Shown one piece after another: positions 1 through 42,582 of a stretch of 42,582 nt of DNA (within the stretch, counting starts at the first letter, position 1; the number at the start of each line of letters is the position of its first letter). Both the position numbers and the translations under genes were made by a program. Source of the stretch: a virus. The stretch is from positions 1 to 42,582 of the IMG/VR virus record IMGVR_UViG_3300046491_000074, one strand, 5' to 3'. The notes beneath the pieces were generated by a model. It was not told the DNA's origin, ran no database searches, and saw only the letters and a list, made by a program, of their open reading frames with translations.

Positions 1-1389
1 CTCGTCCACCTGATGGTTATCCTCCGATTTCCGCTGCACGATCTGGAAGATGCGGTAGTCGATGGAGTTCTCATACATGAGAACCTTGACAAGCAGTGGT
101 GTTTCACGGTGCCCCCGGATGCCTCGCTTGTAGGCCTGGGTGAAGTTGTCATCCTGGTAGTCCAGGCTGACGAACAGGACCATCTTCAGGAAGTTCCAGT
201 TGAAACCCACACCCATCGTTGGAGCACTCCCTACCACAAAATCGAGTCGGTGTGCGCGGAAGTCCTCATCTATTTTAATGCGTTCCTTTTCCGAGACATT
301 ACCGTTGATCAGACCTACGCGGTAGCCCTTGGCCTTGAGCAGGTTGTAGATGCGCTCCTGCTCCGGCTGAAGGGACGCGAAGATCACCAGGCGTTCCCCC
401 TCCTCGTAGAACGATTCGGCGTACACCAGCATGGCTTCATCCTTGCCGGTCATGATGTCTTTTCCCAGCAGGTTGTAGGTCTTATACTCCAGGACCTTGC
501 CCTTTGCATCCTTCGAGATGGGCAGCTTGACCCGCTCTGGGTGGGCCAGGATTTGACGGCAGCGAATCGCCATCACACCAGCCGTTCCTGCTTCCAGGAA
601 CCGATCCTCCAGCTCCAGGGTTGCCATCTCTGCCAGCTCTTCGTACTTCTCGCGCTGGAGCGGGTGCATCTCCACGGCCTCGGTCTGGATCACTGGAGTC
701 GCTTTCCCATAGACGGACTCGAATGAGCGACGGATCGAGACCGCGCCCAGGACGTTCCTGAGCTTCTCATGGTTCTGCCACCCTTCGAGGGTTCCGAACC
801 CGTCCCGTACAGCATGTTGGGCCATGAAGGATTCGTATGACCCATAATACTGCGGAGCAATCACATGCAGCACAGGGTACACACTGTTAAGTCTTCCCCG
901 GATCAGGGTGCCGGACATGGGGATGACCGATTCCATGTAGCGGGACGCAATGTACCAGTTCTCCGTACGCTTACTGGTGTGCGTGGAGTAGTACAGGTGA
1001 ATCTCGTCATGGATGCTGGCTTTGATCTCAGGGTGTTGCGTGACGAAATCCTGCCATTCCTTCGACCAGGTGTTGGCGGTTGTCAGAAAGACTTTCGCCT
1101 CAGGGTTGGACAACTGCTTCCTGCGCTGCTCAGGAGTTCCACGAACCATCACAACTTCCTCAGGCTTGAAGTCGGTGCAGGCCAGTATCTCGTCCCTGTT
1201 CTTCTTGATCAGGGACTTTGGCTGGGTCCACACTACCTTCCAACCCTTGTACTTCCAGCAGTATTCCGTGTACACGGCTGCTGTGATGGTCTTACCCACA
1301 CCTGGGTCGTGCAACAACCCCGCTTTGGGGTTGTTGATAAAAAACGCCAAGTCAGCGATCTGGTCTTGGCGTGGAGTTTTCAACGGCAT
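1..1389 (-). CDS. SNF2-like DEAD/DEAH-box helicase, 3' end cut by window edge
   Basis: An open frame of 463 codons runs off the left edge, so the C-terminus is missing. Motif I is DPGVGKT (residues 28-34), motif II is DEIH (128-131), motif III is SGT (159-161), and a motif VI-like QAYKRGIRGHR lies near residue 416. The order and the two-lobe layout fit SNF2-type superfamily 2 ATPases, which translocate on double-stranded DNA. In phages such proteins usually act in replication, recombination or remodelling of DNA-bound proteins. The walker A loop lacks the usual SNF2 DEMGLGKT form, so it is a divergent phage branch. The start is the ATG six bases after the stop of the preceding gene. Family call is firm; exact role is inferred. 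Confidence 0.9.
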   Translation of the reverse strand, partial: MPLKTPRQDQIADLAFFINNPKAGLLHDPGVGKTITAAVYTEYCWKYKGWKVVWTQPKSLIKKNRDEILACTDFKPEEVVMVRGTPEQRRKQLSNPEAKVFLTTANTWSKEWQDFVTQHPEIKASIHDEIHLYYSTHTSKRTENWYIASRYMESVIPMSGTLIRGRLNSVYPVLHVIAPQYYGSYESFMAQHAVRDGFGTLEGWQNHEKLRNVLGAVSIRRSFESVYGKATPVIQTEAVEMHPLQREKYEELAEMATLELEDRFLEAGTAGVMAIRCRQILAHPERVKLPISKDAKGKVLEYKTYNLLGKDIMTGKDEAMLVYAESFYEEGERLVIFASLQPEQERIYNLLKAKGYRVGLINGNVSEKERIKIDEDFRAHRLDFVVGSAPTMGVGFNWNFLKMVLFVSLDYQDDNFTQAYKRGIRGHRETPLLVKVLMYENSIDYRIFQIVQRKSEDNHQVDE

Positions 1390-1395
1390 AGTTGA

Positions 1396-2208
1396 TTAGG
1401 TCTTCTTGCGGTACAGAGGGAGGGCGAACACCCCTTGTGCAGTGGGGCGGCACCCGATCAGGGTTGGGAAGCGTGAAGCCTGCTCCTCGTTGACGAAGAT
1501 GAAGGGCTTCTCCTCGAACTCGGACTCGATCTGACCGACCTGGGGTTCGATCCCCTCGGCCTTATCCGGATCGTGTTGCTGGATCAGTTCGAGGATGTGC
1601 GAGTCGATGTCGTTGCTCATCATGGCGTCCGGCAACGGCCCGAAGACCTTGGCATATTTCGTCCGGATACGCTGGATGGCCTCGGTGTCCAGGTTGATCG
1701 GGTCCTTCAACCCCGAGCGTTCCTGGACATCTGTCAGGGCTTCCCGGAGGACCACCTCGATCTGCTCGTCACTGACGCGGCCAAAGGCGCGGCCCTCTTT
1801 CGTCAACCACACGGCGGGGCCGTTGAGATCGATCTTCGCGCAGTGATTCACAGCGCGGCAGTCGATCTCGTTCAGCTCCCGCAGAGTTTCAGCAGGGCCG
1901 ATGCGAGCTTCGTCACCGTCCGGAAGGGCCAGTCGCTCTTTCAGCTCCTTGAACACGAGGACACGCATCCAATCCTCCGGCTTGGAAGGTGGAGCGAACT
2001 CGGCATTCGCCATCTCCGGTTCCGGCAACTCCTTCAGGTTCTTGCGGAGTTGGCGCAAGTCCTTCTCCAGGGCCAGGACCAGCTTGTTCGCTTCCTCGTT
2101 CAGTTGGCTGGTGCCGGAAGTCATGATAACGATGTCATCCGACTTCAGCATCTTCAGCAGTGCCGCCAAACCTTTCAGGGTTTCTTCATTTGCTTTGCTC
2201 AGTTTCAT
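1396..2208 (-). CDS. Hypothetical protein, 270 aa
   Basis: No family recognised. The first 60 or so residues are Leu/Lys/Glu-rich and look helical, probably coiled coil; the middle is acidic with mixed helices, and the C-terminus is basic. ATG start with a GGAG Shine-Dalgarno a few bases upstream. It lies directly before the helicase gene and after the PP-loop gene in one leftward operon, so a role in DNA metabolism is possible but unsupported by any motif. Confidence 0.82.
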   Translation of the reverse strand: MKLSKANEETLKGLAALLKMLKSDDIVIMTSGTSQLNEEANKLVLALEKDLRQLRKNLKELPEPEMANAEFAPPSKPEDWMRVLVFKELKERLALPDGDEARIGPAETLRELNEIDCRAVNHCAKIDLNGPAVWLTKEGRAFGRVSDEQIEVVLREALTDVQERSGLKDPINLDTEAIQRIRTKYAKVFGPLPDAMMSNDIDSHILELIQQHDPDKAEGIEPQVGQIESEFEEKPFIFVNEEQASRFPTLIGCRPTAQGVFALPLYRKKT

Positions 2209-2228
2209 GTTTGTTCTCCGGGGGTTAA

Positions 2229-3080
2229 TTATACGATTACACCAGTTACATCTTCCAGGGTACGTCTTCCATACTTCTTGGTCGGCATGAGCATCACCTG
2301 TCCCGTGCTCTTTTCCAGGCCAACGTACTTGCGGTACAGCTCGGGGTCGTTGAGCAACTCGGGACGCTCAGTTGCAAGGCGAGCTGCGGTCTTCAGGTCC
2401 TCCTCGCTTGCCATGATGCAGAACACACAGCTAAAGCGCCGCATTCCAAGCTTGTAGACCAGGTGCGGTTCCTGCCCAGCGGCCTTGATCTCGGCAAACA
2501 CCTGGTCCTCGGTCCAGTCGTGGATCGGGAGCCAGTCGTACCACTCGCGGCCAGCCTTGCTGTTCCGGCTGCTGAACTTGAACACCGGCAGCTTCTTGCG
2601 GCCCGAGGACTCCTGGGCACGCATCCCCATGCAGTTCACGATCAAGCCACACCCAGCTTTCAGGGCGTCCTTCCTGCCGTAGACTCTGCGGGAAAGCGCA
2701 ACTGGTACGCCAACGAACTTAGCAACTCTCTCTTCGACAAGCTGCCGAATGGTTCGCTCGATCGGTCCCCGCTTCAGGTCACTCGTACACTGGCGCTGCT
2801 CCGGGGAAGGGAACATGCCCCGTTCCTCGATCATCTCCAGCAGGGTGCGACGGGAACGGCAGACATGCAAAGGCTCGTCCCCAGTTGTTGCCTTGATGTG
2901 GGAGATGGCTCCAGCCCATTCGACCGCTCCCAGGTCGGCGTGAACGATCACAAGCTGACTCTGGGGCACGTACTTGCGCAACTTCAGGTACATGGCCTGG
3001 GAGTCCTTGCCGCCACTGTGGTTGACGACGAACATGGCTCCTCGTGTGATGAGGTCCTGGATTTGTTGTGGAATGCTCAT
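2229..3080 (-). CDS. PAPS reductase / ATP-pyrophosphatase family protein
   Basis: 283 aa. The N-terminal PP-loop SGGKDS (residues 22-27) binds and activates ATP in the PAPS reductase/adenine nucleotide alpha-hydrolase superfamily. Further family marks are QRQCTSDLK near residue 105, a GMRAQES segment matching the family's GxRxxES motif, and a CVFC pair near residue 218. These cysteines could carry sulfur or an iron-sulfur cluster, as in DndC or TtcA relatives; that is inference. Phages widely carry such genes with unknown substrate; candidates are DNA or tRNA thiolation. The ATG overlaps the upstream stop as ATGA, so translation is coupled to the gene at 3077-3766. Confidence 0.88.
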   Translation of the reverse strand: MSIPQQIQDLITRGAMFVVNHSGGKDSQAMYLKLRKYVPQSQLVIVHADLGAVEWAGAISHIKATTGDEPLHVCRSRRTLLEMIEERGMFPSPEQRQCTSDLKRGPIERTIRQLVEERVAKFVGVPVALSRRVYGRKDALKAGCGLIVNCMGMRAQESSGRKKLPVFKFSSRNSKAGREWYDWLPIHDWTEDQVFAEIKAAGQEPHLVYKLGMRRFSCVFCIMASEEDLKTAARLATERPELLNDPELYRKYVGLEKSTGQVMLMPTKKYGRRTLEDVTGVIV

Positions 3081-3766
3081 GCGTGATTCCCCCTCACCAG
3101 TGGTGTGTCCAGGCGCTCGTTCCGAGCGTAGCGGCGCAGCAGGAGGGCTCCCAGGGATTCCATGGGTAGTCCTGCCAGCTTCAGCTCATCAACTTCCCAC
3201 AGCGTCGTCTGGATGCGCGTCAGAGGCGTCCTGATGACCAGGTTGGGGTCGCCGGTCAAGATTAGGCGGCGGGGCATCAGACGAGCCTCCCGCGCCATCT
3301 CCTCGACATCACGCTGGTTCTCCGTCTGGAGCCCGGTTAAGACCAATGGAGCAACATTGGTCAAGGCCAACTCCTTCATGACCTGGAGCTGGGTCATGCT
3401 GTTGAACGGCTTGACCATGCTGTAGATGGGGCTCGACATGCGCGACAGCGTGATCAGGATCAGCGCCAGTTGATTCTGCGGGTCCGAGAGGTAGGGAATC
3501 AGCTCCTCGCGTTGCCTTGGGACCGGCAGCATGGCTTGAACAAGTTGATCCCCCAGAATGCGGGAGAACTGTTCCCAGTGGACGATGTCCGGGACCGGGG
3601 CTGACTTATTGATCAGGTGTGGACACGCCCAGGCCTTGCGAAGCTCCACATGGAAGGGGGAGGGGGCCTTGAGGCCGATGAAGTTATCAGCTCCACGCCC
3701 CTGGTGCAGGTACACCACACCTTCCTCCGAGGTGTGGAGCCCATAGTGTGTGACTGGTGTTGTCAT
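3077..3766 (-). CDS. Hypothetical protein, 229 aa
   Basis: No recognisable domain. The protein is mixed alpha/beta with a helical middle and a basic Arg-rich C-terminus (LLLRRYARNER). The start has a GGAAA site and overlaps the stop of the preceding 64-aa gene by ATGA; its own stop overlaps the start of the PAPS-reductase-like gene. The tight coupling suggests stoichiometric production with that enzyme, possibly as a partner, but no motif confirms it. Confidence 0.82.
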   Translation of the reverse strand: MTTPVTHYGLHTSEEGVVYLHQGRGADNFIGLKAPSPFHVELRKAWACPHLINKSAPVPDIVHWEQFSRILGDQLVQAMLPVPRQREELIPYLSDPQNQLALILITLSRMSSPIYSMVKPFNSMTQLQVMKELALTNVAPLVLTGLQTENQRDVEEMAREARLMPRRLILTGDPNLVIRTPLTRIQTTLWEVDELKLAGLPMESLGALLLRRYARNERLDTPLVRGNHA

Positions 3767-3957
3767 AATTTCCGCTGATTGGAAGGAAAGCCTGTAGCAG
3801 TTACCTTTGCCACAGCTTTGGTTTCTAGGGCACTACTGAGCATGGTCTGCTTCTTATTCAAGAAGTAGGTTAAGCCGTAGTGGGTAAGATGATAGCCGTT
3901 GTGACCCCTAAGGGTTCGGCACATCATCCAGTGCTGTTCTAGCTGTCTGCATATCAT
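3763..3957 (-). CDS. Small hypothetical protein, 64 aa
   Basis: Short basic protein with two cysteines near the N-terminus and a His/Tyr-rich centre; no known domain. The ATG has an AGGAA site and overlaps the stop of the HTH regulator gene by ATGA; the stop overlaps the next start in the same way. The amino acid string is less typical of a folded protein than its neighbours, but the double coupling supports translation. Confidence 0.65.
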   Translation of the reverse strand: MICRQLEQHWMMCRTLRGHNGYHLTHYGLTYFLNKKQTMLSSALETKAVAKVTATGFPSNQRKL

Positions 3958-4355
3958 AAGTTCCTCGTGAGTTCACTGACGGAAGTTTTCATGTATTCTG
4001 CCATATCCTGCAAGTCCGAAAGGCTGATCTCACTAAAGCCTTGCTCGATACCCCGAAGCTTCCTGATCGACCATCCGAGGGCTTCCGCCGCCTGGGTGGT
4101 ATCGTTCAACAGGTTGAAGCGGTAGGCGTAAAGCCTGTTCCCCAGTTTAAGGTGCGCAGGATCGATCACCTTATCCTCAACGGTTGGCTTTGGAGCCTCT
4201 GGGTGTTTCTCAACCTTTAGGCTCGCCAGGATACGCCGGACTTGCGGAATGGAGATACCGAACTTCGTTGCGAGCTTTGGTGCAGGCAACCCAGCTACGC
4301 CGGGTCCTCCTGCATACAGCTTCGCAATCTCCTGGTCTCGATCCGCGTTGTCCAT
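3954..4355 (-). CDS. Two-domain helix-turn-helix regulator
   Basis: 133 aa. An N-terminal HTH of the resolvase/Hin type is suggested by APKLATKFGISIPQVRRIL (about residues 24-43). The C-terminal half reads like a Cro/CI (XRE) domain: TQAAEALGWSIRKLRGIEQG followed by the helix with SLSDLQDMAEYM. Such proteins bind DNA operators. It is the only clear HTH protein in the early region and so a candidate reader of one of the palindrome families at 17.9-30.0 kb; that link is inference. The gene ends in an ATGA overlap with the next gene and starts one base after the dNMP kinase stop. Confidence 0.83.
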   Translation of the reverse strand: MDNADRDQEIAKLYAGGPGVAGLPAPKLATKFGISIPQVRRILASLKVEKHPEAPKPTVEDKVIDPAHLKLGNRLYAYRFNLLNDTTQAAEALGWSIRKLRGIEQGFSEISLSDLQDMAEYMKTSVSELTRNL

Positions 4356-4356
4356 A

Positions 4357-4902
4357 TCAGAGGTAGGTCTTCAACTTTTCCCAGAGTTGTTCGACCGTGC
4401 CATCGTTCTGGATCACCGGCATACCTGTGGACTTGAAGTCCCAGGTCTCCGAGGCATGGGTACTGTTGCTGGCTCCCTGTCCCGGACGTTCGATGCCGAT
4501 GATGGTCGCACCCAGGTCCTTCATGGCGTAGTATTCGTGAGCGAAGCGCATGTCATCGATCACGATCATTACCGAAGGGTTCACATGGTTCAGGCGCATC
4601 AGCAAGTGGTTGGTCCACAGTTGCGGCGAAAGCAGGTTTCGCCACTCCGTTCCCAGAGTCTGGAGAGCATACCGCGTGGTGTTACCCATGAAGACTTCCA
4701 GGGGCTCGTTCTTGTCCGCGTTGGTGCCGTACAAGTGGCGATCCTCCAGGCCCAAGCCCTCCCCCATTGCCTTCATCATCTTCTTCATCGGATCAGCGAA
4801 GGCCATTTGGTAAGTCCCCAGGTGATCTTTGATGAGTTTTGCAGCCGTGCTCTTTCCAGATTGAGCACGGCCACAGAGCACTATGATTTTACGGTTAGAC
4901 AT
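4357..4902 (-). CDS. Deoxynucleoside monophosphate kinase
   Basis: 181 aa, the usual size of the phage dNMP kinase family (T4 gp1-like). A P-loop GRAQSGKS lies at residues 11-18, followed by FADPMKKMM, the ALQTLGTEWRN segment of the nucleotide-binding helices, and a DDMRFAHE motif. It phosphorylates dNMPs to dNDPs in the cytoplasm to feed phage DNA synthesis. Two genes away is a dUTPase, so the two form a nucleotide-pool module. The start overlaps a 47-aa membrane ORF. Confidence 0.88.
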   Translation of the reverse strand: MSNRKIIVLCGRAQSGKSTAAKLIKDHLGTYQMAFADPMKKMMKAMGEGLGLEDRHLYGTNADKNEPLEVFMGNTTRYALQTLGTEWRNLLSPQLWTNHLLMRLNHVNPSVMIVIDDMRFAHEYYAMKDLGATIIGIERPGQGASNSTHASETWDFKSTGMPVIQNDGTVEQLWEKLKTYL

Positions 4903-5024
4903 ATTAGTATTATCCCCAGTCCTATACCTAAGATATAGTTGTTGTAGACTGCCGCACCGCAGCCCACCACGATAATGCCGGTGAGAGGGTGCAGCAGCTT
5001 TAACCGCTTCAGGAGCCTTATCAT
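4881..5024 (-). CDS. Small membrane protein, 47 aa
   Basis: A short ORF with an excellent GGGAGG site five bases before its ATG. The product begins with basic MIRLLKRLK and continues with one or two hydrophobic segments (TGIIVVGCGAAV and YILGIGLGIILICL), so it should sit in the inner membrane with the N-terminus inside. Its 3' end overlaps the start of the dNMP kinase gene by 22 bases, so it may set the translation of that gene. Function unknown; it could be a small inhibitor or holin-like peptide, but no lysis gene is nearby. Confidence 0.7.
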   Translation of the reverse strand: MIRLLKRLKLLHPLTGIIVVGCGAAVYNNYILGIGLGIILICLTVKS

Positions 5025-5042
5025 AAAGCCTCCCAGCCGTGT

Positions 5043-5483
5043 TTAGTTGTCGGTGCTCCCGAAGCCACCGTCACCGCGAATGGTCTTGGTCAGCTCCTTG
5101 ACCAGTTCCAGCTCCGGGGTCAGGACAGGGACGATCACCATCTGGCAGATGGCATCACCGTTCAGGATTTCGAAGGTCTCAGTCTCGCTCCGGTTCCACA
5201 GGCAGGCTTTCACCTCACCAGTGTAGTCGGAGTCGATCAGGCCCACGAGGTTGCCCAGGACCAGGCCCTTGGAGCCCTTACCGGAGCGGGGCAGCAGCAT
5301 CGCACCATAGCCCTTCGGAACTTCCATGCGGAAGCCCAGGCCGACCAGTTGGACTTCGCCGGGGTTCAGGGCGATGAACGAATAGGGTTCCTCGATACGG
5401 GCGAAGCAGTCGAAACCTGCGGAGCCCGGAGTGGCCAGCTTCGGAGCCTTGGCGCGAGGAGTGTTGAGCAGTTGGATTTTCAT
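5043..5483 (-). CDS. dut: dUTPase (deoxyuridine 5'-triphosphate nucleotidohydrolase)
   Basis: 146 aa with all five motifs of trimeric dUTPases in order: PGSAGFD (19-25), PRSGKGSKG (65-73), GLIDSDYTG (81-89), GDAICQMV (109-116) and the C-terminal RGDGGFGSTD (136-145). The catalytic Asp of motif 3 and the glycine-rich closing arm are present, so it is likely active. It converts dUTP to dUMP and pyrophosphate, keeping uracil out of DNA. I chose the ATG at 5483 rather than the TTG two codons upstream because the GGTGG site is then six bases away. Confidence 0.95.
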   Translation of the reverse strand: MKIQLLNTPRAKAPKLATPGSAGFDCFARIEEPYSFIALNPGEVQLVGLGFRMEVPKGYGAMLLPRSGKGSKGLVLGNLVGLIDSDYTGEVKACLWNRSETETFEILNGDAICQMVIVPVLTPELELVKELTKTIRGDGGFGSTDN

Positions 5484-5485
5484 GA

Positions 5486-5722
5486 TCAACCACCCACTTT
5501 CTCGAACGGGTGCAGCTTCGCCTGGGACTTCACCTGGGAGATGAAGGCTTTACCGACCGACTCGGCGCTGATGATGCTGTTGTACTTGGCCGCGTCCACG
5601 TTGCGGTAGTCGTACAGACCACCGTTGGAGAACTGGACACGCATGGTCGCACTCGGGACATCATGCCCCATGGCCTTGATGTTGGACGAGGTGACAGGAT
5701 TCAGGGGGATGTTTTTGTTCAC
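5486..5722 (-). CDS. KTSC-domain protein
   Basis: 78 aa. The string YDYRNVDAAKYNSII followed by AESVGKAF and QVKSQ matches the KTSC domain, named for a Lys-Thr-Ser-Cys signature seen near lysyl-tRNA synthetases and common in phages; this copy ends in a variant of that signature. The domain's function is not settled, with RNA binding proposed. Translation starts at GTG, with GGAG six bases upstream; no in-frame ATG lies close. Two bases separate its stop from the dUTPase start. Confidence 0.85.
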   Translation of the reverse strand: MNKNIPLNPVTSSNIKAMGHDVPSATMRVQFSNGGLYDYRNVDAAKYNSIISAESVGKAFISQVKSQAKLHPFEKVGG

Positions 5723-5758
5723 TTCTTACTCCTTGGTTGGGGGTTGAACTACAGGGGG

Positions 5759-5986
5759 TTAAACTTCGCCTTGTGTCTTAAGGCAGTTCATCATGTAGGC
5801 GTAGTGCTCGGCCATGGCCTTGGCAGTGGCCTCAGGCATTCGGTGGGCAGTGAAGCTGGCAACCTCGACTGGAAAGCCGTTGCTTTTCAGGAGGGCTTTT
5901 ACTTCGAAAAACGATCCCAGGACTCCGATAAAGGGTCCGTGGACAGTGAAATTGGAAAGCTCGTCAATGGACTGAAAGGTGTTCAT
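5759..5986 (-). CDS. Small hypothetical protein, 75 aa
   Basis: No recognised domain. The middle has a beta-like FTVHGPFIGVLGSFFEVKALL stretch and the C-terminal half is helical with many Ala and Met residues. ATG start with a GAGGAA site. The stop lies 36 bases before the KTSC gene, and a large palindrome lies 60 bases upstream of the start. Confidence 0.78.
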   Translation of the reverse strand: MNTFQSIDELSNFTVHGPFIGVLGSFFEVKALLKSNGFPVEVASFTAHRMPEATAKAMAEHYAYMMNCLKTQGEV

Positions 5987-6045
5987 AAGTTCCTCGAATG
6001 GAATGGAAATGGATGTTACAGGGATTCTTTCTTGCCGTCAAACAC

Positions 6046-6067
6046 TGCCTCTCATAAATGAGAGGCA
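6046..6067. promoter_or_regulatory. 22-bp palindrome with CTCATAAATGAG core
   Basis: Two perfect 10-base arms, TGCCTCTCAT and ATGAGAGGCA, flank a central AA. The core recurs in the palindrome at 30010-30027. It sits in the gap between the stop of the 222-aa gene and the 75-aa gene. No T-tract follows on the minus strand, so a DNA operator or RNA processing hairpin fits better than a terminator. Confidence 0.6.
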
Positions 6068-6071
6068 CGTT

Positions 6072-6740
6072 CTAAAGCTGTATGTCTTTGTACTCGGTCT
6101 TCAGCTTCTCCCGCTTCACGCGAAGCTCGTCCAGCTTCGTGCTCAGCTCCTCACGAGCATCTTCACCAAGCTTCTTGTGGTTGCGCAGGGCGTACAACTC
6201 CGAAACCCGGCTCTCGATTGCCTTGATCTCATCATCGAGGTCACTGGCCGCTCTCCAGCGTTCTTGATACTCGTTCTCTTTCTCGGCAGCTTTCTCAGCT
6301 TCATGATCAGCAGCACGAGCCGCTTCCTTCTCGTCATCGTAGATGTCCGAGAAGTAGGCACGTTCGTCGTTCATACTCTGCCAGTACCCGGCAAGGAACT
6401 TCCCGTGAGGAAGGCTCGCAACAATGCCTCGCATCTTGTTGGCCTGGTCTGGGTCTGCAAACCAGCCGGTGTGGTCGATACCTGAGTAGACCTCATCAGC
6501 GAACCGCTCGTTACGGAACTGAGGCCCATCAAAGGTGTACCAGACGGGTTCTTGCTTTCCGTTGCGGGTGTTGAAGCCCTGATCAAGGCTCGATGCACCC
6601 TTGAAGTTACCGAACCTCATGTCCCGCCAAGAATTGGCATTGGTTCCATGTGGGCGTTTGAGGGCATTTTCGAAGTCCCTTCTCAGGATCGCAAGACGGC
6701 GAGGTGCGCCGATCCAAAGGTTAAGATAATCGGCGCTCAT
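6072..6740 (-). CDS. Hypothetical protein with C-terminal coiled coil, 222 aa
   Basis: The N-terminal 120 residues are a mixed domain with many Trp, Phe and Asn residues and no family I recognise. From about residue 125 a long charged helix (AADHEAEKAAEKENEYQERW onward) with heptad-like Leu spacing should form a coiled coil. The ATG at 6740 has an AGGAGG site and overlaps the upstream stop by ATGA; a longer frame extending upstream was not chosen for that reason. Confidence 0.82.
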   Translation of the reverse strand: MSADYLNLWIGAPRRLAILRRDFENALKRPHGTNANSWRDMRFGNFKGASSLDQGFNTRNGKQEPVWYTFDGPQFRNERFADEVYSGIDHTGWFADPDQANKMRGIVASLPHGKFLAGYWQSMNDERAYFSDIYDDEKEAARAADHEAEKAAEKENEYQERWRAASDLDDEIKAIESRVSELYALRNHKKLGEDAREELSTKLDELRVKREKLKTEYKDIQL

Positions 6741-7240
6741 TTCTTTTCTACCTCCTCTTGATGTTCTTCGAGCCACATCCAGGCCTCGTATTCCGAGTCG
6801 AAGCCCTCCTTGATGATTTCCTCACCGTCAGGGTGCTGTTCGTCCTCAAACACATTCCTGTAGATGTACCACTTCCGTGCCCCACCTTCTCGCTTGAAGC
6901 TGGACCCATAGTCCATGTTTTCCAGTTCGTCTACCAGCTCTTCGTACTCCTTCTTCTGACGTTCGAACTCCTCCTCGGCATACGGCCTGAGCTGTTCACG
7001 AACAGCCACCTGAATGATGTCCCACACGCTGGGGTTCGAGGAGCCAGTCCCTTCTTCGACATGTGCCAGCGAATGATCACTCTCCAGGAGTTCAACCATC
7101 TCACCTTGATGGATCGGGACCTGAGCCTCCACAACCTCATCAAGCTTGTCGCTCACCGAGTTCGGGTAGTAGAGCAGGTCAGGCATCTGCCGCTTGATCT
7201 CAGCATCGATGTCTTCCTTCAGTTCATGTAGTGTCGTCAT
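6737..7240 (-). CDS. Acidic hypothetical protein, 167 aa
   Basis: A strongly acidic, Glu-rich protein. The central part is a likely coiled coil (EEEFERQKKEYEELVDELEN), followed by a small domain with Trp/Tyr residues (ARKWYIYRNVF) and a Glu-rich tail. Acidic small phage proteins are often DNA mimics or binding partners, but nothing here proves it. ATG start with GGAG seven bases upstream; stop coupled by ATGA to the next gene. Confidence 0.82.
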   Translation of the reverse strand: MTTLHELKEDIDAEIKRQMPDLLYYPNSVSDKLDEVVEAQVPIHQGEMVELLESDHSLAHVEEGTGSSNPSVWDIIQVAVREQLRPYAEEEFERQKKEYEELVDELENMDYGSSFKREGGARKWYIYRNVFEDEQHPDGEEIIKEGFDSEYEAWMWLEEHQEEVEKK

Positions 7241-7253
7241 TTACTTCTCCTGT

Positions 7254-7562
7254 TTAGCCGATCCAGTAATTACAGATACCTGGCCCAGTTTGATACTTGT
7301 GGGCCCTGATGGTTAAAGGAACCCTGGCTCCCCGTTCTTCTAACTTGTCCGTGAACAAGTTACGAACAAACTCCACAGCTTTATCCCTTGAGAGTACAGC
7401 CGATCCATGACCGCCTAAGGAGAAGCACTGATCGTCATTATCCACGACAGGCACATCCATCCAGATGTGAACATAGAACCTTGTTCCTTTAGGAGCCCCC
7501 TTGATCTTGGCCGCAGCCTCTGCACGGGTGAGCTTCAGCTTCTCCTCTGTAGAATCAGCCAT
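7254..7562 (-). CDS. Hypothetical protein, 102 aa
   Basis: A short alpha/beta protein; the C-terminal part RVPLTIRAHKYQTGPGICNYW looks like a compact fold. No family recognised. The ATG has GGAG and overlaps the upstream gene by eight bases. It lies in a run of small leftward genes and has no distinguishing context. Confidence 0.78.
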   Translation of the reverse strand: MADSTEEKLKLTRAEAAAKIKGAPKGTRFYVHIWMDVPVVDNDDQCFSLGGHGSAVLSRDKAVEFVRNLFTDKLEERGARVPLTIRAHKYQTGPGICNYWIG

Positions 7563-8463
7563 TCTGAGTCTCCTTGACCAGGCCCAGTTTCTTCGCCATC
7601 AACTCCAGCTCGGAGTAGGCGATGTCATGGCAACCGACCTTGATGCTGCCGTCCCCACGCACTTCGTTGAGTTGGTAGTTCCCCAACATGACCACATCAC
7701 TTCCGCTGAAAACCGTAGAAAGCCCAACACGTTTGTTGCGCACAATGGTGAACCACAACTTCTTGGCGTCCCCAGTCGGGATGCGAGCACCCCAGCTCGT
7801 TTCGATCTCCTCTCCGGACTTCGACAGGCGCAGGGCCGGAGCCGTGCCATGGAACCTGCGCTGGACAGGCTCATGGTTACGCCACTTCTCCAGGTCCTCC
7901 AGCTCCTCCTCGGCGCGGCGCTTCTTGGCTTCTTCCTCAGCCTTCTTCCGCTCCTGCTCTTGTACAAGGAGCTGACCCCGGAACTTCTCCAGGTCTCCCA
8001 GCTCCAGAGGCTTGGTCTCGGTGTCTCCGGAATACTTCAAGTATTCGTTGGCCTGCTCGATCCGGCGAAGGCACTCCAACTTGATGTCTTCCCGGCGCTT
8101 CTTCGACAACACTGTTTCGGTTCCGTCCTTCTTCAGGACAGGTGCTGGGATACTGAGCAACTTACACTCCACAACACCCTTAACGTGCAGAAGGTTCCAG
8201 TTCACCGGCTTGCTAGGGTCGTGACAGTACACCCTCTTCATGTGGTGCGTAGCCCGACGAGCCTGGGACTGGTGATCACTCGTAGTTTTGGTGTGGGTTT
8301 GAGTAGTATGAACCACCGCGTTGTTGGGTAGCAGCTTTGCGATGCAAGCTTCGTAGCTGAACAGCTCAGGCCCCCGGAAGGATACGCTGCTGCACTCAGC
8401 AGAGGGATAGGACTGGTGTGCCCAGGCATGGAATACGTCGGAAGTTGTGCGAAGTTTTTTCAT
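7555..8463 (-). CDS. Conserved phage protein with central coiled coil, 302 aa
   Basis: The N-terminal 80 residues carry a pattern common in phage proteins: VFHAWAHQ, SFRGPELFSYEACIAKL and a TTSDHQSQARRAT segment. I recall this from a domain of unknown function found in many phages (DUF8033-like), but I cannot check. Residues 110-205 are Lys/Glu-rich and should form a long coiled coil. The C-terminus is a separate globular region. ATG with AGAGGAA upstream. Confidence 0.83.
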   Translation of the reverse strand: MKKLRTTSDVFHAWAHQSYPSAECSSVSFRGPELFSYEACIAKLLPNNAVVHTTQTHTKTTSDHQSQARRATHHMKRVYCHDPSKPVNWNLLHVKGVVECKLLSIPAPVLKKDGTETVLSKKRREDIKLECLRRIEQANEYLKYSGDTETKPLELGDLEKFRGQLLVQEQERKKAEEEAKKRRAEEELEDLEKWRNHEPVQRRFHGTAPALRLSKSGEEIETSWGARIPTGDAKKLWFTIVRNKRVGLSTVFSGSDVVMLGNYQLNEVRGDGSIKVGCHDIAYSELELMAKKLGLVKETQNG

Positions 8464-8496
8464 ATGTTCCTCTTGGAAGGTTTAGTTGTTGAGGGC

Positions 8497-8688
8497 TTAC
8501 AGATAGCCAAGGACCGTCGCATGGTGGCTGATACCCTCCATGGTCCTTGCGTTACGGACTTGATCCCGGATAGTTTCTGCCTCCTGGATCGTTGTGCAGG
8601 GGACCAGCACCGTGGCGACACTACCCTCCATGTTCCGTTGTGGGTTGATGACCTCATACTTGGTCGTGATCAATACATGCAGTGCCAT
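8497..8688 (-). CDS. Small hypothetical protein, 63 aa
   Basis: A beta-alpha-beta-like pattern: MALHVLITTKYEV, then SVATVLVPCTTIQEAETIRD with a helix, then HATVLGY. This resembles a small ferredoxin-like fold often seen in phage proteins, though the function is unknown. The ATG at 8688 is preceded by AAGGAG and is preferred to a longer upstream frame without such a site. Confidence 0.75.
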   Translation of the reverse strand: MALHVLITTKYEVINPQRNMEGSVATVLVPCTTIQEAETIRDQVRNARTMEGISHHATVLGYL

Positions 8689-8698
8689 TTGAATCTCC

Positions 8699-8929
8699 TT
8701 AGTAACCGTTCTTTTCAGCCCAGGCCATGACCTCGGCAATGACTTCCTGCGGGACTGCCAGTTCTTCGTCCCGCCCATTGGTCAGCACTCCGGTCGCGTC
8801 AAGTGCCGCTAGTGAGGCGCTGTAGCCACTGCGCCTCAAGGAGAGCCAACCTTGAGTCTCTCCCGGTTCGATCTCCAGGGACGCTTCATACTCGTCATTG
8901 TCCCCAAAGGTCGCGGTGAACGTCTTCAT
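8699..8929 (-). other. Possible internally initiated 76-aa product
   Basis: The ATG at 8929 is in frame with the zinc-finger gene and is preceded by AAGGAAGG with five-base spacing. The product is a complete-looking small acidic domain. Whether it is made separately is inference from the site alone. Confidence 0.45.
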
Positions 8930-9133
8930 TTTTCCTTCCTTTATATTAGGTGGGTTGTGGATAACTTCCTCACGCTTCGGTTTCCCACGGTTCATGCTGG
9001 AGCAGGACCGGGAGCAGTAAGGTTGTCCCTGCCGTGCAAGTTGGCTCTTGCGCACAGGGAACACTACCTCACAACCTGGTCTAGCACAGGTGCAATCGAC
9101 CAGCTTCGGTTCAGAAGACTTGCGCTTGTCCAT
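8699..9133 (-). CDS. Zinc-finger protein with a possible internal second start, 144 aa
   Basis: Residues 14-45 hold the cysteine pattern CTCARPGC and YCSRSC, a likely treble-clef or zinc-ribbon site. A linker (about 51-68) joins it to an acidic beta-rich domain starting MKTFTATFGDNDE. That internal Met (codon 69, 8929) has its own GGAAGG site five bases upstream, better than many real starts here. The gene may therefore make both a full-length zinc-binding protein and a free 76-aa C-terminal domain, or be a fusion of two former genes. A 7-bp hairpin lies 19 bases before the full-length start. Confidence 0.75.
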   Translation of the reverse strand: MDKRKSSEPKLVDCTCARPGCEVVFPVRKSQLARQGQPYCSRSCSSMNRGKPKREEVIHNPPNIKEGKMKTFTATFGDNDEYEASLEIEPGETQGWLSLRRSGYSASLAALDATGVLTNGRDEELAVPQEVIAEVMAWAEKNGY

Positions 9134-9152
9134 TCGAGGCTCCTTATAACTA

Positions 9153-9170
9153 ACGGCCCTTTCGGGCCGT
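9153..9170 (-). promoter_or_regulatory. Leader hairpin before the zinc-finger gene
   Basis: Perfect 7-bp arms ACGGCCC and GGGCCGT enclose a GAAA tetraloop on the minus strand, a very stable RNA hairpin. It sits 19 bases upstream of the start at 9133 and right after the stop of the preceding gene. No T-run follows, so it is more likely an RNA stability or processing element, or a leaky terminator. Confidence 0.6.
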
Positions 9171-9174
9171 CTGT

Positions 9175-9474
9175 TTATGCTGACTTGGTGCGGAGGTGAA
9201 GCTCCGTTGCTACCGGCATTCCCGCCTCATCCAATTTCACCGAGGCAGGGTAGACATGCGGCTTCTTCGGTGGAGGTGGAGGCTCCGTCGCCCGAGCCGC
9301 CTCGTTCATACGGTCCACGAGGTCGAGCCCCTTCTCCGCGCAGTAGTGGTGCAGATCGACCAGCAGGTTGTCCACAGTATCTTCCGTGGGGTTACCCGCC
9401 TGGGTCAGCAGGTTGTTCTTGTAGTGCTTCAGCAGACGCTGGATTCGGACTTTCGCTTTAGCTTCACGGCTCAT
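9175..9474 (-). CDS. Hypothetical protein, 99 aa
   Basis: The first 60 residues look helical and start very basic (AKAKVRIQRLLKHYKNN); a run of prolines (EPPPPPKKP) links to a short C-terminal tail. Basic N-terminus suggests nucleic-acid contact, not shown. ATG with GGAAG. No family recognised. Confidence 0.75.
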   Translation of the reverse strand: MSREAKAKVRIQRLLKHYKNNLLTQAGNPTEDTVDNLLVDLHHYCAEKGLDLVDRMNEAARATEPPPPPKKPHVYPASVKLDEAGMPVATELHLRTKSA

Positions 9475-9511
9475 TTCAGTTACTTCCTTTCTCTTGGGTT
9501 AAACTGTTATT

Positions 9512-9781
9512 TTAGACCAGTTCTGATAGCTTAAACAGGTCAATTATTTTCTGCTCACCTGGAGGTGGATTCTTAGGCCTTAGGTCTCCAAGCAGGGCGT
9601 AAGCCTGCCAACCCTTGGAGTGTATGGGTCGATCTACAGGCCAGCCCCACTGCTTTGATCCGTCCTTCACGGATGTGTACGCCACCCTCGGACCTATAAC
9701 AGTGGTCTCTGTGCCGTTGAGATAGGCCCAATCACCCACCTGATTCTGCCAGATGTAGACTCTTCCGACCTCGTAGCCCAT
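9512..9781 (-). CDS. Hypothetical protein, 89 aa
   Basis: A small beta-rich protein (VGRVYIWQNQVGDWAYLNG; TTVIGPRVAY) that resembles SH3-like barrels in its strand pattern; no family assigned. Start ATG one base after the stop of the upstream gene, so translation is probably coupled. Confidence 0.75.
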   Translation of the reverse strand: MGYEVGRVYIWQNQVGDWAYLNGTETTVIGPRVAYTSVKDGSKQWGWPVDRPIHSKGWQAYALLGDLRPKNPPPGEQKIIDLFKLSELV

Positions 9782-9782
9782 G

Positions 9783-10079
9783 TTACTTCAGCAGCTCCAG
9801 GATCGTGTTCTTGTTGATGCCCAGGGCCTTGACCAGCTCCATGGCCTTCTCCGTCTTGCCATGGTCACGGCCCGTGTGCCGGCCCTGGTGGTACGCCGTC
9901 CAGATGTGCCTCTGAACCTCTTCGTTATCCACCCGCCAATGGTAGACGAAGACTGGTTGAAGTGCTACCCCATGCAGGGGGAGGGAGTTGTTGTAGTAGA
10001 ACTTCGTCTTCTCATCCTCGTGGAGGACGTAGAAGGGGGGCTTGGCAGCAACCTGGGTTGTGGTGTCGGTGGTTTCCAT
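9783..10079 (-). CDS. Hypothetical protein, 98 aa
   Basis: The centre reads FYYNNSLPLHGVALQPVFVY, and the C-terminal 40 residues are helical and basic (RHTGRDHGKTEKAMELVKAL) with a pattern like a small HTH-type or winged-helix arm. No family recognised. ATG at 10079 with AAAGGAAA upstream; a longer frame was not used because it lacks a site. Confidence 0.75.
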   Translation of the reverse strand: METTDTTTQVAAKPPFYVLHEDEKTKFYYNNSLPLHGVALQPVFVYHWRVDNEEVQRHIWTAYHQGRHTGRDHGKTEKAMELVKALGINKNTILELLK

Positions 10080-10093
10080 GATGTTTCCTTTCG

Positions 10094-10447
10094 TTAGTTG
10101 TCGCCGCAAGCTGTTGGAATCAGCTCGTGGCAGTTGTCACAATACAAGGAGACTTCCTCGTAGTTGATGTCCACCTGTTCGATCTTCCATTGCGGATCAC
10201 CGTTCAGGGTCAGTTCCAGGTTGTCGTTGGCACACTTCGGACACAGACAACCGTTATCCTTGGTCACGTAGAACAAGGGGTACATCCCAGGCCAAGCGAC
10301 CTTGTCCCACTCCTTGCGAACAAGGACAGCACCTGGAGGCCAATCCTTGGTGGCCTCCTCGAACGTGAGCCCCTGCCTGCGGTGCTCGATCTGAGGGCAG
10401 GGGTGATTGGGGTAGTTGAACACCCAGGTAAGTTTGGCTTCAGCCAT
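10094..10447 (-). CDS. Zinc-ribbon-like protein, 117 aa
   Basis: Two cysteine pairs, CLCPKC (about residue 70) and YCDNC (about 104), fit a zinc ribbon; the intervening segment is beta-rich. The N-terminal part (FEEATKDWPPGAVLVRKEWD) is unknown. ATG preceded by GGAGGTGG. It overlaps the next upstream 52-aa gene by eight bases. One of several small cysteine-pair proteins in this cassette. Confidence 0.78.
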   Translation of the reverse strand: MAEAKLTWVFNYPNHPCPQIEHRRQGLTFEEATKDWPPGAVLVRKEWDKVAWPGMYPLFYVTKDNGCLCPKCANDNLELTLNGDPQWKIEQVDINYEEVSLYCDNCHELIPTACGDN

Positions 10448-10598
10448 GCTCCACCTCCGGCTCCTTAACCTCTGGTTCCTGAGGCTTGCCGTAGCATACG
10501 GTCATTCTAGCCTCCAGGTTGGGCAAGCTCCGTCCGCAGGTAACGCAGCTACCACCCTTCTCGGTCAACTCCGAGAGATCGTGCATCTGCTCAGCCAT
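10440..10598 (-). CDS. Small cysteine-pair protein, 52 aa
   Basis: A short gene that overlaps both neighbours by eight bases. The product has a CVTCGRSL knuckle and a third cysteine at TVCYG, followed by an acidic Glu/Pro tail. It could be half of a zinc ribbon or form a site by dimerising. The tight overlaps on both sides support translation. Function unknown. Confidence 0.68.
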   Translation of the reverse strand: MAEQMHDLSELTEKGGSCVTCGRSLPNLEARMTVCYGKPQEPEVKEPEVEHG

Positions 10599-11139
10599 GC
10601 TTCACCCCACGAGCTTTGTCCAGGCGCTGGAGCAGGAACTCGATGTGGCTGTGAGCCGTGCCCATGTCTGTGTAGTAGCTGCTCGAAGTGTCGAAACTGC
10701 GGACTTGAGACCGGAGACTCCCCTCCAGGGCATCTGCGTATTCCTCCGGAGTAAGCTCTGACATGCGCTTGTCCTTGACAGCTTCAAAGTCGGGGACCTT
10801 GGTTTGCTCACGCAACCTCTCGATCTCCAGTCTCATCACATCTGCCCAGTGTATCCCCATGGTTTCGGGGGGGAATGTGGATCTTTGTTCGGCTACCCAC
10901 TTCGTCTTCTGTATCCACTCTTCGAAGGCCATGAACGTGCCTGGGATGTTTCTGAAGCCCAGAGCTACTCCGATGTTCACGAATAGGGACTCGACCTCGG
11001 GACGGAAAAAGCTCCACGGGCCTTGTGCGCCACAAGTGATCTTGTAGCTGTCCACCTCACGAACCGCTCCGGCTTGGAGGAGGGTGCAGGTAAAACGTTG
11101 ACGGGTTGGGTCCTGCCAGTTGGTGTAAAGCTCAGGCAT
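10591..11139 (-). CDS. Hypothetical protein, 182 aa
   Basis: An alpha/beta protein; the C-terminal half is helical with an acidic stretch (ELTPEEYADALEG) and ends KARGVKHG. No family recognised. ATG with AAGGAG six bases upstream, one base after the stop of the preceding gene. Confidence 0.82.
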   Translation of the reverse strand: MPELYTNWQDPTRQRFTCTLLQAGAVREVDSYKITCGAQGPWSFFRPEVESLFVNIGVALGFRNIPGTFMAFEEWIQKTKWVAEQRSTFPPETMGIHWADVMRLEIERLREQTKVPDFEAVKDKRMSELTPEEYADALEGSLRSQVRSFDTSSSYYTDMGTAHSHIEFLLQRLDKARGVKHG

Positions 11140-11140
11140 T

Positions 11141-11419
11141 TTATTGCTCCTTAAAATAGTCGGATTCCTTGACCAGGTTACGGCCCAGGAATTTGAGGCT
11201 ATAACTGAAGTCAGTGTGCTCGACGGTAAAGCGGCGAGACACCAGCTCAGCTCCGTTCATTACGATGGCAACTCCTGCTCGTTGCCCAGGCTTGTTCAGG
11301 CTGGGGTTCCAGAAGATGCCCAGGAGCCTTCCTGCTGATTGTCTTGTACAGACATTCAGCATGTGACGATGGAACTCATCGTCCGGGTTGTAGTCTTCGG
11401 CGTATTCAGCCACACTCAT
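11141..11419 (-). CDS. Hypothetical protein, 92 aa
   Basis: Beta-rich centre (AGVAIVMNGAELVSRRFTVEH) with an acidic helix at the N-terminus. I take the ATG at 11419 because GGAGAG lies seven bases before it and it overlaps the upstream stop by one base; an ATG five codons earlier has no site. No family recognised. Confidence 0.76.
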   Translation of the reverse strand: MSVAEYAEDYNPDDEFHRHMLNVCTRQSAGRLLGIFWNPSLNKPGQRAGVAIVMNGAELVSRRFTVEHTDFSYSLKFLGRNLVKESDYFKEQ

Positions 11420-11733
11420 TATAGGACTCTCCATACTTCAACATGCGGTTTAAAGACGACCTGGAAGTTCTTGTTCTGCCCAACCCAATAGTTTGCCTTC
11501 TCCTCGGCCTCCAACTCCTGGAGAAAAGCTTCAGGAGTATTGGACCGTGGCTCATGCCCAAGCACAAGCTTGGCATGTGTTCGAGCATCCTTCGGGCCGT
11601 ACAGACGCAGGTAGGCTCCGAAGCGTTTCACAGGTTTCTTTTGCTTGGGCACCTTCGGCTCCTTCTTAGGCTTGGGCTCACGCTTGGGTTTCGGGGGAGG
11701 ACTTCGAACGTCCTCCATGGTTAGTCTTGACAT
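11419..11733 (-). CDS. Basic Pro/Lys-rich N-terminus protein, 104 aa
   Basis: Residues 12-35 are a Pro-Lys-Arg tract (PPPKPKREPKPKKEPK), likely unstructured and able to bind nucleic acid. The rest is a small domain with FGAYLRLYGPKDARTHAKLV, reminiscent of a compact alpha/beta fold. Function unknown. Overlaps the upstream gene by 13 bases. A second in-frame ATG at 11718 is possible. Confidence 0.75.
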   Translation of the reverse strand: MSRLTMEDVRSPPPKPKREPKPKKEPKVPKQKKPVKRFGAYLRLYGPKDARTHAKLVLGHEPRSNTPEAFLQELEAEEKANYWVGQNKNFQVVFKPHVEVWRVL

Positions 11734-11924
11734 CTCTGACCCCTGCGGCTCTTGTTAGCCTCCGCATGGGTTTCGATGTGATAGCCCATCGGCACCCTGC
11801 GATGATAGGGAAGGACCTTGTACTCTGCTTTGAGAGTCTTTACGGTAGCCCTGAAGCTCTTTCCCATATCCCACATCACCATCCTGGATGCTCGCCGGAT
11901 TCTCTTCGCAGCTCTTCCGTTCAT
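11721..11924 (-). CDS. Small highly basic protein, 67 aa
   Basis: About a quarter of residues are Lys or Arg (GRAAKRIRRASRMVMW at the start, NKSRRGQRCQD at the end). A DNA- or RNA-binding role is plausible by charge only. ATG overlaps the upstream stop as ATGA. Confidence 0.7.
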   Translation of the reverse strand: MNGRAAKRIRRASRMVMWDMGKSFRATVKTLKAEYKVLPYHRRVPMGYHIETHAEANKSRRGQRCQD

Positions 11925-12217
11925 ACCGGCCCCTTCTCATGAATCGGATCATCCGGGTCAGCCCCGGAAGTGTCCCAGCCAAACATCGATCCCCAACGCA
12001 TGGCAGAAGCCTGGCGCTCAGTCACACCCAAGGTCTTGTTCAAGGCCTCAGCGGTGGTTTTGGTGTAGATCGGCCAGTAGCCATCCACGCCTTTCTTCAC
12101 GCAGATAACTGGAGGCTCCCCCTGAGGTCCGTTGCAATGGAGCGTGTTCTTGAGGTAAGCCTTCTCGGGGAGCTTGGCGAGGTTGTGCTCAAGCTGCTTC
12201 TTTCTGCTCATGGTCAT
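11921..12217 (-). CDS. Hypothetical protein, 98 aa
   Basis: Mixed helix and strand; the middle reads PVICVKKGVDGYWPIYTKTT, a beta hairpin-like motif that recurs in small phage proteins, and the C-terminus is acidic. ATG with AGGAGG nine bases upstream. Stop coupled by ATGA. Confidence 0.77.
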   Translation of the reverse strand: MTMSRKKQLEHNLAKLPEKAYLKNTLHCNGPQGEPPVICVKKGVDGYWPIYTKTTAEALNKTLGVTERQASAMRWGSMFGWDTSGADPDDPIHEKGPV

Positions 12218-12404
12218 AGCTGTAACCCTCCTGGTGGACCGGGTGCTCCGGTTCTGTGGTTGTGATGATGGTCTGGCCTGGGTACATCATCAGGGCCATT
12301 CCCTCTGCCTGAAACTCGTTGTCGTGCGGATCGTCCAGGAGCGGTTGACCATTGACGAAGACGTACCACTTGCTGTGGCGGTTAAGTTGGCCGGTGCGGA
12401 TCAT
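12189..12404 (-). CDS. Small hypothetical protein, 71 aa
   Basis: Beta-rich (SKWYVFVNGQPLLDD; MALMMYPGQTIITTTEPE). It overlaps the next gene by 29 bases and the upstream gene by 23, unusually long overlaps for this cassette. No family recognised. AAGGA and GAGGAG lie just before the ATG. Confidence 0.72.
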   Translation of the reverse strand: MIRTGQLNRHSKWYVFVNGQPLLDDPHDNEFQAEGMALMMYPGQTIITTTEPEHPVHQEGYSYDHEQKEAA

Positions 12405-12663
12405 TCCTTATTTTCTCCTCTGTCCAGAACCACTGGACCTCTTTTCGAAGGGCCTCGGTGTGCTGCCCCGAGTACGCGAGCCAGTATGAATACGACTCCT
12501 GGTCGATGATGCCGAAGGTCTTGCAGGCGGTCAAGAACCCAACGAGATACGCCTCATTTCGGCCACTGGGGAGTTTCGTGAAATCCACAATGGTCTTCTT
12601 TATGACGTTCCCGGGGAGTCGGCACCACTGGATTGTGATCTCCTGGATGGCCGTATTAGACAT
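12382..12663 (-). CDS. Hypothetical protein, 93 aa
   Basis: The sequence MSNTAIQEITIQWCRLPGNV opens with a strand; the rest is helical with several Trp and Tyr residues (YSYWLAYSGQHTEAL). No family recognised. I prefer the ATG at 12663, about nine bases after GGAG, over a GTG five codons earlier. Confidence 0.74.
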   Translation of the reverse strand: MSNTAIQEITIQWCRLPGNVIKKTIVDFTKLPSGRNEAYLVGFLTACKTFGIIDQESYSYWLAYSGQHTEALRKEVQWFWTEEKIRNDPHRPT

Positions 12664-12910
12664 GGGGGCACACTCCACGATCTGCCAACTGGTTCCAGTC
12701 CAGAGTCTTCAACTCTTCGACAGGAATCTTCGCCAGGTTTTTAGCATTCTCGAAATGCTCCCCATGGATCATGGGGCGTCCCAGTTGAGTGGCACACAGG
12801 ACGTACCAGTGTGGGTACTCCTCCTTGTCGAAATCCGCGTCGGTGTCAGCGGGGTGCTTGATCCCAGCCTCGTCAGCAGCGGACTCCAGCATACTTGGAA
12901 AGGCTAACAT
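12656..12910 (-). CDS. Hypothetical protein, 84 aa
   Basis: Acidic, with ADTDADFDKEEYPHWYVLCA and a helical C-terminal half (ENAKNLAKIPVEELKTLDW). No family recognised. ATG with GGAG. A GC-rich hairpin lies 23 bases before the start. Confidence 0.74.
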   Translation of the reverse strand: MLAFPSMLESAADEAGIKHPADTDADFDKEEYPHWYVLCATQLGRPMIHGEHFENAKNLAKIPVEELKTLDWNQLADRGVCPHV

Positions 12911-12933
12911 TTGTTTCTCCTTGGTTTATGCGG

Positions 12934-12949
12934 AGGCCCCGCAGGGCCT
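12934..12949 (-). promoter_or_regulatory. Leader hairpin before the 84-aa gene
   Basis: Arms AGGCCC and GGGCCT enclose a 4-base loop. On the minus strand the hairpin is followed by ATAAACCAAGGAG and then the ATG, the same 3' flank seen after the TCCC-GGGA palindromes. It also follows the lipoprotein stop, so it might be a weak terminator; no T-run is present. Confidence 0.5.
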
Positions 12950-12956
12950 TCCTACT

Positions 12957-13094
12957 TTACTTGTTCTGGTTCGGACAACCTGCTTCAGTTTTACACAGGG
13001 CTTTACCACTTTGTACATCCCCATCAGGTGGGTTCGAACCCACCCCACAGCCTGCGATCAAGAGAGTAAAGACTACAGTGAAAATGGTTTTCAT
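12957..13094 (-). CDS. Small lipoprotein, 45 aa
   Basis: A short gene with AAGGA seven bases before its ATG. The product starts MKTIFTVVFTLLIAGC, a textbook lipoprotein signal peptide with lipobox LIAGC and lipidated Cys16, leaving a mature peptide of 30 residues rich in Gly, Asn and Pro with two further cysteines. It should be anchored in the periplasmic face of a membrane. Phage lipoproteins of this size act as superinfection-exclusion factors or as outer spanins; no inner spanin or endolysin is nearby, so exclusion or host-surface change is my favoured guess. Confidence 0.72.
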   Translation of the reverse strand: MKTIFTVVFTLLIAGCGVGSNPPDGDVQSGKALCKTEAGCPNQNK

Positions 13095-13201
13095 TGTATT
13101 TCCTTATGGTGAGTTGATGTAGAACTTCACTCTCCCCTCTTAGTTCAGTCGTTGCCGAACTTTAGCTTTGAACCAGGTTGTTGGTGATGGTGGTGATCAT
13201 G

Positions 13202-13579
13202 TTAGCCCCTCACGTAAAAGGTTTGGGATTCCGGAAGTTCCAGGACCTTGTAGTCCTGGGACATGTGCTCAGCGACCTTCTCCCAGTTCACACAGTTAGA
13301 GACAATCCCGTTGGGTTGGCAATCCCCCAGGCTGTAGCAGGTTTCCTCGCAATAGTTCTGCCAGAAATCCCCGTTGATAAGGGTGGTGTTGTCCTCGTTC
13401 CAGCACCAGTGAAGTTCCCCTTCGAGGTCCTGGAGAACCTTCAGCTCCTCATGAGCGTCCCAAGCGTCGCCGTCGTCCTCGTCCACTGGTTCCTCAACGG
13501 CTCCGACCTCCACGAGGTATTTAATTCTCTCCTTCAGGTCCCCGATAGTCAGAGTGTTGTCGCTATAATTGATGTTCAT
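13202..13579 (-). CDS. ArdA-like antirestriction candidate, 125 aa
   Basis: Very acidic. The C-terminal third, with FWQNYCEET, CVNWEKVAEHM, DYKVLEL and a final FYVRG, follows the pattern of the C-terminal part of ArdA and related phage proteins (F-x-x-YAxE, then YIDWExxARDL, then a strand ending in Y-x-x-R). ArdA mimics DNA and blocks type I restriction enzymes. The N-terminal ArdA domains are not evident and length is shorter than classic ArdA, so the function is a hypothesis. ATG with AAGGAG upstream. Confidence 0.8.
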   Translation of the reverse strand: MNINYSDNTLTIGDLKERIKYLVEVGAVEEPVDEDDGDAWDAHEELKVLQDLEGELHWCWNEDNTTLINGDFWQNYCEETCYSLGDCQPNGIVSNCVNWEKVAEHMSQDYKVLELPESQTFYVRG

Positions 13580-13582
13580 TTC

Positions 13583-13780
13583 TTACTCCTTGGATGTAAT
13601 GTTGTAGTTAGACAGCAGCCAGTCTACAATCTGCCCAGCATCTCTCAGGCTTTCCATGCTGTTTTTAACTATGTCTTCCACAAGAGTATTACGGAAGTCC
13701 CAATCCTGGGCGTCCTGCAAAGTCGAGTGTTCTTTTCCGTCCTCGGTAACAAAGACGGTTTTCTCTTTGATGGTTCCCAT
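13583..13780 (-). CDS. Small hypothetical protein, 65 aa
   Basis: Begins with a strand-turn-strand segment (KEKTVFVTEDGKEHSTLQDA) typical of small phage proteins that bind a peptide or nucleotide, then a helical tail. No family recognised. I use the ATG at 13780, nine bases after GGAGG; a GTG two codons upstream is too close to that site. Confidence 0.73.
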   Translation of the reverse strand: MGTIKEKTVFVTEDGKEHSTLQDAQDWDFRNTLVEDIVKNSMESLRDAGQIVDWLLSNYNITSKE

Positions 13781-13782
13781 GC

Positions 13783-13950
13783 TCACTTACCTCCAAACTT
13801 GTGTTCCAGATATTCGATGACGTACTTCGCATACGAGCACAGGACCTCGTGTCCCTCGAATACGAAGCTCTCTTTTCCTTCGGCCTCAGCCTGTGCCTTG
13901 GCCTTCTTGAAGGCCTCCAGTTTCTCAGGCGTAAAGTTGATGCTGTTCAT
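13783..13950 (-). CDS. Small hypothetical protein, 55 aa
   Basis: Helical and Ala/Lys/Glu-rich (PEKLEAFKKAKAQAEAEGKE) followed by SFVFEGHEVLCSYAKYVIEY. No family recognised. ATG at 13950 with GGAGG six bases upstream and an ATGA overlap with the upstream gene. Confidence 0.72.
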   Translation of the reverse strand: MNSINFTPEKLEAFKKAKAQAEAEGKESFVFEGHEVLCSYAKYVIEYLEHKFGGK

Positions 13951-14219
13951 TCGAACCTCCAGCATGGGTGTATCCGATCTTTAACTTCCTCCGGAACTAT
14001 TTTCACACCTACCATCTCCTGGAGACTCGCTAACTGTTTGACACGAGCATACTTAATCATTTCGTGCCTTAACCTCTCGCTCCAGACCAGTGTGTACTTG
14101 ACGCCCATAGAGTCCTCAACTTCCAAAGGTTCGTAAGGGTCAGTGATTTTGGTGATGGTAACCATCTGGATTTTGTCCGTTATAGCCCGGTGGACTGAGA
14201 GTGTGGGGGGAAGCTTCAT
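13947..14219 (-). CDS. Hypothetical protein, 90 aa
   Basis: Beta-rich first half (MVTITKITDPYEPLEVEDS; GVKYTLVWSE) with a basic helical second half. No family recognised. The ATG at 14219 has GGAAGG and an ATGA overlap; the longer upstream frame has low-complexity codons unlike real protein. Confidence 0.73.
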   Translation of the reverse strand: MKLPPTLSVHRAITDKIQMVTITKITDPYEPLEVEDSMGVKYTLVWSERLRHEMIKYARVKQLASLQEMVGVKIVPEEVKDRIHPCWRFE

Positions 14220-14407
14220 GCAGCTTCCTTCCCATGAAGTTCCTCGTTCTTGTTGATGATCTTGGTGCGCAGGCCTTCCAAGGTGCTGGCGGTCAGCTCC
14301 AGATTCCCCATCCTCGCAACATGGCGGTTGCGCAGGTTCCTGGTCTCGTCCTCGGTGCAAATCCAGCCGAAGACGTAGCGGGTGCATGGTAGTTGTGCGA
14401 GGGTCAT
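14216..14407 (-). CDS. Small hypothetical protein, 63 aa
   Basis: Has CTRYVFGWICTEDETRNLRN and a helical C-terminus. The pattern resembles small phage DNA-binding or adaptor proteins, without a match I can name. ATG overlaps the upstream stop by ATGA; GGAGGAGG lies about ten bases upstream. Confidence 0.72.
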   Translation of the reverse strand: MTLAQLPCTRYVFGWICTEDETRNLRNRHVARMGNLELTASTLEGLRTKIINKNEELHGKEAA

Positions 14408-14622
14408 ACCGATGCCTCCTCCGAGGTGAGAATCTTCTTCATCAAGGCCAGGGCTTCCGTGCAGGAGAGTTGGGCCAAGGCAATCTTCTTCTGGCAAGCT
14501 TCCTTTCCTGCTGCATTGAGGAAGCGACCGTTTAGCATCTTGCTGAACTGGTGGATGTTGGAGTGGTGACGGTCCAGGCTCCGGCCCAGTTCGATGAGCT
14601 GTTTGATCTCGGTGTTTGTCAT
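14404..14622 (-). CDS. Small helical protein, 72 aa
   Basis: Almost wholly helical (EIKQLIELGRSLDRHHSNIH; ACQKKIALAQLSCTEALALM). Starts two bases after the upstream stop, so probably translated by re-initiation since its own Shine-Dalgarno is weak. Function unknown. Confidence 0.7.
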   Translation of the reverse strand: MTNTEIKQLIELGRSLDRHHSNIHQFSKMLNGRFLNAAGKEACQKKIALAQLSCTEALALMKKILTSEEASV

Positions 14623-14623
14623 G

Positions 14624-14989
14624 TTAGTTATCCCAAGGTGGAAGTACATCAGTTTCAAGGTCCAAAGCGTTGAGCAAGTCACGGAACTTGACCAGCAAGT
14701 TCTTCATGGTGGCTTCCGTGTCCTTGTTCAACGGGCGGCTTTGCAAAGCCTCACACATGGAGATGACCACGCTCCAGGTGGTAGTCGTAAGCGGGGACTG
14801 CTGAGGTTCTGAGGCCCGTTTCTGGGTCTCCAACGTGTTCGACAGCAGGTACAGGAATTCGAGGTTATTCATGTGGTTCAGTTGAGTCTCCAGAAAGGAG
14901 TCCTTGTCCTCCGCGTCTTCGTAACGGTGATTCTTGTGGAAGTCGCGGTGCAGTTGTTCGAACACGAGTTCGCAAAGGTCTTTGCTCAT
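14624..14989 (-). CDS. Hypothetical helical protein, 121 aa
   Basis: Helical throughout, with acidic His-rich N-terminus (LHRDFHKNHRYEDAEDKD) and a C-terminal FRDLLNALDLETDVLPPWDN. No family recognised. ATG start, three bases after the upstream stop. Confidence 0.76.
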   Translation of the reverse strand: MSKDLCELVFEQLHRDFHKNHRYEDAEDKDSFLETQLNHMNNLEFLYLLSNTLETQKRASEPQQSPLTTTTWSVVISMCEALQSRPLNKDTEATMKNLLVKFRDLLNALDLETDVLPPWDN

Positions 14990-14992
14990 GGT

Positions 14993-15499
14993 TTAGTTCC
15001 AAAGGTTTTCGCAATAGGGCTCAGCTACGTTGGCTGCGCACTCGTCCATCGTAACTTCACCAACCTTTTCCCACAGGGCTTCGACCTCTTTAATGAAGTT
15101 GTCGGCCTCCTCACCCTGCATGAAGATGTCTTCCTTCCCATGTGCTGAGATACTGACCGTGGAAAGGTCACGGTCCCTATCCACCGTGACATCTTTCATG
15201 CGCTCGGCAGACTCCTTGATGATCTTGGTGAGGCGCTCCCGCTCCTCAGGAGTTAGAACCTTGGCCTGGAAATGTTCCACCATGGCGAGCAGCTTCTTTT
15301 CTGCTTCTTGTGCCTTCTTCATGGTGTCGAACTCAGCCCACTCGTAAGGGTCAGCATAGGACTCAGACCCGGCTTCAAGGCTCCCATTCGTGGCCTCGCA
15401 CGACATACGGTCGTACTGCGTGGTGTCGTGGAACTGCGTCCAGACAGCATCTGGGATCAGGACCTCGACCCGGTGGATGGTTTTCGTGATGATAGTCAT
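14993..15499 (-). CDS. Hypothetical protein, 168 aa
   Basis: N-terminal beta segment (HRVEVLIPDAVWTQF), central coiled-coil helix (TMKKAQEAEKKLLAMVEHFQ) and an acidic C-terminus. No family recognised. ATGA overlap with the upstream membrane-protein gene suggests coupled translation. Confidence 0.8.
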   Translation of the reverse strand: MTIITKTIHRVEVLIPDAVWTQFHDTTQYDRMSCEATNGSLEAGSESYADPYEWAEFDTMKKAQEAEKKLLAMVEHFQAKVLTPEERERLTKIIKESAERMKDVTVDRDRDLSTVSISAHGKEDIFMQGEEADNFIKEVEALWEKVGEVTMDECAANVAEPYCENLWN

Positions 15500-15759
15500 A
15501 GATTGTCCCTGTAATATGTGATTCCGTCATCACACAACCAGCCATCCTTGGGAAGGATGTAGCCATTGCCGGTGGGGCTACCTGAGACCTTCGCCACCAA
15601 CTTGCAGTGGTGAGTCTCCCTGAATACTTCCCACTCGGCATCCTCCTTCTTGGACACGCCCCAAATCAGGATGGTGATCAGCATGAAGAGGAAGAGAAAC
15701 AGCCCACCAATGAAGACCAGTTCCGATGTCTCCCTGAAGAATCGCTTGATCCTTTTCAT
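15496..15759 (-). CDS. Single-span membrane protein, 87 aa
   Basis: A basic N-terminus (MKRIKRFFRET) precedes one strong transmembrane helix (LVFIGGLFLFLFMLITILIW), then a hydrophilic domain with two cysteines that would lie in the periplasm if the positive-inside rule holds. Function unknown; small inner-membrane proteins like this may affect superinfection or lysis timing. ATG at 15759 overlaps the preceding stop by one base. Confidence 0.77.
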   Translation of the reverse strand: MKRIKRFFRETSELVFIGGLFLFLFMLITILIWGVSKKEDAEWEVFRETHHCKLVAKVSGSPTGNGYILPKDGWLCDDGITYYRDNL

Positions 15760-16142
15760 TAGTACACCCCCACAAATCGTCCATGGCACTGGTGGGAGCA
15801 GAAGGCGTAGTTGCTCTCGAAACTCGCCTCCTCTTCCTTCACCACCTTGCCGCAATTGGCGCATTCAACGTTGCCGTCGAACTCCTCATAGTACGCAGCG
15901 AATCCCGCAGTGGGGAATTGCCTCACACTCGGGTCCACAATGGTGCCGTCAGGCTTCTCGCACCACCAGTGGGCTCTTCTTCCCCAGTAGGGACAGTGGT
16001 AGTAGCCACGGACCAGGTGTAGGTTCGGATCGCGCTGGACTTCGGCCTGGGCCAGCTCATGGCAACGGCCCCCGTAGGTCTTGTAGTCCTCAGCGAGCTC
16101 CTGCGGGGTACGCGGGAGGGAGTCATATGTGTAGACTTTCAT
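15759..16142 (-). CDS. Cysteine-protease-like domain fused to zinc ribbon, 127 aa
   Basis: The N-terminal domain shows Cys27 (GGRCHELA), His58 (RRAHWWCE) and Asp70 (DGTIVDPS) in the order and spacing of papain-like, transglutaminase or NlpC folds. A C-terminal zinc ribbon follows with Cys94, Cys97, Cys115 and Cys119 (CANCGK and FCSHQC). A small predicted hydrolase or transferase joined to a zinc ribbon could act on host proteins or ubiquitin-like targets, but the substrate is unknown and the first half is short for a protease. ATG with GGAAGC; ATGA overlap with the NinX-like gene upstream. Confidence 0.75.
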   Translation of the reverse strand: MKVYTYDSLPRTPQELAEDYKTYGGRCHELAQAEVQRDPNLHLVRGYYHCPYWGRRAHWWCEKPDGTIVDPSVRQFPTAGFAAYYEEFDGNVECANCGKVVKEEEASFESNYAFCSHQCHGRFVGVY

Positions 16143-16546
16143 GCTTCCACCCAGTCAGGAAATTCGACTTCTTCCCCGAGCTTGAACAACACCCAGGTCT
16201 TCATGGCGGCTTCACGCCTGGTGTAGGCATGTTGTGTGAAGTACCCGTGGTGCAGGTTCCGGTCCCTGGGGTAACCCATTGAGGTTTGGACAATATCCGC
16301 ATCCAGGAACATGGCGTTGATCCGCTCCCGGTCGATGATATTGTCAGCCACATTCTCATAGTTGAAGTCCACCCCCAGCTTATGGCTGACAGCGCACCCA
16401 GGTTTGCTGCACCGAACTCGGCGCATTTCGTACACGGCAGGCACGTTGGAGGTGTTCCTGTTAATAACCATGTCCAGGTTCTCGGCCATGCCCACGGCGT
16501 AGCTCAGCTTCCACCCGGTCAGGGTGTTGGTCTTGATCTTTTTCAT
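16139..16546 (-). CDS. NinX-like (DUF2591-like) diverged paralog, 135 aa
   Basis: Shares with the next upstream gene the opening MKK(I/V)KT..LTG..L..AV and the ending REAAMKTWVLFKLGEEVEFP, but the middle is rewritten and gains a CSKPGC motif. It looks like a tandem duplicate that has diverged. NinX family members are common in lambda-like phages near recombination genes, without known activity. ATG with GAGGAG; ATGA overlap to both neighbours. Confidence 0.75.
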   Translation of the reverse strand: MKKIKTNTLTGWKLSYAVGMAENLDMVINRNTSNVPAVYEMRRVRCSKPGCAVSHKLGVDFNYENVADNIIDRERINAMFLDADIVQTSMGYPRDRNLHHGYFTQHAYTRREAAMKTWVLFKLGEEVEFPDWVEA

Positions 16547-16950
16547 GCTACAAGCTCCTCAGGAATGTCGATCTCTTCGCCCATCTTGCTTGCGACGTAG
16601 CAGCGCATGGCAGCGATCAGCGGAGTGGGACCTCGCACGTAATCGGGCGGGAACGTAGGCTTCCTGGCGTCCCAGAAGTCTCCAGTGCTCGGGCAAATCG
16701 TGCAGATAAGCTCACGCTCGATGATCGGGTGGCCCTGAGCCGGAAGGGTGGACGGAGAATACTGTCTCCCGATCTTGGCATAGACAGTCTTCGGATTTCT
16801 TATCCCGTGGTCCTCCCATACCCAGTACCCGCCTTCGGATGTGTGTCCGCCGAACCCCATCGGGTCATGGGCAATCTTCCTACCCTCGCACACGGCCACC
16901 GCCCAGTCCAGCGCGGCGCCGGTCAGCTCTCTCGTCTTAACCTTTTTCAT
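16543..16950 (-). CDS. ninX: NinX / DUF2591 family protein, 135 aa
   Basis: The start reads MKKVKTRELTGAALDWAVAV and the end MRCYVASKMGEEIDIPEEL, with a PIIERELI segment in between, all typical of the phage NinX family (DUF2591). The biochemical role is unknown; in lambdoid phages nin genes affect recombination and late gene control. I choose the ATG at 16950, seven bases after GGAGG, over an ATG two codons earlier that is too close to that site. Paralog of the gene at 16139-16546. Confidence 0.85.
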   Translation of the reverse strand: MKKVKTRELTGAALDWAVAVCEGRKIAHDPMGFGGHTSEGGYWVWEDHGIRNPKTVYAKIGRQYSPSTLPAQGHPIIERELICTICPSTGDFWDARKPTFPPDYVRGPTPLIAAMRCYVASKMGEEIDIPEELVA

Positions 16951-16952
16951 GT

Positions 16953-17399
16953 TCATGCCTCCGGCAAATGCTTCGATTTCACGTAACCCTTGATGGTCCA
17001 GTTTGCGTGCAGGATTTCACTCGGCTCCCACTCCTCATGCCTGCCGTTGAAGAACTCGTCAGGTCCGCCGATCCGGACCATGGTGCTGGACTCCTGGTCG
17101 TACTTGCCGTATCCCAGGGCAGCGTTGATGTAGCATTTTGCACGACCCACTGGGGTGAGCTTGTTGAAGTCTCCTTGGCTGATCCCCGAGGTCAGGATGA
17201 CGTTGTTGTTAAACTCGATAACCTTTGGCAGGTTCACGGTCAAGTGTTCGATCCAGAAGCAGTTGCTAGGTCCTCCGGCGTCTGAGCACGGCTGGACCCG
17301 CACCACGGTGCTGAAGTTCCACTTGAAGTCACAGGTGGTGTAGAAGTACCCACCATGTTCGAGGTTCACATCCCCGAAGTAGTGAAATGGTTTGCGCAT
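16953..17399 (-). CDS. Hypothetical protein, 148 aa
   Basis: Beta-rich with many aromatic residues (HYFGDVNLEHGGYFYTTCDF; NCFWIEHLTVNLPKVI). No family recognised. ATG with GGAGG six bases upstream; starts directly after the preceding stop. Confidence 0.8.
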   Translation of the reverse strand: MRKPFHYFGDVNLEHGGYFYTTCDFKWNFSTVVRVQPCSDAGGPSNCFWIEHLTVNLPKVIEFNNNVILTSGISQGDFNKLTPVGRAKCYINAALGYGKYDQESSTMVRIGGPDEFFNGRHEEWEPSEILHANWTIKGYVKSKHLPEA

Positions 17400-17687
17400 T
17401 TAGTCCTCCACGGGAAAGTCGGTGATCAACACCGGCTGGTGAACATCGCCCTCGAACACGACGCGGAACCGCTCACCGATCTTGTAGGTAGCAACGAGCA
17501 GCAATTCGCCGTATTCCTCATCGTATGCCATCGCTACATCAGCGCCGTACTTATTCAGCATCATGTTACGGGTGATGTTCGGCAGCACTTCTATGCGGTT
17601 GCTACCGTAAGTGACCTTGTACGGGACCTTGTGCTTACCTGGGCGGTAATACTCGGTCTTGATGGTGCGCTTGGTTTCCCCGCTCAT
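17400..17687 (-). CDS. Hypothetical protein, 95 aa
   Basis: Beta-rich small domain (RTIKTEYYRPGKHKVPYKV; GELLLVATYKIGERFRVVFE) resembling an OB- or SH3-like barrel by strand pattern. No family recognised. Weak own site but ATGA-coupled to the upstream gene. Confidence 0.76.
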   Translation of the reverse strand: MSGETKRTIKTEYYRPGKHKVPYKVTYGSNRIEVLPNITRNMMLNKYGADVAMAYDEEYGELLLVATYKIGERFRVVFEGDVHQPVLITDFPVED

Positions 17688-17887
17688 TGGTCGTGCTCTT
17701 TGAGGAACTCATAGGCTTCATGTTGCATACGTTCCACCTCAGGGGAACGGAGGGGAACCCGTGGAAGTTTTGGGTCGAACATGCGATCCCGCATTTCCGT
17801 GGTAAAGCTATTGCGGGAGCCGGAAACTACCCGCAGATGGAAGATGGCTTGTTTGAACAGTTTTTCATAGTCAGGTTTGTTCGACAT
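17684..17887 (-). CDS. Small hypothetical protein, 67 aa
   Basis: Mostly helical and charged; ends with a helix (EVERMQHEAYEFLKEH). First gene of a sub-cluster: no gene lies directly upstream, its leader carries a TCCC-GGGA palindrome 16 bases before the ATG, and GGAG lies just before the start. Function unknown. Confidence 0.76.
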   Translation of the reverse strand: MSNKPDYEKLFKQAIFHLRVVSGSRNSFTTEMRDRMFDPKLPRVPLRSPEVERMQHEAYEFLKEHDQ

Positions 17888-17903
17888 TTTCTTCTCCTGT
17901 TTA

Positions 17904-17916
17904 TCCCGACTCGGGA
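17904..17916. promoter_or_regulatory. TCCC-GGGA palindrome copy a
   Basis: Perfect 13-bp palindrome TCCCGACTCGGGA, 16 bases upstream of the gene starting at 17887. Flanks match copies b and c (GTTTRT before, ACGTT after, then GGTTGG). Confidence 0.7.
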
Positions 17917-17962
17917 CGTTAAGGTTGGTTGATGGTTGTTTCGTACTCTAGTGAGCACGCAA

Positions 17963-17984
17963 CAGCCCCCGTAGACAGGGGCTG
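17963..17984 (-). promoter_or_regulatory. Hairpin between gene blocks
   Basis: Arms CAGCCCC and GGGGCTG with an 8-base loop, lying just after the stop of the 78-aa gene and before the palindrome leader of the next one. A weak terminator or processing site; no T-run. Confidence 0.45.
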
Positions 17985-17992
17985 GCACTTGC

Positions 17993-18229
17993 TTACTCCT
18001 CGATCACTGCATATGCCGCAGGGAGGTTTGGCACGCTGTCGGCTGCGTCTTCCAAAACCCCTTGGTCGATTTGCTTCGACCAGCCTTTAGGGACCTCGAA
18101 GTCATCATCACAAAAGAGCCACCTGTTGTCCCGGCCATAAAACACCTGGGTAACTTCCGGGTGGAAGCTGCGCACCTCTTCGACAGCTTTAACTACAGCT
18201 CCCGGGGTGCCTTCTGTCATCTTCAACAT
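17993..18229 (-). CDS. Small hypothetical protein, 78 aa
   Basis: A compact acidic protein (GAVVKAVEEVRSFHPEVTQV; WLFCDDDFEVPKGW). No family recognised. ATG at 18229 with AAGGAG; the longer frame upstream lacks a site. It ends a block; a hairpin and palindrome follow. Confidence 0.75.
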   Translation of the reverse strand: MLKMTEGTPGAVVKAVEEVRSFHPEVTQVFYGRDNRWLFCDDDFEVPKGWSKQIDQGVLEDAADSVPNLPAAYAVIEE

Positions 18230-18245
18230 AATACGACTCCTTGTG

Positions 18246-18401
18246 TTATGCGTCAGGGTGTACGCTCTCGTACACCTCTTTCGCCAGTTGGATGAACCTC
18301 TGCCCTTGTTCAAGGGTGAGGCCGTTGTGTTCAGCGTAGGCCTTGACCGTGAGGTAGTTGTTCACGTAGTCGAGGTAAGCGTCGATCAGGGTTTGGCGCA
18401 T
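18246..18401 (-). CDS. Small helical protein, 51 aa
   Basis: A short gene with AAGGAG six bases before its ATG. The product (MRQTLIDAYLDYVNNYLTVK..., ending YESVHPDA) is amphipathic helix followed by a helix-turn-helix-like second half (AEHNGLTLEQGQRFIQLAK). Small proteins of this type are common in phage early operons with no known function. Confidence 0.72.
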   Translation of the reverse strand: MRQTLIDAYLDYVNNYLTVKAYAEHNGLTLEQGQRFIQLAKEVYESVHPDA

Positions 18402-18404
18402 GTG

Positions 18405-18599
18405 TTACTCCTTGATTGGCCCGAAGATTTCCAGGTGGTGGAACTTGGCCTTATCCTCTTCAGTCCAGTTACCATTGATGAGTTGGACAAGGGCTTGATG
18501 CCTGGTTTCGGCGTATTCGACAGCACGGCCTGCTGGTTGGAACAGCGGGGCACCGTACTTGTCGTACGCGACGAACGCATAGGACTTTTTCTCACTCAT
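18405..18599 (-). CDS. Small hypothetical protein, 64 aa
   Basis: An alpha/beta domain with AYDKYGAPLFQPAGRAVEYA and HHLEIFGPI. No family recognised. ATG at 18599, nine bases after AAGGAG, with ATGA overlap of the upstream stop. Confidence 0.74.
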   Translation of the reverse strand: MSEKKSYAFVAYDKYGAPLFQPAGRAVEYAETRHQALVQLINGNWTEEDKAKFHHLEIFGPIKE

Positions 18600-18829
18600 T
18601 TCACCCGCTCCTTGAACTCGTTGTTCAGCTCGGTTGCGGCGGCGTGCCATGCGTCGGGTCTGATGAAGTGGTTCGGGCCGAATGCTTCCCGCACCTCCTC
18701 CAGCGGTTTTTCAGCTACGGCCTTTGCCATCTTCATCAACGAGTCCATGATGAATATTTGCATAACCACACCCGTCTTGGAGAAGTTCATCAGCCGGACC
18801 AGCATTTCCTCGTTTGTTTCTCGTGCCAT
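18596..18829 (-). CDS. Small helical protein, 77 aa
   Basis: Helical with a Met-rich middle (VVMQIFIMDSLMKMAKAVAE). The hydrophobic stretch may be amphipathic rather than membrane spanning. No family recognised. AGGAG before the ATG. Confidence 0.75.
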   Translation of the reverse strand: MARETNEEMLVRLMNFSKTGVVMQIFIMDSLMKMAKAVAEKPLEEVREAFGPNHFIRPDAWHAAATELNNEFKERVK

Positions 18830-18839
18830 GTTGTTCTCC

Positions 18840-19166
18840 TTAATGTAATGGCTGGCCCGTGTCCCGGACCATGCCCACGATCCCGTCCATGATCATGGGG
18901 TCGTTGGGTTCACTGAACTGGCAGTCAGCCAGTATCTTTTCCACGATGGCATCCAGTTCGACTTTGCACGCCTCGTAGATATACTTTCCTGCCAGGTGGG
19001 TTTCACCCCTTTTCTTAGCGAGCCTCGCCGCTACCGCTGCACGGGCCTGGACCGCCTCGTCGGCCACGGTGATATTGCCTTGGAACAGATCGTACAGGAG
19101 CCCTTCAAGAGCCAGGGAATGTGCCAACTTCTGTTCGGCAGGCGTGAGCTGGTCAAAGGTCTTCAT
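18840..19166 (-). CDS. Hypothetical helical protein, 108 aa
   Basis: Starts MKTFDQLTPAEQKLAHSLAL, an N-terminal pattern seen often in small phage proteins, followed by an Ala/Arg-rich helical stretch and an acidic end. No function assigned. Weak own site; ATGA-coupled to the 194-aa gene upstream. Confidence 0.78.
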   Translation of the reverse strand: MKTFDQLTPAEQKLAHSLALEGLLYDLFQGNITVADEAVQARAAVAARLAKKRGETHLAGKYIYEACKVELDAIVEKILADCQFSEPNDPMIMDGIVGMVRDTGQPLH

Positions 19167-19747
19167 ACCGGCACCATGATGAAGTAGGGGGTGGTTAGAT
19201 CGTTCCTCGCGAGATACGCCATGGAGCGAGCCCCCGAAGCGTAGTATTCACCCTTCTTCGGGGGACGAGCTGGGTTCCCATCCCATTTAGCGTGAATCTT
19301 CCCTGGAGGGCGCTCCCCCATGGCGATGTACAGGAGCTTGAAACCAAATCTCGGTTTGGGGTGCGATGCAGCCTCAGGCAGCGAACTTACAGGCATGGGA
19401 TTGCCTGGGAAGCTGACATCTCCAGCTTGGAGCAGGCAGTTGATCAGGATGTTGCCGATGCCCGAGGAGCCGATCTGCTTGATTTCCGAGGCGATGACCA
19501 TGCGTGCTGCGAAGTGCGCGCTGAACTGGAAGTTCGAGGCGCTCATCAGGTTGCAGATGCGGCTGCTGTCGGCGTCGAGGTCACGGGTGAACGTGACCCA
19601 AATAAAGTACAAGAAGTTGGCGGGGGTGACATAGGTAGTTCCTTGCAAGCGACCCCCTGTCGTATGCTGGTTGAGGAAATGGCGTATATCCTGTATATCC
19701 TTCTCGGTCCCTTTTGTGGCGATTCGGACGGTGTATGCGTTCTTCAT
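19163..19747 (-). CDS. Hypothetical protein, 194 aa
   Basis: Beta strands in the first half (YTVRIATKGTEKDIQD; FLYFIWVTFTRDLD), a helical middle and a Pro/Lys-rich tail. No family recognised. ATG with AAGGAG; a TCCC-GGGA palindrome lies 15 bases upstream. Confidence 0.82.
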   Translation of the reverse strand: MKNAYTVRIATKGTEKDIQDIRHFLNQHTTGGRLQGTTYVTPANFLYFIWVTFTRDLDADSSRICNLMSASNFQFSAHFAARMVIASEIKQIGSSGIGNILINCLLQAGDVSFPGNPMPVSSLPEAASHPKPRFGFKLLYIAMGERPPGKIHAKWDGNPARPPKKGEYYASGARSMAYLARNDLTTPYFIMVPV

Positions 19748-19762
19748 TTACTTCTCCTTGTT

Positions 19763-19775
19763 TGTCCCGACTAGG
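19763..19775. promoter_or_regulatory. TCCC-GGGA palindrome copy b
   Basis: TCCCGACTAGGGA, 15 bases before the start at 19747. Outer halves are conserved; inner bases differ from copy a. The downstream flank (ACGTTTATGGTTGGATGAT, after a short insertion) resembles the flank of copy a. Confidence 0.65.
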
Positions 19776-19810
19776 GAGAGTGGGGACGTTTATGGTTGGA
19801 TGATTGCCTT

Positions 19811-20017
19811 CTAACGCCCTTCTGCGAGCAGAATTTCGTGTTTCTTCTGCATCCACTTGAGCGCTGCCTCGCGTACCTCGGCGGCTGTCTTGTTCTTGGC
19901 TGGCATGATGTAGCCGAACATCTCGATGGTGCAGGCGCTGATCGTGCCTTTGAACTCGGACTTCATGGTGTCGGTCCAGAGCGTGACCTTGGCTTCGTTG
20001 GATTTCTTGGTTGCCAT
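19811..20017 (-). CDS. Small hypothetical protein, 68 aa
   Basis: Opens basic (MATKKSNEAKVTLWTDTMKS), then a beta hairpin and a helix rich in Lys. No family recognised. GGGG is eight bases before the ATG. Confidence 0.74.
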   Translation of the reverse strand: MATKKSNEAKVTLWTDTMKSEFKGTISACTIEMFGYIMPAKNKTAAEVREAALKWMQKKHEILLAEGR

Positions 20018-20022
20018 ATTCT

Positions 20023-20535
20023 TTATTCCCCTTTCATGTTCTTAAGTGCGTCCCTCAACTGCTCATCAGTGAGGTCCTCTTGTGGTATCCACTCGCGTAC
20101 CTGATCAAACGTCACATCCAAGACACGCAACATGCGCTTGTCCAGCTCGTAGTCGATGAGGTCAACCCAATCAGCCAATCCTGATTGGATCATTTCCTCC
20201 CGTTTCTCGTGCCCGGTCGTGAGCAGTTGACCGTCCATGTCCGTTGGCAGGTAGTGGAACGGGTTACAGCACCCATCGGTGGTGCAACGACGCGCTGCAC
20301 TTGGCAGGCCCAGGTACGAGGCCACGACGAAGGGCAGCTTATGGACACTATTCTGCCACTTGATCACGGGAGTCCCATCCAGGTTTGCACCGTGGAAGAT
20401 GTGACAGGTGGCGAAGGCATCAGGTGTCTTCGCCAATCTGGCGATCAGGGCGTACAGTTCCAGTGCTGGCGCTGGTGCGGTGATCTGTGTCGCCCACTTT
20501 GGTGGGCGACCCCGGGGTTTGCGTTCAGTTGCCAT
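20023..20535 (-). CDS. AT-hook protein with HNH-like cysteine/histidine region, 170 aa
   Basis: Residues 5-13 contain the AT-hook core KPRGRPPKW, which grips the minor groove of AT-rich DNA. The centre has TCHIFHG and RRCTTDGCCNPFHYLPTD, like the C-x-NP-x-H part of phage HNH endonucleases, but the first catalytic His of the fold is not clear. It is either a degenerate homing-type nuclease or a DNA-binding regulator using that zinc scaffold. ATG at 20535; GGAG is ten bases upstream. Overlaps the next gene upstream by 11 bases. Confidence 0.78.
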   Translation of the reverse strand: MATERKPRGRPPKWATQITAPAPALELYALIARLAKTPDAFATCHIFHGANLDGTPVIKWQNSVHKLPFVVASYLGLPSAARRCTTDGCCNPFHYLPTDMDGQLLTTGHEKREEMIQSGLADWVDLIDYELDKRMLRVLDVTFDQVREWIPQEDLTDEQLRDALKNMKGE

Positions 20536-20857
20536 GGTTTGGAAGCTCCCCGGTTTCAACGAAGTGCTGGAGCAGCGGCAGAAGGGCCTTAACCTGCTCC
20601 CGCGTCAAGTGCATCCTGGTCTTCATCAAAACCTGTTTTGGAATAGGGTAAGGAACCCATCCCGTGGATGCTTCAGGTTCGAGGCCCAGCCTTTGGGCCT
20701 CACTAGCGGGAATCTTCGGGTCTGCATCATCAGGCCCGAACCAGATGGCATCTTCCGTGGCAAGACTGCTCTTCTGAACCGAGCAGCCTGCACCGTAGAG
20801 GTCCTTGAACTCCACCACGGTGAAACCTCGTGAAGTAGTTGTCCAGTTGAAGTTCAT
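20525..20857 (-). CDS. Conserved phage protein, 110 aa
   Basis: The pattern RGFTVVEFKDLYGAGCSVQK, SSLATEDAIWFG and a C-terminal TRMHLTREQVKALLP is one I recognise from many phage genomes, always without function. A helical C-terminus ends HFVETGELP. ATG at 20857 with ATGA overlap of the upstream stop; a longer upstream frame is unlikely. Confidence 0.83.
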   Translation of the reverse strand: MNFNWTTTSRGFTVVEFKDLYGAGCSVQKSSLATEDAIWFGPDDADPKIPASEAQRLGLEPEASTGWVPYPIPKQVLMKTRMHLTREQVKALLPLLQHFVETGELPNHGN

Positions 20858-21540
20858 TGCCCAGACTCCTTGATCCACGTTGGGTAGAACTCGCGTACTG
20901 CGAGGAATTCAAGGAAATTGTTCATGAAACCCACGCCTAAGTCCTGCTCCGAGTTCTTGAACTCAAACAGACCTGTGGGACTCAACGTCTGCGCCCATGC
21001 GGCCTTCAACTCCTTCAACTCCTCCAGGGTCCAGACAACTTCTACAGGCTTTTCCATGCGTTTGGACAACTCGGACTCGTGCATGGTTATGTAGTCGGCG
21101 TACATCCAGCCGTCATGGGTCCGAACTTGGCAGTGTTGGAACCTGGCCGGGATGGGTTCACCTTCTCGGCCCACGATCACGCCGATGTGATAGCGCCAGA
21201 TGTCGCTATCGTGATAGACGTACGACACGATCATGGGCTTGACCATGGGTGGGACCCGGATAGGGTCACGGCCCGGTTGCGCTTCGGTGTACAGGAACTT
21301 CTGCCCTACCTCGAACCGGGCGGGGGGTGGGGGAACGTAGACGGACTCCACGCGGAAGTCGGTCTCGTTGTAGACCAGACCTGCTTCGTCAAACTCCTTG
21401 AAGAGGAAGAGTCGCAGGTAAGACTCACCAACCTCCTTCTCCTCGAAGTGGAGGGCGTTCTCAGGCCGGGTGGGTTGGATGTATTGCATCCATTTTCCGT
21501 CGATAGCTTGTTGGATTTCCCATTTGCAGGTTACTGACAT
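20854..21540 (-). CDS. Hypothetical protein, 228 aa
   Basis: Mixed alpha/beta with a beta-rich middle (ARFEVGQKFLYTEAQPGRDP; VRTHDGWMYADYITMHESEL). The segment YIGTE..TxVWTLEELKELKAAW is helical. No family recognised. ATG at 21540 with AAAGGAG; a longer upstream frame lacks a site. Confidence 0.8.
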   Translation of the reverse strand: MSVTCKWEIQQAIDGKWMQYIQPTRPENALHFEEKEVGESYLRLFLFKEFDEAGLVYNETDFRVESVYVPPPPARFEVGQKFLYTEAQPGRDPIRVPPMVKPMIVSYVYHDSDIWRYHIGVIVGREGEPIPARFQHCQVRTHDGWMYADYITMHESELSKRMEKPVEVVWTLEELKELKAAWAQTLSPTGLFEFKNSEQDLGVGFMNNFLEFLAVREFYPTWIKESGQ

Positions 21541-21553
21541 GATTTGATCTCCT

Positions 21554-21697
21554 TTAAATGCCACAGATGGCGTAGAAAAAGTCTTTCGGGGACAGACCTG
21601 GATACTGGCAAACCTCGGCATCCCACATGACGATGATGTGGAACTTGAACCAGTTGTGATAGGCGGTCAAGTCCTCGTATTGGTCTTTGATGAACAT
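21554..21697 (-). CDS. Small hypothetical protein, 47 aa
   Basis: A short gene sitting exactly between its neighbours, 14 bases after the upstream stop. Product is rich in Tyr, Phe, Trp and His (MFIKDQYEDLTAYHNWFKFH). AAGGG lies about ten bases before the ATG. No function assigned. Confidence 0.66.
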   Translation of the reverse strand: MFIKDQYEDLTAYHNWFKFHIIVMWDAEVCQYPGLSPKDFFYAICGI

Positions 21698-21711
21698 GAG
21701 CTTTAACCCTT

Positions 21712-22200
21712 CTAAGTGCCCGTTGCCTTGCCCACTTCTTTGACGGAAACATCGTAAAGCCAGGTCTCGATTTCGGCATTTGTGCCCGAAGTGAAAGTGC
21801 CGTTGAGCATTGCCACGTTGATGGCTTCCCTCGCCTTGATCTTGATCGCGTCAGGACTTGCACCCAAGGGTTTAAGACAGATGCGAAGACCAAGGTTCAG
21901 GGTTAAGAACTCGGCGTGGGAACCGCTATCGTTGGGGATACTTGCCACGATACTTGTCACGCGCTCCTTCTCGAAGTGGTGCTTGCGCAAGATGAACCGC
22001 GCCGTGGCTCGGATACGGTGGCTGGGATGGTTGTCCGAAAGTTGATTCAAGGCCTGAGTGTCACCTTTCATGCAAAGGTCGTAGATGGACTCCAGCGCGG
22101 GAATGTCCAAAGGGGACAAGTCACCGTTGGCCTCCATCAGCAAAATGTGGACAAAATTGCAAAGCAGGGGCGTGGTGGGTGGGACCAAGGAGAGGGCCAT
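21712..22200 (-). CDS. Hypothetical helical protein, 162 aa
   Basis: Helical repeats (DIPALESIYDLCMKGDTQAL; HPSHRIRATARFILRKHHFE) suggest an alpha-helical scaffold, possibly ARM- or HEAT-like, which I cannot confirm. ATG with CGGAGG five bases upstream. Confidence 0.8.
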   Translation of the reverse strand: MALSLVPPTTPLLCNFVHILLMEANGDLSPLDIPALESIYDLCMKGDTQALNQLSDNHPSHRIRATARFILRKHHFEKERVTSIVASIPNDSGSHAEFLTLNLGLRICLKPLGASPDAIKIKAREAINVAMLNGTFTSGTNAEIETWLYDVSVKEVGKATGT

Positions 22201-22260
22201 AGAGCCTCCGAAATAGAAAAGGGTACGTGGATAGCGGGTCGGTCGCGGGATGGGCGTGGT

Positions 22261-22275
22261 GCCCCGATTTGGGGC
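22261..22275 (-). promoter_or_regulatory. Short GC hairpin between genes
   Basis: Arms GCCCC and GGGGC with a 5-base loop, just past the stop of the 129-aa gene and before the 162-aa gene. No T-run; may be an RNA processing or weak terminator element. Confidence 0.35.
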
Positions 22276-22287
22276 CTTAGCGCCGAT

Positions 22288-22677
22288 TTACGGAACCTTG
22301 GCGTTCGCCCCGAGGAGCGAAACGAAGGCCAATGCCCAGGCTGGGGAGAGTTTGGGCGGGGCCTCGTTGGGTGAATACCTGCACTCTTGCACCCAGGTAT
22401 TGAGCAAGTGCATGGTGGAATCTGGCAACTGGGTCGGGAGCCGTAGCCCGTACGGGACCTGCTTGTTGCACTTGTCCATCAACTCCTGTGCGAGGTCCAT
22501 GCAGAAGTTGGACTGTGCGAAATCGAACTGGGTGTAATGCTTGAGCTTGTCTTCGACCCATTCAATGAGTTCATCAACAAGATTAGAACTTACTTTATCG
22601 AAGTTTTCGTGCTTGAGAATCTTGAGCAAAACCTTGATGAGTGCATGCTCCTTGGTCTTGGCGAGGGAAACGGACAT
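22288..22677 (-). CDS. Hypothetical helical protein, 129 aa
   Basis: Helical, Leu/Lys/Glu-rich (EHALIKVLLKILKHENFDKV) with a helix-loop pattern, then an Asp/Asn/Pro-rich C-terminus. It is the paralog-like size of the 162-aa neighbour but shares no clear motif. ATG with AGGAG ten bases upstream. Confidence 0.78.
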   Translation of the reverse strand: MSVSLAKTKEHALIKVLLKILKHENFDKVSSNLVDELIEWVEDKLKHYTQFDFAQSNFCMDLAQELMDKCNKQVPYGLRLPTQLPDSTMHLLNTWVQECRYSPNEAPPKLSPAWALAFVSLLGANAKVP

Positions 22678-22704
22678 GATAAGTGGCTCCTAAAAGATGA
22701 GAGA

Positions 22705-22956
22705 TTATACCAGTTGGGTTTGTGTGATGATACTGAGCATTTCTTCGAAGTGAGGCTTGGCATAAGCCAAGGCCTCGGCAGAGGTCTCGAAGGTTGAGCA
22801 CGTTGACAGGCATGGTTGATTAGGCAAGTTGCGGATCAACCGTAGCGTGGTCCTGTCCGGGGCTGAGGAGGCACACTCCTTGAACTCGGTAACTTGCACC
22901 AGGAGCGTGTGGGTAGGTGTGGCGTATTGGAACGCAAGATGGGTGATGGTTTTCAT
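22705..22956 (-). CDS. Hypothetical protein, 83 aa
   Basis: Starts with strands (THLAFQYATPTHTLLVQVTE), then CLSTCSTFETSAEALAY and a helix. The sequence has few charged residues and three to four cysteines. No family recognised. Weak own site; follows a 28-aa ORF by four bases. Confidence 0.7.
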   Translation of the reverse strand: MKTITHLAFQYATPTHTLLVQVTEFKECASSAPDRTTLRLIRNLPNQPCLSTCSTFETSAEALAYAKPHFEEMLSIITQTQLV

Positions 22957-22960
22957 GGTG

Positions 22961-23047
22961 TTATCCCAGGTGAGTGATCAGGTAAGGGATCGTCGGCAGG
23001 AAGAGTGCGACGATGATGATCAAGAGGTAGGCGAGGGCGCGGTTCAT
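22961..23047 (-). CDS. Tiny membrane peptide, 28 aa
   Basis: MNRALAYLLIIIVALFLPTI and a short tail: one transmembrane helix with a basic start, in the size range of phage small inner-membrane peptides. Its ATG lies one base after the stop of the preceding gene and it lacks a strong own site, so translation would depend on re-initiation. The clean fit between the neighbours supports it, but the call is uncertain. Confidence 0.5.
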   Translation of the reverse strand: MNRALAYLLIIIVALFLPTIPYLITHLG

Positions 23048-23048
23048 C

Positions 23049-23279
23049 TTATTTCGTGAGTTGGTCGAGGGCATCATAGGCTTGAGCAATGATGGTTTTG
23101 ACATGCGCCCGGACCTCGGGCAGTTGGTTCCACAAGACGGGGGAAGGTAGACCTCGCTGTGTGAGGTAGAAGTCAGGTCCAGGGATACGCTTCAGGAACA
23201 GCTCGTTGTGCTTGATGATTCTCTCGTAGAAGTCGTAATTGATTTGTGCAGGGCTGCGGCAAGTGGTGACGTTGCTCAT
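23049..23279 (-). CDS. Small hypothetical protein, 76 aa
   Basis: Helical, with NYDFYERIIKHNELFLKRIP and HVKTIIAQAYDALDQLTK at the ends. First gene of the main leftward cassette after the gene-free stretch. ATG at 23279 with CGGAGC and a TCCC-GGGA palindrome 14 bases upstream. No family recognised. Confidence 0.77.
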   Translation of the reverse strand: MSNVTTCRSPAQINYDFYERIIKHNELFLKRIPGPDFYLTQRGLPSPVLWNQLPEVRAHVKTIIAQAYDALDQLTK

Positions 23280-23293
23280 TTTAGCTCCGTTTA

Positions 23294-23306
23294 TCCCGAG
23301 TCGGGA
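23294..23306. promoter_or_regulatory. TCCC-GGGA palindrome copy c
   Basis: TCCCGAGTCGGGA, a perfect palindrome around a central G, 14 bases before the start at 23279. Flanks resemble copies a and b. Confidence 0.68.
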
Positions 23307-23330
23307 TGTTTGGGTTGTAGGGTGTAGCAA

Positions 23331-23357
23331 ATAGCGAGTAGCGAGTAGCGAGTAGCT
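23331..23357. repeat. Tandem 7-mer array (gtagcga)
   Basis: Four near-identical 7-base units of the form (a/g)tagcga in a row, right after the leader of the 76-aa gene. Purpose unknown; may be an iteron-like cluster or replication slippage. Confidence 0.7.
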
Positions 23358-23369
23358 GAGCTAACTATA
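23356..23369 (+). repeat. 14-bp inverted repeat, left arm
   Basis: CTGAGCTAACTATA; its exact reverse complement lies at 23450-23463, with 80 bases between. The pair would pair into a long hairpin or mark the ends of a small mobile element. Confidence 0.75.
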
Positions 23370-23449
23370 TGTGGTATCCAATCTATTCAGCAAACACCCA
23401 CTGGATTTAGGTGCCCAAAACTCGGGGTCTCCGGGTCTGCCTTATTACT

Positions 23450-23463
23450 TATAGTTAGCTCAG
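23450..23463 (-). repeat. 14-bp inverted repeat, right arm
   Basis: TATAGTTAGCTCAG on the plus strand, perfect reverse complement of 23356-23369. Confidence 0.75.
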
Positions 23464-23485
23464 GTACTGGCACTTGTTTAGGTTC

Positions 23486-23590
23486 AGGACCAGAAGCGGG
23501 ACAATACCCAGAACCAGTAGCGGGACCATGCCCAGGACCAGTAGCGGGACCAGTAGCGGGACCAGTAGCGAGACCATGCCCAGGACCAGA
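23486..23590. repeat. 12-mer tandem array (accagtagcggg)
   Basis: Four copies at 23513, 23537, 23549 and 23561, with spacings of 24, 12 and 12 bases, inside a longer region of related units (gaccatgcccagga twice). The exact 12-base phasing hints at a protein-binding cluster. Confidence 0.65.
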
Positions 23591-23648
23591 GTTGTGTGGA
23601 AAAACAACAACGGTGAAAACAAAATATTTTCGCCTATTTTTTAATCAA

Positions 23649-23732
23649 TTAGTTAGGAACGACCCGTTCCGATGGACGTTTTTCTCCTCTGTTTAGAAAA
23701 TTTTGAATGATACTATCATCGAAAAACATCAT
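23649..23732 (-). CDS. Possible 27-aa leader peptide
   Basis: ATG ATG preceded by GGAG with six-base spacing, an excellent site, opening a 27-codon ORF (start MMFFDDSIIQNFLNRGEK). The first ATGATANTATCAT palindrome lies inside its 5' part. It may be a short peptide or leader controlled by the same operator. No other evidence of translation. Confidence 0.3.
   Translation of the reverse strand: MMFFDDSIIQNFLNRGEKRPSERVVPN
23707..23719. promoter_or_regulatory. ATGATANTATCAT palindrome copy 1
   Basis: ATGATACTATCAT, a 13-bp perfect palindrome about one central base; also part of the possible 27-aa ORF. Confidence 0.65.
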
Positions 23733-24013
23733 AAATTTCTCCACATCAAGACTCTTATCTTTTTATTAATTACCCTTTTCCGTGATGAATCCAGAAAATA
23801 AAGACCTAGCTAACGAAATACAATGGAATTCGCAAGCGAATCAAGCACTTACTGGTCCCGCGCCTGCGCCCGGTCCTTACTCCTGGTTAAAAAAGACGAC
23901 CGCCGGTTACAAAACCAGCCCTCGCCCATCGCCTCGGACCTCCTTCGGACCCTTTCCGGTCTCCTTCGGATCACCTTAGCTCCGTGCCAACTAATTAGCT
24001 CCTCATCAACGCG

Positions 24014-24026
24014 ATGATAGTATCAT
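24014..24026. promoter_or_regulatory. ATGATANTATCAT palindrome copy 2
   Basis: The 13-bp core extends with GCG and CGC to a 19-bp perfect palindrome at 24011-24029. Its centre is 35 bp from copy 3. Confidence 0.7.
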
Positions 24027-24048
24027 CGCATTTCTCCCGAGCAACCCG

Positions 24049-24061
24049 ATGATACTATCAT
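24049..24061. promoter_or_regulatory. ATGATANTATCAT palindrome copy 3
   Basis: ATGATACTATCAT, flanked by C and T. Together with copy 2 it forms a pair of sites. Confidence 0.68.
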
Positions 24062-24092
24062 TGGAAAAGCACCAGTTTGGTGTATTCCCTTT

Positions 24093-24105
24093 TCCCGAGT
24101 AGGGA
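24093..24105. promoter_or_regulatory. TCCC-GGGA palindrome copy g
   Basis: TCCCGAGTAGGGA with T-rich flanks, in the gene-free stretch, not next to a gene start. Confidence 0.6.
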
Positions 24106-24235
24106 TATTTTTCTTGCCTTCCAGACATCTTGACGCCCCTGGCCCTTTCTGCTAGGCCTTAGGCTCTCTTTTTACGCGACTTGCAAAGTTCCACGGCCCC
24201 TGGAACCTGGAAAAGTGTCCCGGTTTCCAAGGGTC

Positions 24236-24254
24236 GCGCTTCAAAAAGAAGCGC
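24236..24254. promoter_or_regulatory. Hairpin in a structured non-coding region
   Basis: Perfect 7-bp arms GCGCTTC and GAAGCGC with loop AAAAA. Close by, 24189-24205 has TTCCA and TGGAA arms. The region 24110-24310 is dense in such structures and has no gene; a small RNA is possible but not shown. Confidence 0.4.
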
Positions 24255-24366
24255 CTAGGGCCTGCTGCATGGCCCTTGTGTATGCAAATGCGCAGGTTTA
24301 TAAGCCCGAAAAAGGCATATAAACATGGACATTCAGACAGGCCCAGGCGCTTGCCCAGGCCCACTA

Positions 24367-24389
24367 GGGTGTCCCTACTCGGGACACCC
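24367..24389. terminator. Strong hairpin after the 303-aa gene, carrying palindrome copy f
   Basis: Nine-base arms GGGTGTCCC and GGGACACCC with loop TACTC, just past the stop of the gene at 24397. The central TCCCTACTCGGGA (24372-24384) is a family member. No T-run on the minus strand, so termination would be inefficient; it may be a dual operator/hairpin. Confidence 0.5.
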
Positions 24390-24396
24390 GTTCAGG

Positions 24397-25308
24397 TTAG
24401 GCCGCTTGCTTCAGGCTAGCGCGCTGGGCCTTGCGGATCGCCTTCGCCATGGCGACCAGTTCCTTAGCTGCCGCCTCCAGTGCGTCAGGCGACGGGTTGA
24501 GCGCCGTGAACAGCACGGGTTTGCCGTGCTCGTCAACAGTGATGTTGCACAGCAACGAACCCTGTTGCTTGCGCTCCTGCTCCTTGCGTTGCTTTTCGGC
24601 CTCCTCCGCCGCTGCCTTGATCCGCAGTTCTTCTGCCTCCTTCGCAAGGCGTTCGTTCTGTGCCTTGAGGAGTTCCGCGCGCTTGTCGGCCTCCTCCTTG
24701 GCCTTGCGCTCCTCCTCTGCCTTCGCCTCCGCTGCCTTGCGCTCCTCTTCCGCCTTCGCTGCCTGCGCCTCTGCCTGAGTCAGGTTGTTCTGGGCATCGG
24801 CCAGTTTCTGGTCGGCTTGCTGGGTTTGCTCCTTGAGGGCCGCTTGTGCCTGCGCCTCTGCCAGTGCTGCCGCTGCCTTGTCCAGTGCTGCCTGTTCCGC
24901 AGCGCGCTTGTCAGCGTGGCTCTGCTCGCCCTTGCAGAAGGCGATGAGGTCGTCAATCTTGGCCGTGTAGGTCGTTGCCTTGATCTGGTCCTTGATGAAC
25001 TCCGCGAATGCCAGCACGTTGTCTTGAGTGTGCCCACCCTCATACGAGGCCAGCTTCTCCCCGAATTTCATCTGGAACTGATAGGCCAGCGTGCCAGCGT
25101 TCTGGACAGTCTTGGCCGAGATGCTGTAACCCGATGCCTCTTCGACCTCACGAGCGAACTGCGCCATCTTGAACTTCTTGCCGTCCTTCGGCTTGACGGC
25201 ACGTTCCAGCGTTTCGAAGGCGATGGACGAGGCGAAGTTCAGTTGACCAACGGTGACGCTTGCGCCGAATGCGAGGGTGATTGCCGATACGGTTGCTTTG
25301 GTTTCCAT
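24397..25308 (-). CDS. Long coiled-coil protein, 303 aa
   Basis: The first 110 residues form a small globular domain (AITLAFGASVTVGQLNFASS; KKFKMAQFAREVEEASGYSI). From about residue 135 to 250 there is an Ala/Glu/Lys-rich coiled coil with repeated (A/E)EEERKAKE-like heptads, then a short C-terminal domain (NITVDEHGKPVLFTAL). It could be a structural or DNA-organising protein; nothing is proven. ATG with AAGGAG; a TCCC-GGGA palindrome is 21 bases upstream. The gene is isolated between two non-coding regions, so it is probably its own transcription unit. Confidence 0.82.
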   Translation of the reverse strand: METKATVSAITLAFGASVTVGQLNFASSIAFETLERAVKPKDGKKFKMAQFAREVEEASGYSISAKTVQNAGTLAYQFQMKFGEKLASYEGGHTQDNVLAFAEFIKDQIKATTYTAKIDDLIAFCKGEQSHADKRAAEQAALDKAAAALAEAQAQAALKEQTQQADQKLADAQNNLTQAEAQAAKAEEERKAAEAKAEEERKAKEEADKRAELLKAQNERLAKEAEELRIKAAAEEAEKQRKEQERKQQGSLLCNITVDEHGKPVLFTALNPSPDALEAAAKELVAMAKAIRKAQRASLKQAA

Positions 25309-25329
25309 GGTGTAGCTCCTTGTCGTTTG

Positions 25330-25342
25330 TCCCTAGTCGGGA
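25330..25342. promoter_or_regulatory. TCCC-GGGA palindrome copy d
   Basis: TCCCTAGTCGGGA, 21 bases before the start at 25308, with flanks like those of copies a-c. Confidence 0.62.
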
Positions 25343-25356
25343 CGTTTGGGAAAGTG

Positions 25357-25369
25357 TCCCTAGTAGGGA
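25357..25369. promoter_or_regulatory. TCCC-GGGA palindrome copy e
   Basis: TCCCTAGTAGGGA, perfect apart from the centre base, 27 bp beyond copy d. Confidence 0.62.
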
Positions 25370-25548
25370 CGAATCAGCAGTGCCCTACCTGCTGCCCCTT
25401 CCAGCGTTGTGTGGCAAGGGGAGCACACATTATGGGAGGACTTGGGGTTTGGGAGTCGGGTATGTCACTCTTACCGCCAAAAAATTTTTGAGATTTCGGC
25501 TGCACCAAACTGGTGATGGACCTGGTCCTGGACATGATCCTTAGCCTT

Positions 25549-25611
25549 GCAACTCCCAACATGCAACTCTCAACATGAAACATGCAACTTTCAACAAGCA
25601 ACTCGCAATAA
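25549..25611. repeat. 14-mer tandem array (gcaact-caaca)
   Basis: Copies at 25549, 25563, 25584 and 25598, spaced 14, 21 and 14 bases, so the period is a multiple of seven. Sequence between the core words varies. Purpose unknown. Confidence 0.6.
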
Positions 25612-25644
25612 GAAAAGGGGTCCACAAGCTTTCGCCGGGACCCC
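25609..25644 (-). terminator. Rho-independent terminator for the 253-aa gene
   Basis: On the minus strand GGGGTCC and GGACCCC arms form a stem with a 14-base loop, followed by TTTTCTT. It lies downstream of the gene at 25741. Confidence 0.62.
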
Positions 25645-25740
25645 TAGTGCGTGTTTCTCACCTCGATGAACCCCCGAACACCAAGGCTCGGTCACGCGGA
25701 ACGTATTCTGCCTCTGAACTCAGAACTCGTCCACTAAAAC

Positions 25741-26502
25741 TTAGTGCAGCGGACCCATTGCCATAGGAGCTTTGGCGTCCGACACCCGTGCCATGGAGGC
25801 CTGGAGTTCAGCCTGCTCTTTCTTACGGGCCGCGTCGATGATCTTCGCAGCCAGCTTCAGCATGTCCGCAGCGGCCATTGCCTCAGGAAGATCGACCTTG
25901 ACCCTGCCCACAGCAAAGTGCTGCATCGGGACCTCCTTGACCTTGATGCTGGCCTTGTCCTTCTCACCTTCCTTCTGAGCCGCAGCAGCTTTCCCCTGTG
26001 CCTGGGCATCGTTCGCCGCAGCCGAAGCCGAAGCTTTGCGATTGCTGGACTTGCCGATGAAGTCCAGGACATCATCCATGCTGTCGAACTTGTACTCGTC
26101 CAGGCCTTTGACGATGGCCTCGATCATCTTCTGCTCTTCGGTCCCATCCACCCACTTGGCGATGGCTCCGACACCAACCTTTTCGAACAGGGAGGCCGAA
26201 GCGTTGACCCGACGATTCACCGTCTTATAGTGGCGGGAGTTCGAGTCCGCAACCTCGTACCCCGCCTGGGAGTAGACCTTGGTCACGATCTCCTTCGCTT
26301 CCTTGCTGGTATCACCCTTGGCCGCGAAGATCGCCAAGCATACTGCCAGTTCCGTGCGCAAAGCCTTGCGACCAGCAACCATGGACTGGGAGATAGCCTT
26401 CACTGCCGTCACATCTGACAGTTTATGGCTGGAAACCTCTTTGCTGGCCTCGCTCTTGGCCTGGTCTTGGTTCTGATCAGTAGTTTGGTTTTCGGTTTTC
26501 AT
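25741..26502 (-). CDS. Hypothetical protein, 253 aa
   Basis: An N-terminal Asp/Gln/Lys-rich tail, then a helical domain with Tyr/His-rich repeats (GYEVADSNSRHYKTVNRRVN), and a low-complexity Ala/Gln/Lys linker. C-terminal part has QHFAVGRVKVDLPEAMAAAD. No family recognised. ATG with AAAGGAA. Isolated between non-coding regions and ended by its own terminator. Confidence 0.8.
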   Translation of the reverse strand: MKTENQTTDQNQDQAKSEASKEVSSHKLSDVTAVKAISQSMVAGRKALRTELAVCLAIFAAKGDTSKEAKEIVTKVYSQAGYEVADSNSRHYKTVNRRVNASASLFEKVGVGAIAKWVDGTEEQKMIEAIVKGLDEYKFDSMDDVLDFIGKSSNRKASASAAANDAQAQGKAAAAQKEGEKDKASIKVKEVPMQHFAVGRVKVDLPEAMAAADMLKLAAKIIDAARKKEQAELQASMARVSDAKAPMAMGPLH

Positions 26503-26639
26503 GGTGTTTTTCCTTTAAGAAAGTTGTAAAGTAGAGGCTGGTATTCCCTGCTTATTTATTCCAGTCATGAGTAAGACAAGTACAGTGTAGAAAAGTTCCC
26601 GCTTTTTGGTGTTGATTTTTGTCAATTAACGAACAACAA

Positions 26640-26668
26640 AAAGCCCGCATAAACATCATGCGGGCTTT
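26640..26668 (-). terminator. Strong terminator after the primase gene
   Basis: Eleven-base arms AAAGCCCGCAT and ATGCGGGCTTT with a 7-base loop; on the minus strand it is followed by TTTTTGTTGTT. It ends the leftward primase operon 43 bases past the stop. Confidence 0.85.
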
Positions 26669-26711
26669 ATAACATTAAGTCAAGAGTTCGTTCAATCGTG
26701 CGCTACCCCAT

Positions 26712-29138
26712 CTATACCACCATGCTTACGCGGTCGTAGATCGCCTGGGTGCCTCCGTAAGCTGCCGCAGAGACTTTCAGCTCGAAGTCAAGCTCTGGTC
26801 CCAGCTCTCGCATCATGGCCCTGAAACGGGTTGACGACACCGGCTTTGAACCTCCGGCAGAAAGGCAGAAAGCGAAGTACGCATTGAAGAGCTTTGTTTC
26901 CGTGGAGAATACACCCTCGATACCAGTCTTCACCTTGCCTGACTCCTTGACGAAGTAGCGCACGCTGTTGTTGACGTTCGCCAGCTCGTCGGAGATAAGC
27001 TTGTGACTTGCCGGAAGAGTATAGTCGTTATTCCTGAGCAACCTCGGCATTGCCTGCGCTGCCCAGGCGACGATTGCTTCACGTTCTTCCGACGCGATGA
27101 TGTCACCCAGGTCTGTGATCTTGTTCTCTGCCGAGACAGGATAGTGGAAAGTCAGGAACAACCAGCGGCGAATGAAGCCGTTCGAAGTGTCCGAAGACTT
27201 CGGCATGTGGTTCGAGGCAAACCAGTGAGTGACACTGGGCCGGAACGTGAAAATCGCCTGATTCTTATGTTGACCCGAGATTTCCTGCCCATCAACGATG
27301 TCTTTGAACGACTGGCCGTCGATCAGTTTGTGCTCCGAAAGCTCGCCGCAGACATTCAGGATTTTCCCGTGCATCTGGGCTGGCATGAACTTGTCGTTCC
27401 AGACGTTAGGAGGTACGCTGCACTTGGCCTCAGCCGGAACCAGGCTCTCCATGATACGAAGCATCTGGGATTTGCCCGATTTAGGAGCACCGTGCAGCAG
27501 AACAGCGCGCTGGTATCGTGGACCTTGACCAAAAAGCGTGACGCAGAGGGCCTCCTGCATGGCTTCCATCTTCTGCTCGAAGTCCTGATCACGACCCCAG
27601 GAGTCGTTCAAGAACTTGGCAAACAGTGGGAACTTGCCTGCTTCCTCTTCCATGTAGCGGAATGGTAAGGTATAGACCATGCCATAGTCCGGATCATGGG
27701 GGATCAACTTCAGCTCAAGGGTGAGGAACCCGTTGGCGAAGTTCACGCCCTTCACGGAGCGGCGCTCGATCCCCTGTTCTGCCACGTAAGTGAGGACGTT
27801 GAGGATGCCATTGATGTCGGACGAACGTTTGCAGGCATCCAGGTGGCCGTAGTTCTCGGAGATGAGAGCCTTGATGTAGTTCTTGTCCATTTCGACCCAG
27901 TGGGAACCACCCCACTTCATGAACTTGTCGTTGTGGCAGCGCACTACGTTGTACTGCTCCAGGTCCTTAAGGACTGCCCGAGCGATCTCACTATGATCAG
28001 TACCACGAACATCACCAGTGCGAAGCTCACGCAGACGCCCACGGAAAGTCGTAATAGGCACTCCAAGACCCGAAACATCCACAATATACTTGAGCACGCG
28101 GTCTTCATCGATTTTGGTCAGTTGATTGGACTTGGCAACCTTGGCAAGGATGCGCTCGACTGCCTCGGAACGTTCTTTGCCATTGGGGTGGGCTTCGAAC
28201 TGTTCCCGAAGGTACTGCTGGATTTGGTCATAGGACCACTCCGTATCCTCCTCGGTGAGGGTGACACCCATTTCCTGGAGCTGTTCCTTGGTAAAACCCT
28301 CGTCCCAACCACGGGGGAGAACCTTGCCCTTATCTTGTACGTCACGGTGCAGGAACCGGATGAGGTTATCAACGTGCTTTTCCACGCCGACCTGATCCCC
28401 TGCCACGTTGTCGATGAACTCGGCGTGGTAAGCCTGGAGCATACCAATCGCCTCTTTCAGGGTCCTTTCGCCACGTACAACCGCGAAGGCAAACAGACCA
28501 GCCAGCTCGGTTAAGGTCGTATCACGCGAGCCTGCCGAAACGTGCTCGGTTACACGCGACCAACCGGAGTGGGAAAGTTCGACACCAGCATTGGACACGG
28601 CCTGGCGCAGGATTTCTTCGATGTTCTCCGGCAGGCAAACGAGCTGGTGCAGGACATCGACCAAATCGCAGTTCGCCTCGTATGGTTTCAGCGTTTCCGG
28701 GTGGATCGAAGGTGGCAGAACGCACTGGGTACGGCTCGACAGAGTTTCAACGATGGTCTCGCCCGAGATGTTCTTGACCCGGTGGGTCTTGATGGGTGAC
28801 CACTTGTAAGCCAACATCAGGCCTTTTTTACCAAGGCGTTTCCACGGCGAGGGTGGCAGCACAGCCATGATCGCATCGAACACCTCTTTCTTGTCGGTGT
28901 CGATGTCGATCATGATCAGGCCGGAGGACTTACCTAGAACAAGGCCGATGTTCGCCTGGGAATTTCCTACGATCCACTGCTCTTGCTGAGCAGCATCGAC
29001 CGGAGTTTCCGCGAAGCGGGACCAGTCCTTGGGGATCGGGCGCTTTTCCCGTGCGAAAAGGGGGATAACATTGAGTCCTGCTGCGTAGTACCTGGGGGCG
29101 GTGTCAGCGAAGATAGTTGGGGAGTTGACGGTGCTCAT
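26712..29138 (-). CDS. Bifunctional Prim-Pol and D5-like SF3 helicase (phage primase-helicase)
   Basis: 808 aa. The N-terminal part has the archaeo-eukaryotic primase-polymerase motifs MIDIDTD (about residue 78, metal site) and PPSIH (about 143). The C-terminal half is a D5/P4-type superfamily 3 helicase: P-loop GAPKSGKS near 551, CGELSE, the N-containing sensor FASNH near 641 and Arg finger GFIRRW near 655. It primes and unwinds phage DNA at the replication fork. The start ATG is four bases past the stop of the preceding small gene, with no strong own site, so translation is coupled. It is the largest early gene and the replication core. Confidence 0.92.
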   Translation of the reverse strand: MSTVNSPTIFADTAPRYYAAGLNVIPLFAREKRPIPKDWSRFAETPVDAAQQEQWIVGNSQANIGLVLGKSSGLIMIDIDTDKKEVFDAIMAVLPPSPWKRLGKKGLMLAYKWSPIKTHRVKNISGETIVETLSSRTQCVLPPSIHPETLKPYEANCDLVDVLHQLVCLPENIEEILRQAVSNAGVELSHSGWSRVTEHVSAGSRDTTLTELAGLFAFAVVRGERTLKEAIGMLQAYHAEFIDNVAGDQVGVEKHVDNLIRFLHRDVQDKGKVLPRGWDEGFTKEQLQEMGVTLTEEDTEWSYDQIQQYLREQFEAHPNGKERSEAVERILAKVAKSNQLTKIDEDRVLKYIVDVSGLGVPITTFRGRLRELRTGDVRGTDHSEIARAVLKDLEQYNVVRCHNDKFMKWGGSHWVEMDKNYIKALISENYGHLDACKRSSDINGILNVLTYVAEQGIERRSVKGVNFANGFLTLELKLIPHDPDYGMVYTLPFRYMEEEAGKFPLFAKFLNDSWGRDQDFEQKMEAMQEALCVTLFGQGPRYQRAVLLHGAPKSGKSQMLRIMESLVPAEAKCSVPPNVWNDKFMPAQMHGKILNVCGELSEHKLIDGQSFKDIVDGQEISGQHKNQAIFTFRPSVTHWFASNHMPKSSDTSNGFIRRWLFLTFHYPVSAENKITDLGDIIASEEREAIVAWAAQAMPRLLRNNDYTLPASHKLISDELANVNNSVRYFVKESGKVKTGIEGVFSTETKLFNAYFAFCLSAGGSKPVSSTRFRAMMRELGPELDFELKVSAAAYGGTQAIYDRVSMVV

Positions 29139-29142
29139 ATTA

Positions 29143-29391
29143 TTAGTGGAAGGTGGGGGTTGTAGGAGCAAAGGAGGTGCTTCGTTCAGAGGTTTCGATG
29201 AAATACTTCATGGCGAACAACTCATCATGGTTCTTCGACTTCTTGATGGGGTCCCACTCCAAGTCATCATGCTTGCTTTTGTAGGCGATAAGTACCCATT
29301 CGTTGTCATCGATTTGTTCGATTTCCACGCGAGCGTACTCGCACAGGTTGATCCGGGTCTTGTCGGGGGAGTCGGGGGTATCGATCCACAT
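29143..29391 (-). CDS. Small hypothetical protein, 82 aa
   Basis: A beta-rich N-terminal half (RINLCEYARVEIEQIDDNEW) and a Ser/Thr/Pro-rich tail. No family recognised. Translated between the 155-aa gene and the primase gene, so probably part of the replication operon. Confidence 0.77.
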   Translation of the reverse strand: MWIDTPDSPDKTRINLCEYARVEIEQIDDNEWVLIAYKSKHDDLEWDPIKKSKNHDELFAMKYFIETSERSTSFAPTTPTFH

Positions 29392-29393
29392 GA

Positions 29394-29861
29394 TTAGCCT
29401 TTCGTAGCGTCGCTCAGTCGTTGCATCACGCGGGTCCGTTGGTCCCCGCTCAGTTCAGATTCCATGATCTCCAGCACCAGGGCGTAGAAGTCAGATACTT
29501 GCTTCAGGTTATTGGACCTTTCCTGCATGGAAAGGAGCTTTTCGAGGAGGGCAGTTGCGGTACGAAAGTACGCCATCTTGTCGGAGGTTTCCAGATTGCC
29601 TGCACTTGCACCTTTCAGGGACAGGTAGAGGTGCTTCGACTCCTCGTACAGGAACTCCCAGTTGTCCCGGTCGTCGTTTTCTGGACGCTCTTCCGCGATC
29701 ACTTCCTTCTTCTTGAACAGGTCCTGGAGGATCGTCTGAACCTCCATAGGGTAGGGGGCGCTCAGGAAGTAGGAAGCGTGCTCTGCGGCTAGCTCCCGCA
29801 CGATGGGCAGAGACTTGATGGTCTTGGTATCAAGCGGGGGGTAGTACAGGTCTTCGGCCAT
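29394..29861 (-). CDS. Hypothetical helical protein, 155 aa
   Basis: Helical with a repeat-like C-terminal segment (ALLEKLLSMQERSNNLKQVS, then LEIMESELSGDQRTRVMQRL). The C-terminal pattern is found in many small phage proteins encoded beside replication or packaging genes; I cannot name the family. It is divergently transcribed from the terminase gene. ATG with GGAG. Confidence 0.78.
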   Translation of the reverse strand: MAEDLYYPPLDTKTIKSLPIVRELAAEHASYFLSAPYPMEVQTILQDLFKKKEVIAEERPENDDRDNWEFLYEESKHLYLSLKGASAGNLETSDKMAYFRTATALLEKLLSMQERSNNLKQVSDFYALVLEIMESELSGDQRTRVMQRLSDATKG

Positions 29862-29901
29862 CAGTGGCTCCGGTGAATTAGTTAGGAAACGGACGAGTTG
29901 A

Positions 29902-29910
29902 ACTATATCA
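29902..29910 (-). promoter_or_regulatory. Leftward promoter -10 (extended) for the replication operon
   Basis: On the minus strand TGATATAGT, an extended -10 (TG plus TATAGT), 41 bases upstream of the first leftward gene. No good -35 lies at normal distance, which fits an extended -10 promoter. Confidence 0.5.
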
Positions 29911-29936
29911 AAACAGGGTCGCAGGAAGATACGGAG

Positions 29937-29949
29937 ATGATAGTATCAT
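29937..29949. promoter_or_regulatory. ATGATANTATCAT palindrome copy 4
   Basis: ATGATAGTATCAT, a perfect palindrome about the centre base, lying between the leftward -10 and the rightward promoter of the terminase operon, well placed to control both. Same 13-mer as the three copies in 23.7-24.1 kb. Confidence 0.72.
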
Positions 29950-29965
29950 TGAGCGAAAAGATTGC

Positions 29966-29994
29966 TTGACACCAAAATGGTTCCCCACTAGAAA
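29966..29994 (+). promoter_or_regulatory. Promoter of the terminase operon
   Basis: TTGACA, 17 bases, TAGAAA: a good -35 at consensus spacing with a weak -10. Predicted start near 30001, with the terminase ATG about 53 bases downstream and a palindrome in the leader. Confidence 0.65.
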
Positions 29995-30009
29995 AAGTTT
30001 CCCAGAGGA

Positions 30010-30027
30010 CTTCTCATTTATGAGAAG
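30010..30027. promoter_or_regulatory. CTTCTCAT-ATGAGAAG palindrome in the terminase leader
   Basis: Eight-base arms around TT. The core is the reverse complement of that in the 22-bp palindrome at 6046-6067, so the two probably bind the same protein. It lies just after the predicted transcription start. Confidence 0.6.
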
Positions 30028-30053
30028 ATAGCGACATCCCGTTTCCAACCCTG

Positions 30054-31844
30054 ATGATGCTCGCTAACCAATACGCCAAAGAGTTGCTCGGCCTGATGAC
30101 GAATCGCTACGACCTGGATCAGGTCGGCATGTCGATGGGCCAGTACCTGGAGAAGAACACCACCCTGCGGGGCCGTCCGTTCTCGTTCAACCGCTACCCG
30201 TACCAGCGCGCGGTGGTGGATGACGAGCATAACAACCAGGTGGGTATCAAGTGCTCGCAAGTCGGCTGGTCGGAGATCATCCAACGTTGGGCACCTTCAT
30301 GGCTCAAGCGTCACCGCGCAAGTAAAGGCATTTATGCTTACCCGGATGACGACATGAGAAAGAAGAACGTCCAGACTCGACTCATGCCGTTGGTTGACAA
30401 CAACAAAGTTTTCAACCTTGACACAGGTGTAAAGAAGCCGATTCGCTCCATCGAACTTTTACAGATCGACCAGTCGTTCCTGTACTGCACTGGTTCGAAG
30501 GTTGGAGATGCAACTTCAACCGACGCGGACTTCGTGATCCTGGACGAGTACGACCTGCATAACATGCAGATCGCAGCACTGTTCCAATCTCGCCTGCAAA
30601 ACTCCGAGTACAAGATCAAGAAATACTTCAGTACCCCAACTTATACGGAGTTTGGGGTCGATAAGCTGTACAGAGACAGCGACCAGATGGAGTACCAAAT
30701 CAAGTGTGACTCCTGCAACCACTGGCAGTTCCCGTTGTTCACCCCGGACTTCGTGCATATCCCGAAACTGCCTTCTGACCTAAATAGCCTGTATGAGATC
30801 GACCAGCATTTGATCGAGAGTCGGCATCTGGACCTTGAGAACTCCTATGCGTGCTGCCAACGTTGCCGAGCCCCTCTCGACTTGGGACGGGAAAACAACC
30901 GTGCTTGGGTCGCAAAGTACCCCTCCAGAGCCTACCTGCGGGGACGGCGCATCAATTGCTTCAGCGTGTCAACCCGCCCGGTTGTGGACTTGATCACCGA
31001 ACTCCAGGACTACAAACGCCGGGACTTTATCCGTGGTTTCAAGAACTCGGTACTTGGCGAAGCTGAGGATAGCTCGAACGTCAGGATTAGCGAGGCCGAC
31101 ATCCGTGCTTGTTTCCGCAGCCGGGAGGTTCCGGAGATTGATAAAGACATGCCAACGTGGTTGGGTGTGGATATGGGCCACAACTGCCACATCACAGTGG
31201 GCCAAGGTTTCGACATCACGAAGGTACGCATTGTGCGTATGATGGTTGTTCCGCTCGCACGCCTACTGGAAACCATCAAGGAGCTTGACGAAACCTACAG
31301 CATTGTTGGGGGGCACGTTGACCGCCACCCAGAGAGCCAGTCAGCGAACGATGTTCGAGACCTGACTGGTCGTCGTATTCTTCCTTGCGAATATCGTGGC
31401 TCGAAAGAGATCAACCTGGTGGCCGGTCCTGAGGGTCCAGAAGACATCATCCACATCCAGGCAGATCGCACCACACTCCTGGACGAAGTAGCAAAGGCTT
31501 TCCGTTCTAAAGCAATAGAGATCGAAGGCTACGAGAATATCGAAACCCAAGAGATCATCACCCATCTCCGAAACATGGTCCGTATCGAGTCGCCAGAAAC
31601 CCCCGCAGTCTGGGAGAAGCTGGACCCGAGTGACCACTTTTTCCACTCTATAGGCTTCATGCTGACGGCCATGAAAACCAAGCGGGTTTTGGGTTTCAAG
31701 CAGGATGTACCACAAACCGTTATTGGCGTTGTGGGGGTGGACGATAAAAGTTACAATGCGGACATTTACGGCAACCCGATTGGAAAGAAACTCACTCCAT
31801 GGCAAACACAATTCTTGAACTCGGGGCAAAGGCGCTGGCTTTAA
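30054..31844 (+). CDS. terL: Terminase large subunit, GpA-like
   Basis: 596 aa. Matches the lambda gpA type: an ATPase with a modified Walker A (KCSQVGWSE near residue 65), Walker B ILDEYD near 160, a zinc-finger-like pair CDSC (near 220) and CQRC (near 270), and a nuclease domain with GVDMGH near 372. It docks at the portal, pumps DNA into the prohead and cuts it. The start is the first of two adjacent ATGs, with no strong Shine-Dalgarno visible. No small subunit is recognised in this window. Confidence 0.92.
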   Translation: MMLANQYAKELLGLMTNRYDLDQVGMSMGQYLEKNTTLRGRPFSFNRYPYQRAVVDDEHNNQVGIKCSQVGWSEIIQRWAPSWLKRHRASKGIYAYPDDDMRKKNVQTRLMPLVDNNKVFNLDTGVKKPIRSIELLQIDQSFLYCTGSKVGDATSTDADFVILDEYDLHNMQIAALFQSRLQNSEYKIKKYFSTPTYTEFGVDKLYRDSDQMEYQIKCDSCNHWQFPLFTPDFVHIPKLPSDLNSLYEIDQHLIESRHLDLENSYACCQRCRAPLDLGRENNRAWVAKYPSRAYLRGRRINCFSVSTRPVVDLITELQDYKRRDFIRGFKNSVLGEAEDSSNVRISEADIRACFRSREVPEIDKDMPTWLGVDMGHNCHITVGQGFDITKVRIVRMMVVPLARLLETIKELDETYSIVGGHVDRHPESQSANDVRDLTGRRILPCEYRGSKEINLVAGPEGPEDIIHIQADRTTLLDEVAKAFRSKAIEIEGYENIETQEIITHLRNMVRIESPETPAVWEKLDPSDHFFHSIGFMLTAMKTKRVLGFKQDVPQTVIGVVGVDDKSYNADIYGNPIGKKLTPWQTQFLNSGQRRWL

Positions 31845-33298
31845 TCCTCCCCAAGAAGTCTAATCCGAAGGGTACGGCGGTAACCTCTACCTTCAGCCCT
31901 TCGAATACCCAGAACGTCCTGTCAGCTCCCACCTACCGGGACCACCTGACCGACATCTTCACGCAGCGGGTCTCGCTCGATTCGCGCTCGTTGCTGAAGG
32001 AGTTGTTCAAGAATGACCCGGACATGAGTGCGTCGGTCGCGGCCTTCCTCACGGTCGCTGACACTACCCCAATCATGTTGGTCAAAGACGCCAATGGACA
32101 GATCGACCGGCAAGGTCAGCAAGTCCTCCAACAAGTCTTGACCGCGTTCACGACCCGCTCAGACTACAGCAAGGGTTTCAAGGTTATCCCTTCGCTTCGG
32201 AGCGTCACGGAAGACTGCCGATACATGCTCCTTCTGCGTGGCGCTGTTGGCGCGGAACTGATCATCAACCAGGAGTTCTTCCCAAGCGAGATGCGCCAAG
32301 TGGACATGGGAACCCTGGAGTGGTTTGAAAAGCTGCCTGGACAATATACCCCACAGCAGACCGACCAGAACGGCACGAAAATTTCGCTGGATATTCCCAC
32401 GTTCTTTGCAACGTGGTTCAGACAGGACCCCACCACCATCTATAGCACCTCTCCTTTCGTGTCCGCGATCAATACCATCGCGGCTCGACAACAGATCATC
32501 AACGATCTGTACCGGATCATGCGTATAACTGGCTACCCACGCATGGAGGTGAAGGTCCTGGAAGAGGTGGTCCTGAAGAACGCTCCAGCTTCGGTGAAAA
32601 GTGACCCGGTAAAACAGACAGCTTATTTGCAGACGAAGCTGACCGAGATCACGAATATGATCGCTACCATCGGTCCAGACCAGACCTTTGTTCACTATGA
32701 CTCGATTGAGCCTGGGATGCTTAACGAGAAGAGTCCAGGTATGTCCTTGAACATTGAAAGCGTGATCCAAGCTCTCAATGCTCAGAACCAAGCTGGTCTG
32801 CGGACTATGGCAACCATCCTGGGCCGTGGAACCTCCGGCGTGAACACCGCAACTGTTGAGGCGCGAGTTTTCAGCATGAGTGCTGAAGCCCTTAACAAAC
32901 CTATTGCGGACCTTTTGAGCCAGATGTTCACGCTGGCAATTCGCCTGAACGGTTCACAAAGTTATGTCGAGGTGAACTTCGAGCCTGTCGAGCTGCGATC
33001 CGCCCTGGAATTGGAGACCCAGCTTCTCGTTCGTTCCCAACGTCTGCGTCAAGACCTTTCGGACGGTCTGATAACCGACGAGGAATACCACCTGAAGATG
33101 TATGGCCGACTGCCTCCAGATGGAGCGCCGGAGTTGAGTGGAACTGGATTCCTGAACGCCCCTGCGGCCTCTGTGGACTCAACCAACGTGTCACCAAATG
33201 CCGATCCGTTGGGTCGAAGTGTGGCGGCACCGAAGGCCCAGAAACCCGCTCGGGACAACAAGGCAGGGAAGGCGCAAGTTAAAAGCGGCGGCAAGTAA
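31799..33298 (+). CDS. Portal protein
   Basis: 499 aa, typical length for siphophage portals. The call rests on position straight after the large terminase, length, and a long helical core with a C-terminal unstructured Ala/Lys-rich tail. No exact family motif is decisive. The gene starts 46 bases inside the terminase gene in another frame with a GGAAAG site, so the two are translationally linked. The portal forms the ring through which DNA enters and to which the tail attaches. Confidence 0.83.
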   Translation: MANTILELGAKALALILPKKSNPKGTAVTSTFSPSNTQNVLSAPTYRDHLTDIFTQRVSLDSRSLLKELFKNDPDMSASVAAFLTVADTTPIMLVKDANGQIDRQGQQVLQQVLTAFTTRSDYSKGFKVIPSLRSVTEDCRYMLLLRGAVGAELIINQEFFPSEMRQVDMGTLEWFEKLPGQYTPQQTDQNGTKISLDIPTFFATWFRQDPTTIYSTSPFVSAINTIAARQQIINDLYRIMRITGYPRMEVKVLEEVVLKNAPASVKSDPVKQTAYLQTKLTEITNMIATIGPDQTFVHYDSIEPGMLNEKSPGMSLNIESVIQALNAQNQAGLRTMATILGRGTSGVNTATVEARVFSMSAEALNKPIADLLSQMFTLAIRLNGSQSYVEVNFEPVELRSALELETQLLVRSQRLRQDLSDGLITDEEYHLKMYGRLPPDGAPELSGTGFLNAPAASVDSTNVSPNADPLGRSVAAPKAQKPARDNKAGKAQVKSGGK

Positions 33299-33316
33299 AA
33301 AGTGCTCCAAAACATT

Positions 33317-33345
33317 TTGCCTCCTGAAAACTTTTAAGGTATAGT
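33317..33345 (+). promoter_or_regulatory. Promoter of the protease/capsid operon
   Basis: TTGCCT, 17 bases, TATAGT. The predicted transcription start (about 33352) is only three bases before the ATG at 33355, so the mRNA would be almost leaderless. Confidence 0.65.
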
Positions 33346-33354
33346 TCGCACATC

Positions 33355-34521
33355 ATGAGCAAACGACTCGAAATCACCCCAAAGATCGCTGCTGCAATCG
33401 CACGATCCACCGATAGCTCGGTTGACCCGAACACCGTTGCGGTGTTCGAGACCGGAGCCCTGAACACGCTCCCCATCAGCAAGAAGGGTACCCTGTTCGA
33501 CGGTGGTCGGGTTACCGAGACCACCTTGCGGGAGATGGCCGACTACCTGAACAACGGGACGAACTACGCCCCACTCCATGTGGTTCATGACCAGGGGGAC
33601 GGGGCTCTCCCGGTTGGCCGTGTATTCGCAGGAGAAGTGGTGAACAACGAAGGGATTGCTGAACTGCGCAACCTCTTCTACCTGCCACTGGACACTGGTG
33701 CAGAGCTCATCTCGAAGCTGGATACCTCGGTGATCGATGAAGTCTCAGTCGGTCTGCGTACCAAGCACATCACCTGTTCCGAGTGTGGGTTTGACTACCT
33801 GGGGGCTGAAGCTACCTGGGAGCACATCTACTACCGGACCTGCCCCAACGAGCACGAGCTGGGTGTCAATGGGGTCCATACCGTTTCGAGCGGTCTGGAC
33901 AAGTACATGGAGCTGTCCCTCGTATCCCGTGGAGCTGCTTCCAAGACCCGCATCTACCCTCGGGCAAAGTCCCTGCTCGGGGAAGACAGCTACAAGAAGC
34001 TGGCAGCTTCCGGGGTACAACCCGAGGCAACGATTCTCTTTGCATCACCCACTCAACCCACCAAGAAGGACAAACCAGCCATGGACATGGAAAAACTGAT
34101 CGGTGACCTCACCGACATCAAGGCGTCGGTGAAGGTCAAAGACCAGGAACTGACTGCCGCCAACACCACCATCACCGATCTGAAGGCGAAAGTCACCACG
34201 CTGGAAGGCGAAGTCACCACGCTGAAAGCCAACGCCGATGTGACGAAGGTCACGGGCCTGGAAGCTCAGGTCACGGCACTGACCACCGAGAAGGACGCGG
34301 CCCTGTCGTTCGTCCGTTCGGAAGCCGAACGCCTCGCTGTGGCAGCAGGTACTGAAAAGCCGGCTGCTGACGCGAACCTGGAAACCCTCAAGGCTTCCAT
34401 CGAGTCCTCGCGCACCAAGCTGAACGCGACCCTGCCGGTCGGTGGCCGCGCCAAGGACCCCCACGCGGACCTGAGCGACACTGCCCCACAGGCCTACACC
34501 CAGTCCTTCAAAACCCGTTAA
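33355..34521 (+). CDS. Prohead protease fused to scaffold-like domain
   Basis: 388 aa. The N-terminal half fits prohead proteases: His in HVVHD near 75-78 and Ser in ELSLVSRG near 190 are the likely catalytic pair. It also has a CSECG (about 141) and C near 163 zinc-site-like insertion. The C-terminal third (about residues 243-388) is helical and Thr/Lys/Ala-rich (TLEGEVTTLKANADVTKV), like scaffold proteins that are cleaved by the protease. An internal ATG at 34081, preceded by AAGGA, could give a separate scaffold, as in lambda C/Nu3. No strong Shine-Dalgarno precedes the main start. Confidence 0.85.
   Translation: MSKRLEITPKIAAAIARSTDSSVDPNTVAVFETGALNTLPISKKGTLFDGGRVTETTLREMADYLNNGTNYAPLHVVHDQGDGALPVGRVFAGEVVNNEGIAELRNLFYLPLDTGAELISKLDTSVIDEVSVGLRTKHITCSECGFDYLGAEATWEHIYYRTCPNEHELGVNGVHTVSSGLDKYMELSLVSRGAASKTRIYPRAKSLLGEDSYKKLAASGVQPEATILFASPTQPTKKDKPAMDMEKLIGDLTDIKASVKVKDQELTAANTTITDLKAKVTTLEGEVTTLKANADVTKVTGLEAQVTALTTEKDAALSFVRSEAERLAVAAGTEKPAADANLETLKASIESSRTKLNATLPVGGRAKDPHADLSDTAPQAYTQSFKTR
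34081..34521 (+). other. Possible internal start giving a 146-aa scaffold
   Basis: ATG at 34081 is in frame with the protease gene and lies ten bases after AAGGA. The product would be the coiled-coil scaffold part alone. Analogy to lambda Nu3; not proven. Confidence 0.45.
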
Positions 34522-34533
34522 TAGGAGCACAAC

Positions 34534-34932
34534 ATGAGCAACGTAATTGGCAACGGTGTAACCCTGGCAGGGTTTCACAACGAAGCATGGAAGTTCACCT
34601 TCATCCTGTCGGGTGCGATCACCCGCGCCGATGTCGGCAAAGTGGTGACCCAAGACCCCACCGCCGCAAACACGGTCAAACTGGCCGGTGATGGCGACTT
34701 CCCGCTGGGTATCCTGTCCTCGTACGAGAACCGTATCCAGGAAGGCATCATCACCGGCACGGTCGGCCTGAAGGATTCGCGCAGCGTTCCCTACACCGGA
34801 GCCCTGGCTGTGGGCGACAGCATCGAAGGTTCAGCAACGCCTGGTGTGGTCCAGAAGGCTGATGTCGCCAACCACACCCGGGTGTGGGAGGTTGATGCCA
34901 CCAACCACACCGCCGTGGTCATGTTCCTGTAA
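34534..34932 (+). CDS. Head decoration protein candidate
   Basis: 132 aa, small and beta-rich (TFILSGAITRADVGKVVTQD; GIITGTVGLKDSRSVPYTGA), placed exactly between protease/scaffold and major capsid gene. That order is the standard position for capsid decoration proteins such as lambda gpD. No direct homolog motif seen; call rests on context and fold pattern. Strong AGGAG before the ATG. Confidence 0.78.
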   Translation: MSNVIGNGVTLAGFHNEAWKFTFILSGAITRADVGKVVTQDPTAANTVKLAGDGDFPLGILSSYENRIQEGIITGTVGLKDSRSVPYTGALAVGDSIEGSATPGVVQKADVANHTRVWEVDATNHTAVVMFL

Positions 34933-34959
34933 TCGAACACTCAAATAAACGGAGAAAAC

Positions 34960-36150
34960 ATGTTTCGCAAACTCACCGATATCAAGCGCCAAAGCCCGGA
35001 AGCGGTCCTGGCGAACCTGAAGTCGTCCAACCAGTCCGAGTCGATCCAGGCTGGCCTCTCGCTGGTCCGCACGGCCAAGGAATACGGCCTGTGCCTCCAG
35101 GACTACCTGAAGATCGCCATCGATCCGCGCCAGTCGAAAACCCCGATGAAGTTCGACGGCCTGAACGGCTTCGAGTCGGCACTGCTGGAGCTGGGCCTGC
35201 CGTTCCGCGACGACTACTCGCAGGGTGTGCTGCTGCAAGCCGCGTCGGATTCGTTCCAAACCTACCCCGGCACCCGTGCGATGTTCCCGGAAGTCGTGGA
35301 CCAGATGCTGCGCTTCAAGAACCGTCAAGACCACATCGAGAAGGTGGAACCCCTGCTGGCGCAGTCGCGCACCATCAGTGGCACCGAGCTGATCTCGACC
35401 TTCGTGGAAGACGGCGAAGAAATCCGTGCAACTGCGACCATCGCTGAATTCGGCCGCATCCCGGTTCGCACCCTGACGACCTCGCAAAGCTCGGTCGGCA
35501 TCTTCAAGCACGGTTCTGGCATCCGTACCTCGTACGAGTTCGAGCGCCGCGCCTCGCTGGACATCCTGACCCCGTACGCGGCCCGTGTGGACCGCGAGCT
35601 GGAAATCTCGAAGGTCCGTTCGGCTACCAACATCCTGCTGAACGGTGACGGCGTGAACCCGGCTGCTACCGCCATGAAGTTCTCGGACTTCAACGGCACG
35701 AGCATCGCCGATGGCACCAACCCGCTGTCGAAGCAGTACAAGGCCTTCGCAACCTGGCTGGTCAAGCGTGCCAAAGCTGGCCTGCCTATCGACACCATCG
35801 TCGGCAACCTGGACATGTACCTGGAACTGCTGTTCATGTTCACGCCGACCCTGGCAAGCGACCGCGCCGAGATCGAGGCAATGGTGGCTCGTGGTGGTCC
35901 GGGCATCAACCTGAACATCCCTCTGCTGAACGGCAGCGCCCAGTTCGTCCTGTCGAGCAACATGGGCGCGAACAAGCTCCTGGGCTACAGCCGTGCCGAC
36001 ACCCTGGAAGAGCTGATCGAAGCTGGTTCCTCGATCTCGGAAAACGAGCGTTCGATCCAGAACCAGTCGGTGGTCTACGTTCGCAGCGAGAACACCGGCT
36101 ACAAGATCGCAATGGGTGACACCCGCTGTGTCCTGGACCTGGCCCAGTAA
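34960..36150 (+). CDS. Major capsid protein
   Basis: 396 aa, the usual size, in the expected place after the decoration gene. An N-terminal helical arm (KLTDIKRQSPEAVLANLKSS) that could be cleaved, a long core with E-loop and A-domain style strands (TLTTSQSSVGIFKHGSGIRT), fits the HK97 fold. Codon use is strongly biased: Leu is almost all CTG, and GC-ending codons dominate, as for a highly expressed gene. GGAG is six bases upstream of the ATG. A strong terminator follows. Confidence 0.9.
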   Translation: MFRKLTDIKRQSPEAVLANLKSSNQSESIQAGLSLVRTAKEYGLCLQDYLKIAIDPRQSKTPMKFDGLNGFESALLELGLPFRDDYSQGVLLQAASDSFQTYPGTRAMFPEVVDQMLRFKNRQDHIEKVEPLLAQSRTISGTELISTFVEDGEEIRATATIAEFGRIPVRTLTTSQSSVGIFKHGSGIRTSYEFERRASLDILTPYAARVDRELEISKVRSATNILLNGDGVNPAATAMKFSDFNGTSIADGTNPLSKQYKAFATWLVKRAKAGLPIDTIVGNLDMYLELLFMFTPTLASDRAEIEAMVARGGPGINLNIPLLNGSAQFVLSSNMGANKLLGYSRADTLEELIEAGSSISENERSIQNQSVVYVRSENTGYKIAMGDTRCVLDLAQ

Positions 36151-36164
36151 GCATCGCTGGAAGG

Positions 36165-36191
36165 AAAGCCCCGCCTCGGCGGGGCTTTTTT
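36165..36191 (+). terminator. Terminator after the major capsid gene
   Basis: Eleven-base arms AAAGCCCCGCC and GGCGGGGCTTT with a 2-base turn, then TTTTT. A textbook rho-independent terminator that separates the capsid operon from the next. Confidence 0.9.
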
Positions 36192-36214
36192 ATTTCCAGG
36201 GCACATGCTACACT
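36187..36214 (+). promoter_or_regulatory. Promoter-like sequence of the connector operon
   Basis: Extended -10: TGC TACACT, followed by CG. The -35 (TTTTTA) is poor and overlaps the preceding terminator. Its following leader has AAACCCCAACC, similar to the leader before the chaperone gene. Confidence 0.45.
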
Positions 36215-36252
36215 CGTGGCGTTCAAACCCCAACCCATTGTAAGGATTCTGT

Positions 36253-36537
36253 ATGAAGCTGCTCGTAAAGCCCACTGGTCCCCATTACTACCTTGACCCA
36301 GTTACGGGGGATGAAATCCAACCATTCCGCGCCAGTGTGATCCGCCCCTCCCAGTTCATTAATACCCTTCTGGGTCAAGCCAAGTTGTCCTTGGTAGCTG
36401 GTGACCTCACTGACGCTGCCACTGATGTGGAGTACGAAAAGTTCCTGTCTGATTCGGAGGGGAAAGAGGGCCTGGCAAACGACGCCTTCGTGTCCAAGTT
36501 TTCGACCGTACAACCTGCTGGTAAAGAAGAGGAGTAA
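36253..36537 (+). CDS. Hypothetical virion-region protein, 94 aa
   Basis: Acidic, N-terminal strand-turn pattern (HYYLDPVTGDEIQPFRASVI) and Glu-rich tail (GKEEE). Placed between the major capsid gene and head-tail connectors, a slot that often holds a capsid-linked or connector accessory protein. No motif recognised. TAAGGA before the ATG. Confidence 0.8.
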   Translation: MKLLVKPTGPHYYLDPVTGDEIQPFRASVIRPSQFINTLLGQAKLSLVAGDLTDAATDVEYEKFLSDSEGKEGLANDAFVSKFSTVQPAGKEEE

Positions 36538-36540
36538 ATT

Positions 36541-37269
36541 ATGTGGGCAACCGCTGGGGAGGAAGTAACCCTTAATCTTAACTTCAAACTCGACGGACAG
36601 TTCGTTATTCCAGACGCGGGTTCCCTGAAGGTTACTATTCGTGACAACAGTGGAGCGGTTCTGCCAGACTGGAATAAAGCCAGTGTTGAGTCGGAGGGAA
36701 AGACCCAGCAACTGCTCACTCTCCCTTCGGCATTAACATTCGTTCCAAGCTCCTCGGATATGGAGGCTCGCTACCTCTCTATTGAGTGGACGGTTCTTGG
36801 TACACACTGCACGATGTCTGAGGTGGTGAAGCTCGTGCCATTCATCCCCATACAAGCGAACCCGAATATGGTGCGAAACCTCCTGGGGGCTACGGACGAA
36901 GAAATACCGGACTCGGACATCGACATCTACGAGGCGTATTTTAAGCTTCTGTCGAAGTACCCGGAGTACCTCCCGTTGGGGCTGCGTTCTGCGAGGGCTT
37001 CCGCCTGCTACCCGGCCAACCGAGCTGTTGCGCTTACTGCTGCTCTGATCCAGGTGCCAGCTTTGGGAGCTAAACTCTCCCAGTCGGAGACTCACGAGAC
37101 CTACTCCCTGGTTCGGATGAAAGTCAACATGGAAGAGCTGAAGAAGGAGTTGACAACCCTTCTGGCCTCGGCTGTGTCTGACATGCTTGAGGCCCTGACA
37201 GGTTCAACTTCTGAGGTGAACCCAACCCTGTTGTCGCTTTCAACTCCCACTGATGTAATCACGGGGTAA
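36541..37269 (+). CDS. Head-tail adaptor candidate
   Basis: 242 aa. An N-terminal beta-sandwich-like part (EEVTLNLNFKLDGQFVIPD) precedes a helical C-terminal part (DSDIDIYEAYFKLLSKYPEY; ALTAALIQVPALGAKLSQ) like head-tail connector adaptors. Function inferred from position after the capsid gene. GAGGAG precedes the ATG. Stop is four bases before the next gene. Confidence 0.75.
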   Translation: MWATAGEEVTLNLNFKLDGQFVIPDAGSLKVTIRDNSGAVLPDWNKASVESEGKTQQLLTLPSALTFVPSSSDMEARYLSIEWTVLGTHCTMSEVVKLVPFIPIQANPNMVRNLLGATDEEIPDSDIDIYEAYFKLLSKYPEYLPLGLRSARASACYPANRAVALTAALIQVPALGAKLSQSETHETYSLVRMKVNMEELKKELTTLLASAVSDMLEALTGSTSEVNPTLLSLSTPTDVITG

Positions 37270-37272
37270 AAG

Positions 37273-37785
37273 ATGAGAAGAACTAAGTCTGTGAAATTGC
37301 TGTCGAGTTTTCGAACCCTCGATGGTAGTCAGGTCCTGGGGCTCCTAACTGCGGCTGCACCTGGAAGCACCAGCACAAACTTACCCCTCAGATTGCTCCA
37401 TGTCCCACGACCCTGCTATGTAGTCGAACCTGGGGATGTAATCGTGGACCTGAATGGAAATCTCCTCCTGTTGATGGAGACCACTCAGGGGATGCTTGAT
37501 ATGAAGAGCTTCAGAGCAGCCCAGGTTTCCAATACATACACCTGGACCAGGATGGTGAAGACGATGGACCCCGTGGCTAAGGTGATGAGGGATAATGCGC
37601 CATCAGACCTCGGCCTTGTACATGCCTACTTCGAAAACCCCACGGAGATCGCCCTGGAAAAGCTGGTCGAGAACCGATACCAGTTCTACACAGGAGAGGA
37701 TGTTCAGGTAGGAGATGTTGTCGGTGGAAAGTCGGTCAAGAAGGTTTCCCAGGTGTTGGGGGTGAAGCTTGTCTTCGCGGAATAA
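37273..37785 (+). CDS. Head-closure/connector candidate, 170 aa
   Basis: Small beta-rich protein (LRLLHVPRPCYVVEPGDVIV; LNGNLLLLMETTQGM) in the stopper position of a siphophage morphogenesis cluster. No family motif seen. Its last 17 bases overlap the next gene. Confidence 0.7.
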   Translation: MRRTKSVKLLSSFRTLDGSQVLGLLTAAAPGSTSTNLPLRLLHVPRPCYVVEPGDVIVDLNGNLLLLMETTQGMLDMKSFRAAQVSNTYTWTRMVKTMDPVAKVMRDNAPSDLGLVHAYFENPTEIALEKLVENRYQFYTGEDVQVGDVVGGKSVKKVSQVLGVKLVFAE

Positions 37786-38686
37786 CCTGAGCCTGGAAGA
37801 GGCTCTAAACCTTCTGATGCAGGAGGTTGAACTTGAAATCCTAGAGACCTCCTACAAGCGGGTGAAGGAGTTGTCTATAAAGGTCGCTAATAAGGTTGAG
37901 GTGGCTTACGATGACTTCTTTGCGGACATGTACAACTCGGTCATCGAGGACATTGAAGACTACGCTCCTACCATCCTTCGTCGCTACCTCCCACACGGTT
38001 CCTGGGATGATATAACCAAGAGATGGCATAAGACAAAGGTAAGGCATGGAGTCATCGCTGAAAACAGCGGAGATTACAACCATTTTTACCGTGGTATTAG
38101 CCACAAGGCGCTGGCTAGAAAAGCCTTGAGTCGCAGCTCTAAAGATGGTGGAGTATCAAGGGCCGGGGACAGTAAGCGGAGACCTACTAAACCTGTACAG
38201 GTTGGACCTTTTGCTAAGTACATCCAGTCCCTGCAATCAGAAGGGAACGTGGAGAGGTTCTTCGGTCCAGTGATGCTTGGCTACTCCTTTGTATCCCCGC
38301 AGATGGGGGAGAAGATTACTGCCAAGATGGGTCCCAAGAATCTTACGATGAATAACTTCGAAGACATCAATAAGATTCGCCATATCTACATAACCAACGC
38401 GAAAGGTCAACATACCACCTCTCTTCCAAGCCGACTTCAGGTTACGGCTACCATTCAAGCCTTTCCAGTGCTGGAGAGTGTCAAGAAGGATGAATGGTAC
38501 TTGGTGGACTACATCCTAAAGAGAATCGACCCAGCGAATGAGAAGCAGTGGGTGAAGATCAACGGCAGGATGGGAGGTAGGACAAGAGGGGCTCGACCGA
38601 TCAGGCCGATTATCGCGCCCTTAGTACAATACTTTATTAACCAGAAACTTGCGCGAGCAATGGAAAAGGTTATCTCAGGAGTCTGA
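37769..38686 (+). CDS. Neck/tail-completion candidate, 305 aa
   Basis: Helical N-terminal third (EEALNLLMQEVELEILETSY) and Arg/Lys-rich middle, followed by a C-terminal domain (FPVLESVKKDEWYLVDYILK). Position is that of a tail-completion or neck protein. Translation starts at TTG after GGGGGTG, overlapping the previous gene; an ATG 16 codons later is possible. Confidence 0.7.
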   Translation: MSSRNNLSLEEALNLLMQEVELEILETSYKRVKELSIKVANKVEVAYDDFFADMYNSVIEDIEDYAPTILRRYLPHGSWDDITKRWHKTKVRHGVIAENSGDYNHFYRGISHKALARKALSRSSKDGGVSRAGDSKRRPTKPVQVGPFAKYIQSLQSEGNVERFFGPVMLGYSFVSPQMGEKITAKMGPKNLTMNNFEDINKIRHIYITNAKGQHTTSLPSRLQVTATIQAFPVLESVKKDEWYLVDYILKRIDPANEKQWVKINGRMGGRTRGARPIRPIIAPLVQYFINQKLARAMEKVISGV

Positions 38687-38687
38687 C

Positions 38688-39116
38688 ATGTTAGTTCGAA
38701 ACCTTCACGCTTCAGTCCTCAGGTTCTGCTCCGACTTTGCAGAAACCCATGGGCTTACCTCAGTCAACTTTGATGCTCATGCTGACGACTCATCCCTACC
38801 CCCAGGAGATGTTGTTGGAATGTCTGGGTTATCCTGGGACGTTGACGACGAGATTCTTTCGGTGAACGTTCTGTTCGGAATTACTACCCAGGAGGATACC
38901 AATCTTTTCAAGCTGATTGAGAAGATGGATTTGCTGTTTGATCTGCTGCTACCGACGAAGCTGATACCGGCTTACGATGCCGATACGGGGGAGAGGATTG
39001 GAGAGTTCGTGGTAAGGAATGGAACCAAGGCCTTACCCGTTCAGGGGACAGAAGCCAGGCCGCTTCAGTTCGTGATGGTTGGCCTGGTTTCTACGGTGAC
39101 TTTCAACCAGAATTAA
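38688..39116 (+). CDS. Tail terminator candidate, 142 aa
   Basis: 142 aa, the typical length and position for the tail terminator protein that caps the tail tube. Strands and helices alternate (DEILSVNVLFGITTQEDTNL; LQFVMVGLVSTVTFNQN at the end). Call is by position and length. AGGAG precedes the ATG at 38688. Ends by overlapping the convergent RHH gene by four bases. Confidence 0.7.
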   Translation: MLVRNLHASVLRFCSDFAETHGLTSVNFDAHADDSSLPPGDVVGMSGLSWDVDDEILSVNVLFGITTQEDTNLFKLIEKMDLLFDLLLPTKLIPAYDADTGERIGEFVVRNGTKALPVQGTEARPLQFVMVGLVSTVTFNQN

Positions 39117-39313
39117 AGCTCAGTAACGGCACCTTCACGAATAGCCTTTGCTTCTCGTACCTTGTGGAGGTCTAGAGCCTCCTCCAGGAGTACGATGATC
39201 TCCTGGGCACGCTTACGGCGGGTTCGTTTTTCCCGCTCATCGATCTGGTCTACCAACTTCCTGGGAAGTCGAACGGTGAAGGATACTAGGTCCTTGCCAG
39301 TGGGGGTTGTCAT
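39113..39313 (-). CDS. Arc-like ribbon-helix-helix regulator, opposite strand
   Basis: 66 aa. VSFTVRLPRKLVDQIDERE followed by RKRAQEIIVLLEEAL is the strand-helix-helix of MetJ/Arc-type DNA-binding dimers. It lies reversed within the tail genes, between tail terminator and tail tube, with its own promoter overlapping that of the tube gene. It is therefore a moron-like insertion and a candidate repressor of the tube promoter or of a phage operator. ATG with AAGGC. Confidence 0.85.
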   Translation of the reverse strand: MTTPTGKDLVSFTVRLPRKLVDQIDEREKRTRRKRAQEIIVLLEEALDLHKVREAKAIREGAVTEL

Positions 39314-39348
39314 TTTGAGCCTTTTGAAGTAGGGATTTTAAAAACCAG

Positions 39349-39378
39349 TTGCCATGCGATAATAGCAGTGCGTATAAT
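39349..39378 (+). promoter_or_regulatory. Promoter of the tail tube gene
   Basis: TTGCCA, 18 bases, TATAAT, then CG. A near-consensus promoter 46 bases before the tube start, overlapped by the divergent promoter of the RHH gene. Confidence 0.75.
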
Positions 39379-39387
39379 CGCGTGCAA
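39359..39387 (-). promoter_or_regulatory. Divergent promoter of the RHH gene
   Basis: On the minus strand TTGCAC, 17 bases, TATTAT, about 45 bases upstream of the RHH ATG. It shares the same DNA as the plus-strand promoter, so binding of polymerase on one side should block the other. Confidence 0.72.
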
Positions 39388-39423
39388 CACCCTGAATTCC
39401 TTACCTCTGACTGGAGAACCCAA

Positions 39424-40233
39424 ATGGCTGGAGAAGCAAAGACCACAGCGTTCATGCTTGGCACCGCAACCATCATGCTCGGCGCGATGGCCGACCTGAT
39501 GTCCCTGAACGACAACCACTCGGTCGGCCTCGTCAAGAACGTGACCGTCAAAACCACGCCTGGTTTCACCGAACTGACCCAGGGCGTGAAGAACAGCCCG
39601 GTCTTCTCGGTCCAGACCCAGAACGACTCTGATGTGACCGGCGAGATGTACGAGTACACCTCGAAGAACCTGTCGTACTCGGCAGGTCTGGATGGTTCCT
39701 CGGTGAAAGCAACCACCGTGAAGAACACGGTCAAGACCGCAGTCGTCGCTCCGGTAGACCCAGCTCCTCTGGGTGCTGCGGCAATCCCGATGGATGATAC
39801 GGCAGGTTTCGCTGCTGGTGACACGGTGTTCGTGACCCCCCCAGGCACCGAGAATGTCATGGTACGCAACATCGCCAACATCGACGCGGCAACCAAGACC
39901 CTGACCCTGAACCTGGGCCTGCCGTTCGCCGTGCCGGTCGGCACCGTGATCCAGAAGGTCAACGTCGTCCCAGTCGGAAGCACCGACGACCAACCCTACC
40001 TGGCTGCGAAGATCGTCGGCAAGCTGGCGAACGGAGACATGGTTGCTATCCTGCTGCCGAAGGTGCGGATCACCTCGGGCCTGTCGCTGGCCTTCAAGAC
40101 CGACAACTTCGACAACATGCCGCTGCAACTGAAGGTGTACGAACAGGTCGCCAGCGACCCGTACTACCAGATGTTCCAGAAGGTCGGCCCGATGCAGAAA
40201 CCGGCGAAGGCCATGCTGCTGGCCGCTGGCTAA
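39424..40233 (+). CDS. Major tail tube protein
   Basis: 269 aa. Beta-rich (VKTTPGFTELTQGVKNSPVF; GDTVFVTPPGTENVMV) with the strand pattern of tail tube proteins and an inserted domain. GC-ending codons dominate as in the capsid gene, as expected for an abundant protein. It stacks in rings to form the tail tube around the tape measure. Start with TGGAG eight bases upstream; a longer upstream frame is not supported. Confidence 0.85.
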   Translation: MAGEAKTTAFMLGTATIMLGAMADLMSLNDNHSVGLVKNVTVKTTPGFTELTQGVKNSPVFSVQTQNDSDVTGEMYEYTSKNLSYSAGLDGSSVKATTVKNTVKTAVVAPVDPAPLGAAAIPMDDTAGFAAGDTVFVTPPGTENVMVRNIANIDAATKTLTLNLGLPFAVPVGTVIQKVNVVPVGSTDDQPYLAAKIVGKLANGDMVAILLPKVRITSGLSLAFKTDNFDNMPLQLKVYEQVASDPYYQMFQKVGPMQKPAKAMLLAAG

Positions 40234-40249
40234 GTCGTAACCTCCAAGG

Positions 40250-40280
40250 AAAAGCCCCACGAAAGTGGGGCTTTTCTTTT
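40250..40280 (+). terminator. Terminator after the tail tube gene
   Basis: Eleven-base arms AAAAGCCCCAC and GTGGGGCTTTT with GAAA loop, then CTTTTGG. Separates tube from chaperone unit. Confidence 0.88.
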
Positions 40281-40300
40281 GGAAAGACCTTGTATATACT
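40272..40300 (+). promoter_or_regulatory. Promoter-like sequence before the chaperone gene
   Basis: TATACT followed by CG as -10, with TG three bases upstream; -35 TTTTCT is poor and overlaps the terminator. Leader has CTAACCCCCAACC. Confidence 0.45.
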
Positions 40301-40333
40301 CGACGGCTCTAACCCCCAACCTTTGAGGACCTT

Positions 40334-40747
40334 ATGGACCAGAAACCCAACACTCCACCCCCGATGAGCATTTCGGTAACTGTCAACGGTGTCGAACGCG
40401 AAATCTTCATGCCGTTCGCTCTGCTGAACAGGCTGTCGCACATGCTGGGGGACATCCAGAACCTCGGCATGGTTCACCTTAACCCCGAAGTGCGTGAAAC
40501 CTTCCTGGTGGAACTCCTGCACGAGCGTGGTCCAGGCGGGAAGGTCACGAAAGAAGCCATCCTGGATGAGCTGGAGATTCCACTCCAGGACATCGAACGT
40601 CTGCTGGACTTCACTGCGGAACACATCCTGGATTTTACTCTGAGGGTCATCGAGCGAGCAACGACCCTCCAGGAAAAGAACCAGGCTCGAATGTTACACT
40701 TGAAGTCTATTCAAGCTGGGCTGGAAAACTCAACCTCGAAGAGTTAG
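40334..40747 (+). CDS. Tail assembly chaperone, short form
   Basis: 137 aa. Position between tube and tape measure and acidic helical composition fit the tail assembly chaperone (lambda gpG-like). GAGG precedes the ATG. Two in-phase slippery-like sites (GGAAAAG at 40672, GGAAAAC at 40723) lie before the stop, and the -1 frame is open from 40570 to 41013, so a longer form is likely made. Confidence 0.83.
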   Translation: MDQKPNTPPPMSISVTVNGVEREIFMPFALLNRLSHMLGDIQNLGMVHLNPEVRETFLVELLHERGPGGKVTKEAILDELEIPLQDIERLLDFTAEHILDFTLRVIERATTLQEKNQARMLHLKSIQAGLENSTSKS

Positions 40748-41013
40748 CCTGTCTGGCTTTCAACTCTACTCCCAGCCAACTCCACCGAGACATATTCTGG
40801 AATGTAACCTATGAGGATATACGGGTAAAAGCCAAGCTATACATCGGGGAAAGGCAAGCGATGATCGTACAGCAGTTCCAGGCAATGTATAAAGTCGCGG
40901 AACTAGCTTTGGGGGAGGGGAAAAGTGGAGCTGCAAAGGTTGATGCCAATACCGATCTAGTGGTTCCTAAATCGGCCCAGGAGCTGGAAGCAGCCTTCTA
41001 CAAAGTTTTCTAA
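40334..41013 (+). CDS. Tail assembly chaperone, -1 frameshifted long form
   Basis: Read with a -1 shift between 40672 and 40729, the product is 225 aa, with a 75-100-aa C-terminal extension (LACLAFNSTPSQLHRDIFWN, then GERQAMIVQQFQAMYK). Its composition and place match the lambda gpGT arrangement, in which the extension binds the tape measure. Slip site is inferred: heptamers G GAA AAG and G GAA AAC, both in the right phase, and a 6-bp hairpin at 40699-40715. Confidence 0.75.
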
Positions 41014-41023
41014 TAGCAATTTG

Positions 41024-41059
41024 AAGGGATAGTCTGTTAAAATCGGACTATCCCTTTTT
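41024..41059 (+). terminator. Terminator before the tape measure gene
   Basis: Eleven-base arms AAGGGATAGTC and GACTATCCCTT, loop 11, then TTTTT. The loop carries TAAAATCG, similar to the late -10 box. Confidence 0.8.
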
Positions 41060-41079
41060 CTATTCCGCGAGCGCAACAA

Positions 41080-42582
41080 ATGGCCGGTGAGAACAAAACC
41101 TTCAACGCAAAAGTCGCTGGTGTCGTTGACATTCAAGCCGGTGATTCCCCTAACATTATTAAGAACCTTCTGGACCTTCAGAAGCAGCTTACGCTTGAGC
41201 TGAAGAAAACGGCTAATGAGGCCACCAACGTCCATAGTGCGATTGGCCAGCCAAAGTCGGAAGAAGAACTTGATAGGTTGAAGGCCGCAGTAAAAGCCTT
41301 AGCCGGGGATTTGAAAGCTCTAGGTCTGGTCAGCAAAACTGCAAAGCTGGTTAATGTCGATGACGTTAAGACGGCAAACGAGCTGGAGCAACGCATTAAT
41401 GCTATCGTAAAAGCTTATGATAGTATGGCGAAGCAAAAGAAGATCGAAGCTGGCGCTTTTGGTCTCGACCGAACTGACCCGAAGAAAGCCGTCCAAGACC
41501 TGAAGGAGTTGGAAAAGGCTTCGAAGGCAGTTCAAGCCGCCATGAGCATGAAGGGTGATCCCAACGGAGACCTGGCTAAGTATAAACAGAAGATTGACGC
41601 CAACACCCAGGCGCTGGTTAAGCACATCGATACGATGCGCTCCGCATTGGCTTTGGAAGATGCTCACGCAAAGGCTCTGATCGCCAATGCTGACTTCGAT
41701 AAGAAGCGTTCTGAAAAGCTGGCCCAACTTCAAGCCAAGGCCATTGCGGAGAACATCCAGAGGGATAAGGCTGAAACAAAACGGCAAGAAGATGAGGCCC
41801 AGCGCCGCGCTGATAAAATGGCGGCAATTCAGGCTAAGGCTATTGCCGAGAACAACAAGCGCGATCAAGACGCCGTAAAGAAGGTCGAAGCTGCGGAGCA
41901 ACGTAAGCTCGAAGCCTTCCAGAATCGCATGACCCGACAGCGGGAGGCTGAACAGAAGGCAGAAGGTCGCCGTGCTCTTGCTCAGCAGGACCTGACCTAC
42001 AGGCTGGCAAACTCAGGCTCCGCACAGTTGGGCCTGAATCGTGCTCAACTTGACTTCTCCTCAATCGGTCGTGGTGCTGCGGCTTATCGCTTCCAGGTTG
42101 AGAGCGAACGGGCAAGCCAGTTCGCAAACCCAGCTTTCCAGGCACAAGACGCACTTCGTCGTCAACGGCTCCGAGAAGAGCAAGCCCTTACGGAGATTTA
42201 CCGCAACGCTGGAGTGCGTCCTGAATCGTCTGGTTTCTACAAACTCCAGGCTAACGAGGCAGGGGATCAGCGTCGGGTACAAGCTGCCCAGAACATCGTC
42301 GCACTCCAACGTCAACTCGTAGACCTGCAACTGAAGGGTCAACTGACAGACTCTGAATCGCTTCGTCTGCGTACGCAAATCAGCACGAAGGTTCAGGAGG
42401 AGATCGCAGCCCGAAACAAGGCCGGTAACCTCCAGGCCCAGCAGAACCAAGCCGAACGAAACATGGCTCGTGTTCAGGGGATTGGTGGAGCCTCCCTTCT
42501 TGCTGTCCAAGCTTCGCTGATGGCGAACTACTCTATCCTGAATGGTTTCACGGGGTCAATCCGTTCCGCTGTCTCAGGTTCG
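41080..42582 (+). CDS. Tape measure protein, 5' part, cut by window edge
   Basis: The frame is open from ATG 41080 for 501 codons to the window end. The product is helical, Ala/Gln/Lys-rich with coiled-coil segments and an internal near-repeat (LQAKAIAENIQRDK, then IQAKAIAENNKRDQ). This, plus its place after the chaperone, marks the tape measure that sets tail length; the full gene should be several kb. No clear Shine-Dalgarno is visible, so translation may need coupling to the chaperone. Confidence 0.9.
   Translation, partial: MAGENKTFNAKVAGVVDIQAGDSPNIIKNLLDLQKQLTLELKKTANEATNVHSAIGQPKSEEELDRLKAAVKALAGDLKALGLVSKTAKLVNVDDVKTANELEQRINAIVKAYDSMAKQKKIEAGAFGLDRTDPKKAVQDLKELEKASKAVQAAMSMKGDPNGDLAKYKQKIDANTQALVKHIDTMRSALALEDAHAKALIANADFDKKRSEKLAQLQAKAIAENIQRDKAETKRQEDEAQRRADKMAAIQAKAIAENNKRDQDAVKKVEAAEQRKLEAFQNRMTRQREAEQKAEGRRALAQQDLTYRLANSGSAQLGLNRAQLDFSSIGRGAAAYRFQVESERASQFANPAFQAQDALRRQRLREEQALTEIYRNAGVRPESSGFYKLQANEAGDQRRVQAAQNIVALQRQLVDLQLKGQLTDSESLRLRTQISTKVQEEIAARNKAGNLQAQQNQAERNMARVQGIGGASLLAVQASLMANYSILNGFTGSIRSAVSGS

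Follow-up and report, generated by a model that had tools for sequence, protein, structure and literature searches.

The palindromes described here would resemble in their working two known systems, the stoperators of mycobacteriophage L5 and the repeated element of Bacillus phage SPbeta, and are outside the stoperator family. Cluster A mycobacteriophages such as L5 and Bxb1 carry many short repressor sites genome-wide, most of them off promoters, and the stoperator consensus varies between phages, tracking genome and repressor distance (PMC6550527). The L5 sites are asymmetric and mostly aligned with transcription. Their phages form lysogens, and the protein bound to them is an immunity repressor with a helix-turn-helix (HTH) domain, which halts transcription elongation where it binds. 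The SPbeta element (SPBRE) is a 15-bp repeat that was recognized first in silico and later found to bind a single master repressor (PMC10516654). Its binder, MrpR, has a tyrosine-recombinase fold and peaks in prophage promoter regions, unlike the sites considered here. Arc and Mnt, which are ribbon-helix-helix (RHH) proteins, are associated with a single local switch in phage P22, whereas several dispersed sites would be served here.

The window, the whole 42,582-nucleotide stretch of viral DNA analysed (IMG/VR record IMGVR_UViG_3300046491_000074), has in common with L5 multiple dispersed short sites and a phage-specific consensus. In contrast to the L5 stoperators, the sites are inverted repeats with mostly symmetric conservation (a centre-base preference in the relatives JWF, 2-1, and G011 is the exception) and lie mainly in a leftward early-type region. 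No integrase annotation was found in the relatives Xylophilus phage Lumi, JWF, 2-1, and Caulobacter phage Seuss, although JWF is termed lysogenic-like in one publication (PMC9228384). We propose, with moderate confidence, that seven palindrome copies in the window act as DNA operators in a single regulon of the phage, that the binder is most likely an RHH protein, and that the likeliest effect is repression.

Palindrome copies in the window

The strict motif TCCCKASTMGGGA matches seven times in the window and never in 100 dinucleotide shuffles, and the looser TCCCNANTNGGGA matches nine times against 0.05 expected. All seven copies listed in the initial annotation are present, the second starting at 19765 rather than at 19763:

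17904..17916, minus strand: copy a, ending 16 nt upstream of the start codon (ATG) of leftward gene 17684-17887
19765..19777, minus strand: copy b, ending 17 nt upstream of the ATG that opens gene 19163-19747, with an extra TCCC just upstream
23294..23306, minus strand: copy c, ending 14 nt upstream of an ATG in the leftward sense
24093..24105, no strand assigned: copy d, within 23331-24396, a long interval in which no gene was called
24372..24384, no strand assigned: copy e, immediately downstream of gene 24397-25308
25330..25342, minus strand: copy f, ending 21 nt upstream of the ATG that opens gene 24397-25308
25357..25369, minus strand: copy g, at a start-to-start distance of 27 bp from copy f

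Coding status was taken from a gene list of our own, which leaves 3720 of 39352 bp outside genes. By this list the seven strict copies are all non-coding, as had been reported. The two extra TCCCNANTNGGGA copies, at 7769 and 15981, are those inside genes, and both break the K/M rule of the strict motif. The placement of four copies upstream of an ATG was also borne out, with ends 14, 16, 17, and 21 nt away. Each palindrome holds two half-sites of the form TCCC(G/T)A, and the 27-bp spacing of copies f and g recurs in a tandem pair in Lumi. Non-pairing inner bases, with G opposite A or T opposite C, occur in copies b, d, e, and f, whereas b, d, f, and g had first been assigned, and the proposed outer R...Y rule holds only in part: it fails at 19765 (G...G) and 24093 (T...T), and 17904 has a non-pairing A...C. 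The genes near the copies are probably early, to judge from their place in a block of small leftward genes.

Palindrome families in related phages

No near DNA match of the window was found among phages, no primase relative was found in IMG/VR by a single-protein search, no contig with the extended site was found, and a search for relatives of the 303-aa gene gave 33 stretches that fit the pattern, none of them confirmed; genomes identical or very close to that of the window may be missing from the searched sets. Two probes were set aside: GATGATASTATCATC was too generic for IMG/VR, matching at least 119 stretches, and of 40 loci with a GTTTRTCCC... match, 38 held a single TCCCNANTNGGGA and are probably chance matches, the exceptions being L018 with two and L035 with eight. 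The related records used were 24 of 30 (G020, G024, G025, G027, G029, and G030 were not among them), with G003, G005, G008, G011, G014, G021, G023, and G026 short of their final 84 to 2292 bases, and 80 of 99 related loci were covered.

The literal motif is nearly private to the window: TCCCNANTNGGGA occurs in none of the 30 related records, and two short related loci have one literal copy each. If a genome held at least four copies of one palindrome with 6-bp arms, it was counted as having a family (17 genomes, with G002 and G012 barely at the threshold); G007 was added for its 13 copies with 5-bp arms. A repeated palindrome of its own is thus present in 18 of the 23 related genomes with at least 70 kb of sequence. 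The JWF palindrome is GTTCGTNACGAAC and that of Lumi is TTACT-N5-AGTAA, and further words by lineage include TCCC, GTTCGT, GTGCAG, CTGCCAA, and TTTAAC. Copies number 17 in Lumi, 10 in JWF, 9 in Achromobacter 2-1, 16 in G001, 11 in G003, 9 in G008, 10 in G018, and 9 in G022. These genomes are not independent, as one family is common to JWF, 2-1, and G011, one to G006 and G019, and one to G012 and G018. The expectation in relatives contained in the initial annotation therefore needs other wording, since the word differs and the palindrome family persists; these families support its suggestion of a shared early-gene regulatory signal or protein operator.

The Markov control behind the relatives' families comprised one simulation per genome, and another Markov control comprised four. 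Among eight unrelated records, the best count with 6-bp arms was at most 3 in seven and 7 in G032; with 5-bp arms, G032 reached 7 and G033 reached 8, so 5-bp counts alone discriminate poorly. Five of the eight (G033-G037) are terminase-confirmed tailed phages, and none of these exceeded 3 with 6-bp arms. Conservation mostly ends at the palindrome or slightly past it and is mostly symmetric. An A at the centre is preferred on the sense strand in JWF (7/10), 2-1 (7/9), and G011 (8/10), which counts against a purely symmetric site, as such a site would show no preference.

Position of the palindromes relative to gene starts

The gene-start, sigma-70, mismatch, and terminator analyses covered 16 genomes picked for having a family, leaving out G002, G022, G023, and KB12-38. 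An ATG-started frame begins within 35 nt in the early direction at 92 of 156 sites, against 46.3 expected, and in the opposite sense at 30 of 156. In JWF, 8 of 10 sites are 13-25 nt from an annotated start, and in G007, 11 of 13 are exactly 3 nt before an ATG. By this crude measure the window itself has 4/9 against 2.7 expected, and there is little or no excess in G003 (3/11), G012 (1/4), and G018 (4/10). At 12 of 156 sites, against 2.9 expected, a terminator-like structure is found in the 60 nt upstream, and with this enrichment some sites may open transcription units.

Alternatively, the palindrome could be the promoter core for a phage-specific initiation factor or polymerase, which we consider distinctly unlikely. 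The terminator-like structures directly upstream of some sites leave scant space for a normal promoter, and the sigma-70 signal is small overall, with 16% of sites in the top tenth and no single fixed place (Seuss, G006, G007, and G008, with 31-44% of sites in the top tenth, are exceptions, and G008 has a −10-like hexamer at an identical place in 3/9 sites). This near lack of sigma-70 enrichment also weighs against the operator reading, in that no ordinary operator over a promoter is seen. Against a promoter core, the gap before the ATG ranges from 1 to 35 nt, conservation is mostly symmetric, and sigma region 4 had no match in 12 records in which positive controls were detected. The promoter hairpin of an N4-type virion RNA polymerase comes with a phage-type RNA polymerase gene and a fixed hairpin-to-start distance; here the distance varies, and the search for such a polymerase (PF00940) was silent in the 12 records, as was its control, so that this is not a safe negative.

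The sites also adjoin ribosome-binding sites, and Shine-Dalgarno-like bases fall within the palindrome in G007 and in most Seuss copies, as they might if it formed a leader RNA hairpin governing translation or processing of early messages. The favoured A at the sense-strand centre in JWF, 2-1, and G011 fits this as well, and all seven copies in the window fold as short hairpins (median −7.7 kcal/mol). This alternative, which had been raised in the initial annotation, is weakened by unpaired inner bases, few G-U pairs, and uneven energies, and we judge it very unlikely. The inner bases are unpaired in 4/7 window copies; 14 single-mismatch copies near starts include no G-U, 2 A-C, and 12 other mismatches, a shortfall that is modest evidence because only about 2.3 G-U were expected by chance; and G-U pairs make up 1 of 24 variants within spans, which in JWF, 2-1, Seuss, G012, Lumi, and G007 take in almost all of the genome. 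The predicted hairpins have median energies between 0 (G008) and −14.6 kcal/mol (G001), so that some are negligible, and within each phage the arm sequence is fixed beyond what pairing alone asks.

Candidate binding proteins

Returning to a protein operator, two proteins encoded in the window are candidate binders:

39113..39313, minus strand: Arc/Mnt-like RHH protein, 66 aa, opposed to the structural-gene direction; leading candidate
3954..4355, minus strand: 133-aa protein with helix-turn-helix matches; rival candidate

No palindrome copy is found in the window at the RHH gene itself. All 12 RHH members searched match the Arc family (PF03869) at E up to 0.1, and the window protein alone scores 18.9 bits, under the 20.4 cut-off. 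Searched against the PDB, the RHH family profile returned AmrZ, Mnt, and Arc; the top fold matches of the structural model, none at E <0.001, were AmrZ and Arc, so its predicted fold would resemble theirs. The AmrZ structure was solved, by its title, on an 18-bp site.

Of the 18 genomes with a palindrome family, 16 have the RHH protein, as do 3 of the 5 without, and G003, G007, and G022 have it and lack the clade's HTH. On the other side, G023 and KB12-38 have a palindrome family without the clade's RHH, and in G015, G021, and G026 the RHH is divergent and no clear family is seen. In a phyletic screen of JWF frames the RHH scored 14/14 plus 2/6 others and the HTH 12/14, both near the top, in a list where many rows resemble shadow frames and a KTSC-like protein equals the HTH score. 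The RHH protein matches the presence and absence of palindromes slightly better than the HTH protein does.

By eye and post hoc, and not claimed as a result, a K or Q stands beside the helix-B Asn of the RHH in the TCCC phages (the window, G001, and G007), and an RN-x-S strand occurs in the RHH where the half-site starts with TTT (Seuss, G008, and G022).

It is possible, though rather unlikely in our estimate, that the same operator regulon is bound by the HTH protein or by another phage protein that went unrecognized. The HTH family is found in 13 of the 18 genomes with a palindrome family (14 if G023, where the match is weak, is counted) and in none of the 5 without, at an E-value cut-off of 0.001. 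Its N-terminal recognition helix, read by eye and post hoc, follows the operator class, with SE in GTTC phages and VP or IP in GTGC and TCCC phages. G004, a terminase sister of the GTGC phages, has a GTTC palindrome, and its HTH and RHH both differ from those of its sisters. Against the HTH protein, it was not found in G003 (11 palindromes), G007 (13), or G022 (9; a match only at E 0.001), and whole-protein similarity gave no gain beyond kinship. With terminase kinship removed, the partial Mantel correlation with palindrome similarity is about 0 for RHH and HTH alike; since neither predicts the palindrome beyond kinship, the candidate binder stays unproven.

Proposed regulation and its meaning for the clade

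For the preferred reading, in which the palindromes are operators, both TCCC(G/T)A half-sites would be bound by a symmetric protein of the phage, which would occupy early gene starts and is most likely the Arc/Mnt-type RHH protein (39113-39313). The likeliest outcome would be that early transcription is lowered once the protein accumulates, through blocked initiation or a blocked path of RNA polymerase. More tentatively, we suggest that one Arc-type regulator may act over the early genes of the clade, with the operator word rewritten per lineage while symmetry and the place at gene starts are kept. One small protein family would then show a natural series of roughly ten operator specificities, acting without a recognizable sigma-70 promoter at a fixed place. 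If true, this would give a principle of regulation to a phage clade in which most early-region annotations read hypothetical protein, candidate early transcription units could be marked from sequence alone, and exclusion or immunity groups between phages would be predicted. The matched protein-operator pairs would also offer a direct test of the ribbon-helix-helix recognition code.

A repeated palindrome in what is probably half of a phage genome

The strict motif TCCCKASTMGGGA was matched seven times in the 42,582 bases of the window and in none of 100 dinucleotide shuffles, and the looser form TCCCNANTNGGGA was matched nine times against 0.05 expected; the repeat is real and not a product of chance. 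The two additional matches to the looser form, at 7769 and 15981, are in coding sequence, carry a C at position 5, depart from the K/M rule of the strict motif, and are probably chance occurrences. All seven strict copies (a–g, at 17904, 19765, 23294, 24093, 24372, 25330, and 25357) are non-coding by our own gene list, in which non-coding sequence makes up 3720 of the 39,352 bp of the span. The initial annotation of a seven-copy palindrome outside genes was thus borne out, with six positions as reported and the second copy starting at 19765 instead of 19763. Four copies end 14–21 nt ahead of a minus-strand ATG, as had been described, and inner mismatches do occur in four copies, which are b, d, e, and f rather than b, d, f, and g. 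The half-sites read TCCC(G/T)A, and the G/T choice in the two halves occurs in all four combinations, a pattern typical of an operator for a dimer and not of a base-paired stem.

The terminase and primase of this 42.6-kb virus contig are nearest to those of Xylophilus phage Lumi, Achromobacter phages JWF and 2-1, and Caulobacter phage Seuss. As the records of these phages are 81.5–85 kb with direct terminal repeats of 1.5–2.3 kb, the window probably represents approximately half of a genome. Its leftward small-gene block matches in place the leftward blocks of the four phages, and we infer that it is the early region. Short tandem repeats (gcgagta and accagtagcgg) occupy 23330–23360 and 23480–23600 in a gene-free stretch that, judging from Lumi, may lie close to the genome end. 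Another 13-bp palindrome, ATGATA-S-TATCAT, is found at 23707–23719, 24014–24026, and 24049–24061 in the gene-free stretch and at 29937–29949, approximately 105 bp ahead of the terminase gene. As it also precedes the terminase in two relatives (L057 and G001), it may govern the late operon.

Palindrome families in related phages

The search in relatives suggested by the initial annotation recovered the looser motif in none of 30 related records, but relatives were found to have palindrome families of their own. Among 50 other related loci, the looser motif occurs once each in L080 and L124. The literal motif is therefore nearly private to the window, while the layout is common to most relatives examined.

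Palindrome families of related phages and related whole records (G numbers), found by a blind inverted-repeat count
Lumi: TTACT-N5-AGTAA, 17 copies
JWF: GTTCGTNACGAAC, 10 copies
2-1: shares the JWF family, 9 copies
G011: shares the JWF family, 10 copies
Seuss: TTTACC-N3-GGTAAA, 5 copies
G001: TCCCG-N4-CGGGA, 16 copies
G003: CTGCCAANTTGGCAG, 11 copies
G004: GTTCA-N3-TGAAC, 11 copies
G006: GTGCAG-N2-CTGCAC, 8 copies
G007: TCCCT-N3-AGGGA, 13 copies
G008: TTTAACNGTTAAA, 9 copies
G018: TGCGACNGTCGCA, 10 copies
G022: TCCCCGGCCGGGGA, 9 copies

If at least four copies of one palindrome with 6-bp arms (5-bp arms for G007) are taken as a family, 18 of the 23 related genomes of which 70 kb or more was available have one, G002 and G012 barely reaching the threshold, and five (EAb13, G015, G021, G026, and G028) have none. 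The 18 genomes are not independent, as JWF/2-1/G011, G006/G019, and G012/G018 each share one family. In eight unrelated records, the best count with 6-bp arms was at most 3 in seven, including all five shown to be tailed phages, and 7 in G032; with 5-bp arms, the tailed phage G033 reaches 8. The G032 repeat is GTTAAC-N3-GTTAAC, and such families are thus not confined to the clade.

Several further repeats were observed. Pseudoalteromonas phage KB12-38 (L055, L056) has ten GGGTAA-N2-TTACCC palindromes, often approximately 30–40 nt ahead of an ATG and with an A-rich stretch after them. G023, which is without the Arc-like ribbon-helix-helix (RHH) gene of the clade, has GTGAC-N3-GTCAC sites at 50299–50667, three of which belong to 61-bp tandem repeats. 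In G012, AGTTCGACCGTCGCACT is present at three sites with the unequal half-site identical and identically oriented each time. A second family, CTATCNGATAG, has 7, 4, 3, and 5 copies in G004, G005, G006, and G019, respectively, and is retained in G004 though the first family of that genome differs from that of its sisters. A phage contig, L035 (whole record G039), contains eight copies of TCCCAASTTGGGA within 3 kb (8424–11292), part of them in open frames reading SQVGT or PQVGT; no match to the RHH or helix-turn-helix (HTH) protein of the clade was found there.

Placement relative to gene starts

Across 16 genomes, 92 of 156 sites lie at most 35 nt before an ATG-opened frame of 30 codons in the early sense, compared to 30 when the opposite sense is taken and 46.3 expected for random places in the same region. 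The excess is carried by JWF (8/10), Seuss (5/5), G007 (12/13), G008 (7/9), Lumi (8/17), and other genomes. In the window, 4 of 9 sites are so placed against 2.7 expected, and little or no excess is seen in G003 (3/11), G012 (1/4), and G018 (4/10). Examined by hand against the JWF annotation, eight of ten sites are separated from an annotated start by 13–25 nt and one by 72 nt, and one is intragenic. Part of the Lumi sites fall within annotated genes, and in G007 an ATG is exactly 3 nt from 11 sites. Copies f and g of the window and a Lumi pair have a common 27-bp spacing, with unrelated sequences. At 12 of the 156 sites, a terminator-like structure is present no more than 60 nt upstream, compared to 2.9 sites expected on the basis of other gene starts.

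Around the 156 sites, sigma-70-like promoter scores barely exceed those at random, 16% of the sites falling in the top tenth, and the promoter-like signals share no position relative to the sites. Scores are higher in Seuss, G006, G007, and G008 (31–44% of sites in the top tenth), and a promoter-like signal stands at one common place in three of the nine sites of G008. A search of 12 records for sigma region 4, in which the controls worked, gave no match; one of 12 records for phage-type RNA polymerase likewise gave none, but its control gave no signal anywhere.

DNA operator or RNA hairpin

Conservation extends no further than the palindrome or a few bases past it and is mostly symmetric, with G007 and KB12-38 as exceptions. 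Few copies differ by a single base, 24 within the spans and 4 elsewhere; the 24 span variants comprise 1 G-U, 4 A-C, and 19 other pairings, and the 14 near an ATG comprise 0, 2, and 12. The absence of G-U among these 14 speaks against an RNA stem, a result that only leans that way since approximately 2.3 would be expected by chance. The median predicted hairpin energy is 0 in G008 and -14.6 kcal/mol in G001, the two extremes, and -7.7 for the window. A translational role is conceivable for the sites in JWF, 2-1, G011, G007, and Seuss: contrary to a purely symmetric DNA site, a central A is favored on the sense strand in JWF (7/10), 2-1 (7/9), and G011 (8/10), and the site itself contains Shine-Dalgarno-like bases in G007 and in most copies of Seuss. 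The best reading is an operator regulon for one symmetric phage protein, in which the window palindromes would be its sites at early gene starts.

Candidate binding proteins

Two window genes encode candidate binders, the first being the leading one:
39113–39313, minus strand: Arc-like RHH gene amid plus-strand structural genes
3954–4355, minus strand: HTH gene, the rival candidate

An RHH gene is present at the corresponding place in JWF and 2-1 and, without annotation, in Lumi and Seuss. PF03869 matches all 12 RHH members given with E-values up to 0.1, the window member falling below the curated cut-off. A profile search matched AmrZ (6e-5), Mnt (3e-4), and Arc (0.02), and the top fold matches of the structural model (pLDDT 84.5) were AmrZ and then Arc, none with E < 0.001. 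The RHH gene is found in 16 of 18 family genomes, being missing in G023 and KB12-38, and divergent forms are present in three of the five genomes without a family (G015, G021, and G026). The HTH gene is found in 13 of 18, is weak in G023 (E 4e-5), and was not found in G003, G007, G022, and KB12-38. As palindromes occur in G003, G007, and G022, where the HTH of the clade was not found, the presence pattern slightly favors RHH; HTH is slightly favored by its absence, at E up to 0.001, from all five genomes without a family (G028 has a match at 0.008).

Over 10 lineages, the palindrome gave Mantel correlations of 0.48 with terminase, 0.28 with RHH, and 0.36 with HTH; once terminase was controlled for, the partial correlations of both candidates were near 0. 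G004 has its GTTC palindrome despite a terminase 79–82% identical to those of the GTGC phages, and its RHH (44–50%) and HTH (46–57%) both differ from theirs. Protein similarity does not decide between the two, and the binder is put forward as a hypothesis.

Relation to known systems

In the L5 phages, stoperators are spread over the genome with a consensus differing between phages (PMC6550527); in SPbeta, a repeated element first seen in silico later turned out to be bound by the master repressor MrpR (PMC10516654). The proposed regulon would work like these, and by this analogy our guess is that the putative binder represses. Unlike stoperators, the sites of the clade are palindromic, and so we do not class them as such. 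The available text of the Lumi paper (PMC9959647) mentions no palindromes, promoters, operators, or inverted repeats, with "motif" once, in a reference, and that of the TCUP2199 paper (PMC9228384) mentions no palindromes, promoters, or operators. Among the titles and abstracts listed in literature searches, none deals with such sites in phages of the clade. Dispersed phage operators are a known kind of element. A layout common to most relatives with a changing word makes the palindromes more interesting than first reported, and what would be new is the extent to which the word has been rewritten, together with its probable Arc-type reader.

Follow-up and report, generated by a model that had tools for sequence, protein, structure and literature searches.

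The tail tube gene of this siphophage is probably governed by a single-target switch, in which a small ribbon-helix-helix (RHH) protein would act as autorepressor and as repressor of the tube gene, in the manner of the P22 immI region but rewired to a structural gene. The locus lies in a window of 42,582 nucleotides (the whole stretch of viral DNA analyzed, IMG/VR record IMGVR_UViG_3300046491_000074), which is about half of a ~80-kb siphophage genome. The kin of the window phage include Achromobacter phages 2-1 and JWF, Xylophilus phage Lumi and Caulobacter phage Seuss. Its gene order (terminase at 30054, portal at 31799, head protein at 34960, tube, tape-measure chaperone at 40334) is the same as that of Achromobacter phage JWF, which has been described as temperate (PMC9959647). 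Computed here were the anatomy of the locus and its conservation, the family of the RHH protein, the identity of the tube gene, the terminator behind it, and the selection acting on the intergenic DNA.

Anatomy of the tail tube locus

The locus contains the following features, in order along the window:

38688..39116, plus strand: upstream late gene (tail completion-type); ATG at 38688 read directly, whereas the open reading frame list starts at TTG 38649
39113..39313, minus strand: RHH (Arc/Mnt/AmrZ-type) regulator gene, 66 aa, from the open reading frame and profile matches
39320..39325, minus strand: Shine-Dalgarno-like AAAAGG of the RHH gene, read directly
39343..39347, plus strand: AACCA half-site in AAAAACCAGTTG, just 5' of the tube -35; candidate operator piece
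39349..39378, plus strand: predicted tube promoter, -35 TTGCCA (39349-39354), N18, -10 TATAAT (39373-39378)
39356..39381, no strand: dyad GCGATAATA-N8-TATAATCGC, spanning both -10 boxes and lying inside TTGC...GCAA
39359..39387, minus strand: RHH promoter candidate, -35 TTGCAC (39387-39382), N17, -10 TATTAT (39364-39359)
39413..39416, plus strand: Shine-Dalgarno GGAG of the tube gene, read directly
39424..40233, plus strand: major tail tube protein gene, 269 aa (phrog_28493, E = 8e-80)
40249..40280, plus strand: intrinsic terminator after the tube gene, AAAAGCCCCAC-GAAA-GTGGGGCTTTT plus T tract, read directly

Along the DNA, the promoter boxes follow each other in the order -35 (+), -10 (-), -10 (+), -35 (-), i.e., they are interleaved. 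Each promoter has a -35 and a -10 of its own, and 8 bp lie between the two -10 boxes. A sequence-only reading of this DNA had already described interleaved boxes at these positions between the two open reading frames, and direct reading confirmed the boxes and both frames. The same reading had placed the locus inside the late morphogenesis region and had called the leftward protein RHH/Arc-type, which was borne out by the gene order and by profile and fold, respectively. Its claim that polymerase cannot bind both promoters at once holds at the sequence level, and the geometry is equal to that of P22 Pant/Pmnt.

The predicted tube promoter matches the consensus at 11 of 12 positions. Its sigma70 PWM score of 14.1 exceeds all others in the 42.6-kb window, both strands included (the next is 11.8), and comparison with dinucleotide shuffles of the intergenic region (110 bp) gave p = 0.010. 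The leftward candidate matches at 8 of 12 positions, falls under the threshold of the promoter scanner, scores 8.7 (rank 23rd in the window) and reaches p = 0.07 against such shuffles. It is thus predicted to be weak and, taken alone, no better than chance. The candidate gains support because its boxes form a dyad and because Lumi, the nearest relative on the tube tree (grouping with the window at support 92), has an equal layout: the predicted Lumi promoters (TTGAGA-N17-TAGAAT and TTGCCT-N17-TATCAT) have the box order and the 20-bp overlap of those in the window. Promoter-like scores in the intergenic regions of relatives, which are non-independent, exceeded those of shuffles on both strands (Fisher p = 1.3e-4 for plus and 1.5e-6 for minus). 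An interleaved geometry in every relative was rejected, as the others have back-to-back or partly overlapping promoter candidates. The common theme among relatives therefore appears to be promoter overlap, not the exact interleaved geometry.

The profile of the tube family matched a solved "Tail tube" structure (9n71 chain B, E = 7e-71). A scan found a terminator directly 3' of the tube gene in 61 of 74 loci, compared with 1 of 74 for a control stretch within the gene, and such a terminator is already annotated in the JWF and Seuss records. The terminator of the window escaped both scanners because its stem extends into the T tract. By virtue of the terminator directly behind it, the tube gene is predicted to be a one-gene transcription unit of its own. 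The gap between the start codons of the RHH and tube genes is ~110 bp in the window, mostly 85-120 bp in relatives, and 55 bp in a group with N-terminally extended RHH-like proteins. At the other end, the stops of the RHH gene and of the upstream late gene overlap tail to tail in the window, and the same kind of overlap was found in 47 of 52 distinct loci; in the remaining five, the script had mostly chosen a longer unrelated frame. Owing to this overlap, late read-through would pass the RHH gene antisense.

Two junctions of the window, which follow the capsid gene (36151-36256) and the tube gene (40234-40334), are divergent copies of one sequence, each with a terminator hairpin, a TAYACTCG -10-like box and a AACCCCAACC leader. 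They align with a score of 25, compared with a maximum of 13 for shuffles. A check of 2-1, JWF, Seuss and Lumi did not find this junction repeat. The -10-like box, written as TA[CT]ANT(T)CG, occurs five times in the window when both strands are searched. Four occurrences (33340, 36209, 39373 and 40295, all plus strand) lie in gaps of the late region shortly 5' of genes, and the fifth is at 27020. The box, a post hoc find, is a possible common signature of late promoters.

The RHH gene and its conservation

The window's RHH protein, with the beta-strand SFTVRLP, matched the Arc-like transcriptional regulators of PHROG (phrog_7906, E = 9.5e-7) and the Pfam Arc family at E = 0.0014, with a score of 18.9 just under the cut-off of 20.4. 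Among RHH family members, 26 of 41 matched Pfam Arc at E<=0.01. Compared with solved structures, the family profile matched AmrZ (1.5e-6), Mnt (7.4e-5) and Arc (1.1e-3). The AlphaFold2 (AF2) monomer of the protein (pLDDT 86) has two helices, with the strand not formed in the monomer model, and its best fold match in the PDB was AmrZ (E = 0.023, probability 1.00). Profiles and model assign the leftward protein to the ribbon-helix-helix (Arc/MetJ) family. The gene is under purifying selection, with dN/dS of about 0.05-0.35 for pairs with estimable dS, and the RHH proteins of relatives are often only 20-40% identical to that of the window. JWF gp17 is already annotated as an "Arc-like DNA binding domain protein". 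We also noted RHH genes that are unannotated in the GenBank records of Seuss (L004, 3508-3894, minus strand) and Lumi (L005, 3020-3277, minus strand).

Single-sequence searches of IMG/VR with the RHH and tube proteins of the window gave no matches. A five-phage tube alignment identified 92 relatives in IMG/VR, of which 80 were kept. Together with the GenBank phages, these 80 loci yielded 72 distinct tube loci with enough upstream DNA. A divergent RHH gene was present at the tube locus in 62 of the 72, with 52 typical proteins and 10 N-terminally extended RHH-like proteins, the latter assigned by motif (FTLR strand) and not by profile. The remaining ten had no RHH gene. On the tube tree, the label "none" requires 5 changes, compared with 9.6 for shuffled labels. 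The simplest reading is that the gene is ancestral-looking at the tube locus with few losses, and that it is dispensable in some lineages, as judged from the ten distinct loci without it. Named hosts of the RHH-bearing lineage are alpha- and betaproteobacteria, whereas the RHH-less cousins are found on gammaproteobacteria. Two RHH-less lineages keep a -10 box upstream of the tube gene, TATAAT in Acinetobacter phages and TATAAC in Pseudoalteromonas phage KB12-38, indicating that the tube cassette can exist without RHH.

A subgroup of seven loci (L035, L037, L041, L064, L069, L074 and L081) encodes a protein of ~110 aa with an N-terminal extension before the FTLR strand. These loci have the 55-bp gap, and the spacers of their tube promoters share a conserved palindrome, AGGTAT-N6-ATAACCT.

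Intergenic constraint and operator candidates

The intergenic DNA is under strong constraint. Between loci L002 and L013, it is identical at 89 of 89 positions, compared with 12 of 22 fourfold sites in the RHH gene (dS about 1.1). In the window, the arms of the dyad across the -10 boxes are complementary at 8 of 9 positions. The dyad is present in a single copy in the window, and not one of 300 dinucleotide-shuffled sequences attained its gapped self-complementarity. The automated repeat search had passed over it owing to the mismatch and the gap. As a general operator, the dyad was rejected: an IMG/VR search returned 8 contigs carrying it, none with a tube homologue in the stretch examined.

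Most Arc-like relatives have AACC-N6-AACC as a direct repeat with a 10-bp period that runs into the tube -35 as AACCTTTG, so that a tandem AACC-N6-AACCTTTG motif covers this box. A pattern search of 17 related records and the window found the motif about once per ~80-kb record, at the tube locus. With one mismatch allowed, no match was found in Lumi, and the one match in the window, at 14124, is away from the locus. The half-site of the window aligns with the AACCTTTG of relatives and is common to Lumi, where it reads AAACCAGTTG. It is also the only place in the window with an exact match to AAAAACCNGTTGNC. The operator candidates of the window are only one AACC half-site and a dyad without sequence match in most relatives, which counts against a switch here.

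Repeats were also found within promoter spacers, as AACC repeats in the minus-promoter spacer of L022 and L025 and as AGGTAT-N6-ATAACCT in the plus-promoter spacer of the group with the 55-bp gap. Such repeats would be sites where a bound protein blocks polymerase. The top k-mer separating loci with an xFTxR strand in the RHH protein from the rest was AACCT (17/22 vs 2/22). This association is confounded by descent, because the tree implies no more than about three changes of the protein trait (1-3 independent contrasts).

Two further intergenic regions are worth recording. In that of L029, the AACC half-site is present three times with a 10-bp period (AACCACAAATAACCTTAGATAACCTTTG), as would be expected if RHH dimers bound next to one another. 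A perfect inverted repeat, GGTAGCAC...GTGCTACC, extends across the tube -10 and the start region in L015, L018, L021 and L024 only.

A proposed switch for the tail tube gene, its rivals and known counterparts

In the switch that we propose, the small RHH protein would be expressed from a leftward promoter whose boxes interleave with those of the rightward tail tube promoter, bind the shared region of ~110 bp and repress the tube gene as well as its own, with RNA polymerase occupying only one of the two promoters at once (mutual exclusion). As the tube gene is a one-gene unit, with a strong sigma70-type promoter and a terminator, the switch would tune tube alone. It would set the timing and amount of this very abundant protein and leave neighboring late genes untouched. 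In a lysogen, the repressor would keep the tube promoter, which is strong and host-type, switched off. During lytic growth, the rise in operator copies with replication and antisense late read-through over the RHH gene would probably lift the repression. Promoter activity, DNA binding, repression over activation, and the mechanism of relief are what we infer from the sequence.

The RHH gene runs antisense to the late genes around it, its 3' end reaches into the upstream late gene, and no space is left for a terminator, an arrangement that suggests a convergent-transcription timer. The onset of late transcription would then silence the RHH gene and free the tube promoter with no dedicated late activator. 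We advance this timer tentatively and consider it rather doubtful. If true, it would couple tube output to late read-through.

The RHH protein might instead activate the tube gene, or have a dual role as AmrZ does: it would bind beside the tube -35, recruit polymerase late in infection and so shut its own overlapping promoter. This is unlikely in our judgment, even though AmrZ is the closest solved relative. The AACC repeats of Arc-like relatives lie just 5' of or over the -35 and occur with a poor -10 (TACGAT, TAGCAT), as is frequent at activated promoters, and activation one way represses the other at bidirectional promoters (PMC12825309). However, the tube promoter of the window is so near consensus that it should need no activator, and the candidate operator of the 55-bp group, inside the plus-promoter spacer, fits a repressor. 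It is quite unlikely that the promoters simply overlap without a regulatory link, with the RHH protein acting elsewhere (on promoters of the host or on further phage genes) and the two genes merely competing for polymerase. Bacteria frequently have overlapping divergent promoters (PMC12825309, PMC10268837), the tube cassette lacks RHH in ten distinct loci, and binding at the shared region is a prediction. Yet synteny persists despite the low identity of the RHH proteins, intergenic identity exceeds that of synonymous sites, and the repeat motif is nearly unique to the tube locus, which points to a local target.

The sequence-only reading had further proposed that the RHH gene could be an autonomous moron. 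A small gene that opposes the operon and has its own promoter would suit a moron, or a toxin-antitoxin remnant, inserted in the late operon, and P22 immI, in a comparable place, has been called a moron (PMC2629481). We nevertheless hold this origin to be very improbable. Morons are inserted in some relatives and absent in most, whereas the RHH gene keeps its place in 62 of the 72 distinct loci and is under purifying selection. Its presence is clustered on the tube tree, with 5 changes, several relatives lack it only as apparent losses, and the small gap holds no partner toxin gene. The same reading had named the absence of RHH from relatives with an intact tube promoter as evidence against a switch. 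Such absence was found for the Acinetobacter phage and KB12-38 lineages only. Its idea of a built-in switch emerges strengthened and plausible.

Most siphophages carry the tail tube gene as part of a long late operon, and its product is needed in large amounts at the right time. If true, a conserved local repressor for the tube gene alone would make it a rare structural gene with a dedicated regulator. The region of ~110 bp and the 66-aa protein form a directly testable system.

In bacterial bidirectional promoters (Warman, Grainger and colleagues; PMC12825309, PMC10268837), polymerase binds pseudo-symmetric DNA in either orientation with mutual exclusion, as would be the case here. They share one -10 element, with start sites beside or within it (PMC12825309). 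The window has two distinct -10 boxes and so is not a bidirectional promoter of the shared -10 type. JWF gp17 occupies the orthologous position, divergent from the tube gene, where the JWF record annotates the protein alone. We found no description of its promoter/operator arrangement or of the conservation thereof, and an open-licence literature search found no paper on an RHH gene paired with a tail tube promoter.

AmrZ of Pseudomonas, the closest solved structure by both profile and fold, binds DNA as an RHH dimer type with its beta-strand. AmrZ is both activator and repressor, with many host targets. It is a global regulator of the host, whereas the RHH gene of the window is a phage gene whose relatives have about one candidate site per genome.

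The overlapping Pant and Pmnt promoters of P22 are targets of Mnt and Arc and work as a repressor-controlled switch. P22 mnt/arc was run through the identical promoter scan as a yardstick, with a Mnt query 100% identical to the GenBank record. The RHH profile of the window family matched Mnt. As in the window, the RHH gene of immI is located within the late region, opposes its direction and is divergent from the next gene, with a gap of 90 bp, between genes 16 and 9. Pant and Pmnt (TTGACA-N17-TATATT and TTGAGA-N17-TATCAT) have the box order of the window, with a promoter offset of 5 bp as opposed to about 9-10 bp. The rightward genes differ. In P22, they encode the second repressor Arc and the antirepressor; in the window, the rightward gene is the tail tube, and the locus has no antirepressor or sieA. 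The locus is thus not a member of the immI group, and "works like" describes the relationship better than "is". The immI region has been proposed to affect the tailspike level through late read-through, and it is variable, as an "ant moron" (PMC2629481), whereas the RHH gene of the window lineage is near-constant. The Mnt/Arc layout, usually seen as a passenger, may therefore have a stable counterpart here, as a lasting part of the genome.
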